Source: a virus. From it: a DNA stretch of 56,435 bases. Below are positions 1-56,435 of this stretch, in pieces. A model generated the notes under the pieces. The model saw only the letters and a program-made list of their open reading frames with translations, did no database searches and was not told the origin of the DNA. How positions within the stretch are numbered: the first letter of the stretch is position 1; each line of letters opens with the position of its first letter. The translations under genes were made by a program, and so were the position numbers. Location of the stretch: positions 1 through 56,435 of IMG/VR virus record IMGVR_UViG_3300042324_000950; one strand, written 5' to 3'.

Positions 1-1511
1 AGCGTATCAAATCGTTCCGATTGTTCTTTTAATAAATCAAATTGAATCTGATTTAGTTCCATCTCTTTAATGATGTCCTCGATTTCTTTTTTAATCTTTT
101 CAATTTCTTCAGTATGGTCAACCTCATCTAAAGCTCTATTGCAAGTTGGGCAGACAGTGCCTTCTTCAAATTGTTTAATCAATTTTTCCCTATCTCCCTT
201 TTCATATTTGTATGCAACATCGATTCCTTGAAGATTTGCCATCTCGCCTCTTAATTCCTTGTGTTCGTCTTCGTGGTAATATTTTGAAGGTTCAACTACA
301 TTGACGTTATCGGCATTAGTTTGACTCGCTGTTTTTAATTTATTTAAATCAACAATTTCTTTTTCAAGTAAAGTTGGGTTGGTATTAATTAATTCTCTGT
401 CAACATCATTGTTTCTTGAAGATAATGCACCATCTCTTTCACCTTCTAAACGTTTAAGTGTTTTGCTATATTCGGCTAATTGATTATCTAAAGTAATTAG
501 TTGTTCTTCGGAATTAGTTATACTATCGTTATACGTTCCATTATCAATCTCTAATTGGGTAATGTTATACGTGTTAGAAATTAATTTTTTACTCCAATCG
601 TTATAAATCTCCTTAGCAAATTCTTCTTTAAGTTTAAGACTCTCCAATCCCATAAATTTTGTTAGGATTTGTCCACGAGCCGTTGGTTTAGATTCAATTA
701 ACTCTTCGAGATTATAACCAGTTGTTAGAATTGTAGAAAGAAAATCCTCCTCCGTACCGATTGCTGAAGAAATGAACGCCTCTGTTTCTCTACGTTGTTC
801 ACCAGATAAATTTTCAATCGTTCCGTCTTCTTTTTTCTTATAGAATTCTAATTCGTTTTTAATCGTATATTCTCCCGACTTACTCATTTTACGAGAAGTC
901 TTTCTCTCAATTACATAATCATCTCCATCGATACTAATCTCACCACGAACACTAACATCATTCTTATCTGTAAATCTATTAAAGATTTCAGCATTAGTTT
1001 TTGTCTTTGTTGTTGCATTAAAAAATAAAAACATTAAAAGGTCAACTGATGATGTTGACTTACCTCCAAAGTTTTTAGGTGTAGATTCAATTACTGTAAT
1101 ACCTTCGAGATCGACAAAGTTAATAATATTGTTATCACCGAAAGATAAAAAATTAGAAAACTCAATTCTTTTAATAAACCATTTGTTGTATCTGACTTTG
1201 TTTTCATTTAACTTATCTATTTGTGAATTTACTCTATTATCTAATCTGTCAACCAATTCCCATTTAATATCAATACTATTATCCTTAATAAAATCCTTCA
1301 TTAAGTTTTTTTGGTGCTGGTGGTCAAGTATATTGTCACTAACCTCTAAAGATTCTAAACGTGTTCTATTAACGTTTAATAAATTCTTTGTAATTACTGA
1401 AATATTTTTTGATTTATACTTCTCCTGAAAATAAGATTTCACCCTTCTGATTTTCTCAGGGGTGAAATTCTCCGGTACGTCTTCCCACGTTACTTTTATG
1501 AATGGATTCAT
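1..1511 (-). CDS. 46: Recombination endonuclease large subunit, gp46/Rad50/SbcC-like (3' end outside window)
   Basis: ABC-type ATPase of the Rad50/SbcC/gp46 family, which works with the gp47 nuclease encoded nearby to resect DNA ends in phage recombination. My translation gives 503 codons before the window edge. The ATPase begins near residue 110 (FIKRIEFSNFLSFGDN). The Walker A position is at about 143-153 and a coiled coil runs from about 300. The zinc-hook motif CPTC is at 454-457; the second coil and the Walker B half lie outside. Two oddities: residues 1-110 are an N-terminal extension before the usual family start, and the P-loop reads TPKNFGGKST instead of the usual GxNGxGKST. The ATG at 1511 overlaps the TAA of the upstream gene as TAATG, supporting this start and translational coupling. 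Confidence 0.88.
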   Translation of the reverse strand, partial: MNPFIKVTWEDVPENFTPEKIRRVKSYFQEKYKSKNISVITKNLLNVNRTRLESLEVSDNILDHQHQKNLMKDFIKDNSIDIKWELVDRLDNRVNSQIDKLNENKVRYNKWFIKRIEFSNFLSFGDNNIINFVDLEGITVIESTPKNFGGKSTSSVDLLMFLFFNATTKTKTNAEIFNRFTDKNDVSVRGEISIDGDDYVIERKTSRKMSKSGEYTIKNELEFYKKKEDGTIENLSGEQRRETEAFISSAIGTEEDFLSTILTTGYNLEELIESKPTARGQILTKFMGLESLKLKEEFAKEIYNDWSKKLISNTYNITQLEIDNGTYNDSITNSEEQLITLDNQLAEYSKTLKRLEGERDGALSSRNNDVDRELINTNPTLLEKEIVDLNKLKTASQTNADNVNVVEPSKYYHEDEHKELRGEMANLQGIDVAYKYEKGDREKLIKQFEEGTVCPTCNRALDEVDHTEEIEKIKKEIEDIIKEMELNQIQFDLLKEQSERFDT

Positions 1512-2140
1512 TATTTACTAAAAATTTTATTTGCAACTTCTGCAACTCTTTGTCTTTTTTCTTCCTCAGTTAAACCACAATATGGTCCATTTAAAACCCA
1601 TTTACCATCTCGTTGTTTATTATAAGTAAAACAAAACTCTTGTGGTATACATATCCAATCCTCAGCTTTATATGAGTTATTAACTTTACGATCAAATGCA
1701 AATTTAATTTTAGTAAAATCTCTAATCGTATCGCTATATACAACAATTAATTGGTCCATTTCTGCGTTGAACCTATAATAAATATTTTTTTCAAATCCCA
1801 CATGTGAAATAATATGATATTGAAATGTGTTCTTTTCAGACAATTCACCTAATCCAAAATAAAACCATTTTCTATTTGGCATATTGAGTGTGTTGATGCC
1901 CAATCCAAATCTATCCCTTTGGTTGCTCACCCATCTATCTCCGCTCCATAATGCATTTTCTCCTTCCGCACCATAAGTACCATCTTCAAATAAATTATCA
2001 ATACCCTTTTCGGTTCCATGTATAAATTTTTTACCTAAAACTTCTTCCGCGAATTTAATCCACGTATCCCTCATTTTTTTGTCATTATAGTTATCTTTTT
2101 TTACTCCGTCTTCAATTCTTTCGTATATGAAATTTCCCAT
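1511..2140 (-). CDS. Hypothetical protein, 209 aa
   Basis: I do not recognise a family. The product is soluble-looking, rich in aromatic residues (many W, Y and F), with no signal peptide or membrane segment. Conspicuous stretches are WSGDRWVSNQRDRFGLGINT near residue 65 and IPQEFCFTYNKQRDGKW near 165. It sits between a small membrane protein and gp46, overlaps the gp46 start by one base (TAATG), and so belongs to the recombination transcription unit. A role in DNA metabolism is possible from context only. It starts with ATG after an A/T-rich leader without a Shine-Dalgarno sequence. Confidence 0.7.
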   Translation of the reverse strand: MGNFIYERIEDGVKKDNYNDKKMRDTWIKFAEEVLGKKFIHGTEKGIDNLFEDGTYGAEGENALWSGDRWVSNQRDRFGLGINTLNMPNRKWFYFGLGELSEKNTFQYHIISHVGFEKNIYYRFNAEMDQLIVVYSDTIRDFTKIKFAFDRKVNNSYKAEDWICIPQEFCFTYNKQRDGKWVLNGPYCGLTEEEKRQRVAEVANKIFSK

Positions 2141-2151
2141 ATTATTTTTTA

Positions 2152-2463
2152 TTATTTAATTCTATTTTCTTCAAAAAACTCGATTATGGCATTAATTGCC
2201 CAAACTGATCCTGCAGTAAACATTCCATCAAAAAATACATAGAATAACCACGGACTTTCAAAATAATGATTTGTTAATCCACCCAAAACAAGAGACATAA
2301 AAAATCCAACCCAAGTAGAGGTACAAAGTGTACAACTAATTAAGTCACCGAAAAATTTAGAATGTTTCTTTATCCAATCTCTTTGATTGTCAAAAATTTT
2401 ACCCCATACGAGAATCGATGTCATCCCGTATGCCGCTAATACCCAAAAAACTAATAGTGTCAT
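2152..2463 (-). CDS. Small integral membrane protein, 103 aa
   Basis: Three hydrophobic segments are visible: residues about 2-20 (VFWVLAAYGMTSILVWG), about 50-65 after a CTLC motif (STWVGFFMSLVLGG), and about 72-92 (LFYVFFDGMFTAGSVWAI). A basic stretch between segments 1 and 2 (RDWIKKHSK) suggests a cytoplasmic loop. The pattern of a CxxC pair directly before a transmembrane segment resembles small DUF1360-like membrane proteins, but I cannot confirm that assignment. It would act in the host inner membrane. It lies 11 bases upstream of the 209-aa gene in the same operon. A holin role is not supported, because no lysis genes are adjacent. Confidence 0.65.
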   Translation of the reverse strand: MTLLVFWVLAAYGMTSILVWGKIFDNQRDWIKKHSKFFGDLISCTLCTSTWVGFFMSLVLGGLTNHYFESPWLFYVFFDGMFTAGSVWAINAIIEFFEENRIK

Positions 2464-2513
2464 AATATTTTATTTATTTAAAAAATATAACAAAATAAAT
2501 TCATAAAACAAAA

Positions 2514-2969
2514 TTATTCGTCATATAATGATTTATTCTCGGTATTTTTAATTTGTCTATTTTTATTTAAACTTTCTAATGATGTTGTTATTTTATTGAG
2601 TTCTTCTTTTAGTCTATTGTTTTCAATTGTTAATCTATCGACTTCTTGTGTATCAATTATTTCTTTAACTACTTCATTAACAATAGTCTCACCTTGGAGT
2701 GTGACTTCTTTAATAATTTCTACAGGAACCTCAACTCTCACTTCCTTAATGACTTCGTATGGTACCCTAATTTCTCGATCAACAATTACTTCTTTCTCAA
2801 CGATCACTTCTTTAATAATTGAACCTCCCATTGGTGTTTCACCATACTTCAATAAAGAAAACCCTCTATTGAAGGTTTCCTGTGCAGTTTTATTAATGTC
2901 TTTTATATTGTTTAATTCACAATATTGAATAAACTCATTATCCAAGATTAACGTGCTCTTCGGTTTCAT
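2514..2969 (-). CDS. Coiled-coil / EKEV-repeat protein, 151 aa
   Basis: The N-terminal 45 residues form a small conserved-looking domain (LDNEFIQYCELNNIKDINK, then ETFNRGFSLLKYGETP). This is followed by about 50 residues of charged-aliphatic repeats (KEVIVEKEVIVDREIRVPYE and variants such as VPVEIIKEV), and then a likely coiled coil rich in N, K and E. Such repeats usually form extended rods or oligomers. The longest frame begins with TTG at 2975; I prefer the ATG at 2969. The 5' end overlaps the 3' end of gp47 by about 32 bases, which suggests coupled translation. Function unknown; context puts it in the gp47-gp46 recombination unit. Confidence 0.68.
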   Translation of the reverse strand: MKPKSTLILDNEFIQYCELNNIKDINKTAQETFNRGFSLLKYGETPMGGSIIKEVIVEKEVIVDREIRVPYEVIKEVRVEVPVEIIKEVTLQGETIVNEVVKEIIDTQEVDRLTIENNRLKEELNKITTSLESLNKNRQIKNTENKSLYDE

Positions 2970-3762
2970 TTTCAATGTCTTTGATATCGTTTATTCTAAA
3001 GTGTAGGAATGGTTGTTCATTTGGTAAATCGTGAAATGTATATTCATCTGTTTGTACATCATATATTCCATACCCATGATGTTTAACCGTTTCACCAAAG
3101 TTCTGTTGTATAAGACTACCAACCATAATCGCTTTCCCTCCGTTTGGTAATGTGAATTGTTGTCTTTTGTGAATGTCTCCACATAGTAGTAAATCTAAAT
3201 CATTAAAATTTAGTCTATCGTACGCATCTTCAAATTCAAATCCTAAATCAGTTGACAATCCCATGATAGGTCCATGGAACAGTCCAACCGTTAATAAACC
3301 TTCTTGTTTTGTAAATTCAGGTCTTACGTTGTGTTGATATAATGAATAAACAACCCATTGAACGCTACCATCGGTATCAACATAATCACCACTATCTTTT
3401 AGGTATGTGATGTGTTGATTGTCTAATAATTGAACGACTGGTGTTATACTATCCATACGTTGCGTATTATTCTCCAAGAAATCGTGATTACCCGGTATGA
3501 TTACAACCTTACCAAAACGAGTTAACTCTTTTAAAAACCAACTCGTTAATAATAATTGTTCATTTGAGATATTAATTTTTTGATGTGCAATATCACCCGC
3601 AATAACAATTCTAATTTCGTTATGCGATATATTTTCATCCGCCCATTCTAAGAATTTTACACTTAATTCATTTAATAATGTTTCGAATTGTTCTCTATAC
3701 AAATCGTGCATTTGAATTGTACGAATATGTAAGTCGGCAATATGTATAATTTTTTTTACCAT
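2938..3762 (-). CDS. 47: Recombination endonuclease small subunit, gp47/Mre11/SbcD-like
   Basis: Calcineurin-like metallophosphoesterase of the Mre11/SbcD/gp47 family, the nuclease partner of gp46. All metal-site motifs are visible in 274 residues: DLH at 10-12, GD at 56-57, GNHD at 91-94, FHG at 162-164 and GDIH at 195-198. The length is near the catalytic core only, so the C-terminal capping region seen in longer Mre11 proteins is short or absent. The ATG at 3762 overlaps the end of the upstream nuclease gene by 7 bases. gp46 follows three small genes later, the same functional pair as in T4 but not directly adjacent. Confidence 0.93.
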   Translation of the reverse strand: MVKKIIHIADLHIRTIQMHDLYREQFETLLNELSVKFLEWADENISHNEIRIVIAGDIAHQKINISNEQLLLTSWFLKELTRFGKVVIIPGNHDFLENNTQRMDSITPVVQLLDNQHITYLKDSGDYVDTDGSVQWVVYSLYQHNVRPEFTKQEGLLTVGLFHGPIMGLSTDLGFEFEDAYDRLNFNDLDLLLCGDIHKRQQFTLPNGGKAIMVGSLIQQNFGETVKHHGYGIYDVQTDEYTFHDLPNEQPFLHFRINDIKDIENETEEHVNLG

Positions 3763-4616
3763 CTTTTAATATAATTTGATAAGTCCATCGTTAAAATTGC
3801 ATTATTGATTTGTGGTGGAACTTTATATTCGTTAAATGTACCATCTTCTTTTAATAAAACAATAACATTTCCCAATATCTTTGTATCTTCAAACTTGGTA
3901 CCCTTTAACATTTTTAATAATAACCTACCATATAATGGTAATTGTAAGAAATAATGACCTAATGCATTATCATGGTAATTGTTAAATGGTGGATATAATT
4001 TACCCGTATAATGTTGAACCTCAAAGTTCTTTGGTTGATTTGTTTTCCAATCTGTGGTAACGAATCCAAAGTTGGTTTTCTCTTTGTTCATCATTAACCA
4101 CACTTTATCTGGTTGACCAGTATATTGTTCTTCAGGGTCCCCCAATACAATCTCAGTATCCAATAATACTCCACCTCGTTCTAACATTAAATCAAGGAAT
4201 TGTTTTCCCGCAATAATCATATTATCACTCTTACGTTGTTGTTCCTCATTAATGTTAAAGATTGGTTCTCTAACTGATTTGTAATTCCCGAATCGAGAAA
4301 TCGTATCACTTTCTAATTCAAAGTGAACACGACTACCCATATTGGTTGATAGGTCACCTGCTCGTTTCCATTCCGCAAGCAATTCTGCTTGCCCCTCAGG
4401 GTCACCTTTAGACATTTTTAATGCCATACCTTCAGCATCAAATGCTTTATGAAATTTCTTTATAATCTTAGATACTGACGGGAAATTTTTCTTCACCACA
4501 CCATCCACATCTTTCATAAAATAGATGTGTTCTTCCTCAATAAAAGTCAATTCAATTTCTTTTCTTCTTTGTTCTAATAAATCCTTAATCTCTAATGAGA
4601 TGTCGTTTAAATTCAT
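3756..4616 (-). CDS. PD-(D/E)XK (RecB/Cas4-type) nuclease
   Basis: Predicted single-domain exonuclease of the PD-(D/E)XK superfamily, 286 aa. Motifs in order: GSRVH with H98, TEIVL with E155, GQPD with D170, the DWKTN core with D189 and K191, and a late Q225 in HYFLQLPLYG. This H-E-GxxD-DxK-Q spacing is typical of RecB-like nucleases that process DNA ends. It lies between primase and gp47, so a recombination or replication-fork role is likely. The longest frame opens with TTG at 4625; I chose the ATG at 4616, which follows the primase TAA after one base (TAATATG). The exact substrate cannot be inferred. Confidence 0.82.
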   Translation of the reverse strand: MNLNDISLEIKDLLEQRRKEIELTFIEEEHIYFMKDVDGVVKKNFPSVSKIIKKFHKAFDAEGMALKMSKGDPEGQAELLAEWKRAGDLSTNMGSRVHFELESDTISRFGNYKSVREPIFNINEEQQRKSDNMIIAGKQFLDLMLERGGVLLDTEIVLGDPEEQYTGQPDKVWLMMNKEKTNFGFVTTDWKTNQPKNFEVQHYTGKLYPPFNNYHDNALGHYFLQLPLYGRLLLKMLKGTKFEDTKILGNVIVLLKEDGTFNEYKVPPQINNAILTMDLSNYIKRW

Positions 4617-4617
4617 A

Positions 4618-5556
4618 TTAATCAAGTTGTTTTAATTTATAATCGGTAAGGTCTCCCTGTAAATCAGCAATATCCTTATCTCCCTCTAATTTTACAATCC
4701 AAACCTTTCCCATTAATTTACCACAATTAAGTTTGTGATATAACTTTTCTGCATCTGCCCATGCGTCTGGGTCCAACACTATTACTATTTTTTTTGCTTT
4801 CTCGTATAAAACACTAAACAAATATTCACTCATAAACTTACCTAACATGGGTATTGAGTTTGGTATGAATATACTATCGAACGCACCCTCAACCAAATAA
4901 ATTGTTTCATCCCAATTAACTAAGTATTCATTAAAGATGAGTATTTCTTTTTGTGCTTCAGGATTCTTATATTTCATTCTAGGGTTATACAAGTATGAAC
5001 GTGCCACAAAATAATTTATGTTATGATTTAAATCATATGATGGTATAATGATTCTATTTTCATACTCACCACTATAACAAAATCCAATACTATACATTTG
5101 TAACATCATATCGGTGATGTTTCTTTTTTTAATGTATTGAAAAGCTTGTCGATATTGTGGTGTCATTTTAAGACCATTACTGGCGTCCTTAAATGCAACA
5201 AACTCTTTGGGTAATTTTACAGGTTTATATACTCTTTTATTATCCTCATCATCTTCGGGTTTTAATAAAAGATAATTTTTTAATTGTTTCTTATTACCCC
5301 ATTTTTTAATCAACTTATATATTGACCCGTGAGTTTCATGTGTTTCGGCACAAACCCAACACTTATATACACCATATTTGTAGTTAACTTCTAAATTACC
5401 TTTACCATCCCCATGCTCTAATCCCTTAATATCGTGAGAACAGATTGGGCAGTCAAACGATATTTGACCTTTATAGTCACTATGTGATTTGTAATCCCCC
5501 AAAATATCTTCGAGGATTTCAACAACAGCGGAATAATCTACTTCATTTTCGGTCAT
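4618..5556 (-). CDS. DNA primase (zinc ribbon + TOPRIM)
   Basis: DnaG-like primase of 312 aa that would synthesise RNA primers for the gp41 helicase encoded at 37352-38725. It has an N-terminal zinc ribbon, CPIC at 36-39 and CWVC at 66-69. The TOPRIM domain has VEGAFDS (E223) and LDPDAWAD (D262, D264). A dedicated helicase-interaction domain is not obvious, as in compact phage primases. An open frame extends upstream to 5625, but that extension would be translated through a rho-independent terminator and is low-complexity, so I use the ATG at 5556. A perfect TAnnTTTG sequence lies five bases upstream, so the message may be nearly leaderless. Confidence 0.9.
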   Translation of the reverse strand: MTENEVDYSAVVEILEDILGDYKSHSDYKGQISFDCPICSHDIKGLEHGDGKGNLEVNYKYGVYKCWVCAETHETHGSIYKLIKKWGNKKQLKNYLLLKPEDDEDNKRVYKPVKLPKEFVAFKDASNGLKMTPQYRQAFQYIKKRNITDMMLQMYSIGFCYSGEYENRIIIPSYDLNHNINYFVARSYLYNPRMKYKNPEAQKEILIFNEYLVNWDETIYLVEGAFDSIFIPNSIPMLGKFMSEYLFSVLYEKAKKIVIVLDPDAWADAEKLYHKLNCGKLMGKVWIVKLEGDKDIADLQGDLTDYKLKQLD

Positions 5557-5561
5557 ACTCA

Positions 5562-5569
5562 CAAATATA
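5562..5569 (-). promoter_or_regulatory. Candidate Bacteroidota-type -7 promoter element
   Basis: On the coding strand the sequence is TATATTTG, an exact match to the TAnnTTTG -7 consensus of Bacteroidota. It sits five bases before the primase ATG and just after a terminator, where a new promoter is expected. No matching -33 TTG is visible at the usual distance. If it is used, the transcript would start at or very near the ATG. Confidence 0.3.
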
Positions 5570-5584
5570 TGTAAAATAAGTGAT

Positions 5585-5618
5585 AAAAAAAAATCCCCCG
5601 GAACACCACCTCCGAGGG
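5585..5618 (-). terminator. Rho-independent terminator between resolvase and primase genes
   Basis: On the minus strand an 8-bp stem (CCCTCGGA pairing with TCCGGGGG, one T-G pair) encloses an 8-base loop and is followed by a run of nine T. Stem arms are at 5611-5618 and 5595-5602. It closes the upstream unit and argues against the longer primase start. Confidence 0.85.
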
Positions 5619-5655
5619 AAACCAACCAAAAGTGTATTTCTACACTTCCCGTCTA
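5585..5655 (-). ncRNA. Possible small RNA or structured leader: two hairpins ending in a terminator
   Basis: Downstream of the TATTTATA element at 5660-5667, the minus strand carries a 7-bp hairpin (AAGTGTA, loop GAAA, TACACTT; 5630-5647). An unpaired G/T-rich linker (TTGGTTGGTTT) follows, then the strong terminator hairpin. Transcription from the motif would give a terminated RNA of roughly 70 nt with two stem-loops. It may equally be only the 3' untranslated end of the resolvase mRNA. Speculative. Confidence 0.3.
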
Positions 5656-5659
5656 TCTT

Positions 5660-5667
5660 TATAAATA
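5660..5667 (-). promoter_or_regulatory. TATTTATA motif, intergenic
   Basis: Copy of the recurrent coding-strand octamer TATTTATA, here not directly before a start codon but before a two-hairpin element. See the finding on the recurrent motif. Confidence 0.3.
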
Positions 5668-5695
5668 TAACCTAAACTATCCGTAAATAAAAATT

Positions 5696-6313
5696 TTAGT
5701 TGCCGGATTTTTCTAATTTATTCATATTAACATAACCAATCACACAACATGCGGCATCCGCCATGTCATAATTTTCTTTTTTCAAATTACCATTAGTACC
5801 ATATAACCAATTTATATCTGGACACACATCATTAACGTGTTCCCAAATCACATGTTTCTTATCAATATCTTTTGGGTATCCTCCAAATAAAACATTACGA
5901 CCTTTATCATTTGGTCCAACTAAATCGGGGAACGCAAATTTTCTTGAATTATATGTTGAAATAAATGTCGGTAATACTCCCAACACGTCGTAACAATTCT
6001 TTAAAATTAAAGTATTGTATCGTAACAAAGTTCCAATTGTGTAAACGTTATTTGATTGTAATAATGGTTCCTCAATAATAACACGGGTAATACCTATATT
6101 TTTATATCCCTCCAAATGTTTTTTGAAGGTGTCCGCTTTTTTGATTAATTCCTCAATCTTATCTTCCGGTAGTGGTTTAATTTTTGGTGAAAAGTGTGTT
6201 AACTCCAATAACTTAGAACCCGATATATCGAACAACGCAAACCCAATGGTTTTAGTTGAGATATCTAAACCAAGAATTTTAGGTTTGTTTTTAAATTTTA
6301 CGTCTATACTCAT
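5696..6313 (-). CDS. RuvC-like Holliday junction resolvase
   Basis: RNase H-fold nuclease of 205 aa related to RuvC, which would resolve four-way junctions formed during recombination-dependent replication and before packaging. The fold's acidic residues are visible: D17 in ILGLDISTKTIGFAL, E81-E82 in VIIEEPL, and D183/D186 in NYDMADAACC, a typical RuvC C-terminal motif. T4 itself uses endonuclease VII (gp49) for this task, so this is an alternative solution. The gene starts 36 bases after the stop of the fibre gene at 6350 and is followed by a terminator. Confidence 0.85.
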   Translation of the reverse strand: MSIDVKFKNKPKILGLDISTKTIGFALFDISGSKLLELTHFSPKIKPLPEDKIEELIKKADTFKKHLEGYKNIGITRVIIEEPLLQSNNVYTIGTLLRYNTLILKNCYDVLGVLPTFISTYNSRKFAFPDLVGPNDKGRNVLFGGYPKDIDKKHVIWEHVNDVCPDINWLYGTNGNLKKENYDMADAACCVIGYVNMNKLEKSGN

Positions 6314-6349
6314 ATTAAAAGTTAATTTAAAAATGACAAAATGTAAAGC

Positions 6350-7948
6350 TTAGAAATCTATTTTTACTTGAATAACTTGTGAACCTAATCTTTCTAGTGG
6401 GGTTACTAATTTACCAAATACCAAAGCTTCTTTATTTGAATTTAATAAAGCAACTTCTGTAATTCTTGGGTTACCCGCCTTAGTTGGGTTTTGTGATGTT
6501 ACAAATTTACCTGTTGGTAAATTGGCGTTAAATATCATTTCAGCAATATCAGTTGATCTTACAACACTTACATTGCCTGGAAATGTTCTTTGATTACCAA
6601 AATATGGTGTAACACTTGTTGATGTGTAATCTGTACCTGTAACATAATCTGATAATACAAAGGTAGTTGCCGCATTATAAGCCGCTTGGGTAATTGTATA
6701 TGTATAACCTGACGATAAATGACTAGTAAATGATGTTCCATTATCTGTGGTAAAATCCATTAATTTCCAAGATTCAGGATTAGGTTTAGTACCATTATTT
6801 ACTATTTGTGCTAAAATGTGAAATTCATTTGCCGTGTATCCGTTATTTAAATTTGTAAAATCATTACTATTAAATTTAACTGCAATACTATGTGGTATTG
6901 TTTGTCCGGTGACTTTCATAAAGTAATTACATGGTAAACCATTTAAGGTGGAGCCAGTTCCATTTGATAACATATATGTTACATATATTGTTTTACCTGT
7001 TGTCAAATCCATTAACGGACTGTTAGTTACTACCGCATTTACTTTTGGTGCCGTTAATGTATAATTTCTTTTTGAGTTAACATCTAAAGCTGCAACAATT
7101 TCTTCATCGTCGAATACTATTGTTTTGTGATTATAAAATATCTTTCCTACTCTATTTGCAGTTGTTCCTGTACCATCAACTAAGTCTCTGTAATCAATTG
7201 TGAATCTTGAATGATAGTTAGATACCATCTGTTTAGTTGTTCCGCTCATGTAGAATGTTGCTCCGGCACTTGATGAGTGGTTTCTATGATACATTAATGT
7301 TGGTATTGTTACCTTAAAATAATCTTTATCTGATAATGAATTTGGATTTGGTGAGGTGTTTCCTGTGATTTGTGTACTTATATAATCGTCGTATTTAAAA
7401 AATCTATATGGATCGGCAGTAATACCACTTTGTGTGTAGTGTAATAGTGCAATACATTTTTGTTCTTCGGGGGTTATTGTTACAATTTCATTCATTGTAT
7501 TAACAATAGTTGTTCCCGTATTTTGTGTTTGACCTAATGAAGAGTTGTAACCTAAGAATTCTTTAGTTCCAGTATGTACATTACTAGTGTAACCAGTTAA
7601 GGCTCTTGAGTTTGTTGGTAAACCAATTGGTTTTTGGTCCCATACAACATTTACCGTCCACCCACTATCTGGGTCCATCACATTTCTACACGGTTGTAAA
7701 AATGACGATTGTACCGGAACACCATATAATGTTGACCCACTATTTGTATACCACAGTGGATATTTTACATTGACGTCTTTATCAAATGGTGCATATACGC
7801 TTTGAGTCGTTATTCCACTATAATTGTATTCTGAATCACCCACAGCAAAATAACTTATTACAAAATTACCTTTTGAAATAGCATCTCTACCTTTCTGTGT
7901 TAATCTTGCACCTACTGTTGCTGAAAAATTTGTATTTAAGAAACTCAT
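6350..7948 (-). CDS. Putative tail-collar / fibre-like virion protein, 532 aa
   Basis: Predicted structural protein. The N-terminus (ATVGARLTQKGRDAISKG, then YFAVGDSEYNY) and the C-terminus (ITEVALLNSNKEALVFGKL) resemble the two conserved ends of P2-type tail-collar fibre proteins, which begin with a 'T..G..AI..G' segment and an 'A.GD' turn. The middle is rich in T, S, N and G, as in beta-structured adhesins. It is the last gene of the baseplate/fibre block. TATTTATA lies four bases upstream of the ATG. Baseplate attachment or receptor binding is inferred from position and composition; the family assignment is tentative. Confidence 0.6.
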   Translation of the reverse strand: MSFLNTNFSATVGARLTQKGRDAISKGNFVISYFAVGDSEYNYSGITTQSVYAPFDKDVNVKYPLWYTNSGSTLYGVPVQSSFLQPCRNVMDPDSGWTVNVVWDQKPIGLPTNSRALTGYTSNVHTGTKEFLGYNSSLGQTQNTGTTIVNTMNEIVTITPEEQKCIALLHYTQSGITADPYRFFKYDDYISTQITGNTSPNPNSLSDKDYFKVTIPTLMYHRNHSSSAGATFYMSGTTKQMVSNYHSRFTIDYRDLVDGTGTTANRVGKIFYNHKTIVFDDEEIVAALDVNSKRNYTLTAPKVNAVVTNSPLMDLTTGKTIYVTYMLSNGTGSTLNGLPCNYFMKVTGQTIPHSIAVKFNSNDFTNLNNGYTANEFHILAQIVNNGTKPNPESWKLMDFTTDNGTSFTSHLSSGYTYTITQAAYNAATTFVLSDYVTGTDYTSTSVTPYFGNQRTFPGNVSVVRSTDIAEMIFNANLPTGKFVTSQNPTKAGNPRITEVALLNSNKEALVFGKLVTPLERLGSQVIQVKIDF

Positions 7949-7952
7949 ATTT

Positions 7953-7960
7953 TATAAATA
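7953..7960 (-). promoter_or_regulatory. TATTTATA motif, 4 bases before a tail gene
   Basis: Exact octamer on the coding strand, four bases from the ATG at 7948. Confidence 0.4.
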
Positions 7961-7983
7961 TTTTATTATTTTTTTTATGTTAA

Positions 7984-10983
7984 TTATCCAGCCGTATAAC
8001 AATCGGCATTACCTTGACAAGGTCCGTTTGGTCCTGTTCTTGATATTCCTTGAGCGGTACCAATACTTTGATGTGTTGGCCAAGATGATGTGTCAAGTAA
8101 TGTTGGTTCTAATTCAGTACACACAGAATATGCATAAACACCTTCGGAAACTTGTACTGATGGTATTCCATTAAATTGAGAGTATGAATCCTCGAATGTT
8201 CCAACCGCTCTATATCTTACACCATAATTGGTGTCACTAGCATACGCAAGTTCAAGAGTATATGTATAACATTGACCCAGTCCCGTTGTTGGGGTTGGAG
8301 TTGGTGTAGGTGTACTAGTTGTTGTTGGTGTTGGGGTAGCGGTAGGTGGTACCAGTGTCGATGTTGGCGTTGGGGTAGCGGTAGGTGGTACCACAGTTGC
8401 TGTTGGTGTTGGTGTTGCAGTAGGTGGTACCAGCGTTGCTGTTGGTGTTGGTGTTGCAGTAGGTGGTACCAGCGTTGCTGTTGGTGTTGGTGTACTAGTT
8501 GGACTAGTTGTAGGTGTTGGCGTTGGGGTTGGTGTTGGTGTACTAGTTGATGTTGGTGTTGGTGTGGGCTCAATCACAAGACAATTATATAAATCACTAC
8601 TATAAGACCCTAATGTAAATACACCATATCTTGGATTCAAATGAGCGTATTTACATCGGTTAAAAATATTGTTACCAACTAAATTACCTCCCAACCATAA
8701 AGTTGTTGCAGGTATAAATTGTTCAATAACCTGTACCCAATATGGACTCATCTTATTGATAAATTCATTAACTGAAGCAAAATTGTATGGTATAAAATTT
8801 GTATTTGTTATATAATCATTGAAAACTTTTTCTAATGGAAAATATGATTTGTTGTATTTTGAAGTATGAGATTCGGTAATTAATTGATTTAACACGTCAT
8901 CCAAATATTCTGCAAATGTTAATTCTATTTGTGGTTGTAGTTGTCCACCAAAAGTCAATGATAAATTTCTTGATTGTCTATAAACATCAAAATTAATACC
9001 TTGTGATGGGGATAGATGAACATTTATATTTTTTCTATTTAATGTTAATTTTGATTCATTCTCATTTAAAACTACACTTCCTTTTAAATTGTCTATTCTT
9101 GTTTCTAAATTGAAACCATAATCCAAACCATCTAACGTTCTAAAACTATCAAAATAATCTTCACCATATGTATAATCTTTTGGTTTGGTTTTAATTATTT
9201 TTGTGTTACCAGTTAAAACTGACAATTCAGTATTAATAATGTTTGAAGACCTGTGGTCCAATGTTAAATCATACCAACCCGCTCCTTTTTGGAAATATAT
9301 GTCAGAGTTTAAGTTTATTACTTTTCTTGGTAGTCCATTTGAATCTATTGGATATTCTTCTCGACTTAATCTTGTTGTGCCGGTTGTTATTCCTGTTGCA
9401 AAAGTGTAACCAGTTTTTGTGCCTCCTCCCGCAATATTATATGTAATTCCACTTGTTGTGAAACCTGTGATAATATTATTTATTTTAGTTCCTCTAATTA
9501 CCTCATCAATATCATCTTCAAAATCTTGTTGTGGTAATCCTGTTACATCATAAACATATTCATCAATTTTTATTAATGGTTCAGGTGCTCCTAAAAATTT
9601 TAAAAAGAATTGTATTGCCGAACGTGTTCCTTTTGATTTATATAATTGAGCTAAGTTTGTTAATATTCTTCTATAAAATTCATATTCAGCTTCAACCAAA
9701 GTTTTACCCAAAGATAATCCAAGGTATTCCGCTTGTTGTCTTGAATATAACGTATCTTGTAATGATTTTTCATCAAACAGATTAACAGTTGATAAACCTA
9801 ATGTTTGTGATAAATTCTTTAACAATAAATCAGGTACGTTGTTTATACTATCATAACTTACATTTCTCATGTAAGCAATGTTATCTATATATTTTTTTAC
9901 CTTATCAAAATTTTGACCATATAATTGAAATATTGATTCGGCTTTTTTATCTTCACTATCAAATTCAAATAATTGTGGTGCAGTTAAAAACCTCACAATT
10001 AAATTTGATTTGTAACCATCTATTTCTTCACCTAAGCTACTTAATTTTTCAATGTAATCATTAAAGTTTACACCAACTATTTGAATGTTCCAATTATCTT
10101 TTGAGACAGGCCAACTGATGTCCACGTTTACAATATTTGTGGATGTTTGGTCAAAACTATCTCTAGGTACTTTAAATGTTGCGGTATACTTTGGTGTTGT
10201 TTCTCTATTAACTAACGTATCTTCTAACTCATCTAAGTTAGTGTAGAACTCTTCAGTAATTGCATCGTTTGGTCTAATTAGAAAACTTTTTGTGATTCCT
10301 GTTGTACCATTAAAAATATTCCCTTCAACTCTAAGTTTTACATTACCATCTGAATTAGTTTCCGTGTAACCAACAATATTGTATGTGTTACCACTAAAAT
10401 CAATTACATACTTTACATAAGATGAATAAAAACTTCTAATAATATTATCCGTTGAGGGTGTAGTATTACTTTTTGGTTTCGTTATTAATATATCAAATGG
10501 ATTAAAAAATATAGAAGATGGTGTGTAAAATTGTGTAGTATTGGTAATTGGATTATATGTCGATTGATATGCGGTATAATCGGTAAGATTATATAATGAA
10601 TTTTCATCAACTAGTATTGCTGCGGGAAATTTATTTATAATTTTGGAAACTGATACCGACAATCTTTGTTTTAAAGAACCAAATAATGATTTACTTGAGT
10701 CATCTAAATTTGCTTTAAATTTTATTTTCTCTTTCTTTGCATTGCCACTTTGTGTTGTTGGTGCGTCTTTTTCCTCTTTTAATGTATCTAAAGTAATATA
10801 TTCAGAAAATGGTATGGTTTTAAAATCTCTACTATCTTTTTCGGGAATGACTTTATCAATGGCAAAGTTCGTATTAGTCAATTGACTGCTACCATCGGTA
10901 GTTTGTCTACCAACTAAATTGTCACTAAACGTTTCCGCACCTGACGCAGCTTGACTCGGAACTTTGTATCTTGTTACTGCCAT
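7984..10983 (-). CDS. Baseplate wedge/fibre protein with gpI-like region and Thr-Pro stalk, 999 aa
   Basis: Large tail protein. Residues about 350-480 (motif LYKSKGTRSAIQFFLKFLG, preceded by a 'NVPDLLLKNLSQTLGL' helix) resemble the P2 gpI/tail-protein-I type of baseplate protein that anchors fibres. After a structured region to about residue 800 comes a Thr-Pro-rich stalk (about 805-901) containing four repeats of the type [14 protein letters not shown] Cys-containing C-terminal domain of about 95 residues follows (begins GLGQCYTYTLELAYA, ends CQGNADCYTAG). The layout suggests a baseplate-docked protein carrying an exposed tip on an extended, possibly glycosylated stalk. Its ATG overlaps the stop of the 306-aa gene (TAATG). 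Confidence 0.7.
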   Translation of the reverse strand: MAVTRYKVPSQAASGAETFSDNLVGRQTTDGSSQLTNTNFAIDKVIPEKDSRDFKTIPFSEYITLDTLKEEKDAPTTQSGNAKKEKIKFKANLDDSSKSLFGSLKQRLSVSVSKIINKFPAAILVDENSLYNLTDYTAYQSTYNPITNTTQFYTPSSIFFNPFDILITKPKSNTTPSTDNIIRSFYSSYVKYVIDFSGNTYNIVGYTETNSDGNVKLRVEGNIFNGTTGITKSFLIRPNDAITEEFYTNLDELEDTLVNRETTPKYTATFKVPRDSFDQTSTNIVNVDISWPVSKDNWNIQIVGVNFNDYIEKLSSLGEEIDGYKSNLIVRFLTAPQLFEFDSEDKKAESIFQLYGQNFDKVKKYIDNIAYMRNVSYDSINNVPDLLLKNLSQTLGLSTVNLFDEKSLQDTLYSRQQAEYLGLSLGKTLVEAEYEFYRRILTNLAQLYKSKGTRSAIQFFLKFLGAPEPLIKIDEYVYDVTGLPQQDFEDDIDEVIRGTKINNIITGFTTSGITYNIAGGGTKTGYTFATGITTGTTRLSREEYPIDSNGLPRKVINLNSDIYFQKGAGWYDLTLDHRSSNIINTELSVLTGNTKIIKTKPKDYTYGEDYFDSFRTLDGLDYGFNLETRIDNLKGSVVLNENESKLTLNRKNINVHLSPSQGINFDVYRQSRNLSLTFGGQLQPQIELTFAEYLDDVLNQLITESHTSKYNKSYFPLEKVFNDYITNTNFIPYNFASVNEFINKMSPYWVQVIEQFIPATTLWLGGNLVGNNIFNRCKYAHLNPRYGVFTLGSYSSDLYNCLVIEPTPTPTSTSTPTPTPTPTPTTSPTSTPTPTATLVPPTATPTPTATLVPPTATPTPTATVVPPTATPTPTSTLVPPTATPTPTTTSTPTPTPTPTTGLGQCYTYTLELAYASDTNYGVRYRAVGTFEDSYSQFNGIPSVQVSEGVYAYSVCTELEPTLLDTSSWPTHQSIGTAQGISRTGPNGPCQGNADCYTAG
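8281..8571 (-). repeat. Thr-Pro repeat region with four [10 protein letters not shown] units
   Basis: Encodes about 97 residues of TPTPT with four near-identical units reading [13 protein letters not shown] or variants (ATVVPP, STLVPP). The shared GGTACC-containing DNA unit recurs about every 54 bases at 8348, 8387, 8426 and 8465 approximately, so this is a true tandem repeat and not just codon bias. Confidence 0.85.
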
Positions 10984-11903
10984 TATTCTGTAATATTACC
11001 TAAATTTAAAGTTTCGTCAATACTTTCTCTTTCCTCACGAACCTCATATAGTGTTTCATTAAATTCGTCCTTAACTTCGTATAGGTTGTATTGTTTATAG
11101 ATATTTTTATTGTTATCGTAGATTGTGTAGATACCTGGAGTAATCGCCTTAGTTTGGTCACCATAAAGTGCGTGTGCCAATGTAGACGCATCATGTTCTA
11201 CCATTTCAACCTCAACGGTTGTTGGATTAAAGAATGTATTTGTTAATATAATCTTTTGTCCTGGGTCACCAATAAACGGAATAACGTTTGGTCTACTTGA
11301 TGGTGCGGATGATGGTGTCACTGTTACAAATATAAATGATGTTGCTTGGTCTGTGTATTGGTATCTAACCGCCTTATCAGATGAGTTACTTAAATTCGAT
11401 GTTACAGGTGAACAATAAAACGAAGATGTTACCATTCTATAAAAGTTAGGTATTTTTGTTTTATTATCAGATGCGTTTACGTATTCAACTCTATATCCTA
11501 CCAATCCTTGTGGTGTAAATTTACCTCTATCTGCGGTAGGAACGTTTGAAGTATTAATAACCAATCCTCTTACTGATGGTAATGATGCTAACACACCACA
11601 ATCCGCAATAGTTGTTCTAATTTGTTTTGGTCTAATGTGTAGTGTATAAATTCCCAATTTCGAGAAATCACTTGCCTCAAGTTTTAAATTATACAAGCCA
11701 CCTAATATTTCATTATTGGGTGCACTTGAATCATTTGTAGTATTTGCATTATGAAAAACCGGTGTTAAAACCTTTTCAGATACTAATTTTTTTAATTCAA
11801 CCGGTGCGGTTGCCGCCCTACCCGATGTGAAATGATAGAAAATATCCACATCTGCGGGAGAAACGTCCGCCGGTCTAACTATACCATAACTTCCAACTGC
11901 CAT
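10983..11903 (-). CDS. Putative tail/baseplate structural protein, 306 aa
   Basis: Unrecognised family. The sequence is beta-rich, without signal peptide or membrane segment, starts MAVGSYGIVRPADVSPADVD and ends with an acidic helix (RESIDETLNLGNITE). It is translationally coupled to the 999-aa wedge/fibre protein through TAATG at 10983, which suggests that the two products form one complex, for example a connector or fibre base. A related A/T-rich element (TATTTATT) lies upstream of the ATG at 11903. Structural role inferred from context. Confidence 0.62.
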   Translation of the reverse strand: MAVGSYGIVRPADVSPADVDIFYHFTSGRAATAPVELKKLVSEKVLTPVFHNANTTNDSSAPNNEILGGLYNLKLEASDFSKLGIYTLHIRPKQIRTTIADCGVLASLPSVRGLVINTSNVPTADRGKFTPQGLVGYRVEYVNASDNKTKIPNFYRMVTSSFYCSPVTSNLSNSSDKAVRYQYTDQATSFIFVTVTPSSAPSSRPNVIPFIGDPGQKIILTNTFFNPTTVEVEMVEHDASTLAHALYGDQTKAITPGIYTIYDNNKNIYKQYNLYEVKDEFNETLYEVREERESIDETLNLGNITE

Positions 11904-11928
11904 ATTATTTTATTAATAAATATAAATC

Positions 11929-12561
11929 TTATTGTTTTTTAACGTTAAAAAATCCATTTCCATAGACACTTAATTCACCCATGTTATCAATTTCACCTAA
12001 TCTAAAGTTCATTTCCATTACTCCCTGTTTACCTCTCTCCACAAAAACGTCAGAATAAACCCTTGGTTGTTCAATAAATCCAAGAAAATGTTCGTTTCTT
12101 GTCAACATATTATTAATTATAAACTCCGTAGCAAATTCTGTTGTGTTACCAGTTACGTAATTTGGATTTTGAAATGCGATCGATCCGGAAGAAAAATAAT
12201 TGGGTATGCTGCCGGTAATCATGGTATAATTAGTTGGAAAATCCATATAGTATAGACTATTAAGGGTATATCCAGTGAAATACGATCCACTATATAAAGA
12301 TCCAGTATCTAAATTTTGTGTATATCCTGTTAATCCATATTTTTTTAATTCAGTCAATCTACTGGTCCCAATAGCCATAAATGTAAATTTTTTATGTGTA
12401 CCCATCTTTTGAGGGAGTACCCCTCCTTTTAAATCTTCAATAGACCCACTAATAAAGTCTAAATTTTCACCATACGACTGTCCTCCACCTGGTAGGGTGT
12501 CAGACGAAATATTCGTATAAGGTAAAGTGAATCCAGTTAAAGTTCCAAAGTAGGTTGCCAT
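11929..12561 (-). CDS. Putative virion structural protein, 210 aa
   Basis: No recognised domain. Rich in G, S, T, Y and F (for example SLYSGSYFTGYTLNSLYYMD), with a C-terminal segment VMEMNFRLGEIDNMGELSVY that looks like packed beta strands. It stands alone between the 306-aa and the 1249-aa adhesin genes, with 84 bases of non-coding A/T-rich DNA upstream. Context and composition suggest a small baseplate or fibre-connecting protein. Confidence 0.6.
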   Translation of the reverse strand: MATYFGTLTGFTLPYTNISSDTLPGGGQSYGENLDFISGSIEDLKGGVLPQKMGTHKKFTFMAIGTSRLTELKKYGLTGYTQNLDTGSLYSGSYFTGYTLNSLYYMDFPTNYTMITGSIPNYFSSGSIAFQNPNYVTGNTTEFATEFIINNMLTRNEHFLGFIEQPRVYSDVFVERGKQGVMEMNFRLGEIDNMGELSVYGNGFFNVKKQ

Positions 12562-12645
12562 ACACTAGTAAATATCTTTAGATATTTTTTACTAAAATAT
12601 AACTAATAAAATACCATAAATAAAGGTTAAACAACCCAACTAAAA

Positions 12646-15600
12646 TTAAGCAATTTCTTCCAAATCACTACAATCCATTAAACCTAACGATGCACACGGT
12701 GAAGTGTAATCACTACAAAATCCACCAGGTTCAGCTTTACATGAATAAGTAGTGCCACCACCACCTCCGCCACCAGTTGGTGGTACATAAGGGTCGTTAC
12801 CTCCACACCATTGGCTATTATCACATTTTCCACCTATTCCAACTACCATTCCAACATCTTCAACAAATTGGTATCCAGAAACACCATATCTATATGATGG
12901 TGATATGGTACTACAAATGTTAATTATTATACCTCCACCTGGACCAACAGCTTGTTCGAAATCACCATAAGGTCGAGTAACGTATGTATTATCAGTTTTT
13001 CTATATTCAATATATAAGTCTTGACCATTATTCGTTAACATACTTGTTGGGATGTAAATACTATAACAATTTCCTATACAAGCAGTAGTACTAACCACAC
13101 CACTAGTTGTAACACAACCATTAGCATCGGTAACTTCAAGACAGTACCCATATTCATCAATAGATGTGACAGATTGTGATGGTGAACCAGAAGTAACATT
13201 TGTATATGTTGCAACTAATGTACCTCCACAAGTATTATAAGGTGCTGACGTGTCAGCATATAATCTATATGTTTTAGGGAATGCTCCACCAGTTGATGAC
13301 AATGTAATTGCACCGTCCGCACCACCATTACAAGATGCATATGTATCAACTGTAATAGTTGCGGTTTGTTCTGCAGGTTGAGTAATTACTATTGTTGTAA
13401 TAACATTTACACAACCAGCTCCGTCTTTAACGTATATTGAATATGTCCCGATACTTAAATTACTGAACAAACCGCTTGATTGGTAATTTTCTCCGTCTCT
13501 TGAATAGGTATATCCAGAACCACTTCCGCCTGATGGACTTGATACGGTAATTGAACCGTTAGATCCACCATAACAACTTACATTAGCGGCTAATGTATTT
13601 GCGGTAGGTGCTGATTTAGTAATATTAACGTTTATTGTTGAAGATTCACAACCATTTGTGTCTCTCGCTTGTAGATTGTAGGATGTTGAACCTAAACTAC
13701 TAAATGTTCCGCTTGATTGCCAAGAACCACTGTTTATTCTAAATTGGTAATCTCCATTACCACCTCCAGCTGTTACGGTAATACTACCATTACCACCATT
13801 CCAACAAGTTGGAGCCGACGATGAAGATAATGAAATAGTAACCACAGCTGGTTGAGTTATTACAATGGAATACGTTCTTTCGCAATTGGCACTATCTTTT
13901 ACATATAATGTATATGTTCCTGCAGATAATGATGAGTAAGATCTAGATGTTGTTAAAACTTGGTATGTACCACCCGCATTTATTTTTGTAGAATATGGAC
14001 CACCTTGACCACCTGAAGGTGAACTAACAACTATATCACCATTACTATCACCATTACATGTAACATTTGTTTGTGTGTATGTTGCGGTTACTTGTGTTCT
14101 ATCTAGACCAGTTGTGTTTGTTCTAACGCAACCATCACTGTCTTTAACATATATGGTGTAAGTACCACTGCCTAGATTACTAAATGTTGTTCCGGCTTGA
14201 TAATTTGTACCATCTTTTGAATATGTGTAAGAACCGCTACCACCACTGGCACTAACAACTATACTACCATTAGTATCCCCAAAACAAGTTGGATTAGTTG
14301 TAGATAATGTTGAACTAACAATTGTAGGTTGTGTTACTGAAACAGATGTACTTCCAACTTCACCGTAAGAATCTTTAGCATAAATTGTGTATGAACCAGC
14401 TGTTAAGCTACCAAACACATTTGATACTTGATAATTTGTACCATCTTTAGAATATGTGTAATTTGCTGTACCTCCGACAACACCAGAAACTGTTATAGCA
14501 CCATTTGTTCCGCCGTTACATGTAACATTTGTAGTTGCAGATGCCGTTACTGATATTGTAACATCGGTAATACTAATTGTTATAGTTTTATCAAATGTTA
14601 AACCTGTACTATCGGTTACTCGTACTCTAATTGAGTATGATGATTTGGCTTCAAAGTTAAACACAACCGCACTTTTTAATACTCCCGATGCAATTGAGAA
14701 ACTACTGTTATCGGGATAAGTTGCAGTATCATGTAATGCAAATGTCATTGCACCACCTTCTTGGTCTGTAGCGGAGAATGTGCCTATTGTTGTTCCTGTT
14801 GGTACATTCTCTGATATTGAGGCTGAACTTAATGAGATGTCTGTTGGCGCCTCATTTACGTTTGTTATTGTAATTGTAAACGTTCCTTCATAATATAATC
14901 CACCAGCATCTGTTGTTCTTACTCTAATTGAATATGAATTTTTAACTTCACGATTAAACACAGATCCATTTCTTAAATTTGCACCACTAATATTAAATGA
15001 TGCATTATCTGTATCACCCGTACCCGCAACTAAACTATATGTAAAAGTATCTCCACTATCAACATCGGATGTTGAGAATGTTCCTATTGTTGTATTTGCT
15101 GTTGTATTTTCATCTTGTGATGCATTACTTAATGATAACGCGTATGGTGTTTCATTTACGTTATTAACATTAATTGTGAAAATTTTCGTAAATGTTTGAC
15201 CTGCACCGTCGCTAGTTCTAACTCTAATTGAATATGAAGTTTTCACTTCATAATTAGGTATTGTTGCATTTTTTAATATTCCTCCACTTGTTAAAGTAAA
15301 GCTAGCGTTGTCAGTATCACCAGACCCCGTAACTAAACTAAATGTATGTGTATCACTTTCATCAAGTGTAACAGCACTAAATGTTCCTATTGTTGTACCC
15401 GTTGCGGTATTTTCATTTATTGAATCATTACTTAATAAGATATCTGTTGGTGCAAAATTAGTTGTTGGACTCGGTGTTGGTGTAGGAGTAGGAGTTGCCG
15501 TTACGATATTTAAATCGATTTCAAAAGTACAATCACCCGTTACAGTTGGTGTAGGAGTAGGAGTTGCCGTTACGATATTTAAATCGATTTCAAATCTACA

Positions 15601-16395
15601 ATCATTTGTTGGTGTAGGAGTTGGTGTTGGTGTACTACTTGGTGTTGGAGTAGGAGTAGGGCTCGGGCTTGGTGTAGGGGTTGGAGTAGGAGTAGGGCTC
15701 GGGCTTGGTGTTGGGGTTGGTGTACTACTCGCTGTTGGTGTAGGTGTTGCAGTTACAATATTAGTATCTATCTCAAAATTACAATCACCGGTAGGTGTTG
15801 GAGTAGGAGTAGGTGTTGCAGTTACTACACTCAAATCAACACCAAAGTTACAATCTGGTGTAGGTGTTGGTGTTGGAGTTGGCGTTGCAGTTACAATTCC
15901 TAAGTCCACTTCAAAGTTACAATCTGGTGTAGGTGTTGGTGTTGGAGTAGGAGTCGCGGTTACAATTCCTAAATCAACATCGAAATTACAATCAGCTGTA
16001 GGTGTTGGTGTTGGAGTTGGAGTTGCGGTAATAAAAATTAATTCAATATCGAAATCACAATCCGGTGTAGGGGTTGGTGTTGCTGTTGCTGTTGGTGTAG
16101 GTGTTGCGGTTGGTACAGGAACTGGTAAGGAGTTAACTCTTATATCGTTTTCAATACCAACAGAACAAAAATTACCAGCAGCGTCGTATAGATAAATTCT
16201 TTCGGTGGTGTTTGGTACCTCAACTAAAACTCCGGTTCCCGTTGTTAATTGAGTGTATGTTAATCCAGTGGCAACTAATGTGCTACCTATTGGGTCAAAC
16301 AATAATGCAAGATTTCCCGCAGGTGGTAACGTAGAGTATATGCTATATATACTATTCGAAAATCCCACATCAATCCTTACATAAAAATATCTCAT
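12646..16395 (-). CDS. Giant modular adhesin: docking domain, Thr-Pro/CxFxVDL stalk, cadherin-like and SprB repeats
   Basis: 1249 aa with a clear domain train. Residues 1-90 are a globular head resembling the N-terminus of the 190-aa protein at 22518. Residues 91-312 are a Thr-Pro stalk interrupted by seven modules such as [13 protein letters not shown]. About 313-615 holds three cadherin-like repeats (each with APTDI-type start, GTTIGTFS, and NSYSIRVRT). About 616-1080 holds six SprB-type repeats ([15 protein letters not shown], then [11 protein letters not shown], then GSYTIYAKD). A Cys-rich C-terminal domain with a glycine run ends it. SprB repeats are typical of Bacteroidota surface adhesins. 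It is probably a tail fibre or receptor-binding protein assembled from host-derived modules. The short spacer after the preceding gene lacks TATTTATA. Confidence 0.82.
15460..16125 (-). repeat. Thr-Pro array with seven CxF-[DEG]-[VI]-D modules
   Basis: Encodes residues 91-312 of the adhesin. Seven single-cysteine modules are separated by TPTPT linkers: [78 protein letters not shown] and [13 protein letters not shown]. Third codon positions vary within the Thr-Pro codons, so the repeat seems constrained at protein level. Confidence 0.9.
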
Positions 16396-16407
16396 TTACT
16401 ATACCTA

Positions 16408-16623
16408 TTAGGAATTTTGTTTTATCCAATCATAACACTCGTTTATTGTGTGAAAAACATCACTATTATAACTGTTTTCATCATCAAATATGCAAACCAT
16501 ATAATCCTCGGATTCCGCGGCTTTAAATATGTTATATTCTTTATTTTCGATATTTTCAATTTCAATACTATTAGCCACATCGATTGTGTTATATAGTATA
16601 TTTGTCATTTCTTTTTGGTTCAT
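16408..16623 (-). CDS. Small hypothetical protein, 71 aa
   Basis: Acidic small protein (MNQKEMTNILYNTIDVAN, then MVCIFDDENSYNSDVFHTI, ending in ECYDWIKQNS). The C-terminal half looks like a small alpha/beta fold, but no family is recognised. The frame can be extended to a GTG at 16650 inside the upstream gene; I prefer the ATG at 16623, one base after the upstream TAA. Because it lies between two adhesin genes, a chaperone or accessory role in fibre assembly is conceivable but unsupported. Confidence 0.6.
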   Translation of the reverse strand: MNQKEMTNILYNTIDVANSIEIENIENKEYNIFKAAESEDYMVCIFDDENSYNSDVFHTINECYDWIKQNS

Positions 16624-16624
16624 A

Positions 16625-19600
16625 TTATACTGAAGGTGTTGTTGTATCACTATTATTAAATGTACCCGTATTTGTTGTTAAGTTGTAGGTTAAAGTTGCA
16701 ACTCTTTGTCCCGAAGTGCCCGAATTTGTTGTTTTTAGTGTTACTACTTTAGATACAGAATTAATTTGTTCTTTGGAAGTAAATGTTGTGTTATTAAACA
16801 CATAATTTGAAGGACCCGTCATGGTACCTCCTTTATATAATGTAGCAGCAACATTTACTGGATTAGTTCCCACAGTTACATACCAGAACGCTCTTAAGTC
16901 AATAACAATAGAAGTTTCGTTTGGATAGTCTTGTCTAAATTTAATTAAATTAACTAAAACCGATTCATAACCTGTTCCCTTATTATCTCCACCCCATCTT
17001 AATATTGCCGTTCCTGTTTCTGGCCATTGGAATTTCCTACCAAAACCGATATATGTTGATTGGGTTGTTTGGCCGATATTCGGAGTTACTACTCTGGTTC
17101 TCGTATCTAAATCGTTACCATTTGTAAATTGATACGTTAACGCAATATAATCTGCATCAAATGTAAATGTATTTTGACCTGTTGTAACTGTACCTGTTTT
17201 TGTACAATTATTAGCGTCGGTTACAGTAACAGTATAAACGGTGGCTGCCGTCAATCCACTTATTGTGTGTGTTGCGGAAGATATACCAGTATATGTTGTA
17301 CCAGGTGATGGTGACCAAGCATATGTATATGGTCCAGTACCATTTGCAACAGTAACCGTTGCGGTTCCATTATTACCACTTGTTGGATTGGTTGATGTAA
17401 ATGCTAATGTTAAATTACATGTTTGTGTAATCGTACATGTTGATCCAGTACCGATAACATATGTGATTTTATTTTTTGGGTTTTCGGATGTTATAGAATC
17501 TAAAACTAAACTCGTAATAGGTTCATTAAAATTAACTTGACTACCGAAAGGTATAAACGTTTTTGTTTCGGTTGCTGAAGACGTTACATTAAATGTTCCT
17601 GTTAACACATTACTAGTTGTATATGCTTTAACTACCATACTTACAGGGTTATGTAATGCGGTATCGTTACCACTAGACTTACCAATAATATAAAACCCTC
17701 TAGTGGCACTTGAAGTTTGGTAACCACAAAATTCACTAAGATTAATTGTTATTGTTTCTGATCTTTGATAATAAAATGTATCTGTCTCTATCCAATCAAT
17801 TAATGGTCTATACCAACCCGTTGCCGCCTCACTATATGAGGTTGTTGTAAAACCTGTGTATAGTTGGAAATCGTTTAATGTAGTTGGGGTTTTTATAAAT
17901 CCTTTTTTAAGTGATGTATTAGTATACAAACTATTTGGGTCAAACCCTTTTGTGTCTTCAATTGTATTGGTATAAATGTCAATAGAATTTTTATCAATTC
18001 CAGTTATATACCAATTACTTGAATAATCTAAATTTGTTGTTACGATTGGTTGACTTGTTGTTGTGGTTGTACTATTTGAATTTTGCATTAAATAAATTCC
18101 ATCTATAGTACCATTTGTTGTGTGATAAAAAGTGCGATATGTTGATGTTCCCGATATTGCGTAATAACCATCTAATACTTTTTGACAACCATAATCGTCA
18201 TAATAAAGTTTTTTACCTATTGCGGCTCCTCCAGTTCTTGCATCATATAATACTGAAACATTTGTTGGGTTGGTTTCCACTTTTAATTCATGTGTAAAAT
18301 TAGAATCTAATACTCCCACATTATTTTCACTAAATGGTGTACAATATCTACCCGCGTTTTGTGCGTATGTAACCAAAGAACTAAGTTTTTTAGTTGCTTT
18401 AGCGTTTGCGTCGTTTTGACTTATACAACTAAATTCACTTCCAGACTCCACAGTTAGAACCGTAGATTGTCCAGTTTCTAAATCACAACAACTATTATTA
18501 ACTGTTTGTGTTAATGTTGTATCATTATAATAAATTGTTCCGTTACCACAATATGGTAATGGTTTACCACTTGTATATGATAGAATTACTAATTTATTGA
18601 AATTTGTAACTAAAGTTGGGTCGTCCGCTTTTACTGAATATTGAAATTCAAATGTAATTGGGTCATCGTTTACGATTGCATTTGTATATGATAATTCTTT
18701 AGATGTTATTTTACCTCCACTTTGTTGGTAGTAATAAACTCCATCGCAATAATATCCATTATTAATAGTTGATAAAGTAATATCTCTATAAAGGATGGTA
18801 TCATTTCCTGTTGCACTTATTTCAATGTATGGTTTATTTGTAAAATGATGTAAAAATTTCTTACATGGTTCTCTAAATGTTGTTGTTCTATTTGAAAAGA
18901 TTAATAAAAGAATGGCTGTAATTAAAATTGCGGCCGCTAAGTAAGGTATCGCCACGTTTAAAAATGCAGTTGCTTTACCACCTAATATTAACCACTTTGG
19001 TACTAAATTTCCAATTAAATAATCAAAATAATGAGCAACAACTTGACCTATAGTAGCGTATGTTGCAGTTGATGAGGGTAATAACATTCCAATACCTAAA
19101 ACACTTGTACCTAACGCCCACTCATTTAATTTCCATTCTGTGTTATAGCCACTCACAATACCATATAATGTTTTTGATAAAGCGTGTGTGGCACCAACAA
19201 TTGGGTTTGATGTTTTTGTTGCTTTACTGTATTGTGTAAAAACACTATCATTTGACAATACTTTATTTGTTTGATTAAATCCCAAATAATAACGATATTG
19301 TTGTGGTTGTGATAATGCCGATGTATTAAATATTTCTCTTAGTTTACCAACCCCCTCCATAAATGGAACGGTACACGCGTCAGATGTTTGGTCGTTAGAA
19401 TAAAAAAATGATGTGGGACCTATTGTCTCTTCGGTTGCTTTTGCCTTACCAAAAAGTTTCTTTTTTACTGTGACTTGGGTTTGTGTTCCATAAGATCTAT
19501 CGAATGGTCCACCAACTTTATAAACTTTAGTACCATAACCATAATAATATGGTAATGCGGGATTTTCAAAATATGGACCACCCCATATTGGTGTGTCTGT

Positions 19601-20170
19601 TGTCCAATTTTCAATCGATATTATTGAATATAATTTTGTTTTTAATTTCGATGTGGCAGCAATCGCATCATAAGGTGAATAAACGTGTAATCCAGTTTCA
19701 TATTGATATAGTGATGTTGTACAATCATAAGACAATGTGATACTTGACGTACTGGGAGGAGTGTTGTATTTCCCTATCGCCATATTAATATTTAAAACGG
19801 ACGATTTATTTGTTTGGTCTCCATTTACGATTACATAAAATGTTTTTGTTCCACTTGTTTTATCATTTAAAATAATATTTTCAAGTGGTGCATCAAATCT
19901 AGACATTTTATATAATGAATTTTGATCTGTTGAAACCGAAACATATCCTTTATTTGGGTCGGAAAAATTTATTGAGACATAATCAATAACACCAGTATAT
20001 GAAACTTCAAATTTTAAATAACCATAATTTTTATTACCTAATTGTAACGATTTAGTTATGTTGGCAAATTTCATATTACTAGGAAATGACCCAACATCAC
20101 TATATGATGGTTTGTTCGAAGTAAAATCTGTCGATACAAAATTTGTTGTTACTGTATTACTATATGGCAT
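16625..20170 (-). CDS. Large tail protein with membrane-type helix and SprB-like domain, 1181 aa
   Basis: Virion-type protein in the adhesin block. The N-terminal 400 residues are beta-rich. Residues about 404-426 (VAIPYLAAAILITAILLLIF) form an unmistakable transmembrane-type helix flanked by basic residues (NRTTTFREPCKK). The C-terminal part has a SprB-like repeat (about 955-1020, with 'TGPYTYAWSPSPG' and 'VYTVTVTDANNCTKTG') and a final domain containing ILRWGGDNKGTGYESVLV and VIDLRAFWYVTVG. A hydrophobic helix in a tail protein may insert into a membrane during infection or be buried in a trimer. TATTTATA lies four bases before the ATG. Confidence 0.72.
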   Translation of the reverse strand: MPYSNTVTTNFVSTDFTSNKPSYSDVGSFPSNMKFANITKSLQLGNKNYGYLKFEVSYTGVIDYVSINFSDPNKGYVSVSTDQNSLYKMSRFDAPLENIILNDKTSGTKTFYVIVNGDQTNKSSVLNINMAIGKYNTPPSTSSITLSYDCTTSLYQYETGLHVYSPYDAIAATSKLKTKLYSIISIENWTTDTPIWGGPYFENPALPYYYGYGTKVYKVGGPFDRSYGTQTQVTVKKKLFGKAKATEETIGPTSFFYSNDQTSDACTVPFMEGVGKLREIFNTSALSQPQQYRYYLGFNQTNKVLSNDSVFTQYSKATKTSNPIVGATHALSKTLYGIVSGYNTEWKLNEWALGTSVLGIGMLLPSSTATYATIGQVVAHYFDYLIGNLVPKWLILGGKATAFLNVAIPYLAAAILITAILLLIFSNRTTTFREPCKKFLHHFTNKPYIEISATGNDTILYRDITLSTINNGYYCDGVYYYQQSGGKITSKELSYTNAIVNDDPITFEFQYSVKADDPTLVTNFNKLVILSYTSGKPLPYCGNGTIYYNDTTLTQTVNNSCCDLETGQSTVLTVESGSEFSCISQNDANAKATKKLSSLVTYAQNAGRYCTPFSENNVGVLDSNFTHELKVETNPTNVSVLYDARTGGAAIGKKLYYDDYGCQKVLDGYYAISGTSTYRTFYHTTNGTIDGIYLMQNSNSTTTTTSQPIVTTNLDYSSNWYITGIDKNSIDIYTNTIEDTKGFDPNSLYTNTSLKKGFIKTPTTLNDFQLYTGFTTTSYSEAATGWYRPLIDWIETDTFYYQRSETITINLSEFCGYQTSSATRGFYIIGKSSGNDTALHNPVSMVVKAYTTSNVLTGTFNVTSSATETKTFIPFGSQVNFNEPITSLVLDSITSENPKNKITYVIGTGSTCTITQTCNLTLAFTSTNPTSGNNGTATVTVANGTGPYTYAWSPSPGTTYTGISSATHTISGLTAATVYTVTVTDANNCTKTGTVTTGQNTFTFDADYIALTYQFTNGNDLDTRTRVVTPNIGQTTQSTYIGFGRKFQWPETGTAILRWGGDNKGTGYESVLVNLIKFRQDYPNETSIVIDLRAFWYVTVGTNPVNVAATLYKGGTMTGPSNYVFNNTTFTSKEQINSVSKVVTLKTTNSGTSGQRVATLTYNLTTNTGTFNNSDTTTPSV

Positions 20171-20174
20171 CTAT

Positions 20175-20182
20175 TATAAATA
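20175..20182 (-). promoter_or_regulatory. TATTTATA motif, 4 bases before a tail gene
   Basis: Exact octamer on the coding strand, four bases from the ATG at 20170. Confidence 0.4.
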
Positions 20183-20202
20183 TTATTTTCATTTTTTTAT
20201 CA

Positions 20203-22386
20203 TTAACAATATATAAATCCGGCGGGTCCACATAAACCGTATTTGGTTGCTGCTCCTGACGTTAATTGGTAAATTATTGGTGTTACTACATTACTTTCCG
20301 ATTCTTTATAGAATCCGTTATCTGCAGGTATTGTTAGATTTTCATCTTGATACCACGTGATTGATTCAAATCCATCATTTATATAATCTGTCGAATTAAA
20401 GTATACCTTTCTTGTTGATAAACATGCTAAACAAATATCATTTAAATCACTATTTTCAGGATAATAACAGAAGTCTTTAGTTATCACATTATTTTTCTTA
20501 ATTATTGCATAGTACGTTGTGTTACCAATAGGTACATGTGATAGTATTGGGTTGGTCTGTATTAAATTACCCTCTCCTCTTACACTACTCCAACCAATGA
20601 ATGTGGTGTCGTTTGTTGTTACTCCGGTAATTGTTATTGAAGAGTCAATTAAAACTTTTTTAGTTAAACTTTGAGCATTTGTTGTTCCGTCGGTAACATA
20701 ACCTGTTGCGGTTGAATTAACTTTGTATATTTCATATGTAACAGTAGTATTAAATGGATCATTTACCTCAGTTATTGTGAATGAGCTAATACACTCAACT
20801 GCTGTAGGTGTAGGAGTTGGTGTAGGTGTACTTGTTGGTGTAGGAGTAGGCGTACTACTTGCTGTTGGTGTAGGAGTAGGCGTACTACTTGCTGTAGGTG
20901 TAGGCGTTGCCGTTACCACACCTAAGTCTACATCAAATTCACAATTATTAGTTGAGGTAGGTGTAGGAGTTGGTGTTGCCGTTACCACACCTAAGTCTAC
21001 ATCAAATTCACAATTATTAGTTGCGGTAGGTGTTGGGGTAGATGTAGGGGTACTTGTTGGTGTAGGTGTAGGTGTACTTGTTGGTGTTGAGGTAGGTGTC
21101 GGAGTAGGTGTTGCCGTTACCACACCTAAGTCTACATCAAATTCACAATTATTAGTTGCGGTAGGTGTCGGAGTTGGGGTTGCAGTAACCACACCTAAGT
21201 CTACATCAAATTCACAATTTGGTGTTGGGGTTGGGGTTGGCGTTGGTGTTGCCGTTACCACACCTAAGTCTACATCAAAGTTACAATTTGGTGTTGGTGT
21301 AGGAGTAGGTGTTGGGGTTGCTGTTACAACATTTAGATCCACTCCAAATTCACAATTATTAGTTGGTGTAGGGGTCGGTGTAGGCGTTGCGGTAACTACA
21401 TTCAAATCAACACCGAATTCACAATTATTGGTAGGTGTCGGAGTTGGTGTTGGGGTTGCGGTTACAACATTCAAGTCCACATCAAATTCACAAACAGGTG
21501 TAGGAGTTGGTGTTGGTGTTGGTGTTGCTGTTACAATTCCTAAATCAACGTCAAACGCACAATCACCTGTAGGTGTTGGTGTAGGACTTGTGGTCGGTGT
21601 AGGAGTTGGGGTCCCTGTTGGCGTAGGTGTTGGCGTCCTTGTCGGTGTAGGGGTTGGGGTTGACGTAGGACTTGTGGTCGGTGTAGGGGTTGCAGTAGGT
21701 GTTGCAGTAGGTGTTGGAGTTGGGGTCTTTGTTGGTGTTGGAGTTGGGGTCTTTGTTGGTGTTGGGGTTGGCGTTACAAATGCCTCACAATTAACAGTTA
21801 TAATTTTAGTTACTTGTTCAGTTGTCCATGGTGATACTAATTTTACAATAACAGTTCTATCTCCATTGCTTGTGTATTGTTTTGTTGCTTGTCCATTAAC
21901 CGGTAAATTTGAAGATGTACCATCTCCCCAATAGACCGTAAACACCGCAGTTTCCATTGGTTTTAATTTACCTACATTTGTTGTGTTATATACAATTAAA
22001 TCAAATGTACTTGAGCCACATATACCACTATATGAGAAATTAGCACTAAATTTATCATCATTGATGTTACCATCAAATTCAACCATTGGTCCATATTCAT
22101 CAACTTTTGCATTTAAATAAAGTGGTAATTGATAGTCTCCATAAACTTTAGTTGGGTCAATAAAATTCCATATATTTGGGGTTGGTGTACCCCACACATA
22201 ATGTCCATCTGTAACTGTACTTCCTGTTATATTATAAACAGTTGTACCTGTAAGTAACGTTGTGTTTGATAAAGTATTCCAAAAAATAATGTTACCATCA
22301 TAGTCATACCAAGCTTGGTCTGTTAATGAAACCAATTTTACTTGTAGTATACTCTTCCTTTGTATGGTATGTTTTATTCTTTTCAC
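20203..22386 (-). CDS. Adhesin with PKD-like head, nine CxFxVDLxVVTA modules on a Thr-Pro stalk, and C-terminal tip, 727 aa
   Basis: Residues 1-204 form the base, including a PKD-like segment ([10 protein letters not shown], then [12 protein letters not shown]). Residues 205-530 are Thr-Pro stalk with nine 13-residue modules, the commonest being [13 protein letters not shown]. Residues 531-727 form a Cys-containing C-terminal domain ([13 protein letters not shown] to CGPAGFIYC) with an InlB-like strand pattern ([12 protein letters not shown], then GNTTYYAII). The start codon is GTG at 22386, with TATTTATA four bases upstream; no better ATG lies nearby. Probably a fibre-like, surface-exposed tail protein. 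DNA repeats inside the stalk are partly identical, so copy number may vary between isolates. Confidence 0.78.
20797..21774 (-). repeat. Thr-Pro array with nine xCxFxVDLxVVTA modules
   Basis: Encodes residues 205-530. Modules in order: [39 protein letters not shown] twice, [13 protein letters not shown], then [13 protein letters not shown] four times. Linkers are TPTPT of variable length, with K, R, G and S substitutions near the N-terminal end. Confidence 0.92.
20907..21158 (-). repeat. Three identical 48-bp direct repeats inside the module array
   Basis: Positions 20907-20954, 20976-21023 and 21111-21158 are base-for-base identical over 48 bp. Two more copies near 21181 and 21249 diverge only at one end. 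Identity including synonymous sites points to recent duplication or gene conversion. Confidence 0.9.
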
Positions 22387-22390
22387 CTAC

Positions 22391-22398
22391 TATAAATA
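22391..22398 (-). promoter_or_regulatory. TATTTATA motif, 4 bases before a GTG start
   Basis: Exact octamer on the coding strand, four bases from the GTG at 22386. This supports the GTG as the true start. Confidence 0.4.
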
Positions 22399-22467
22399 AC
22401 ATAAATTAACTTTTCATCATTATAATCAATTTTAAAATTTTAAAATGGCTAATAAACCAAAATAAAC

Positions 22468-22494
22468 AAAAAACCCCTTATAATAAAGGGGTTT
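22468..22494 (-). terminator. Rho-independent terminator after the 190-aa gene
   Basis: Nine-base-pair stem AAACCCCTT / AAGGGGTTT (arms 22471-22479 and 22486-22494) with a six-base loop, followed on the minus strand by a T-rich tail. The plus-strand reading also ends in TTTT, so it may work weakly in both directions. Confidence 0.85.
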
Positions 22495-22517
22495 TAATAT
22501 TGAATAGTTTTGATTGT

Positions 22518-23090
22518 TTAAACGCTAGCACCGGAATTAATTGATAATGCAACATAGTCAGTTCCACTACTAATGCCAATTGTATGTGTGTATGATGTTG
22601 CACTACCACTTTGTGTTGGACATGTTGATGAACCTACTCCTGACATTGGGTATGTGTCTACACTTTCAATTACCACAACATCTCCAAGTTCCAAATTGTT
22701 AATTGTATAAAGTAAACCACAATTCGATGGTAGTGGTTCAAGGTTGTTTAAAGTGGTAGGTGAACTACCATTTACTGTAAATGTTATGATAGCATTCTGA
22801 GGTGTAGCGTCTTCGTCTTTACCATAAACCTGTAAACTAACTGTTACAGGTTCAGGTTCTGAAATCTGCCAACTTCTTGTCGTTGTACATGTTCCTGTAC
22901 TAGCAATTGTACCACCTGTTAAAGTTTCGTAAATTGTATCTACTGCATGTCCGGCGGTTAATTGTGTTTTAGTAACCCCTGTGGCCAACCAATAGGTTGT
23001 TCCCGCACTTGTTGTTCCAGAAATGTTAAAGGGACCAGCAACGTATGTTGTTCCTGTATATGCCGATTGTAATGTGAATGTTAATCTCAT
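22518..23090 (-). CDS. Small tail/adhesin protein sharing a head domain with the 1249-aa adhesin, 190 aa
   Basis: Beta-rich protein of 190 aa. Its first 75 residues resemble the start of the 1249-aa adhesin: both begin MR, and ATGVTKTQLTAG aligns with [12 protein letters not shown]. This suggests a common docking domain. The second half (TVSLQVYGKDEDATPQ, then PSNCGLLYTINNLELGDVV) looks like an Ig- or collar-type beta sandwich. It carries no Thr-Pro stalk. TATTTATA lies 15 bases before the ATG, and a strong terminator follows the gene, so it can be a monocistronic late unit or the end of the upstream operon. Confidence 0.65.
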   Translation of the reverse strand: MRLTFTLQSAYTGTTYVAGPFNISGTTSAGTTYWLATGVTKTQLTAGHAVDTIYETLTGGTIASTGTCTTTRSWQISEPEPVTVSLQVYGKDEDATPQNAIITFTVNGSSPTTLNNLEPLPSNCGLLYTINNLELGDVVVIESVDTYPMSGVGSSTCPTQSGSATSYTHTIGISSGTDYVALSINSGASV

Positions 23091-23105
23091 CGTTTGTTGT
23101 TTTTA

Positions 23106-23113
23106 TATAAATA
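23106..23113 (-). promoter_or_regulatory. TATTTATA motif, 15 bases before a tail gene
   Basis: Exact octamer on the coding strand, 15 bases from the ATG at 23090. This spacing fits a -10-like element with a short leader. Confidence 0.4.
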
Positions 23114-23171
23114 TCTGTTTATTTTGTTTTTTTATTATGTTCCTAAAGTATAATTTATTAAAAGAACGTTA

Positions 23172-25091
23172 TTAATCGGATGTACATGTTGGGCAATCGG
23201 TATAGGTTGAACTTACGTAGTAAATTTGTGGATGCATATTACCGATATAACCTCCTAAATATGGTATGGATTTAAGTGGGAACACATCTGTGACTTTTCT
23301 ACAAACTCCATCATTGGCATTTGTTTTAATTACAGAATCAATTGCTGGTTTTGTTGTTGACCATATTGGGTAACCAATTAAATCGGTCAAATCTCCGTCA
23401 CACCTTACAGTTGTAATATTCCAATGTGGAATACATTCAGTACAATCATTAATTTCACCACCTCCAGTTAATATTGGTCCTACTGGAACTGAATAAGTTG
23501 ATCCTTCTATTCCTCCAGGTAATGGTACTACAACTTTAGGTCCAACAAACTCTCCAATATACCCCGTAATTTCTACACAGCTATTACCAGGATTTACTAA
23601 TGTACCATTTGCATCATACTCATGATATAAATATAATTGACCTATTTGTGGACTTATAGAATTCAACACATAAGGTGAAATATCATAAACAATGATTTCA
23701 TCCTCACCACACGTTACACCTGAATAAGTATAATATGTAAATCCTGTAAATGGTGGTTGACAATCAAAACATGGATTTGCACCTTCTTCTTTTGTTTTAC
23801 CGTCCATATTAATTGTCCATGTTGGTGGTTCAGAATTAAGTTCAATTATTGAATAACATGTTCCACTTATTGTATAAACATCCCCTTCCGTTAATTGAGT
23901 TGAACTTCTTGCGTTATATGTCCCTGTATATCCTGTACCAAAACCACATGGGTTAGATGTATCAAAATAATAAGCAGTATGTGCTGGGTCGGAATAATCC
24001 ATTGCACTTGGTAACCCACACAAACCAGGAATTGTGATAATACCAAAACCAGTATTGGTTACTTGAGTATATGTATATCTCATATCATTACAATCACCTA
24101 ATGCATACCAATAATATGTTGTTGGGTCAGTTGTTGCAGTAGGAGTTGGTGTTGCGGTTGATGTTGCAGTTGGTGTTGGTGTTGAAGTACTACTTGGTGT
24201 TGGCGTTGAAGTACTACTTGGTGTTGGCGTTGGGGTCTTTGTTGGCGTTGGTGTAGGTGTAGCTGTTGGTACAGGAATACCATTTCTTTCATAAAATTTT
24301 ATTGAGTCGACACTTTCACCGACCCTATCTCCAGTTGTTCCCGTGTATCTAAAGTATTGATACGAATAATCGGTTCTATCAATAACAAGTTTATAATACA
24401 TGTCATTCGCCTCGTTTATTTCAACGTTACTATAAATTGGTCTATTAACAAAATCTAATATTGTACCATCATTTGCATTAAAAAACTTAGTGGTCATCCA
24501 AAATGTATCACCACTTAAAACCGTTTCAGATAAAACACTTTCATCCTGAAACCAAAATAAGTACATATTCTCTTTGTTTCTATAATTTGACCCCATAAAA
24601 ACAGGGAAGAATATGTCCTCATTTATATTATTTCCCGTATAAAAATATTTTTCACCTAAGGGTAAAGATAGATTTTTTGCAAATGATAATTTTCTATTTA
24701 CTCTTGTTGGTGGTTCATAAGTTGTTCCTGAAATATGTGGTGTTTTATAAAACTCTAACCTAAAGAAACTTTGGGTTGCTTGTTTTAACATTTTTGCATT
24801 TTCGTGAGTATCTATACCAACAATATTATAATCTTGGGTATATGATGTTCCACTAACAAAATAAAAATTATACCATATATCTGTTTGGCTAAATGTTAAT
24901 CCGCTAACAGTTGTATTATATGGCTTGTGGATATATCTAACTGTTTCATAATTCTCAATAGGATTAATGATTGTACTTAACACTTCATCCTCGAACTGAA
25001 TCATATTTTCTTGCCAACCTAAATCATTTAGAAAATCCTGTTCCTTATTTATGATAAGGTTTTGGTTTTCATCTTTTCTTAATATTTCCAT
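23172..25091 (-). CDS. Tail protein with Thr-Pro linker and repeated CxxC domains, 639 aa
   Basis: The N-terminal 270 residues are a structured base. A Thr-Pro linker follows (about 272-321, entered by [12 protein letters not shown], almost the same entry sequence as in the 1249-aa adhesin). The C-terminal half has repeating CxxC-containing units (NPCFDCQPPFTG, NDCTECIPHWN, TDCPTCTSD), each but the last followed by a strand and another Cys (GVTCGED, TVRCDGD). They may be disulphide- or metal-stabilised domains. I chose the ATG at 25091, which overlaps the previous stop as TAATG; an in-frame TTG at 25097 would add only two residues. Likely an exposed fibre or baseplate decoration. Confidence 0.7.
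   Translation of the reverse strand: MEILRKDENQNLIINKEQDFLNDLGWQENMIQFEDEVLSTIINPIENYETVRYIHKPYNTTVSGLTFSQTDIWYNFYFVSGTSYTQDYNIVGIDTHENAKMLKQATQSFFRLEFYKTPHISGTTYEPPTRVNRKLSFAKNLSLPLGEKYFYTGNNINEDIFFPVFMGSNYRNKENMYLFWFQDESVLSETVLSGDTFWMTTKFFNANDGTILDFVNRPIYSNVEINEANDMYYKLVIDRTDYSYQYFRYTGTTGDRVGESVDSIKFYERNGIPVPTATPTPTPTKTPTPTPSSTSTPTPSSTSTPTPTATSTATPTPTATTDPTTYYWYALGDCNDMRYTYTQVTNTGFGIITIPGLCGLPSAMDYSDPAHTAYYFDTSNPCGFGTGYTGTYNARSSTQLTEGDVYTISGTCYSIIELNSEPPTWTINMDGKTKEEGANPCFDCQPPFTGFTYYTYSGVTCGEDEIIVYDISPYVLNSISPQIGQLYLYHEYDANGTLVNPGNSCVEITGYIGEFVGPKVVVPLPGGIEGSTYSVPVGPILTGGGEINDCTECIPHWNITTVRCDGDLTDLIGYPIWSTTKPAIDSVIKTNANDGVCRKVTDVFPLKSIPYLGGYIGNMHPQIYYVSSTYTDCPTCTSD
24127..24277 (-). repeat. 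Short Thr-Pro linker repeat
   Basis: About 50 residues of TPTPT interspersed with SSTST units. It includes two adjacent near-identical DNA units encoding TPSSTSTP around 24185-24235. Confidence 0.8.
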
Positions 25092-26887
25092 TAGCAATCA
25101 AAATTAGGTGGAGTCAATCCAAGAGGTTTATTGTTATATTGTCTCTCATTTCTTAAATATAAGTTGATGTCTGTTCTAACATAATGTGTACCGTTTGTGA
25201 ATGGAAACTTAGTTCCATTACCATCCACATCTATATATCCGTGGTCATATAGGTCTCTCCATCTCCAAACCTTTTCATTTGTGTCGAACGTAACATTTTC
25301 AGGTAAATTATAGATATCGTTTGTTGCCGCACTTTCTAAATAAGGTGACAATTGTCTTAGTTTAACTCTGTGAAATGGTTGATAATACAATCCAATTGGA
25401 TTGTTTGCGGTCGCACCTGAGTATAAAGGTCCATTTGGGTCACTATTATCTTGATTGTGATTAAATCGTGTTATTGGTGCTGTAAATTTATGATACGACT
25501 CACTAATTATTCTTTCTTTAAGTTCAATTGAATTATATTCAACGAATGCACCTGTAAGACCTGTTGTACCAATAGGTATAACATCTCCGGGTGTGAATCC
25601 TGAAACTCCTGACCTGCTAGTGAATGTTGTACCTGTCGGTATTTTAGTTTCTGTGTTCCCCGTTGTACTACCACTAAAATGTTCATCTATCCAACTATTA
25701 TGAAAATTAAATTTATGTCCTACTTTTGGTGGGTAATTAAAATAACCTTGCCCATTTTTATAAATGGTGGTTACATATACTTCTGTTGGTGTGTATCCTA
25801 AATTATTCGTTAAACCTGTTAATATAAAAGGTTCTTTGAAATCAAATAAAACAGATTCCATTCTATTTCTTTCAACTAAAACATCATTCTCTCCTGAGAA
25901 ATTTTCAAATATTAATTTCTTTTCATCTTCCCATATTGGTGTTTCAAATCCAACCTTATCCAAAATATATGAGTTCGCATCTGTTAGTGTTTTATGTTTA
26001 TGTACATAATATTTAGATGTTGACCCGTTTATATTATTTCTATCTAAAACTCTTTTTCCCACCATAACATTTGTAAAAGTGGTTCCCGATTTTAATTGAT
26101 TTTTTAAAATATTAATGACGTAATTTTGTGAATTATGAAATTCATTTCCTATGGTATTAATATAAAATGTTCTACCTGTTGTTGTTCCTGTTAAAGTAGT
26201 TCCTGAGAGTGTAATATATTCACCCGCCTTCATCCCATGTTCAACAGGACTTGTTAATTCGTACATTGTACCTCCACTATATGAAACCCTAAATGGAATT
26301 CCATCACCCGCTTTAAAATTTCGTATAATATTAGTTCCTTCTGTTTTTGTTGCTCCTGATAGTGTATACGTCATTGTATACCCCGAATCACTACCATAAA
26401 CATAACTTAAATAAACGTTCCAATTTTGATATGGTGCCGTTATTGGTGTTACAATCGTGTGTCCCGTTGGTCCTACTAATTTAAAATGTGCTTGCGTATA
26501 TCCTGTTAATGTTGTACCTGTTTGTGGTTCATTATATTCTCTAACAACATCTCTTCTTAATAATGCAAATTCATCGTAAGGTAAAAATCCTGTGTGGTCT
26601 GTTGTTGTTCCATTACCAACCAAATATAATCTATCTTTTAAATAAGTGTAATCCGTGTTACCACTATACATGTTACGGAAAACCATTTTTATTTTACCAA
26701 AAATTTTATATTTTTTACTTTCGTTTCTTTCCTTGTCGTATAATTTATCAATATCTAAAATAATATCTCTATCACCGATTCTCATTAATGATTCGGTTGT
26801 TTCAAGATTTAATCTTAAATCTAATTCTTCTGTATCCGCTTTTTTAAATCTCTTACTTGGTAAGAGTATTTTTTTATTCTCTTCCAT
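25091..26887 (-). CDS. Putative baseplate wedge / tail protein, 598 aa
   Basis: No named family recognised. The first 110 residues include a helix-forming basic segment (MEENKKILLPSKRFKKADTE), and the rest is beta-rich with many Gly-Thr pairs (GYTQAHFKLVGPTGHT, VEHGMKAGEYITLSGTTLTG). It is coupled at both ends by TAATG overlaps, to the 1529-aa protein upstream and the 639-aa protein downstream, so these three are probably made in fixed ratio. Its place two genes after gp6 corresponds to gp8 in T4, but sequence support for a gp8 fold is lacking. Confidence 0.62.
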   Translation of the reverse strand: MEENKKILLPSKRFKKADTEELDLRLNLETTESLMRIGDRDIILDIDKLYDKERNESKKYKIFGKIKMVFRNMYSGNTDYTYLKDRLYLVGNGTTTDHTGFLPYDEFALLRRDVVREYNEPQTGTTLTGYTQAHFKLVGPTGHTIVTPITAPYQNWNVYLSYVYGSDSGYTMTYTLSGATKTEGTNIIRNFKAGDGIPFRVSYSGGTMYELTSPVEHGMKAGEYITLSGTTLTGTTTGRTFYINTIGNEFHNSQNYVINILKNQLKSGTTFTNVMVGKRVLDRNNINGSTSKYYVHKHKTLTDANSYILDKVGFETPIWEDEKKLIFENFSGENDVLVERNRMESVLFDFKEPFILTGLTNNLGYTPTEVYVTTIYKNGQGYFNYPPKVGHKFNFHNSWIDEHFSGSTTGNTETKIPTGTTFTSRSGVSGFTPGDVIPIGTTGLTGAFVEYNSIELKERIISESYHKFTAPITRFNHNQDNSDPNGPLYSGATANNPIGLYYQPFHRVKLRQLSPYLESAATNDIYNLPENVTFDTNEKVWRWRDLYDHGYIDVDGNGTKFPFTNGTHYVRTDINLYLRNERQYNNKPLGLTPPNFDC

Positions 26888-29800
26888 TATTCAGCTGATG
26901 GGAAGGCTCCTTTTGGCCCATAATATTTTATTAATGCATCTAATGATGTCTTATCGGGTCTCAATCCAAAGTAAAATAAGAATGGTGTTGATAATACTTG
27001 TTTTCTTCCATCATAATTTGTTTGTGTTTGAAATAGAAAAGTTTCTCTATAATCTTTAACGTACTTGTCGGGTTGTTCGACCCACGTTTTATTTACCACA
27101 ACATATGTTGTACCACTAGCCGGATTTTTTACCCATACCGATGTGTCAATTGTAAATCCAGATTGTACGTGTAACCAAATATCGCCCTCAACATTCGTAT
27201 ATTGAGCAGCATTTGCTGTAGTATTTGGTGCATTTAAACTAATATTTTCAAATCTTTCCAACATATCTGTTGTATTACCCGTAAATGAATATTGTGGGTG
27301 AGTTATTGTCATTGGTTTTAATAAGTATTCTTCTTCACCATCTGCCATTAAATAATTTGTTTCAGTTGCGGTAGCACCACTTATTGAAAACATTCTTTGT
27401 AATTTCATTGATGCAATTGATGTTCTATCCCATTGTTGATCATCTTCATCGGTACTATAACTACCAAATCCTGTTCCCTTTTTATCCCACAAATAGAATG
27501 GCACCTTTTGTGAATAATCACCCAATCTAAAATTTAAACATTGTCTTATAAATGAACCATTTGTATCTAATTTTAAATCTATTGGTGTTGGTCCAAATGT
27601 TCCTGTCGGTTTGAAAAAAGATGAAAAATAATCATCTTCCGGATCCATTAATTCACCATTATAAATAAAATAATGTGGACTATCTAAATCAAACCCTTCA
27701 ATACCTGCCTCACAATTTATTGACATTAATTGGGTTATGTCTCCGTCAAATCCCCCAACATTGGAACCCATTCCAGCTCCACTAAAGAAATCACCAACAT
27801 CAAATTTGCCACCATTTATATCTAATCTATAATTTATTGCATATTCTACAATATTTGCAGGGTCTTGATATGAAGTTGTATTAACATCTCTAATTACAGA
27901 ACACGTTGGGTCAATTCTTGGATCTTGACATATTTCATATAAAAATTCATCTCTAACCCCCACGTCATAAAATGTTGTTGGGTGTAATATTTCTTTATAG
28001 ACACTATTTGAATTTGGTTTTTGTCCGATGAATCCACCTGTGGTTCCGGTTATTGGAACGTATGGTGTTGCCCTATAATAAAATTGTTGGTCAAGTATAT
28101 TATAAAAAACTAACTCTCTTGGGTATTTTGAACCTCTTTGATTTAAATCTAAAACATTTACATCGTCCCATTTTATTCTCTTATCAAATTTAAAAAAGTA
28201 TAGTACACCATTTAACCAGTTATCAATGAACGAATAATTTGTTACTCCACCACAAAAGAAAACACCAACTCTTTTTCTTCGATACCATTCCTTTATTACT
28301 GATTGATTTTTAGATGTACCGTTAATAACAGGAACAATTGTAACGACACCATCTCTAATTTCAGTTAATCCTGATTTTGTTTTTTTAGAATATGTATTAT
28401 CTCCACCCTCTAAATCTGCAACATTCGGTAGTCTCCTTGTGGTTGTGTCACCAGCAATGGCGGCCACTAAAGTATAATTCGAACCAGGACTTGTTAACGA
28501 TTCACTATATGCTGAATTAGTATAAAATGGTTTTCCCAATTGGTGAAATGAGTTAACCGTTCTACCCTCATCATATGTTACACGTTTTGTTGCTTTGTAC
28601 CATTGGGTCCCATTAGTATTACCCGCGTTTGATACATCAGTTGCGGTACCATATCCTCCAGATGATGACCATAGATATGTTAATACATTAGTTTCATCAT
28701 AAAATTTATCATACTTTGCACATCCTTGTTCAATTACTAGTTGACCTAACGCCCCCGTTGTTTTCAAACTTCCCTTATCATAAAGTCTAACAACGGCATA
28801 TAAGTCCCTTATTCCATCAATACCTCCACTAGAATAATCTACACCGGCATATGTTGACCATTGATCATAGGATATCTTAATTGCTGGTCGGTTTTCATAT
28901 GATACTCCTCCACCTGTATTATATGGTCTATATGTGTCCGGTGTAATTGAACTAACTCTTTCATAACTTTCTAGTTGTGTAGAACCTCCTCCACAATCTA
29001 TTAATTGTAATGTTGAATTAGTGCTACCTGTTTGTCCACTATAAATTGTTACCGTTTGTGTTCTATATGTATAATCACAATTATTTCTAATTAAAAGTTC
29101 AACTTCAATATCTTCCGTTGCGGGAATTGCTCCTCCCGCTACGTCAACGTATTCAGCATAAACACTTTGATTAGGAATAACCGTAATTTTTACAGAGTTA
29201 CCCGTATTTGTTGGTGATGTTACGTTAACTAATTGAAAATATGAATTTAATTGTCCGTCTACAAATGCGGAATTAAATTCTGTAAACATATCATTAAATG
29301 TGTCTGTGGATGGGTCAGTACCAGCTAGCGGATAAATTCCACCAACAAATCTTCTTTCTGATGTTGCGTTTGGATTTGAGTATGTATGTAATAATGTAAT
29401 CTGACTTTCGGTTATTCCAGTTGCACTAGTTTCTTTTGCCGACTCACCAGCATATAATTCAGTTAAAAATGTTGTACCTGTTGTTGTACTTGTATTTAAA
29501 TAGTTTGGTGTTTGTCCTGACAAATAAACCAAATAAATATATCCTTCATATGGTACAACTATAGTTTTAATCTCCGCACTTCTATTATATAAACTAAGAT
29601 TACCACCACCAGAATTTTGAGTTGCACTATCAACATCGGTTGTACATTCCTCACAATCGGGGTATGTTGTTAATGGTAATATTGTTTGACCCCCCTCTTT
29701 TACCCTCATTGCAAATTCCCTTAATCCCACACCAATTCCCATTAAATAGTGTTTACCCAAAAATTTAAATGCCATGGCCGCACCACCCACATTCCACATA

Positions 29801-31476
29801 ACTCTACCTATAGTCTCAAAAACAAATATCTGTACAATTGTAAAAATATATTGTACGAATAGTAAAACTTCAGATAATATCAGTCCAAATTTTATTCTAT
29901 TTCTAAATGCAAAATTGGTTGGGAAATAATTAGCTTTACTTGTACAATCATCTTCTGTATTTGGTCTAATTTCTTTTAAACCTAAAAATGCATCTCTTCT
30001 TGAAAGTCCTAAAAATGATTCTCCCGCAGATACTTCGTAGTGTGTTCCCTGAAAAGATGAAACCGTATAGACTTTACCAAAAATAAATTTATAAAAAACA
30101 TCTTGTGGAACACCTAAATCACAACCAGTACACGTACCCAACATAAATGATTTTTTGTCATTTTGATATGTTGTTGACATTGTTGAACCAGTTGTTCCCT
30201 CAGGCCAAGCAATTTTTAAATAATCTTCGAACACGTCAGAAAATTGGTATGTTGTTAATAAGTCTTCATTATACTCACCTAAATCATTCTGACCATATGT
30301 GTTTGAGTTGTATTCTCTAATTTGTGGTACTAAATAATTTGCGGTTCCCGTTTTTTCATTGTTACCATCAAGTGAAAATTTAAATCTAGCAATTGTAGTT
30401 GTTGGTATACCTTTGTTTGTGTCGTTGGTGATTTCTTGTTCGCCAAATTCATTTGTAAAAACATATTCCAAGTTCATTGGTAATACAACCATTGCCGCAC
30501 CATCTTCATCAATAGTTTCAGATGGATTAAAATATTCTAATTGAGGGTATAATGTGGTCCCGTTTGAACCATAAACTTTTTTACCTGTGTATCTAACTGC
30601 GGAAATTTTACCTTCGGTAGTTTGTAGATTACATTTGTAACCAGTATTTCTTCTGATAACCCCATTTCTTTTTACGGCATCTCCATTATCGTCTGTAATT
30701 GTAGATGTTAAAATTAATGATATAGGTTCGATTCTAATACCACTTTGTGATATGTCATAATCAACCCTTGATATACCTATTTCACATAAATCAAGATTTC
30801 CCCAAAACGGGAAAACTTCAATAGTTCTATCGTATTTGATAATTTGTGGTAACCCATCTATATCTGAACTTGATTTAAATTCATAGTATCTTTCAAACTT
30901 CTCAATACCTTCTCCTCTTTTAATAAAGTCATAAGGTCTTAATGAGAAACAACCAATATCAGATAAATCTAAGTCGACATGTAATGTTTGTTTACCCACC
31001 GGCACACCCCAAATCATGAAGTCACCCGATTCGTTAGTCTTAACGGTGTATCTATAATAATTTTCGTATACTTCTAATACTTCCTCTCTTGTTAAAATAT
31101 CCGATTGATCTGGAAAGGTTCCTGTTGGTTTGTGTCCACCATGTTGTTTTCTTGCTGGTAACAAATTATATCTATAATTGTCATCATTTTTATCTGAAAC
31201 TTCGGTGTAAGGATATAACGCAGAAATTATGGGGTCGGTTGAATCTGCTTCGGTTTGAGGTACAAATATTGATACTCTAACATTAGGTATTCCAAATCCG
31301 TCATTCGCGGTAATTCTACCACAAACCACCCCATAGTCCGCACAAAGTGATGTATAAACATCTGTTTGTGAGAATTTTAAGGATAAAATTTCCAGTTGGT
31401 CGTAGTCTTGTTTTAATTCGACAGTGACCTTCTGTTCTTTACCGATATTTGTTGAAATTCTATGTTTTTGCATCAT
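26887..31476 (-). CDS. Giant baseplate wedge-position protein with carboxypeptidase-regulatory-like domain, 1529 aa
   Basis: It occupies the position of T4 gp7, directly after gp6, but is larger than T4 gp7. Residues about 48-170 look like a carboxypeptidase-regulatory / transthyretin-like beta sandwich (VCGRITANDGFGIPNVRVSI, then TNESGDFMIWGVPVGKQTL). Residues about 528-588 contain a long hydrophobic stretch (LILSEVLLFVQYIFTIVQIF) followed by a second weaker one (GGAAMAFKFLGKHYLMGIG). The remainder is beta-rich with paired cysteines (TCTGCDLG, PDCEECTTD). Probably a wedge or peripheral baseplate protein, inferred from position and size. Two consecutive ATG codons stand at 31476; a TATTTATT variant lies six bases upstream. 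Confidence 0.68.
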   Translation of the reverse strand: MMQKHRISTNIGKEQKVTVELKQDYDQLEILSLKFSQTDVYTSLCADYGVVCGRITANDGFGIPNVRVSIFVPQTEADSTDPIISALYPYTEVSDKNDDNYRYNLLPARKQHGGHKPTGTFPDQSDILTREEVLEVYENYYRYTVKTNESGDFMIWGVPVGKQTLHVDLDLSDIGCFSLRPYDFIKRGEGIEKFERYYEFKSSSDIDGLPQIIKYDRTIEVFPFWGNLDLCEIGISRVDYDISQSGIRIEPISLILTSTITDDNGDAVKRNGVIRRNTGYKCNLQTTEGKISAVRYTGKKVYGSNGTTLYPQLEYFNPSETIDEDGAAMVVLPMNLEYVFTNEFGEQEITNDTNKGIPTTTIARFKFSLDGNNEKTGTANYLVPQIREYNSNTYGQNDLGEYNEDLLTTYQFSDVFEDYLKIAWPEGTTGSTMSTTYQNDKKSFMLGTCTGCDLGVPQDVFYKFIFGKVYTVSSFQGTHYEVSAGESFLGLSRRDAFLGLKEIRPNTEDDCTSKANYFPTNFAFRNRIKFGLILSEVLLFVQYIFTIVQIFVFETIGRVMWNVGGAAMAFKFLGKHYLMGIGVGLREFAMRVKEGGQTILPLTTYPDCEECTTDVDSATQNSGGGNLSLYNRSAEIKTIVVPYEGYIYLVYLSGQTPNYLNTSTTTGTTFLTELYAGESAKETSATGITESQITLLHTYSNPNATSERRFVGGIYPLAGTDPSTDTFNDMFTEFNSAFVDGQLNSYFQLVNVTSPTNTGNSVKITVIPNQSVYAEYVDVAGGAIPATEDIEVELLIRNNCDYTYRTQTVTIYSGQTGSTNSTLQLIDCGGGSTQLESYERVSSITPDTYRPYNTGGGVSYENRPAIKISYDQWSTYAGVDYSSGGIDGIRDLYAVVRLYDKGSLKTTGALGQLVIEQGCAKYDKFYDETNVLTYLWSSSGGYGTATDVSNAGNTNGTQWYKATKRVTYDEGRTVNSFHQLGKPFYTNSAYSESLTSPGSNYTLVAAIAGDTTTRRLPNVADLEGGDNTYSKKTKSGLTEIRDGVVTIVPVINGTSKNQSVIKEWYRRKRVGVFFCGGVTNYSFIDNWLNGVLYFFKFDKRIKWDDVNVLDLNQRGSKYPRELVFYNILDQQFYYRATPYVPITGTTGGFIGQKPNSNSVYKEILHPTTFYDVGVRDEFLYEICQDPRIDPTCSVIRDVNTTSYQDPANIVEYAINYRLDINGGKFDVGDFFSGAGMGSNVGGFDGDITQLMSINCEAGIEGFDLDSPHYFIYNGELMDPEDDYFSSFFKPTGTFGPTPIDLKLDTNGSFIRQCLNFRLGDYSQKVPFYLWDKKGTGFGSYSTDEDDQQWDRTSIASMKLQRMFSISGATATETNYLMADGEEEYLLKPMTITHPQYSFTGNTTDMLERFENISLNAPNTTANAAQYTNVEGDIWLHVQSGFTIDTSVWVKNPASGTTYVVVNKTWVEQPDKYVKDYRETFLFQTQTNYDGRKQVLSTPFLFYFGLRPDKTSLDALIKYYGPKGAFPSAE

Positions 31477-31530
31477 TCTCTTAATAAATAGAAAGCATGT
31501 GATTTTCTACTATTATAAAGAAAAAACATT

Positions 31531-33363
31531 TTAGTATGTAGTCGTTCCTGAAGGTTTAGTTGCCACCCTTATATCACTATTTGGGAATCTGATTTGGAAT
31601 ATTTGATTTGACTGCATAAAGACCGTCGTATCAATTTGTTGTATTTCTTTAGTTGTTGTATCTATATATGATTGTGATACTTCAGATGATGAGTATTTAC
31701 CACCAATTTTATTAAATACCTTAATTCCCACTACGTTAACAACACCATAAATTGAACCAATTTCTCGAATTAAATCTCCCACAAATAATGGGTCACCCAT
31801 TTTACGTTTGTCAATGGCGAAGAACATTATTGATGTTTGAATTACTTGTTTAATAACGTCCGTTGGGTTTTCGTTTTTATTAATTACCAAATTAATATCT
31901 AATCCTAAGTCAATAACTTGCCCATTTGCAACTTCAATATAATCATTAATCATTCTATATTCTGAAAGATAATTTAATATATTGTTTTTCAATGTATTAG
32001 ATATTACATCGGTTAGATTACCTTGGTCATCATAAGATAATAATTTTACTCTAACCTTATTATCTTCCTCCATTACATTAACTTTAGCGGGTGCTCCGTA
32101 TGTGGATGGCATTGTCTCAATTAATGACTTATAATCATTTAATGTTACCGCTCTATTTTGTGCTGCAAAATTATAAGAAACCATGTTTCTAATTTCTTCG
32201 ATTGTAGGTTGGTCTGCACCACCTACAGCTGCCGTTACATTATTAACTCTTAAAGATAATTCAACTTGTGAATTAATTGCGTTATTAGGACCATTTATGT
32301 TAAATTCAACACTATCTACACTTGTAATGATATTAACCCCTAAATTCGAATCTTTACCCCCACCAATACGATATTTCACAAACAATGTGGTGTTTGCTTT
32401 AGGTATTGACCCTAATGACATATTGTTTAAATAATTAGCCAAGTTAACTTTTAATTGACCTGTCATGTAATTGTCTAAATTCTCTAGTGGGTCAACGGAA
32501 CCACTACCAAAAGTTAATGAAAAATAACTTTCAGGTGTATATTCTGTATAGAATTTACTATTAACTTGTAAGTAAGTTCCTGCCCTAAAATTGTCTTTAT
32601 CGGATACTGAAGTTGGGTCTTCTATGAATACTTTATCTTGTATTAACGACTTAACTTCGTACCATTTATTTGTTGATGCGTTAAATTCAGAAGCTGTTGG
32701 GTTGGTCCCAAAAGATGTTCCTTCTTTGTGTATCACTCCTACCACACCTAAAACATTTTGTTCAGGTAAGAAAAGTCTTAAAAAAGGTTTTTGGTCTAAT
32801 TCACTTATTACTCTTCGGTATATTCTTGTTACTCCATTAACCACAGGTTCTCTCTTTGTGATTGTATAAGAAACTAAAATATCATTACCATCGAAGTTTG
32901 GTATTTTTAATCTATTTGGTTCTCCCTTATTGTTAAATGGACTTGAGAAATCGATATCATTAATTGTTTCAAATATTTGTCCTCCTCCTGAAACTTGAGC
33001 ACCAATCCTTAATGTTCCCAAATATCTTTCATCTTCCTTATCACCTCTAACAGGTACATTTATTGAAAAATCACACAGCGCTACCGATGGTCTTGTTCCA
33101 GGAATTTTTATACCATATGTTTTGGCAATATTAAATAATGATTGTCTTTGTTGTGCAAAATCCAACATAGTTTCTTGCCAAACCCTATCAATGTGAAAGT
33201 GTAAGTTATCTGCAACCGCAGCATTTAAATCTAATAAAACGGAGAATATTGACGCATCATTGGTATTTTTAACCAAATCAGGATAATATTCTTTTGTTAG
33301 ATTTACTAATTCTTGTCTTAGTCCTGCAAAATCTCTAGTTGCGTATGATATTTTCTTAGCCAT
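31531..33363 (-). CDS. 6: Baseplate wedge protein gp6-like
   Basis: Baseplate wedge subunit of 610 aa, matching T4 gp6 in length class and position next to gp25. The N-terminal signature YATRDFAGLRQELVNLTKEY, followed by DASIFSVLLDLNAAVADNL and a helix starting FHIDRVWQETMLDFA, is characteristic of gp6-like wedge proteins that form the ring around the hub. The C-terminal half carries the J-like segments (AAQNRAVTLNDYKSLIETMP, later KRKMGDPLFVGDLIREIGSI). It begins one base after the gp25 stop, so both are co-translated. Confidence 0.88.
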   Translation of the reverse strand: MAKKISYATRDFAGLRQELVNLTKEYYPDLVKNTNDASIFSVLLDLNAAVADNLHFHIDRVWQETMLDFAQQRQSLFNIAKTYGIKIPGTRPSVALCDFSINVPVRGDKEDERYLGTLRIGAQVSGGGQIFETINDIDFSSPFNNKGEPNRLKIPNFDGNDILVSYTITKREPVVNGVTRIYRRVISELDQKPFLRLFLPEQNVLGVVGVIHKEGTSFGTNPTASEFNASTNKWYEVKSLIQDKVFIEDPTSVSDKDNFRAGTYLQVNSKFYTEYTPESYFSLTFGSGSVDPLENLDNYMTGQLKVNLANYLNNMSLGSIPKANTTLFVKYRIGGGKDSNLGVNIITSVDSVEFNINGPNNAINSQVELSLRVNNVTAAVGGADQPTIEEIRNMVSYNFAAQNRAVTLNDYKSLIETMPSTYGAPAKVNVMEEDNKVRVKLLSYDDQGNLTDVISNTLKNNILNYLSEYRMINDYIEVANGQVIDLGLDINLVINKNENPTDVIKQVIQTSIMFFAIDKRKMGDPLFVGDLIREIGSIYGVVNVVGIKVFNKIGGKYSSSEVSQSYIDTTTKEIQQIDTTVFMQSNQIFQIRFPNSDIRVATKPSGTTTY

Positions 33364-33364
33364 T

Positions 33365-33817
33365 TTAAATGTTTAGTATTATAAAGTCCGAAGATGAAAA
33401 TGCTCCGTTATTAACCGTATATTCAATTTTCACTACTGCGGTGTGTGGTTTAGTTGTATTGTCAGAAACCCTAAATAATCTCTCATCTTCATCTTGACTA
33501 AATGTTCTAACAGTATCAGGGTCATCTTCTGCAGACATAACATCTAATTTTGTTATATCTAAATTTGGAATGTATTTTTTAACGGATTCTCTTATTTCAT
33601 CTTCAATTAAATCGAATGTAACACTATCGTTTTGGTCAAAGATATATAGGTATAATCTTGAACCAAAATCGGGTAAGAAATAACGACTACCTCTTCTTGT
33701 CAATAAAAGATGTATAAGATTCGCTCGTACTTCTCTTTCGGGTGTTGTTGTTAATTTAACATAATCACCCTTTAAACTATCTCTAAATGGGAAATCAATT
33801 CCATATGTTATCGCCAT
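33365..33817 (-). CDS. 25: Baseplate wedge protein gp25-like
   Basis: Baseplate wedge/sheath-initiator subunit of the gp25 family, 150 aa. The conserved core LIHLLLTRRGSRYFLPDFGS contains the family's R-G and PDFGS motifs, followed by IEDEIRESVKKYIP, the typical amphipathic helix. gp25 nucleates tail-sheath assembly on the baseplate in T4. The C-terminal 50 residues (after DVMSAEDD) are an extension forming additional strands. TATTTATA lies three bases before the ATG, and a terminator separates the gene from nrdA upstream, so it heads a late operon with gp6. Confidence 0.92.
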   Translation of the reverse strand: MAITYGIDFPFRDSLKGDYVKLTTTPEREVRANLIHLLLTRRGSRYFLPDFGSRLYLYIFDQNDSVTFDLIEDEIRESVKKYIPNLDITKLDVMSAEDDPDTVRTFSQDEDERLFRVSDNTTKPHTAVVKIEYTVNNGAFSSSDFIILNI

Positions 33818-33820
33818 GAT

Positions 33821-33828
33821 TATAAATA
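33821..33828 (-). promoter_or_regulatory. TATTTATA motif, 3 bases before gene 25
   Basis: Exact octamer on the coding strand, three bases from the ATG at 33817, located between a terminator and the first gene of the baseplate operon. Confidence 0.45.
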
Positions 33829-33854
33829 TAAACTAATCTAAAATGGTAATAAAT

Positions 33855-33879
33855 AAAAAATCCAACCTAAGTTGGATTT
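33855..33879 (-). terminator. Rho-independent terminator after nrdA
   Basis: Stem AAATCCAAC / GTTGGATTT (arms 33858-33866 and 33871-33879) with a four-base loop and a T-run on the minus strand. It separates the replication/nucleotide unit from the baseplate unit. Confidence 0.87.
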
Positions 33880-33908
33880 AATATTGTTTTGACATTTAAA
33901 CGTTATTT

Positions 33909-36350
33909 TTATGAACCACATCCCTCACAATCAAATGGTGAGTCTATTGGTCTTTCGATTGTCATTTGTAATTCTGGTGTATTTTCACTAATAATTGGAT
34001 TACTTTTTGGTGTAGTAGGATATACCGCAGTTTGTTGTCCTGTTGGTTGTTCCACCAATTTTGGTGTTGATGTATCGACACCTAATCCCTTTAACGCATC
34101 TACCGCCGCTCTTGTTCTTAAGTAATACATACCCGTTTTTAATCCCAATTTCCAACCAAATAAGTGTGCCGCCAATAATTTAGGTTTAGTTGCGTTATCA
34201 ATAAATAAATTTAATGATTGTGATTGGTCAATAAACACACTTCTATTTGCTGCCATTTGTAAAATTCTCTTTTGTGACATTTCCCAAACAGTCTTATAAA
34301 TCTCTTTTAAATCTGTTGGTAATTCTGGAATATTTTGAACCGAACCATTTTCCATGATTAGTTTGTTTTTGATTCCTTCGTTCCACATTCCAAGATTTAA
34401 TAAATCTTTTACCAAATGTTTATTAATCATAACAAACTCACCACTTAATGTACGACGAGAATATAAATTAGTTGTAAATGGTTCAAACGCTTCATTGTTA
34501 CCTAAAATCTGTGCGGTAGATGCTGTTGGCATCGGTGCCACCAATAATGAGTTTCTAACTCCAAATTTGATGACATCTTTTCTTAATGATTTCCAATCCC
34601 AACGACCAGATAAATCAGAATCTACTTTATTCCACATTTGATATTGAAAGATTCCTTTTTCAATTGGGGAACCAACGATTGTTTCATATGCTCCGAATTC
34701 TTTAGCTAAATCTTTTGAGGACGTCATTGCCGCAAAATATATTGTTTCAAAAATATCAGTTTGTAGTGTATCTGCCTTATCAGATTCGAATGGTAAATGT
34801 AACATACATAATACATCCGCCAATCCTTGAATACCCAAACCAACAGGACGATGTCTGAAATTTGAACGTTTTGTTTCTTCAGTTGGATAAAAATTTAAAT
34901 CGATTACGTTGTTCAAGTTTTTTACAACTTGGTAGGTATATTCATATAACATATCGTGATTAAATTCACCGTTAACGATATACTTAGGTAATGCGATTGA
35001 AGCCAAATTACAAACAGCTTGTTCTGTTGGTGATGAGTATTCAATAATTTCGGTACATAAATTTGATGATTTAATCGTACCTAAATTCTTTTGATTTGAT
35101 TTATAATTGGCAGGATCTTTATATAACATATAAGGTGTTCCTGTTTCAATTTGTGCGGTTAAAATTGCATCCATTAATTTTCTTGCTTTAACCACTTTTC
35201 TACCTAACCCTTGTTGTTCGTAAGATTCGTACAACATGGTAAATGTTTTTTCTTCAGGTGTATCGTAAGCATCAGATAATCCTGGCGCTTCATCAGGTGA
35301 GAACAATGTCCAATCACCGTCTTCCTCAACACGTTTCATAAATAAATCTGGTGTCCACATTGCTAAAAACAAATCCCTTGCCCTCATTTCTTCTTTACCA
35401 TGATTCTTTCTTAAATCAATAAATTCATAAATGTCAGCGTGCCATGGTTCAAGATAAATAGCAAATGAACCCTTACGTTTACCACCTTGATTAATCCAAC
35501 GAGCAACCTCATTATACGTCTTCATCATTGGTAACAGACCATCAGATTCTCCACCAGTTCCTTTAATATATGATCCCTTAGCACGAACATCGTGTACGTG
35601 TAATCCAATACCACCAGCCCACTTAGAAATCTTTGCAACGTCAGAAATTGTATCAAACAATCCATCAATATCATCTCCTTTATTTCCAATTAAGAAACAA
35701 GATGACATTTGTGCTCTTTTAGTACCAGCATTAAATAATGTGGGTGTTGCGTGTGTATAAAAATGTTGTGATAGGTCATCATAAATTCTTAACGCCATAT
35801 TGACGTCTCCTTTACAAATACCAACTGCAACTCTCATATAAAGATATTGAGGTCTTTCAACAATACGAGTACCAATTTTTAATAGATAAGAACGTTCTAA
35901 AGTTTTAATTCCAAAATAATCAAAATCTAAATCACGATCTTGATTGATAGCTCCATCTAAGATTTCTTTGTTTGCTAAAACAAATTGATATACATTATCA
36001 TCAATTAATGAAGATTCTTTACCTGTTTTTGGTTCAATAAAGGAATATAATTCTTTCATTGATTGTGAAAACTTTTTAGGTGTTGTTTTATGTAAATTAG
36101 AAACAGCCAATCTTCCCGCCAGTTTTGCATAATCAGGATGTGTGGTAACCATGGCTGCTGCGGTCTCCGCAGCTAATACATCTAATTCAGTTGTTGAAAT
36201 TCCATCGTAAATCCCCGAAGTTACTTTTAGGGTAACAAACGTTGGGTCAATATATTCCATATTTAAATCATGACAAAGAACACTAATACGTTTAGTGATC
36301 TTGTCATATCTCATCTCCTCCAATTCACCATTTCTTTTTTTTACTTTCAT
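33909..36350 (-). CDS. nrdA: Class Ia ribonucleotide reductase, large subunit (NrdA)
   Basis: Reduces ribonucleoside diphosphates for phage DNA synthesis, together with NrdB. 813 aa with an intact N-terminal ATP-cone (about 1-90: KKRNGELEEMRYDKITKRI). Active-site C218 (SSCFL), the NLCTE triad N430/C432/E434 and C447 (AVCNLASI) are present. The C-terminal redox pair is C808/C811 in CEGCGS. The ATP-cone and overall motif wording (for example HPDYAKLAGRLAVSNLHK) match the eukaryote/Bacteroidota subgroup rather than T4 NrdA. A retained ATP-cone predicts dATP feedback inhibition, unlike the dATP-insensitive T4 enzyme. The gene lies 20 bases after nrdB. Confidence 0.96.
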   Translation of the reverse strand: MKVKKRNGELEEMRYDKITKRISVLCHDLNMEYIDPTFVTLKVTSGIYDGISTTELDVLAAETAAAMVTTHPDYAKLAGRLAVSNLHKTTPKKFSQSMKELYSFIEPKTGKESSLIDDNVYQFVLANKEILDGAINQDRDLDFDYFGIKTLERSYLLKIGTRIVERPQYLYMRVAVGICKGDVNMALRIYDDLSQHFYTHATPTLFNAGTKRAQMSSCFLIGNKGDDIDGLFDTISDVAKISKWAGGIGLHVHDVRAKGSYIKGTGGESDGLLPMMKTYNEVARWINQGGKRKGSFAIYLEPWHADIYEFIDLRKNHGKEEMRARDLFLAMWTPDLFMKRVEEDGDWTLFSPDEAPGLSDAYDTPEEKTFTMLYESYEQQGLGRKVVKARKLMDAILTAQIETGTPYMLYKDPANYKSNQKNLGTIKSSNLCTEIIEYSSPTEQAVCNLASIALPKYIVNGEFNHDMLYEYTYQVVKNLNNVIDLNFYPTEETKRSNFRHRPVGLGIQGLADVLCMLHLPFESDKADTLQTDIFETIYFAAMTSSKDLAKEFGAYETIVGSPIEKGIFQYQMWNKVDSDLSGRWDWKSLRKDVIKFGVRNSLLVAPMPTASTAQILGNNEAFEPFTTNLYSRRTLSGEFVMINKHLVKDLLNLGMWNEGIKNKLIMENGSVQNIPELPTDLKEIYKTVWEMSQKRILQMAANRSVFIDQSQSLNLFIDNATKPKLLAAHLFGWKLGLKTGMYYLRTRAAVDALKGLGVDTSTPKLVEQPTGQQTAVYPTTPKSNPIISENTPELQMTIERPIDSPFDCEGCGS

Positions 36351-36370
36351 TTTATTAAGTCTTTTTTAAA

Positions 36371-37342
36371 TTAAAAATCCACATCACCAAACGCAGAATC
36401 TAAATCTTCTGATACATTATTAACTCCCGCCTTTTGATATTCAGCGACTCTTTTTTCAAAGAAATTTGTTTTACCTTGTAATGCAATGTTCTGCATAAAA
36501 TCAAACGGGTTTTCTGAATTATAAACCTTAGGTACACCTAATGCAACTAATAATCTGTCAGTTACAAATTCAAGGTATTGTGCCATTAAATCTGAATTCA
36601 TACCAATTAAACGTACAGGTAATGCTTCTAAAATAAATTCTTTTTCAATCTCTAAAGCTCCACAAATAATTTCTTTAATTCTCTCTTGTGAGATTTTATT
36701 TTGAATATGATTGTTATATAAATGACAAGCAAAATCGCAATGCATACCCTCGTCTCTTGAGATTAATTCATTTGAAAATGTTAATCCTGGCAATAAACCT
36801 CTTTTCTTTAACCAAAAAATTGAACAGAATGAACCTGAAAAGAAGATACCTTCAACTGCAGCAAATGCCAATAATCTATCAACAAAAGATTCAGAGCTAA
36901 TCCACTTAAGAGCCCAATCCGCTTTCTTTTTAATTGCCGGTATGGTTTCAATTGCATTAAATAATTTGTGTTGTTCTTCTTTATCTTTAACTAAGGTATC
37001 AATTAACAATGAATACGTTTCACTATGGATATTTTCCATCATAATTTGAAAACCATAGAAAAATTTAGCTTCGGTATATTGAACTTCGTTAACAAAATTC
37101 ATCGCTAAATTCTCATTAACAATACCATCAGAAGCTGCAAAAAATGCTAAAACGTGTTTAACAAAATGTTGTTCATCATCATTTAACTTATTCTCCCAAT
37201 CAGATACGTCTTGACCTAAATCAATTTCCTCTGCAGTCCAAAATGACGCCTCAGATTGTTTATAGAACTTCCATAAGTCATGGTGTTCGATTGGAAAAAG
37301 GACAAACTTTCCTGGATTGTCTTGTAATATTTTTTCTGTCAT
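36371..37342 (-). CDS. nrdB: Class Ia ribonucleotide reductase, small subunit (NrdB)
   Basis: Di-iron tyrosyl-radical subunit, 323 aa. Metal ligands: D72 (AASDG), E103 and H106 (MENIHSETY), E164 (AAVEGIFF), and E198 and H201 (RDEGMH). The radical tyrosine is Y110. The wording [13 protein letters not shown] and [10 protein letters not shown] is that of the eukaryote/Bacteroidota R2 group. The C-terminal tail ends in FGDVDF, the acidic-aromatic peptide needed to dock on NrdA. The start lies nine bases after the helicase stop; the leader is only A and T without Shine-Dalgarno sequence. Confidence 0.96.
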
Positions 37343-37351
37343 TTTTTTATT

Positions 37352-38725
37352 TTATTTAGTTGCTAATTCTTGTCTTCTTTTAAACGCTTCAGCCGCACGG
37401 TTAGCATTGATTTGTGTTTTTTGTTCCTCGTGACCTAATAAGGTATTTTGTGATTCTGTATCAATTTCCAAAAACTCATTGTTAAATTTACAATTTTGAA
37501 ATACGACACCATCTTTACCGATACGAGATTTAAGTAATGTTAAGGTTGCTAAGTTATGTTCTTTTTGTTCTAATGTTTTACCAATAGATAAAATAACGTG
37601 AGCAATTTGTGCCTTTTTAATTGATCCACCCATTTGGTCTCCTGTAACCACTTCACTAGAAATTGATTCTCTATTACCTTGTGTTGCCGTCCATATTGCC
37701 ATTTCAAATTCACCCGTCATAGATTCTAAACTTCTCATTACTGAACCCTCACCTTTCCATTCATCACCATTAGTCGATTTATCCGATGAAATACAATCCA
37801 CGTAATCTAAAACTAATAAATCAATTTTGGTTCCGTCTGAATTCATTTTTCTGATTTTGTTTTTAATTTCAGAAACGGTTACATTATCACTAGCCAATTT
37901 TAATAATTTAATACTACCTTTTGAACGTTGTTGAGCCTCCTCGATTTTAATCTTAACTTCCTCAACATTATCAGGTTGTGAATCAGGTGCAATACCTGTC
38001 CAAATCGTATAGTGTTTTCTTTTAATATTACCCGGATTATCCTCAAAAAATATTTGTACGACATTATAACCTAAGTTATATGCGGTATTTGCAAACTTTG
38101 TAAGTAAGGTAGTCTTACCAGTACCCGTAGGAGCTAATACAATACCCAATTCTCCTATTCCTAATCCACCTTTAAGTAAGTTGTCGATTCCAACAATACC
38201 TGTCGGTAATGGGTGTCTAAAGTCCTTCTCTAACGCCTCATCAATACCATGAAAAACATCGGTCGCGTCATCGTTTGAAATTCCAACTTGAAGTGCCTTT
38301 TGAATAATTTGTTCAATCTTATTGTAAGATTCGAAATCCCCATTATCAATAATACTTTGTACTCCTTTTAATTCTTTTTTTAAGTTTTGTTGTTTACAAA
38401 AGTTAAGTGCCGTGTCTTTAACGTAATCAACTTGTTGTTCGTTGTTTTTAATTGCATCTAACGTATCTGCGTGTGATTTAGATGAGGTGTTATTACCACC
38501 TTCAGCCATAATTTTCTGTGCAATTGTGTTGTAATCGGGTATTTTATTATAATTTTTATATAACTCCTTCATGTTTTCCATGATGAATTTAAATGAGTTA
38601 TTATCAAAAAACTTACTATCTAATACGTCAATAATTGTTTCTCCATATTTTTTATCTTCAATAATCGCCTTCAATAAAGATTGTTGAAACGAAAATCCTA
38701 AATGCCCAAAATTTCTCTCTTCCAT
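37352..38725 (-). CDS. 41: Replicative DNA helicase, gp41/DnaB-like
   Basis: Hexameric 5'-3' helicase of the T4 gp41 type, 457 aa. The N-terminal helical domain (1-150) is followed by the RecA-like motor with Walker A APTGTGKT at 198-205, Walker B LLVLDY at 303-308, and a later TATQGNRES motif (sensor/H3-type) near 360. It works with the primase at 4618-5556 in lagging-strand synthesis. The helicase loader gp59 is not evident here; the 151-aa gene immediately upstream is an unproven candidate for an accessory factor. Confidence 0.92.
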   Translation of the reverse strand: MEERNFGHLGFSFQQSLLKAIIEDKKYGETIIDVLDSKFFDNNSFKFIMENMKELYKNYNKIPDYNTIAQKIMAEGGNNTSSKSHADTLDAIKNNEQQVDYVKDTALNFCKQQNLKKELKGVQSIIDNGDFESYNKIEQIIQKALQVGISNDDATDVFHGIDEALEKDFRHPLPTGIVGIDNLLKGGLGIGELGIVLAPTGTGKTTLLTKFANTAYNLGYNVVQIFFEDNPGNIKRKHYTIWTGIAPDSQPDNVEEVKIKIEEAQQRSKGSIKLLKLASDNVTVSEIKNKIRKMNSDGTKIDLLVLDYVDCISSDKSTNGDEWKGEGSVMRSLESMTGEFEMAIWTATQGNRESISSEVVTGDQMGGSIKKAQIAHVILSIGKTLEQKEHNLATLTLLKSRIGKDGVVFQNCKFNNEFLEIDTESQNTLLGHEEQKTQINANRAAEAFKRRQELATK

Positions 38726-38752
38726 GTGTTTATTTTATAATGTGTGTTTAAA

Positions 38753-39208
38753 TTACAATTGATAATTCAAGTATGTGGTTTCCAATTCTTCTGAAGACAG
38801 GATGTCAGTTAAGTCTGACAAGATACGCTTCAAATTTGGACGGATATCGACAGTATACCTAACCTTTGGATGATAGTAATATGCTGGGAATATTCTTTGA
38901 ATAAATACATCTTCATTCAATTTAATTTCCAATAAAAAGTGTTCTCTATCCTTCTCGGGAGCGTCTTCCACATAGTCCGAAGATAGGAAATAATTTTGAT
39001 TTTCGCACAAATAATCAGAACTTTTTATTTTTAAATCTTCAGAAATATCCTCACAAATATTTCTTAGATAATAATGAAGGTCCATAGATCGTCTCGAATT
39101 TTCCACATGATCCTTTACATTAAAGAATCTTTGACAAATAATGTTTCCCTCTAATGTTAATAGGAATTCAAATTTTGTAATGTCCGGTTGTTGTTGGTAG
39201 TTACTCAT
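38753..39208 (-). CDS. Hypothetical protein in replication cassette, 151 aa
   Basis: Unrecognised family. Mostly charged, alpha/beta looking (FEFLLTLEGNIICQRFFNV, then RRSMDLHYYLRNICEDISED, then FPAYYYHPKVRYTVDIRPN). No signal peptide or membrane segment. The start overlaps the end of the RNase H gene by eight bases (ATGAGTAA), and the helicase follows 27 bases later, so it is embedded in the replisome operon. A replication accessory role is inferred from position only. Confidence 0.72.
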   Translation of the reverse strand: MSNYQQQPDITKFEFLLTLEGNIICQRFFNVKDHVENSRRSMDLHYYLRNICEDISEDLKIKSSDYLCENQNYFLSSDYVEDAPEKDREHFLLEIKLNEDVFIQRIFPAYYYHPKVRYTVDIRPNLKRILSDLTDILSSEELETTYLNYQL

Positions 39209-40223
39209 AACTTTTGATTTTAATTATTTTTTTTTTATTTTTTTCTTTTGTTGTTAATCGAAGGAATGGGTTTAAGAATTTAACAAATCCATCATCTGAT
39301 TTTGGTAATAGATTAAAAATTCCATCGTCCCTCATCATTCTCATGGCGTTTTTGTAAGACCTACCTTCTTGATCTAAGTTTTCATTTATTAGTAAATCTA
39401 TGTTTTCTTTAGCCTCGTCGGTTAAAAAAGGTTCTTCCAAACTTACGATACGATTGTTTATATCAAAAAACTCCTCACCTAATACACCATGTTTGGTAAC
39501 ACCTGTTAGTAAATTCGCAATAAGTTTGTTGTGTTTGTCTTGTTGAAAGATTTCCTCACATTTGTTCTTAACTTGTTCAACAGAAATTTGTTGTGTTTTT
39601 AGTTCGGGAAAAACCGATAAAAATCGTTTTACGCCCATCCCTCTTATGCCGGCAATGTTGTCTGAGGAGTCACCACACATCATCTTAACCAATTTAACAT
39701 TTTCAATTAAGATTTCCTCGTGGTTATAAACAATTGTATCGTTTTGTTTGTAAAGTTTTCCGTGTGACGGATTGTAGATTTGTGTATTTTTTGAAACCAA
39801 TTGTGTTAGGTCTCCGTCTGAAGAATAAACTATTTTATTTTCTTTGGGTGAATTCTGAGTATAGTATGCAATGTTGTCATCAGTCTCACAATACTCATAT
39901 TCTCCCTGTCTTACGAATAACTCTTCAAGATATTGTTTTACTCTATCTCTTTGGTAACCGTAAGAGTTAACTTCTTCTTCAGAACGAAGTCGTGATCTTC
40001 TGTTTTCTTTGTAAGGTGCGTAAATTTTCTTACGAGTTTGGGACCCTTCTAATCCATCCCAAAATACAACTATCTTGTCTAAATTGTACGTCTCAAATGT
40101 TCTTCTAAGAGTATTAAGAAAATGATACATTCCCCCAATGTGTTCTCCATTATGAAAGGCATTTTTAACGCCATAGAAACCAATCGTAAGTAAATTGTCG
40201 CCATCTACTAATAAAACAGACAT
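39201..40223 (-). CDS. rnh: 5'-3' exonuclease / RNase H (FEN-like)
   Basis: FEN-superfamily nuclease comparable to T4 RNase H, which removes RNA primers and flaps from Okazaki fragments. Acidic catalytic positions are visible: D7 (LLVDGDN), D56 (VVFWDG), E113/D115/D116 (CETDDNIAYY), D136/D138 (SSDGDLTQL) and D185/D188 (GDSSDNIAGI). The last pair is followed by the helix-3-turn-helix DNA-binding motif (GIRGMGVKRF). 340 aa, close to the usual size. The C-terminus is very basic (KEKNKKKIIKIK). It lies 12 bases after the uvsX stop. Confidence 0.92.
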   Translation of the reverse strand: MSVLLVDGDNLLTIGFYGVKNAFHNGEHIGGMYHFLNTLRRTFETYNLDKIVVFWDGLEGSQTRKKIYAPYKENRRSRLRSEEEVNSYGYQRDRVKQYLEELFVRQGEYEYCETDDNIAYYTQNSPKENKIVYSSDGDLTQLVSKNTQIYNPSHGKLYKQNDTIVYNHEEILIENVKLVKMMCGDSSDNIAGIRGMGVKRFLSVFPELKTQQISVEQVKNKCEEIFQQDKHNKLIANLLTGVTKHGVLGEEFFDINNRIVSLEEPFLTDEAKENIDLLINENLDQEGRSYKNAMRMMRDDGIFNLLPKSDDGFVKFLNPFLRLTTKEKNKKKIIKIKSYE

Positions 40224-40235
40224 TAAATAAATTTA

Positions 40236-41216
40236 TTATAAATCACTTTCCTCTGTTACAACTTCCACGTCTGTGATGTCTGTAACATTAACACCTAACA
40301 TCTTACCGATGTAATCACCCTGTTCTTTTTTATAATCCTCAATTGATTTCTTCTCTTCTGAATCTTCTTTTGCTGACATAAATCCGTGGGCGGTAACTAA
40401 GATACGTCCGTCTTCATAACCTGAACCATTGATATGATTTTTCATTATGGAAATTTTTGTTCTTGTTGCTATTTTAATTTTTCTCTTATCTTTTGTGATG
40501 GAGATTTTAGTTGTACCCGCACCTTTTTGATTACCAAATAAGAATACAATACTTGAGTTTAACCAAATCGCTTCTCCACCTTTTGCTTTAATCTTAGGTT
40601 GTCCGAAAGGATTATCAGGTAATTCTACCCAAGGTTGGTTAACAATGATTAATGTGTTTGTGTAAGGTTTATCTGTCCTTCTTGACCCTGAAATACGTTG
40701 GTTGATACCCATTCCAATTTTGTCAGCTAATACCGACGCGTTGTGCTGTTTACCACCTTTACCATCGTAAGTCATTTTACAAGGGACTGAACCTACAGAA
40801 TCCCAAAGGATTAATAAATCGTGAGGTAAGTCTCCCTTTTCTTGAGCATCTAATAATTCATTGATGTACTCAGTAATTTGTTCGATATACTCAAAATCAC
40901 TATTGAAAAGATAATCTCCGTTCTTATCAAATCCCATTAACTCCGCGTGTTCCCAACTCCATTTTTGTTCTGTAATAACGAACACAGGAACAACTCCTTT
41001 CTTTTGTGCATCTACCGCTGACTTTACAAGTGCGGTTGTTTTACCTGTATCACTGTGACCTAATAACATATTGATGTGTCCCATCGCTGGACCTGGAAGC
41101 CCTGTGGCGTCCAAGAAAGCATCTCCTAAATCGAAGAAACGGTCAGCCTTGTATTCAGCTTCTTTCGAGAATTTCTTCTTGATTGCTGAAAAATCTGTTT
41201 TTTTAATACCTGCCAT
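40236..41216 (-). CDS. uvsX: RecA-like recombinase, UvsX-type
   Basis: Strand-exchange ATPase of 326 aa that would load on gp32-coated ssDNA and drive recombination-dependent replication with the gp46/gp47 nuclease. Walker A GHSDTGKT is at 53-60 and Walker B LLILWDS at 134-140. The loop region near 205-217 is KIKAKGGEAIW, and the C-terminus is acidic (DVEVVTEESDL). It follows gp32 with a terminator in the 49-base gap, which should lower its expression relative to gp32. Confidence 0.92.
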   Translation of the reverse strand: MAGIKKTDFSAIKKKFSKEAEYKADRFFDLGDAFLDATGLPGPAMGHINMLLGHSDTGKTTALVKSAVDAQKKGVVPVFVITEQKWSWEHAELMGFDKNGDYLFNSDFEYIEQITEYINELLDAQEKGDLPHDLLILWDSVGSVPCKMTYDGKGGKQHNASVLADKIGMGINQRISGSRRTDKPYTNTLIIVNQPWVELPDNPFGQPKIKAKGGEAIWLNSSIVFLFGNQKGAGTTKISITKDKRKIKIATRTKISIMKNHINGSGYEDGRILVTAHGFMSAKEDSEEKKSIEDYKKEQGDYIGKMLGVNVTDITDVEVVTEESDL

Positions 41217-41228
41217 TGTTTTGTGTTT

Positions 41229-41256
41229 AAAAATGGGGTGGATGTTTCACCACCCC
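41229..41256 (-). terminator. Intercistronic terminator/attenuator between gene 32 and uvsX
   Basis: Stem GGGGTGG / CCACCCC (arms 41250-41256 and 41235-41241) with an eight-base loop, followed on the minus strand by ATTTTTAAA. Its place inside the replication run suggests partial termination that leaves gp32 in excess. Confidence 0.75.
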
Positions 41257-41265
41257 GTGAAATAA

Positions 41266-42111
41266 TTAGAATGGTAATTCTGAATCTACATCCTCATCTT
41301 CTTGTGGGTCAACCACAGGAGTTGATGGGGTTTTCGGTGTTGAAATTACTTCTTCCGATGTTGAATTGGATGCCCATTTGTTGCTGTTTGAATCCCAACG
41401 TGGAACCTCACCTTTAGCGACCATTTCTAAGTAATCCTCAGGTTTTTTAGAATAAACATCTGACCAAGTTAATTCGTTATCTACCCAAGTTTTTGCGACG
41501 TTTGCGTCTGTGTGTAACTGACCCGCGTCTTCAGGAATAACTGAATTGATGGTTGTGTATTCTTTACCTGTACCTGCCTTAGTTAAGGCTAAAGACAAGA
41601 TTAAATCACGACCATTTTCAATATTGGTGATATCACCTTTGTTACGGAAAATTGGGAAGATTTTATCTAAAATACCATCACCTTTGTGATTGTGTTTAAA
41701 TCTCCAAAATTTAGGTCCGTCTTGTTCGTTATCGCGATCGACAACTTTAACAATGTAGAACTTACGAGAACGATAATTACGAGCCAATTCTTTATCAGAA
41801 TCAACACCCGTCATCATCAAACCCTCATAAACTTCATGTAATGGGGAACGTTTTCCCTCTTGTTTTGGGTCATATAGTTTAACCCATTTTCCATCGACTT
41901 GAACTTCGTGGAAGTAAACCTCAACAAATGGTGATGAACCATCTTTTGTTGGTAGAATACGAATACGTCTTTCTTCTCCCTTAGAACCCTTAGGTAATAC
42001 TGTAGTGAAATAACGTTTCAATCTGTCCTCTGAGGACATTTTGTTTGCGGTGCCACTTGTGGCGTTTTTGCTTTTCTCGTACTGAGCGAGTACTGCATCA
42101 AATGTTGACAT
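41266..42111 (-). CDS. 32: Single-stranded DNA-binding protein, gp32-like
   Basis: gp32-type SSB, 281 aa. It has a basic N-terminal region (MSSEDRLKRYFTTVLPKG), a central OB-like core rich in aromatic and basic residues (ERRIRILPTKDG, KFYIVKVVDRDN, GPKFWRFKHNHKGDG) and the diagnostic acidic C-terminal tail (DEDVDSELPF) that recruits replication partners. Unlike T4 gp32, the protein contains no cysteine at all, so the zinc-binding subdomain is missing or replaced (around residues 68-100). Terminators flank the gene on both sides, consistent with high separate expression. Confidence 0.9.
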   Translation of the reverse strand: MSTFDAVLAQYEKSKNATSGTANKMSSEDRLKRYFTTVLPKGSKGEERRIRILPTKDGSSPFVEVYFHEVQVDGKWVKLYDPKQEGKRSPLHEVYEGLMMTGVDSDKELARNYRSRKFYIVKVVDRDNEQDGPKFWRFKHNHKGDGILDKIFPIFRNKGDITNIENGRDLILSLALTKAGTGKEYTTINSVIPEDAGQLHTDANVAKTWVDNELTWSDVYSKKPEDYLEMVAKGEVPRWDSNSNKWASNSTSEEVISTPKTPSTPVVDPQEDEDVDSELPF

Positions 42112-42156
42112 GTTGTTAAATTTTAATTATTTAAATTGTTATAGTAAAATATACAT

Positions 42157-42185
42157 AAAAAAACCCAGACTTGGAAATCTGGGTT
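42157..42185 (-). terminator. Rho-independent terminator upstream of gene 32
   Basis: Stem AACCCAGA / TCTGGGTT (arms 42178-42185 and 42162-42169) with an eight-base loop and a T-run on the minus strand. It isolates gene 32 from the upstream small genes. Confidence 0.88.
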
Positions 42186-42216
42186 AAAGTTTTTTAATAT
42201 TTTTTTTGGGTTTGTG

Positions 42217-42588
42217 TTATTCCATCGTAAATAGATACGCATATTTGTTTACCAATCCTAAAAATTCATCTCTTAGGTTTAATAAATCGGTGTCTGAAGG
42301 GTCAAGTTGTTCTGTAAATTGTACCAACGCCTCTCTAGTCGTATTAACTAAACCTTTAATATCTATTTCAGATAAATTTGATAATTCTATAGTTTTTGTT
42401 TCTTCATCCAAAACAAATCTACCATACTTACCCATTGCCTGTTCAATATACTTGTCAATTAATGGAGTTAAGTCGTCGTAGAAATTACCAAATGCCTCAT
42501 GTCTTGCAATACCTTTGGTTTGCCAATGACATATTTTCATTTGATTTTGTAAACCTAAAAAAAAGTTTACATTAGAACTTATATTCAT
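42217..42588 (-). CDS. Small Dps/ferritin-like four-helix protein, 123 aa
   Basis: All-helical protein. Helix 1 contains QMKICHWQTKGIARHEAFG, the Dps-type pattern (HW..KG, then H), followed by YDDLTPLIDKYIEQAMGKYG, as in the second Dps helix. Later helices (LVNTTREALVQFTEQLDPSD, RDEFLGLVNKYAYLFTM) complete a bundle. It is shorter than Dps (about 160 aa) and not all ferroxidase residues can be placed, so iron oxidation is uncertain. Similar small ferritin-like proteins are seen in T4-like phages. The gene overlaps the upstream gene by 17 bases. Confidence 0.6.
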   Translation of the reverse strand: MNISSNVNFFLGLQNQMKICHWQTKGIARHEAFGNFYDDLTPLIDKYIEQAMGKYGRFVLDEETKTIELSNLSEIDIKGLVNTTREALVQFTEQLDPSDTDLLNLRDEFLGLVNKYAYLFTME

Positions 42589-43207
42589 CTTCCTCTTCGC
42601 TTGGGTTAAATGATGTTTTTATATTTTCAACTGGATAATTTTCAACCTCGTCTTTGGTTAAAATGTATTCATTCTTACCACTTGCTCTCATCTCACCTTG
42701 TTTGTGTGCGAAGAATTCTTGTGGTTTCTCATTAAATGGATATGAATCCAAAGAACGCATTTCAAGTCTTTCAACTTCAGTTTTTGGTTTGTTGGCCTCA
42801 ACGGTTGCACCTAATTGGTCAATCTTACTCATTACTTGGTCCATTTGAGCTAATTTTTGTTCTAAATCAGTTAGCTTTGTAAACACGTCGTCCATCTTAG
42901 TTATCACCTCGTTGTTTGATCCCGTACTATCTTCTTGGTCTTTCTTAACACTTTTAACCATGTTAACCAAATCGGTAATATCTACTTCTTCTGTATTGTC
43001 CATTTCAGGAGCGGGTGCTGCGTCCATAGGTGGTGCGTCAGCAGTAGGTAATGCGTTTGGATCTGGTGCCATATCTGCAGGTGCTCCTAAAGCTGGGTCC
43101 AATGCTGGATCGGCAGGAGGTGCGTCTTGTTCCATTATCATCGTCTTACCATATTTATTTATGGCTTTATAACGATTTAATTCTTCTTGTAGTTTTTTCT
43201 CTAACAT
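42572..43207 (-). CDS. Pro/Ala-rich, coiled-coil protein of unknown function, 211 aa
   Basis: N-terminal helix (LEKKLQEELNRYKAINKYG), then a low-complexity D/P/A segment (about 28-70: PADPALDPALGAPADMAPDP), an acidic helix and a coiled coil (about 103-140: DVFTKLTDLEQKLAQMDQVM). The charged C-terminus ends in EEEDEYKF. It looks like a flexible scaffolding, tail or replication-accessory protein; no family recognised. It precedes the Dps-like gene with overlap and follows a 67-aa gene by three bases, forming a small three-gene unit. Confidence 0.65.
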   Translation of the reverse strand: MLEKKLQEELNRYKAINKYGKTMIMEQDAPPADPALDPALGAPADMAPDPNALPTADAPPMDAAPAPEMDNTEEVDITDLVNMVKSVKKDQEDSTGSNNEVITKMDDVFTKLTDLEQKLAQMDQVMSKIDQLGATVEANKPKTEVERLEMRSLDSYPFNEKPQEFFAHKQGEMRASGKNEYILTKDEVENYPVENIKTSFNPSEEEDEYKF

Positions 43208-43210
43208 GGC

Positions 43211-43414
43211 TTAATCTTGTAATAATTGTCTACCGTCGTTTGTAACGTATTTTTTATTTATTCTTTCAACAATTCCGTCTTTTTCTCTGATTGTGTAACA
43301 TTCTCCCGTTACCATATCACACTCTTCTCTTTCCATTTCATCATTTGATGTTCTTTTAGTCTGTTTAGGACTTAAGAACTGATCCATGGTGTTGTTTAAT
43401 TTATTATTTTCCAT
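43211..43414 (-). CDS. Small hypothetical protein, 67 aa
   Basis: Polar, charged protein (MDQFLSPKQTKRTSNDEMER, then ECDMVTGECYTIREKDGIVE) with two cysteines and a C-terminal YVTNDGRQLLQD. No fold recognised. It heads the three-gene unit and has TATTTATA 16 bases before its ATG, which supports it as a genuine gene despite its size. Confidence 0.6.
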   Translation of the reverse strand: MENNKLNNTMDQFLSPKQTKRTSNDEMEREECDMVTGECYTIREKDGIVERINKKYVTNDGRQLLQD

Positions 43415-43430
43415 AATTTTCTGTTATATG

Positions 43431-43438
43431 TATAAATA
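43431..43438 (-). promoter_or_regulatory. TATTTATA motif, 16 bases before the 67-aa gene
   Basis: Exact octamer on the coding strand, 16 bases from the ATG at 43414. Confidence 0.4.
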
Positions 43439-43458
43439 TCCCAAATTTGTTAATATTC

Positions 43459-46400
43459 TTAAATGATTTCAAAATATACAACATCCCCATCTTGTACTTT
43501 TAAATCTTTCATTAATTGTTTAGATAGTGCCAATCCAGATTTAACCCCTGTTGGTCCTGCATTAATTGGTCCTGTTATGTTATTAACGTTAATTTGTCCC
43601 GAACCAACTGGTGGTACGGTTATTGGGGTTTTTACATCCTTTGGGTTATAAAACTTAGTGGTTCCTTTGATAATTAAATTTGGTTTAGCTACATCAAAAT
43701 CAAATTTTGTCGAATAGAAGTATCTTGTTGAACTTGATAAATCTTTCCAAGTAATTGGGTTGGGTTCTATTGTATGTTCCGTTTGTCTCGAAATAATATT
43801 CATAGATATTGTTTCTTTTATCTCATAATTTGGTCCACCCATAGTAATAACTTGAGCCCTTAAATAATCTTTTCCATTGAAACTAACTTTTTGAATGTAC
43901 TTTTCTTCGTTATATCCATTATATGGTACACCATATTGTGTAACCCCTTGTTCTAATAATATTTTTTCTCCGTTAATAGCTTGTTTACTATCTCCCATAT
44001 CTGATAAGAATGTTTTACCATCACTTGTTGTGTGTGTTTGTTCATTCTTTGTTGACCCTGTTGTTGTGGAATTTTCTTGTTCTTTAGTTTTAGCAATTGC
44101 CGCTCTAGTTATCTTGTCAAATAAAACCCTATAACTTGATAGGAATGAATCCTTAGGGTCAGGTAATGATGCATAAGGAATTCTTGTACCTTTAAATGTG
44201 GTTATTATATTATTATTCCTAATACTATGTGAAACTTCAGTTATCCAATATGACCCCCTAAACATAGGCACATTTTTTAAATAAAAATACATTGTTGGTT
44301 GAATCATAACATTACCCATACATGTTACGTCACAAGTATATGATGCCTGTCTGTATATGTCAAATAAACTTATGTCTATTTGATTTGCAGCCGCACCACT
44401 TTCAGAACGACCCAAATTTTCAATAACATTAAATGATTCTGTGGTGTTCCTTATTGATGATTGGTCAAGTTGTACACTCTTAAAAATACCTTGGTTTTGG
44501 TCACCAACACTTACTTCAAACGCAACCACTTTATTAGATTTTGCATAATCTCCTTGACTAAACACCTGTGGTGTTGTTATAACTAATGGACTACCTACTC
44601 CACTAAATAAGTTACCACTATCGTTTTTAAATTTATATTTTTCGTTAATGTCAGCCAACTCTAGATGTTTAGATGTTGGTCCCGTATATTGAATAAGAAT
44701 TTTAGGTGAAGAATCTTGATAGTCCACATCTAAAAATGTTCCAAATAAATTTTCAGCAATTTTCTTAGATGGTGTTATTCTAGATTTAGTTGAGTTGTTT
44801 GTTCCGTAGAAATTAACGTATGCTGGTAATCCCCTCATATCAAATCCCGTTCCTTGTATTAACATTGATATTACACTATAAAGATTCGCCTTACTATTTT
44901 TTGTATCTTCTAATGGTAATAATTTTTCAAGTGAAAGGTACGCTTGGTCTCCTATGTCTTTATTTGCTTTATCTAAGAATAAAAATTCTTCCATTAAAGT
45001 CCTTTGTCCTAATGAATTTCCTGCAACCCATTTATCATTAAACGATTTAAAGTAATTATATAATTCTAATTTTAATGGAATGTCATTATATCCATTTACA
45101 ATCGTAACCTCATTTTTACTATCTTTAACTGTTAAAGTTGATAACTTAGGTAATAATTGTGTAAAATATTGTCCAAGTCTTAATTCAGGTCCTCTCAATA
45201 TTTTTGTTTTTATATAATCTTGGAAATCTGCCTTTGTTGGGGTGTATGCTAATCCTTTACTTTCGACCCATCCAGCAAATATTAGAATCAATGGTCTAAA
45301 TATTAATACATTTTCTTCACTTAATTCTACATTATTAGTTACGAAGAAATTTTTATAACAATCTGTTGATGGTTCTCCTCCCACATATAAATCAATATAC
45401 ATTTTATTAGAACTATATTGTGATGAATTGTACTCATTATATGAAAACCTATTTACGTCATCTATTTGAGCAAAACCATTCCATACATTTGGTACAATTT
45501 CTTTTGGGTTACCAATCGTTACTTTTAATAAATTATCAGTTCCTAATATTTGTTGAGTTATTGATTCTAATTTTTTTAATTGTTTTTCTTTTAATGTTGT
45601 TATAATTGCATTAACATCTGTGTTGTCATTATTATCGTCTTTATCTATGGTAACTAAAGCCTTTAATAAATCTTGAAATTTATCATATTTTACAGAATGA
45701 CTTTCAATTGTTTTAGTTTCACCGCTAACAATTCCTGTTACGTTATAGTCTGGAAATACTTTATATGGTATTTCTTCTTCTAATTTTTCTGTTGCAAAAT
45801 CTAAAAAATATTCTTCAAATTTATCTAAAATTTGAGGACTAAATGTTGCAATTAAATCGTATATCTTTCTTTTTTCAGATGTTACTAATGAATACTTTGC
45901 ATCTTCATCTTTGTTTAAATCGGTGAAAAATGGACCAGAATAATCGACCATATTAAAAAACAAAGTTCCAACATCATATGATTTATTATATTCATCATAA
46001 TCAAAGAATTCTTTACCGTCATAATAATCCGTTACTGATTCATTATCATAACACCATAAAATTTTAAAATTTTTCTGTTCGTTACCACTAGCGGTAAGTC
46101 CATTAGTAAAACCATTCTTAGACCCCCCAACTGAAGGTAATAATGTAAAATATTTGTCTGAAGATACTATTTTTGAGTTGTCAATAAAACTTGTGAAATA
46201 CAAACCATTATCACCAATAGGTTCTTGTACTACATTGATGGTCTTATTAGTAAATGCAGTATCAAATGATATGGTGTCACCAGTTGAAAATAAGAAATGT
46301 GAATACCCATTTACAATTTGATGAAATACAGAATCATATAATGGATGTAAACCGATTACATTTTGTGATGTATAATTTACGTTTTGTCCAATATTAAATG

Positions 46401-49233
46401 TTAAATTGTTACCATCATCAAAGAATGTTTTTCCACTAATTGCTGTTGTGGTTGTTCCACTTAAAAATCCAGATAATATATCTTTATTTTCTAATATTTT
46501 CTTTTTATATCTATGATAAATTGACCCCCATTTGATTATTAAATGATAGGGTACATAATGTGATGCACTTATCTCTCTAAAAACCGTAGATAACCTTGTT
46601 TTACCAAAGAATTCATCTTCTAAATCAATAAATGGTAATGAGTTCAATAAAAGATATGCGGAACCTGCATACTTTCCATATGATTGCTTACCGAAATCAG
46701 ATTCTAATTGTTTATGAAAATATGGTGTGTTTAAAATACTCGCGGAACTACTCGGTCCAATTTTTATTTTTTCATCGAATAAGTTAGAGTATTTATCTGT
46801 CCAATATGTTGGTAGTGCAGGTGCAGATATTAATCCTTCTTTGGTATTAACTTGAAATATTTGTTTTAAATTTAAATCTGCTAAACTAAATGATTCTTCA
46901 CCCAAATAGTTTAAATAGCTATCCGAATTAAATGGATATATGTTTAATCTATAAGTTTCAGACTCATATGTGAAATCATTTAAATTTTCTTTTAATTTAT
47001 TAAAAACACCAGTATCTTCAAAATTCTTATTACCACTATAACTTGTTTCAATTGAGAATGGAGTATTTTCAATTGTTTTTAAATAAGGTGTTGTTGGTAA
47101 CTTATCTTCAAAATAGGGATACCTATCAAATGGTGAAAACGATAATAAATTTTCTGTTAGTGTTGTAATGTTTGTCATTGTTTTTAACATTCCAACAACA
47201 TCAGGGTCTTCACCAAACATTTTTTGTATATTATCAAATTCTCTATCCGCTAATTCATTAATTGTGTTTAATGAGAAATCGTCGGATAATGTTGCATATC
47301 TACCTCTCTCATGTATTTCATATATTATAGAAGATATTGACTTGTTAATATATGGTGTACCAATTGCTAATTGAAACAATGTCGCTATTTTGTGTAAATC
47401 ACCATCTGTATTTGAATTATCAAATACGAAATCAATTTTACTTGCAGAACCTTCGTTACCTGTTAATGAGTCTTGTCTTTTTGTGCCTACAGCTTGATAG
47501 TTTTCTAAAAAATCAATTTCAGGCCACAGAAACTTATCGTATGACCTTAATTTTTGTTGTAACTCAGGATCTCCAGGATATGCAATTACTTTTTGTTTGT
47601 TTGAACTTTGTTTCTTTACTTCAGGCCAAGGATAAATTGAATCATTACCTTTTGACTCATCACTAAACCCTTTTAATATTTGTCTTCTTATTGTGGAAAC
47701 CTCAAATGATTTACTATGTACTTCTTTTAGTAACCTAATATAAACTTCGGCATTTGCTAAAATTACCGCAAATATATTACGTATTGTTGGGTCAAATCCA
47801 ATTCCTTTATCTTTATCTTTAACGATTTCATTCATTTTTCTTTCAACAAGGTCTTGTAATTTATTTCTTTGTTGAACGAATAATTGTTGCATATCATAGA
47901 TGTCTTTTAAAACACCTTGAACAGAGACCACATAACCGCTAGCTATTAATTTTACATAAGAGTCAATCGGTTTTATTTTGTTTGAATAACTAAATGTTTC
48001 TTTCTTAAAATCATTTGCAGATTGTTTTAAAAACGTTTCTGTAAATATTTTAGTCTGTTTTAAATCTAAAGGATAATTTGTTATAATACTTTCTAATGTA
48101 CCATTAACAGTACTTCCTTTTATTTTTATATCTGTTATAGTTCTATCCACCATTCTATTATAAATGGCACCATCTACTTCCACAGTTTCGGCACTTACAA
48201 ATCTTTTACTCCAATTTTTAACTGCCGATTCAAATTCTGTTAATTTTTTTTCAAAATCTTTAACACCGACGAATAGTTTCATATCAACCAATCCACCGAA
48301 TATTTCTTTTTCTAATATTTTATCTAAACTTCTAGCAATAACGATTACTTCTCTTAACGTTTTTGTTGGAAAGTTCTTATCAATTAAACCTTTTTGTTTA
48401 TATTCATCATAAACAGATTTTAACATTACATAACCTTTTGAAGATTTTTTAATCTGTTTTTCTTTTGTTCCTTTTTTCTCGTTGAATTTTGCTGGTAAAT
48501 CGGGATCCGATTCAACCATATACATGTATGGTGCGTTTAATATACCATCAAGTGGTATGTCATTTAAAAACGCATAAGTTGACCCAACAAATGTTGTGGC
48601 AATTTCAAAATTACCATTTGATTCATTGTATTTTGAACTGAACTTAGTTAAATGTAATCTATATTTAATTGCTTTACCATAATACCCTTTTATTGTTAAA
48701 TAAAAGATCGGCCAAGGTAAATGAAAGAACGCACCATATGGTGAATTTTGGGGTGATTCAAACAGAGTTTTACCTCTAACGTCAATAAAGTTAATGTTAA
48801 CTTGTGGTATAAAGTTAGCACCCTTAATATTAATGTTAATACTGTCAATACCAAAAGATTGTGCAGTTGAGTCGTTTTGGTAGTTATATTTATTTCCGTC
48901 ATTGTCTACTCCATCTTTTACATTTACAAACTCTTCTGTCCACGCGGTATCAAAATCTTTACCATTTTTACCTTTATTTTGTGTAAAACTTAAGGTTCCT
49001 TTAGCTATGGACGATAATGTTCCTTTCGATGTACTATCGCCAGATGCTGTTAATACGCTTCGTGGTATTAAATCTGCCTCAAGATTGACAAACATTACTA
49101 AATTTTCTTGTTTTATTCCTCTTGGTTCTACTTGGTCACCATTTTGCACACTATTGGGATCAACAAAAACTAAGTTATTAACATCAACTTTTACTAAAAT
49201 ATTTTCACTCTGACTAATTTTGTTATTCCCCAT
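43459..49233 (-). CDS. Giant baseplate hub-like protein, 1924 aa
   Basis: Very large tail protein directly after gp53. Near residues 130-215 (NINIKGANFIPQVNINFID, then FFHLPWPIFYLTIKGYYGKA) and near 1650-1730 (YTCDVTCMGNVMIQPTMYFY, then RGSYWITEVSHSIRNN) it shows the two halves typical of gp27/gpD-like hub proteins, separated by about 1400 residues of inserted sequence. The C-terminus (NAGPTGVKSGLALSKQLMKD, then VQDGDVVYFEII) looks like a small beta-barrel. Probably the central hub of the baseplate. It has no visible lysozyme domain, unlike the T4 gp5-gp27 complex. The ATG overlaps the end of gp53 by 11 bases. Confidence 0.68.
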   Translation of the reverse strand: MGNNKISQSENILVKVDVNNLVFVDPNSVQNGDQVEPRGIKQENLVMFVNLEADLIPRSVLTASGDSTSKGTLSSIAKGTLSFTQNKGKNGKDFDTAWTEEFVNVKDGVDNDGNKYNYQNDSTAQSFGIDSININIKGANFIPQVNINFIDVRGKTLFESPQNSPYGAFFHLPWPIFYLTIKGYYGKAIKYRLHLTKFSSKYNESNGNFEIATTFVGSTYAFLNDIPLDGILNAPYMYMVESDPDLPAKFNEKKGTKEKQIKKSSKGYVMLKSVYDEYKQKGLIDKNFPTKTLREVIVIARSLDKILEKEIFGGLVDMKLFVGVKDFEKKLTEFESAVKNWSKRFVSAETVEVDGAIYNRMVDRTITDIKIKGSTVNGTLESIITNYPLDLKQTKIFTETFLKQSANDFKKETFSYSNKIKPIDSYVKLIASGYVVSVQGVLKDIYDMQQLFVQQRNKLQDLVERKMNEIVKDKDKGIGFDPTIRNIFAVILANAEVYIRLLKEVHSKSFEVSTIRRQILKGFSDESKGNDSIYPWPEVKKQSSNKQKVIAYPGDPELQQKLRSYDKFLWPEIDFLENYQAVGTKRQDSLTGNEGSASKIDFVFDNSNTDGDLHKIATLFQLAIGTPYINKSISSIIYEIHERGRYATLSDDFSLNTINELADREFDNIQKMFGEDPDVVGMLKTMTNITTLTENLLSFSPFDRYPYFEDKLPTTPYLKTIENTPFSIETSYSGNKNFEDTGVFNKLKENLNDFTYESETYRLNIYPFNSDSYLNYLGEESFSLADLNLKQIFQVNTKEGLISAPALPTYWTDKYSNLFDEKIKIGPSSSASILNTPYFHKQLESDFGKQSYGKYAGSAYLLLNSLPFIDLEDEFFGKTRLSTVFREISASHYVPYHLIIKWGSIYHRYKKKILENKDILSGFLSGTTTTAISGKTFFDDGNNLTFNIGQNVNYTSQNVIGLHPLYDSVFHQIVNGYSHFLFSTGDTISFDTAFTNKTINVVQEPIGDNGLYFTSFIDNSKIVSSDKYFTLLPSVGGSKNGFTNGLTASGNEQKNFKILWCYDNESVTDYYDGKEFFDYDEYNKSYDVGTLFFNMVDYSGPFFTDLNKDEDAKYSLVTSEKRKIYDLIATFSPQILDKFEEYFLDFATEKLEEEIPYKVFPDYNVTGIVSGETKTIESHSVKYDKFQDLLKALVTIDKDDNNDNTDVNAIITTLKEKQLKKLESITQQILGTDNLLKVTIGNPKEIVPNVWNGFAQIDDVNRFSYNEYNSSQYSSNKMYIDLYVGGEPSTDCYKNFFVTNNVELSEENVLIFRPLILIFAGWVESKGLAYTPTKADFQDYIKTKILRGPELRLGQYFTQLLPKLSTLTVKDSKNEVTIVNGYNDIPLKLELYNYFKSFNDKWVAGNSLGQRTLMEEFLFLDKANKDIGDQAYLSLEKLLPLEDTKNSKANLYSVISMLIQGTGFDMRGLPAYVNFYGTNNSTKSRITPSKKIAENLFGTFLDVDYQDSSPKILIQYTGPTSKHLELADINEKYKFKNDSGNLFSGVGSPLVITTPQVFSQGDYAKSNKVVAFEVSVGDQNQGIFKSVQLDQSSIRNTTESFNVIENLGRSESGAAANQIDISLFDIYRQASYTCDVTCMGNVMIQPTMYFYLKNVPMFRGSYWITEVSHSIRNNNIITTFKGTRIPYASLPDPKDSFLSSYRVLFDKITRAAIAKTKEQENSTTTGSTKNEQTHTTSDGKTFLSDMGDSKQAINGEKILLEQGVTQYGVPYNGYNEEKYIQKVSFNGKDYLRAQVITMGGPNYEIKETISMNIISRQTEHTIEPNPITWKDLSSSTRYFYSTKFDFDVAKPNLIIKGTTKFYNPKDVKTPITVPPVGSGQINVNNITGPINAGPTGVKSGLALSKQLMKDLKVQDGDVVYFEII

Positions 49234-49546
49234 AATATAAGTTATACAATTCTACACCACTTTTATAATCTTGTAAAGAGTCGATTAGCGGATATGGTAT
49301 CCTTATATAATAATTGTTAGGTATTTCAAATTCTAAACTACCTGCAGCGGGGTTTGCTAATAAAATCAACCAACCATATAATGGTGAATTGTAATATTCT
49401 TGTGATAGTTTATCTAATCTATCTTTACCTTTTTTATATTGTTGGTACTTGTCTGTTCCTTTTATTGGTATTTCGATTCCTGGAACAACTCTAAATTCTC
49501 CATCATTTATATAAAATTGGTACCTATTAAAATATTCTCTACTCAT
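49223..49546 (-). CDS. 53: Baseplate wedge protein gp53-like
   Basis: Short wedge protein of 107 aa belonging to the gp53/LysM-like baseplate family. The signature is LSQEYYNSPLYGWLILLANP, with the LysM-like pattern 'YY..P..wwlI..aN', followed by EIPNNYYIRIPYPLIDSLQD. It corresponds to the LysM core of T4 gp53 (196 aa) and probably links wedges. It starts two bases after the stop of the 1573-aa gene and overlaps the hub gene by 11 bases. Confidence 0.87.
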   Translation of the reverse strand: MSREYFNRYQFYINDGEFRVVPGIEIPIKGTDKYQQYKKGKDRLDKLSQEYYNSPLYGWLILLANPAAGSLEFEIPNNYYIRIPYPLIDSLQDYKSGVELYNLYYGE

Positions 49547-49548
49547 GA

Positions 49549-52500
49549 TTATATTAATTTAAAAGTTTCTGTACCAAATTTAACTTGTTCAGCATTGTGA
49601 AGGTCCATTAAACTTTGTTTTATTTCATCAAGAACAATGTAATCTGTTACATCCACATCATATTCTATCTTACTACCACCCTTTTTAATTGGGAATTTAC
49701 CCATTCTAAAATTCTTTTCTTTCGGTGTCTCTATTAATTTGTCCACAATTTCACCAATTTTATCTGATGTTTCTTTTGTTGAAATTTCTTCATAAAGTTT
49801 AGTTATTGTCTCTCTCTTTCCTTGTAATAATATTGAAATTAGTTCTACAAAAATATTGTCGTTTAATACACCAGTAGCAAAATCAAAACTTATATCTAAG
49901 TCTTCATTAAACTCATCATGTTTGTTTTTAAAATAATCAACAATATTTGAATATTGGTTATATAAGGTTGAACCGGTAAAACCTGATAATGTTGTTGAGA
50001 TAAATTGTACTCCATCAACTTTTCCGTCAAATTCATTTTTAACTAAAAAATTAGCTTTTTCAAATAATTTAATTACTTTATTTCTAGAATCTTCTAATTT
50101 CTTTAGTGAACTACTTTCAGGCATTTCCCCTATTTTTTCGTTAATGATTGATTTTAACGTTTCTCTTAATTTTTCGTTAGACCAATCCATTCCTTCACTT
50201 GTTACTGCTTTATTAAAACCCAATAAGGTGGTTACGTCATTGTTATTAATATAACTATTTAAATCTGTGGTAAGTTTTGTACTATAAAAGTTTACATTGG
50301 CATCTTTATTAGATGCTCCAAGTAAAGGTAATATATCTGTTGTTGTTGCACTTGTGTTAATTGTTAATCCAGTTACAGTTTTGTATCTATTGTGAAAAAA
50401 TATACTTGATACTTTTTTACCATATTTTTTAACAACTTCGTTATATGATGATTTATATAAATTAATATACGAATCTGTACCGCTAAAAATTGTATCAATA
50501 AAACTAGTATAATCTATTTTAATATAATCAAGACCAGAATTAAGAATTCCCGTTCCAATATATAATCCTTGACTAACTTTTGGTTTATTATCTTTATCAC
50601 CCTCTAACTGAAATTCTGGTTTCTTTTGTAATTCAGCAATGAATTCTTTAGTAAATTGGTCCGCTGGTTTACCATCAATTAAAGTTGCGGTTGATTGTGC
50701 TCTTTCATCATAAATTTCTGTGTTTGCAAAAAAGTTAGATGATAAAGCATTTTGTAATTTTTCAACCGGTCTTTCCAGTCCTTGTCCACCTATGAAACTA
50801 ACTTGTAACGTTATATTAGCAATCATTGGTTGTACTCCAATACCTTCTGGATTTAAATCCCATGTTGAATCGTCATACGTTATGTTAATGTCTCTTATAA
50901 CAATTTTAGAGTGATAAAAATCACCAATTCTTATAACACATATTGGTGGTGGACCAAAAGAAGTATTTCGTGCATTTAAATCATTAACATCAGCAATTCC
51001 TTTTATTGGTATTGTATTTCCAGGTCTTACACATTGTAATAAGAACGTTAATCTTGAGTTCAATCCTTCAGGTGTTGTTGAGTGGAAAGCTGGATGAAAA
51101 TATTTTAATTTTTCCTTTAAAGATGTAAACGCTAACGGTGAATCTTCCTCCAATTTTTTAAAGTAGTAACATTCAGATAGTGTTTTAGTAATTATTCTTT
51201 TCATTACATCAATAGGTGGCTTTGGTGTATATGTAATTTCAGGTTCACCAGGCTCCTTTGTAATTTTCGGTATTTTAATTTTTTGTGTCGATGGTGGTTT
51301 TTGTACGCTAAGTGTTTTAGCGGAAAACTTAACACTTGTTTGTCTACAATAAAATGCGTTTGGTGTCGTTATTTTTAAACCATATTTTGTTTGAATAACA
51401 GTCTTACAATCTAATCTACCATCTGGATCAACATTCGTTAATCCTTTAGCGTTTTCACCTTCAGTAGAAAAGTTTATAATTAACTTACCTACATTACCTT
51501 TATATCCTAACTTTTCAAAAGTAAATGTTAACTTTTGGTCATTTAAACCATCTTTAGCATTCTTTTTAACTTCCTGCTCTGATGGCCAGTTAAAGTCGGG
51601 TATTTTATCTACATCTCCTTTTAATTTAGTAAGAATATCCAATACTAAAGAATGTGCTCTTCTCATTCCTAATAGGAAATTGTAATCATCATTTGCAACT
51701 TCGGATGCGCTTGAAAGTATTTTAAATTCAGCAAGTTCAATTGTATTTCCACTTACCGCCTTTTTAAGGTCGGCGATTTTTGTATTAAATTCCGTATAAT
51801 TTGTATTTAATTTTTCAAATCCTGTGTTTAACTTATCCAATTGTAAACTAATTGCTTTAGGAAAATCTGTTATTTTTGATTTTTCTAATTTAAAAATTGT
51901 CTTTATGTCTTGGATTGCATCTCCACTTGTGTCTCCACTTAATCTTGTAAAATCAGCTAAAGCATCTGCGTTTAGTGAGGATTTTTGTGCATAATATGAA
52001 GGTTGTATTGTGCTATATATTTCTCCTTTTGTGGTGTTATTAGCATCTTTAGCAGGAATATCATTTGGAAAAAATAAAGCTAATGAAAAAGGTTCGGGTG
52101 CCTTTGTTGGGGTTTCACCCGTCTCTGGTTTAACCTCCTCAACTTCTTCTGATGAATATTTATATTTCTTAATGGTGGACATTTCTTTTCCAGCATTAAG
52201 ATATTCATTAATTCTTTTTATATCGTCCGTATCTAAGTTAGTATATTTTCTTACTAAATCATAAAAGTCAATTTCCTCACATCCAGCAAAGAATGCATTA
52301 ATATAGTTGTCCGCCTCTTCATCTGACATACCTTTGAAATGTTCTCTCACCAATAGATTTAAAATACTTGGGTGGTCAACGACAACCTTAAATGATATTG
52401 TACCACTTCTTGATGTATTTTGATAAGTGTATATTGGTTCTGGTCTACCTAAAAAACTATTCTCTTCCCATTTAGCACTATTTTGTTCTGATACTTTTAA

Positions 52501-54270
52501 ATCATATGGTGGGAACCACATTACTCTACCTCCATTTGAACCTCTTTCGCAAATTGGTAAATCTTGTACAGTGAATCCTTTTTGTGTGGATGATTTCCAA
52601 GCTAAGTTTTCAATTGAAAACATATATTTTTTTGCCTGTCCATCTTTTATATTTGTTGAATTTTCAAATGATTTTCTACCATTCGACATTGGTGCGTAGT
52701 TTAAGTTCCATACTCTACTACCACCACCCATTACACTTCCATCAAACTTTCTTACCATGTTTGTTCTTCTCATGGTATCTGTGTAGTTAAAGTATGGTCT
52801 ATCTTTTGTCCATACTCTACAATATTCAACACCACTTTCTTCACCAGAAAATTTGTTTGTGTATTTTACCGCAGAACCTCTTGACATCATTACCTCACCA
52901 TCTTTAAAAACTCTACTGGTTTGGTCAATTACGTTTGCTACGTGAGAACGCATCTCAGAACCATTAGTTGGTAATGTATTTAATATTTGTTGTGTTTTTC
53001 CTAAAATTGAATCTTCTCTAAAAACATATTTTGTTGATAAACTATCTTGTAAATTAGTTTGTTCTATACCACTATATTCCTTGTTATGTTCTCCTAATTT
53101 ATTTTTAGAATTTTTACTATACCAAGCTAGTTTACCTCCAATTTGTCCTCCCTCGGTTACATTTTTACTTTTATGAAATAACTGAGCAGAAATTTCATCA
53201 AACATTAATGAAAGATAATAAGGACTTCTTACTTGGTTGTCATTAAAATCTCCCATTGCAAATCTTACATCATTTGACCTATCGTCACCAATATAAGCTT
53301 GTCCTGCGGGAGCTTCGACACCTAATATATTTTTTATACCTTGTGCCGCTTTATCTACAAAACTAAATAACTTTGATGATTGTTGAGATCTCGCACTTGT
53401 TGTATAGTTTGGTGCATATCTATTAAATGTTAATGAATCAAACAAAGCCTGTTTAGGTCCTTGACCCATATATTGTATTAATAAATCTGAAGGTTTTCTT
53501 GATAACTTTGGTCTTCTTTCAATTCCAATCAATGAACCTAATACTCCCGTAACATCTTGTGCAATTTTACCTAATTCAGTTTTTGCTTCGGGTCTATAAT
53601 TTATTGGATTTCTTGGGTTTGATAAATAATCGCCAGGTATTTCACTAAATGGTAATTGTGTTCCTGAAACTGTTTGTAAAAAATCGATACCTTTACCAAT
53701 AAGAGTACTTGCAACAGTAATCTTATTATTCATTTCAACTAATGGTTCTCTACCTGTTAATATGTTTAACGCGGTTGCTGTGTTACCATTTAAAGCGTCT
53801 AACAATCTTATCTTACCATTAATTGCTCTATCGGTATTATAAGCTATCCTTGTTAATACAGGACCTCCCTTATCTTCTCTTATGTATTTTGCAGCAAATT
53901 TAAATAATTCAGATTCAGTATCGTACTTTTTTGTTGCCATGATACCAATTAAATTATGTTTCTCCGCAGTAAAATATGGAGAACCACCATTAAAATATAA
54001 TGATAAGTTACGTGTTCTTGGTAACGTATCAATATTTTCCTTTATAAAAAATTTAGTTGGTTTATATATGTTTGAATTAGAAATTTTAATTAAATCATCT
54101 TTTCTATTTTTATCAACAGCACCTGGATCAACATTTGATAGATTACTTAATTTTTGATAATCATAGTTATCTTTAGTAAACGTTTGTGGACCATTTGGTT
54201 TGATTAACGTTTTTGCTATGATAGAATTCCTAAATTCTTTAGTAGAATCAAAATTTAAGTAACTTGGCAT
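49549..54270 (-). CDS. Giant baseplate / tube-initiation protein, 1573 aa
   Basis: Sits between the tape measure and gp53, where baseplate-tube junction proteins are expected. The middle (about 575-660: MWFPPYDLKVSEQN, then SGTISFKVVVDHPSILNLLV) and the region about 1120-1190 (ICVIRIGDFYHSKIVIRDIN, then DDSTWDLNPEGIGVQPM) resemble the paired beta domains of phage tube-initiator or hub proteins, which characteristically contain 'WD.np.GI.P'. Between them lies a long helical, probably coiled-coil segment. The C-terminal 350 residues are helical. It may be a fusion of several baseplate components. TATTTATA lies 15 bases before the ATG. Confidence 0.62.
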   Translation of the reverse strand: MPSYLNFDSTKEFRNSIIAKTLIKPNGPQTFTKDNYDYQKLSNLSNVDPGAVDKNRKDDLIKISNSNIYKPTKFFIKENIDTLPRTRNLSLYFNGGSPYFTAEKHNLIGIMATKKYDTESELFKFAAKYIREDKGGPVLTRIAYNTDRAINGKIRLLDALNGNTATALNILTGREPLVEMNNKITVASTLIGKGIDFLQTVSGTQLPFSEIPGDYLSNPRNPINYRPEAKTELGKIAQDVTGVLGSLIGIERRPKLSRKPSDLLIQYMGQGPKQALFDSLTFNRYAPNYTTSARSQQSSKLFSFVDKAAQGIKNILGVEAPAGQAYIGDDRSNDVRFAMGDFNDNQVRSPYYLSLMFDEISAQLFHKSKNVTEGGQIGGKLAWYSKNSKNKLGEHNKEYSGIEQTNLQDSLSTKYVFREDSILGKTQQILNTLPTNGSEMRSHVANVIDQTSRVFKDGEVMMSRGSAVKYTNKFSGEESGVEYCRVWTKDRPYFNYTDTMRRTNMVRKFDGSVMGGGSRVWNLNYAPMSNGRKSFENSTNIKDGQAKKYMFSIENLAWKSSTQKGFTVQDLPICERGSNGGRVMWFPPYDLKVSEQNSAKWEENSFLGRPEPIYTYQNTSRSGTISFKVVVDHPSILNLLVREHFKGMSDEEADNYINAFFAGCEEIDFYDLVRKYTNLDTDDIKRINEYLNAGKEMSTIKKYKYSSEEVEEVKPETGETPTKAPEPFSLALFFPNDIPAKDANNTTKGEIYSTIQPSYYAQKSSLNADALADFTRLSGDTSGDAIQDIKTIFKLEKSKITDFPKAISLQLDKLNTGFEKLNTNYTEFNTKIADLKKAVSGNTIELAEFKILSSASEVANDDYNFLLGMRRAHSLVLDILTKLKGDVDKIPDFNWPSEQEVKKNAKDGLNDQKLTFTFEKLGYKGNVGKLIINFSTEGENAKGLTNVDPDGRLDCKTVIQTKYGLKITTPNAFYCRQTSVKFSAKTLSVQKPPSTQKIKIPKITKEPGEPEITYTPKPPIDVMKRIITKTLSECYYFKKLEEDSPLAFTSLKEKLKYFHPAFHSTTPEGLNSRLTFLLQCVRPGNTIPIKGIADVNDLNARNTSFGPPPICVIRIGDFYHSKIVIRDINITYDDSTWDLNPEGIGVQPMIANITLQVSFIGGQGLERPVEKLQNALSSNFFANTEIYDERAQSTATLIDGKPADQFTKEFIAELQKKPEFQLEGDKDNKPKVSQGLYIGTGILNSGLDYIKIDYTSFIDTIFSGTDSYINLYKSSYNEVVKKYGKKVSSIFFHNRYKTVTGLTINTSATTTDILPLLGASNKDANVNFYSTKLTTDLNSYINNNDVTTLLGFNKAVTSEGMDWSNEKLRETLKSIINEKIGEMPESSSLKKLEDSRNKVIKLFEKANFLVKNEFDGKVDGVQFISTTLSGFTGSTLYNQYSNIVDYFKNKHDEFNEDLDISFDFATGVLNDNIFVELISILLQGKRETITKLYEEISTKETSDKIGEIVDKLIETPKEKNFRMGKFPIKKGGSKIEYDVDVTDYIVLDEIKQSLMDLHNAEQVKFGTETFKLI

Positions 54271-54285
54271 TATTTTCTTTTATAT

Positions 54286-54293
54286 TATAAATA
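54286..54293 (-). promoter_or_regulatory. TATTTATA motif, 15 bases before the 1573-aa gene
   Basis: Exact octamer on the coding strand, 15 bases from the ATG at 54270. Confidence 0.4.
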
Positions 54294-54305
54294 GATTTAT
54301 TTAGA

Positions 54306-56207
54306 TTATCTTTTAGCTGTCGATGGTGTGGTATACGATTGAGTATCTACTGTATGGAAGTCATTATAGATACTTGAATTTTTACCCACTTCTCTCATCC
54401 ATCCATCAACTAAAGCGTCACCACCTTTGAATACATATTCGTTTGTTACTTTAACATTTTTGTCTGTTTGAGTTGACGATTCTTTTTGTTTTTTAGCTTC
54501 TTCTTCTGCAATTTTTGTTGCCTCTTCTTTTGTTATTGCATTTTTTGGTGTTTCAACTTTACCTGTTTGTTTATTATCAGGTGTAATAATACCTTTTATT
54601 TCATTATTAATTAAAGTGGCGGCTTTTGGGAGTGCTTCTTTTGTTGTTTCTGCGAATTTTTTCATATCAATTCCCATTTTATCCGCCAACTCTTTAACCT
54701 CTCTTGTTCCTGTTAACGCAATCGATTTAACTAAAAATGAAACATCTCGTCTAATATTTTCAATATCTGAAGCTTGTCCTCTTACAATATCATCTGCCTC
54801 TAATTTTTTAAATTCATCTTTATATTTTAACAATAATTCGGCTTGGTTCTTATCTAAAGTATCTAACGCTACCTCCTGTGCTCCACCAAAAAGGTCTCTC
54901 ATTTTTTCAGATTGTAATTCAATGGTCATTTTACCATTTTTCATCTGAGACATGTTAGTTAAGAATTCTTTATCCTCATCTTCAATTCTTAAACCAGATA
55001 ACATTTCTTTTGCGCTTAATCTTTCTTGTGCCGCAACTGCGGTCTTTGTAAGTTCCTTATAGTCCATACCTAATGCGGTAGCCATCTCTCTTACTTTTCT
55101 TAAGTTAACACCTGTAACTTCAAATCTTCCTTGTTCTTGGTTGTATGTGGCTAAACTACTTGCAGCATTAATAATTGAATCTTGTAATCCTTCAACATTA
55201 TTCGTTGCCATATACATTAATTTAAGTGGGTCATTGAAATCTCCAATGGCACCACCTAATACTTGTAAGTTAGCTGATAACTCTAATGCACTTTCTGGAC
55301 TAAATACTTTTTCGGCAACTTGTGAAACCGCATCCATACTTAATCTAAATTCAATAGATTTTTGAACCATTCTAGCTAAACCCTCAACTCCTTTTTGGAA
55401 TCCGTATTCGTTTAACTTACCTATATTTGTTGCTAAATCTTTTGAAACTCTTTGTGAATTTAGTCCTAAAGTTAGTGAGCTTTTTCCCGCTTTTTCAACT
55501 GCATCGAACGTACCTTTAGCCCCTATACCTACTTTTTCAAAATCAGGTAACATGTTGGTTAATGCTTCCATTGAACCAAGGTATGCTTGACCAACCACTG
55601 CCGCCTGTTCAAATGATTGTTGATTTATTAAATTAAATTTACCAGACTTTTCCACTAAACCTTGAGCAACTCCCGCTAATGTTTCAAATGATATACCTAA
55701 TTGTGCTAATTTTGGTCCTGCGTTTGATATTTCTTCCCTAAAATCTTTTGATAGTGCACCCGTTAAACCGGTTTTGGTGTTGATGTCTTCTAATAACTTT
55801 CTTTGATTATTATATTCATCACCGATCTGTTCTAATCCAGCCTTGAATACGTTTTGTGCAATTTGGTCTGCTGGTAAAATTTTTCCGTCTTTTGATGCCA
55901 TAGACAAAAGCTCCGTTGAATTAACCGAGTCCTTAATATCTTTATAATGTCCACCACCTTCTTGTCCTTTTAAAATTCCACTGGCTGCCTCAATGAATGA
56001 TTTCGCTCCTTTGGTTGTACTGGTTCCTTTTTTTTGACCACTTGAATACGATTCATATTCAATTTTAGCTCTTGATTGTAATGAATTTAGTTCACTCTCA
56101 CTATTAGAATTCGATGGTGGGTATAAATCTTTATAAATTGTTAAAAACCTTGGCCAGTTTCCATCCGACCCTGCCTTCTCTAAATCTGTTGTGCTATATT
56201 TTGCCAT
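54306..56207 (-). CDS. Tail tape measure-like protein, 633 aa
   Basis: Long, mostly helical protein with a Lys/Ser-rich N-terminus and a Lys/Glu-rich C-terminal region (ITKEEATKIAEEEAKKQKE). The central part (about 165-400: LGISFETLAGVAQGLVEKSG, LQVLGGAIGDFNDPLKLMY, RKVREMATALGMDYKELTKT) is the pattern I associate with tape measure proteins of Bacteroidota phages and related myophages. It would set tail length and be ejected first. A single long hydrophobic membrane helix is not prominent. It lies downstream of a probable tail-assembly gene and upstream of baseplate genes, as expected. TATTTATA is three bases before the ATG. Confidence 0.75.
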   Translation of the reverse strand: MAKYSTTDLEKAGSDGNWPRFLTIYKDLYPPSNSNSESELNSLQSRAKIEYESYSSGQKKGTSTTKGAKSFIEAASGILKGQEGGGHYKDIKDSVNSTELLSMASKDGKILPADQIAQNVFKAGLEQIGDEYNNQRKLLEDINTKTGLTGALSKDFREEISNAGPKLAQLGISFETLAGVAQGLVEKSGKFNLINQQSFEQAAVVGQAYLGSMEALTNMLPDFEKVGIGAKGTFDAVEKAGKSSLTLGLNSQRVSKDLATNIGKLNEYGFQKGVEGLARMVQKSIEFRLSMDAVSQVAEKVFSPESALELSANLQVLGGAIGDFNDPLKLMYMATNNVEGLQDSIINAASSLATYNQEQGRFEVTGVNLRKVREMATALGMDYKELTKTAVAAQERLSAKEMLSGLRIEDEDKEFLTNMSQMKNGKMTIELQSEKMRDLFGGAQEVALDTLDKNQAELLLKYKDEFKKLEADDIVRGQASDIENIRRDVSFLVKSIALTGTREVKELADKMGIDMKKFAETTKEALPKAATLINNEIKGIITPDNKQTGKVETPKNAITKEEATKIAEEEAKKQKESSTQTDKNVKVTNEYVFKGGDALVDGWMREVGKNSSIYNDFHTVDTQSYTTPSTAKR

Positions 56208-56210
56208 ACA

Positions 56211-56218
56211 TATAAATA
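56211..56218 (-). promoter_or_regulatory. TATTTATA motif, 3 bases before the tape measure gene
   Basis: Exact octamer on the coding strand, three bases from the ATG at 56207. Confidence 0.4.
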
Positions 56219-56220
56219 GG

Positions 56221-56435
56221 TTATTGTGTGTTTTCCAACTCCATTATATAACCAATATAATATCGTCTAATATAGACAGGCATAGTTAAAATGTCTCCAT
56301 ATGAGAATCCTTTCCTGATTAGGTAGTGAATTTCCGATAATTGATTTTTCTTATATTCCGTAGAAAGGGCGAAAAAAGTCAACCCCAAACCCAATTCTAA
56401 ATTGGATCTCTTCTCCTGATGGGGTATTTGCTGTT
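56221..56435 (-). CDS. Tail assembly protein, C-terminal 70 aa (start outside window)
   Basis: Open minus-strand frame running off the right edge, stop TAA at 56221-56223. The visible end reads LTFFALSTEYKKNQLSEIHY, then FSYGDILTMPVYIRRYYI and a short polar tail. The pattern 'Y.LI..GFSY.DI..MPVY.R..Y' is typical of small gp26-like or tail-assembly-chaperone proteins encoded just before the tape measure. It contains a T-run (ACTTTTTTCGCC) near residue 19, a possible -1 slippage site, where a second open frame ends a few codons later. The gene lies 13 bases before the tape measure ATG. Confidence 0.6.
   Translation of the reverse strand, partial: QQIPHQEKRSNLELGLGLTFFALSTEYKKNQLSEIHYLIRKGFSYGDILTMPVYIRRYYIGYIMELENTQ

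Follow-up and report, generated by a model that had tools for sequence, protein, structure and literature searches.

A membrane-type hydrophobic segment in a putative phage tail adhesin and a predicted amphipathic hairpin in a second large tail-cluster protein

Introduction

To our knowledge, it is poorly understood how contractile-tailed phages turn reversible binding into an irreversible hold on the outer membrane, and in the case of Bacteroidetes phages it is hardly understood at all. The window analysed here, a stretch of 56,435 nucleotides (IMG/VR record IMGVR_UViG_3300042324_000950), carries a minus-strand tail cluster in which two large proteins contain strongly hydrophobic segments, raising the question of whether either segment enters a host membrane or both are packed against protein. 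The first protein, a putative tail adhesin, has 1181 amino acids (16625..20170, minus strand). The second, with 1529 amino acids (26887..31476, minus strand), adjoins the gene of a 610-aa gp6-type baseplate wedge protein (31531..33363, minus strand), beyond which lies that of a 150-aa gp25-type baseplate wedge protein (33365..33817, minus strand). A preliminary description of this DNA had noticed hydrophobic segments in both proteins, and they are indeed present where it placed them.

Results

The hydrophobic helix of the 1181-aa adhesin

The hydropathy of the adhesin (Kyte-Doolittle over 19 residues, KD19) peaks at 2.69 at residue 406, clearly more than expected by chance (4 of 5000 composition shuffles reach this value). 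The peak falls in a transmembrane-grade helix at residues 404-426 (18893..18961, minus strand), the best 21 residues of which include no charged or amide residue; the helix is part of a hydrophobic block (residues 343-427; 18890..19144, minus strand), and directly after it stands a conserved anchor at residues 434-449 (EPCKKFLHHFTNKPYI; 18824..18871, minus strand). All 34 adhesin sequences, namely the window and 33 relatives, some of them near-identical, have the hydrophobic helix, with KD19 peaks of 2.02-3.71, a median helical moment of 0.09 and a median of 0 charged or amide residues per 21 (range 0-2). The block closes with a uniformly hydrophobic helix some 20 residues long, in front of which there is usually at least one weaker hydrophobic segment; two or more segments are found in 31/34 sequences at a lenient cut-off. 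The length of the stretch would accommodate one or two membrane-spanning helices, as in the T5 tape measure protein pb2*. A crude insertion energy was at or below zero in 26 of the 34 and above it in the remaining 8; these values combine scale numbers with a simplified position weight and serve to rank the families, not as true energies. The AF2 monomer model of residues 1-699, made with an alignment of 10 rows, has a mean pLDDT of 48.7, too poor to judge burial.

Segments of this kind had been described as unusual in baseplate and fibre proteins, which holds for the 1181-aa protein only. Among 107 other de-duplicated plus-strand ORFs of at least 500 aa from the 140 listed loci, including the reference phages L083-L086, a KD19 of at least 1.6 was found in five and of at least 2.0 in one, T4 gp7. 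With its value of 2.07, this protein, which is annotated with a predicted integral membrane domain and forms a chain of solved baseplate entries, resembles the 1529-aa protein, whose peak is 2.08. The three large fibre or spike genes of Flavobacterium phage immuto have no such helix (KD19 1.08-1.27). Taken together, the sequence data support the presence of a membrane-type segment in the adhesin.

Make-up and contexts of the adhesin family

The adhesin comprises a predicted beta-rich N-terminus, the hydrophobic block, a DUF5977-like part and a C-terminal module similar to phrog_24956. The DUF5977 (PF19404) match of the window protein (residues 547-598) scores 24.7, just below the curated cut-off of 25, and the domain was matched in 10/23 members, cadherin in 3/23 and SprB in 2/23. 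In bacterial fibrillar adhesin-like proteins, DUF5977 is one of the domains listed for the stalk (PMC8286594). Members have Pro/Thr-rich linkers and variable ends, so that a tail-cluster gene, a modular stalk and a variable end coincide in the 1181-aa protein, whose receptor binding is putative. In 23/23 aligned adhesins the end of the helix is separated by 18-28 residues from the PYI anchor that follows, and the family alignment fixes the block between two conserved parts.

In 31/33 relatives one or more of the neighbouring ORFs are similar to a window protein (none in L136 and L138). The family spans two tail-gene contexts: 15/33 relatives have Immutovirus-like tail neighbours, and the 1529-aa family occurs on the same record in 6/7 adhesin records of one set of 14, and in 1/12 of another set. 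Conversely, no adhesin of this family was detected in 7/13 records with the 1529-aa family, some of which are fragments, and the downstream giant proteins of five adhesin-less records of this kind have no such segment, which indicates that the clade does not carry the element throughout. Whole-adhesin profile scores on giant and other proteins of adhesin-less records were left uncounted, the aligned ranges shown being low-complexity Pro/Thr linkers (profile positions about 986-1388) with strong bias. Adhesin-less stretches also hold smaller proteins with strong hydrophobic peaks, such as those in L149 (407 aa, 2.59) and L154 (478 aa, 2.94).

The C-terminal module is the only part of the adhesin with tblastn matches in the phage collection (7 records), and three diverged adhesins used as queries gave none there. 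A search for relatives in bacterial genomes gave 45 pattern matches and 0 confirmed ones, and sequence searches found no solved-structure relative of the adhesin or the 1529-aa family (E up to 10 in one search and up to 1 in another). No fold match to the adhesin model was obtained with Foldseek at E <=0.001, and no description of the hydrophobic element was present among the matches listed from the open-licence PubMed Central literature. The sequences used numbered 30 (A1), 51 (A3), 10 (A4) and 23 (A5); L087, 100% identical to the window, was excluded, L082 represents L091 from the same contig, and near-duplicate adhesin loci include L134/L135, L136/L137, L143-L145, L090/L094 and L088/L093.

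The amphipathic hairpin of the 1529-aa protein

The KD19 peak of the 1529-aa protein, at residue 530, is weakly above chance, being reached by 394 of 5000 composition shuffles. In the AF2 model of a relative (L035), the stretch matching residues 528-588 forms a helix of 39 residues that is joined by a turn to another helix; transferred from model helices 494-532 and 542-561, these correspond to a long amphipathic helix at residues 530-568 (29773..29889, minus strand) and a second helix at about residues 577-596 (29689..29748, minus strand). Polar positions within the long helix are near-invariant among 41 non-redundant sequences, with a charged or amide residue at position 536 in 95%, at 542 in 90% and at 554 in 98%. 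The family has a median helical moment of 0.27 and a median of 3 charged or amide residues per 21, and only 3/69 members pass the crude insertion-energy test; the periodicity of the polar stripe is marginal (permutation p 0.05). Because of the amphipathic helix, the near-invariant polar positions and the few energy passes, membrane insertion of this hairpin is disfavoured and burial within protein is the more likely state. Invariant cysteines flank the hairpin: a YPDCEEC motif at residues 605-611 (29644..29664, minus strand) contains the invariant Cys608 and Cys611, which together with Cys511 are present in 71/71 rows, as is Cys919 in 72/72; these four cysteines could possibly form a metal or disulfide knot at the hairpin base.

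Structural relatives of this protein were few. For the N-terminal part of the model, the fold search pointed to transthyretin-like or carboxypeptidase-regulatory domains (Z 9.2 over 81 residues, middling Z values of this sort being common), and Foldseek at E <=0.001 gave two matches, a Bacteroides adhesin and teneurin. T4 gp7 is absent from the fold matches listed for the models, which is uninformative for the parts that were barely covered. One clear relative was found in BFVD (A0A8S5LA66 of Myoviridae sp. ctPuP5, 29% identity) and none by tblastn in the phage collection; the relatives used here are the best 80 of 155 confirmed stretches (77 loci).

A 999-aa protein holds the domain of the gp7-position proteins

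The preliminary description had placed the 1529-aa protein in a wedge position, which agrees with its adjacency to the gp6-type gene; homology does not identify it as the gp7-type wedge protein. Comparison of the 1529-aa family with T4 gp7 and with the gp7-position families of Flavobacterium phage immuto (1265 aa), Microcystis phage Mel-JY01 (1336 aa) and LR756508 (1400 aa), whose genes follow gp6-type genes at a distance of two or three ORFs, gave hhalign probabilities of 0.1 to 1.6, so that this protein, unlike in its hydropathy, has no profile similarity to T4 gp7. The gp7-position families instead matched the 999-aa protein of the window (7984..10983, minus strand), with a probability of 95.8 over 227 columns and an E of 7.5e-9, the latter being the value of one comparison. 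The matched protein has K-S-K-G-T at residues 449-453, and the pattern K-(S/T/A)-K-G-T, which we take to mark gpI/TssG/gp7 proteins, occurs in 24/24 of the 999-aa rows shown (window and near-identical ones included) and in 20/20 comparison proteins. The T4 gp7 family itself aligned to the 999-aa family with a probability of 1.6 and an E of 0.03 (gp7 732-788, 999-aa 445-503), and of 0.6 in another comparison. Judged by profile and motif, the 999-aa protein holds the domain of the gp7-position proteins, and the wedge label of the 1529-aa protein rests on position only. A likeness drawn by eye between the helix of the 1529-aa protein and one in the LR756508 protein (L085, residue 444) was dropped at a profile probability of 0.1, the domain around the latter helix having matched the 999-aa protein. 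The 1529-aa protein could still be a gp7-type wedge protein whose hairpin is a core-bundle helix of the (gp6)2-gp7 module, as its gene directly follows the gp6-type gene and a hairpin is predicted, as in the core bundle of XM1 gp17, a helix-turn-helix (PMC10457771). The profile results stand against this, and we consider it very improbable.

Conservation does not discriminate between the two segments

Within the adhesin family, the block varies in length and has the lowest pairwise identity (19-20% vs 30-44% elsewhere, 23 aligned members). A contrast between a conserved 1529-aa hairpin and an unconserved adhesin helix was considered and dropped, as the hairpin is also among the least conserved parts of its own family, with 38% identity at residues 530-568 and 28% at 569-599 vs 46-80% in other parts (41 non-redundant sequences) and a mean entropy above that of the whole protein; the identity figures of the two families are not directly comparable, their overall divergence being different. 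Low identity of the block alone therefore does not mean lipid. The two segments do remain distinct in polarity, helical moment and length.

Discussion

The best explanation is that the two segments are different features, the adhesin block inserting into the outer membrane and the 1529-aa hairpin being packed against protein, to which we give a probability of about 0.43; it stood at 0.50 before the conservation contrast failed. The proposal that the hydrophobic segments insert into a membrane would accordingly be retained for the adhesin, which carries such a segment in 34/34 sequences and at a fixed place in 23/23, and is disfavoured for the 1529-aa protein. In the free virion, the hydrophobic block would be shielded within the oligomeric adhesin; receptor contact would expose it and allow its insertion into the host outer membrane, and the inserted adhesin could provide irreversible attachment beside the contracting tail, while the 1529-aa hairpin would pack against another tail protein and not enter the membrane. 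Outer-membrane insertion of a putative virion adhesin after receptor binding is, on this sequence evidence, favoured but unproven. The closest parallel is T5 pb2*, a tail protein in which a 46-residue hydrophobic stretch that fits two helices has been proposed to enter the outer membrane once the receptor is bound (PMC10038345). By analogy, the 1181-aa adhesin shares with it a hydrophobic stretch and putative insertion; pb2* is a siphophage tape measure protein inside the tail, whereas the block here belongs to the adhesin of a phage whose baseplate genes include gp6 and gp25 types. A more specific version, in which T4-like phages of presumed Bacteroidetes hosts hide a hydrophobic adhesin hairpin that inserts on receptor binding, like a viral fusion peptide, and anchors or opens the outer membrane for the contracting tail, is doubtful and lost some weight with the same failed contrast.

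That result in turn made it somewhat more probable that the two segments form the hydrophobic interior of soluble oligomers, with the adhesin helix in the middle of a trimeric bundle enclosed by the beta domains and never meeting lipid. The segment of T4 gp7 is similar in hydropathy and nevertheless belongs to a wedge protein of solved baseplates, the adhesin must be soluble before adsorption, conserved parts flank its block, and the 1529-aa hairpin, taken as buried, is likewise less conserved than its flanks. The lack of a polar face in the adhesin helix argues against such a core, as do the adhesins that reach a KD19 of 3.7 over 19 residues, and this reading is held as a tenable but tentative one. 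The non-membrane interpretation of the 1529-aa helix also has a counterexample in phage DEV gp73, in which a long helix lines a proposed outer-membrane pore (PMC10925440).

Two further readings concern the adhesin and are improbable. Its oligomeric block might form an outer-membrane pore for the tail tube or DNA, the DNA channel of the preliminary description, as the two or more segments in 31/34 members and the pb2* precedent, for which six helices are discussed (PMC10038345), would allow. The strong helix, however, shows no pore-lining polar face, and the family was not found in 7/13 of the 1529-aa-family records, fragments among them. Contractile tails push a rigid tube through the membrane, which would make an adhesin channel superfluous. 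The 1181-aa protein could alternatively be a non-virion membrane protein of the infected cell, acting for instance in surface display or in the exclusion of other phages. A transmembrane-grade helix would suit this role, and no virion proteomics of the clade was found by literature queries that were not aimed at proteomics; against it stand an N-terminus (MPYSNTVTTNF) in which no signal peptide was seen by eye, the window-like and Immutovirus-like tail neighbours of the relatives, and an adhesin make-up with Pro/Thr linkers, variable ends and a C-terminus like proteins of other phages.

As regards the baseplate, the gene map is corrected in that the gp7-type domain is placed in the 999-aa gene and not in the giant beside the gp6-type gene. 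If outer-membrane insertion of the adhesin is true, it would represent a membrane-insertion step in myophages that is independent of the tape measure protein. The membrane-grade adhesin element, fixed in place and occurring in two phage lineages, offers a concrete and testable candidate for irreversible attachment.

Hydrophobic Segments of the Two Giant Tail Proteins

The two highest hydropathy peaks (Kyte-Doolittle values averaged over 19 residues, KD19) among the 35 translated window proteins belong to the 1181-aa candidate adhesin (16625-20170, minus strand; 2.69 at residue 406) and the 1529-aa tail-cluster protein (26887-31476, minus strand; 2.08 at residue 530), followed by a 103-aa protein (1.98) and the ribonucleotide reductase small chain (1.75). 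The preliminary description had attributed strong hydrophobic helices to both giants; both ORFs were recovered, but the adhesin peak was equalled in 4 of 5000 composition shuffles and that of the 1529-aa protein in 394 of 5000, so that the latter is by itself unremarkable. A KD19 near 2.1 in a baseplate protein is also weak evidence for a membrane segment, since T4 gp7 reaches 2.07 at residue 886, with a record annotated “C-terminus is predicted integral membrane domain”, yet deposited structures (5hx2, 5iv5, 5iv7, and others) show it as a wedge protein; PMC3004832 lists gp7 in solution as a monomer.

Adhesin relatives came from three scans of viral sequences, in which the protein served as the query once and alignments twice; the last scan listed 34 loci. 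A KD19 peak of 2.02-3.71 lies shortly before a P-Y-I-like anchor motif in all 34 proteins (window and 33 relatives), the motif being mostly P-Y-I or P-Y-L, with A-Y-L in locus L139, P-F-L in L141, and P-Y-M in L147. At a lenient cut-off, 31 of the 34 carry at least two hydrophobic segments in this block, and the window protein, L131, and L140 a single one. The helix ends 18-28 residues ahead of the anchor column in 23/23 aligned members, among which mean pairwise identity is 19-20% in the block vs. 30-44% elsewhere in the adhesin. In relatives L096 and L097 (residues ~355-555), the block extends over ~230 residues and is Ala-, Gly-, and Ser-rich; its helix, with a KD19 of 3.7, consists almost purely of Val, Ile, Leu, and Ala.

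The best 21-residue stretches distinguish the two families, with median helical moments of 0.09 (adhesin) vs. 0.27 (1529-aa family), median counts of charged or amide residues of 0 vs. 3, and median crude insertion energies of -1.1 vs. 1.8. Energies at or below 0 were obtained for 26/34 adhesins and 3/69 members of the 1529-aa family; the proposal of membrane-type segments in both giants is supported for the adhesin and disfavored for the 1529-aa family. At the sequence level, lipid-facing helices show just this combination of constant place and hydrophobicity, a loosely conserved sequence, and the lack of a polar face. The favored account is that the adhesin block would be shielded in the virion, become exposed when the adhesin meets its receptor, and then insert into the outer membrane; it might also affect tail contraction. 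What is demonstrated for the adhesin is its sequence anatomy only. A published parallel to this reading appears in PMC10038345, where a 46-residue hydrophobic stretch of T5 pb2*, compatible with two helices, is proposed to lie in the outer membrane after receptor binding. Formation of a DNA channel, as earlier suggested, would be a more speculative possibility.

The Predicted Hairpin of the 1529-aa Protein

A single viral scan confirmed 155 stretches related to the 1529-aa protein, the best 80 of which gave 77 loci. In the alignment, residues 515-611 comprise N-Y-F-P-T-N-F-A-F-R-N-R, a long helix, a second helix, and Y-P-D-C-E-E-C; Cys511, Cys608, and Cys611 occur in 71/71 rows and Cys919 in 72/72, counts that include near-identical contigs as well as the window and its copy L001. 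The Y-P-D-C-E-E-C motif is followed by an insert (residues 613-917; 28726-29640, minus strand) that falls into three length classes across 58 members, of 19 (13 members), 163-227 (27), and 304-314 residues (18), and from the alignment behaves as if a displayed domain were swapped in and out. The N-terminus (~residues 46-250, within 26887-31476, minus strand) has a predicted transthyretin-like/carboxypeptidase-regulatory domain by fold search, and CarboxypepD_reg matches this part weakly, below the cut-off.

An AF2 model of residues 46-1245 of relative L035 (51 sequences in the alignment; mean pLDDT 72.5) contains a 39-residue helix at 494-532, with pLDDT of 60, 87, 90, 88, and 72 in ten-residue blocks from 491, and a second helix at 542-561 (block pLDDT 80 and 89), mapping to window residues ~530-568 and ~577-596. 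The first is about twice the length required for membrane crossing. Among 41 non-redundant sequences, residues 536, 542, and 554 are charged or amide in 95%, 90%, and 98%, respectively, and the polar-face vector over 530-565 is marginal (permutation p 0.05). Counting against a helix buried through these positions are the mean entropy over 530-565 (1.75 vs. 1.37 for the whole protein) and pairwise identities of 38% (530-568) and 28% (569-599) vs. 46-80% in the other parts measured. Since the hairpin is thus also looser than its flanks, loose sequence alone cannot discriminate between the two proteins; it is the absence of polar positions that sets the adhesin helix apart in these alignments. 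Packing of the hairpin on other protein is more likely, and a membrane role is possible by analogy with phage DEV gp73, whose pore is lined by a long helix (PMC10925440).

Location of the gp7-type Domain

The label “wedge” for the 1529-aa protein was based on its position, and the profiles do not bear it out: compared with three gp7-position families combined (proteins 2-3 ORFs after gp6-type genes in immuto, Mel-JY01, and LR756508), the protein gave a probability of 0.1. These families are mutually related (E 1.1e-38, 8.3e-53, and 4e-47). Thirteen profiles were compared with the 33 window proteins that are 100 aa or longer, and the best probability exceeded 10% for just two of these proteins, namely the 999-aa protein (7984-10983, minus strand; 90.5 against the gp7-position proteins) and the 532-aa protein (6350-7948, minus strand), whose N-terminus resembles a 219-aa tail-cluster protein of immuto (76.2) and whose C-terminus weakly resembles a 337-aa one of immuto (25). 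Combining the three families raised the probability for the 999-aa protein to 95.8 (E 7.5e-9, 227 columns; one comparison, no database). In the window family, the segment common to both is Y-R-R-I-L-x-N-L-A-x-L-Y-K-S-K-G-T, and in immuto relatives it is K-R-I-Y-H-N-L-P-L-L-L-K-S-K-G-T; we take the K-G-T segment to mark the gpI/TssG/gp7 class. Direct comparison with T4 gp7 was not significant for the 999-aa protein (probability 1.6), and the T4 gp7 family matched none of 35 window proteins or families (best 2.6%, a 153-aa protein). Since the 999-aa protein matches the gp7-position baseplate families of other T4-like phages and the 1529-aa protein does not, the gp7-type domain appears to reside in the 999-aa gene. 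This gene lies some 20 kb from the gp6-type gene, across tail genes that are mostly large, and the giants in between appear to be other tail parts.

Tail Modules and Probable Host

The 1529-aa gene neighbors genes for gp6-type (31531-33363) and gp25-type (33365-33817) baseplate wedge proteins (both minus strand, PHROGs), beyond which lie ribonucleotide reductase, DnaB-like helicase, and further replication genes; the 56,435-base window is the entire virus record. Flavobacterium phage immuto, Microcystis phage Mel-JY01, and an uncultured phage of 484 kb encode distant relatives of the gp6-type protein (25-28% identity over 98%). The host is probably a member of the Bacteroidetes. A neighboring 1249-aa protein (12646-16395, minus strand) has matches to SprB repeats and cadherin domains; as a gliding-motility adhesin of Flavobacterium bears the name SprB, this protein may mimic or bind gliding adhesins of the host.

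Members of the adhesin family share a core conserved to ~residue 907, followed by Pro/Thr-rich linkers and variable ends, with matches among 23 members to DUF5977 (10), cadherin (3), and SprB (2). The C-terminal module of the window protein (phrog_24956, residues 1006-1171; 16658-17155, minus strand) also occurs in proteins of Synechococcus, Xanthomonas, and Stenotrophomonas phages (29-33% identity). An 80-aa gene (16408-16650, minus strand) overlaps the end of the adhesin gene; its homologue at locus L003 comes after a protein having only the adhesin C-terminal part in common, so it may be tied to this module, not to the hydrophobic block. Immutovirus-like tail genes lie beside the adhesin in 15 of 33 relatives (11 with the 219-aa homologue), and others have neighbors resembling those of the window. 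Among 14 records, the adhesin was found in seven, the 1529-aa family in 13, and both in six, and 12 further adhesin records (L097 counted again) held the 1529-aa family in one and a gp6-type gene in nine; these are partial contigs, in which a miss does not mean absence. Where the 1529-aa family was present and no adhesin detected (five records), the giants encoded downstream, of 1956-3429 aa, have low peaks of 1.13-1.49. This patchy co-occurrence, together with downstream giants lacking a strong peak, suggests that the adhesin is probably one exchangeable tail module.
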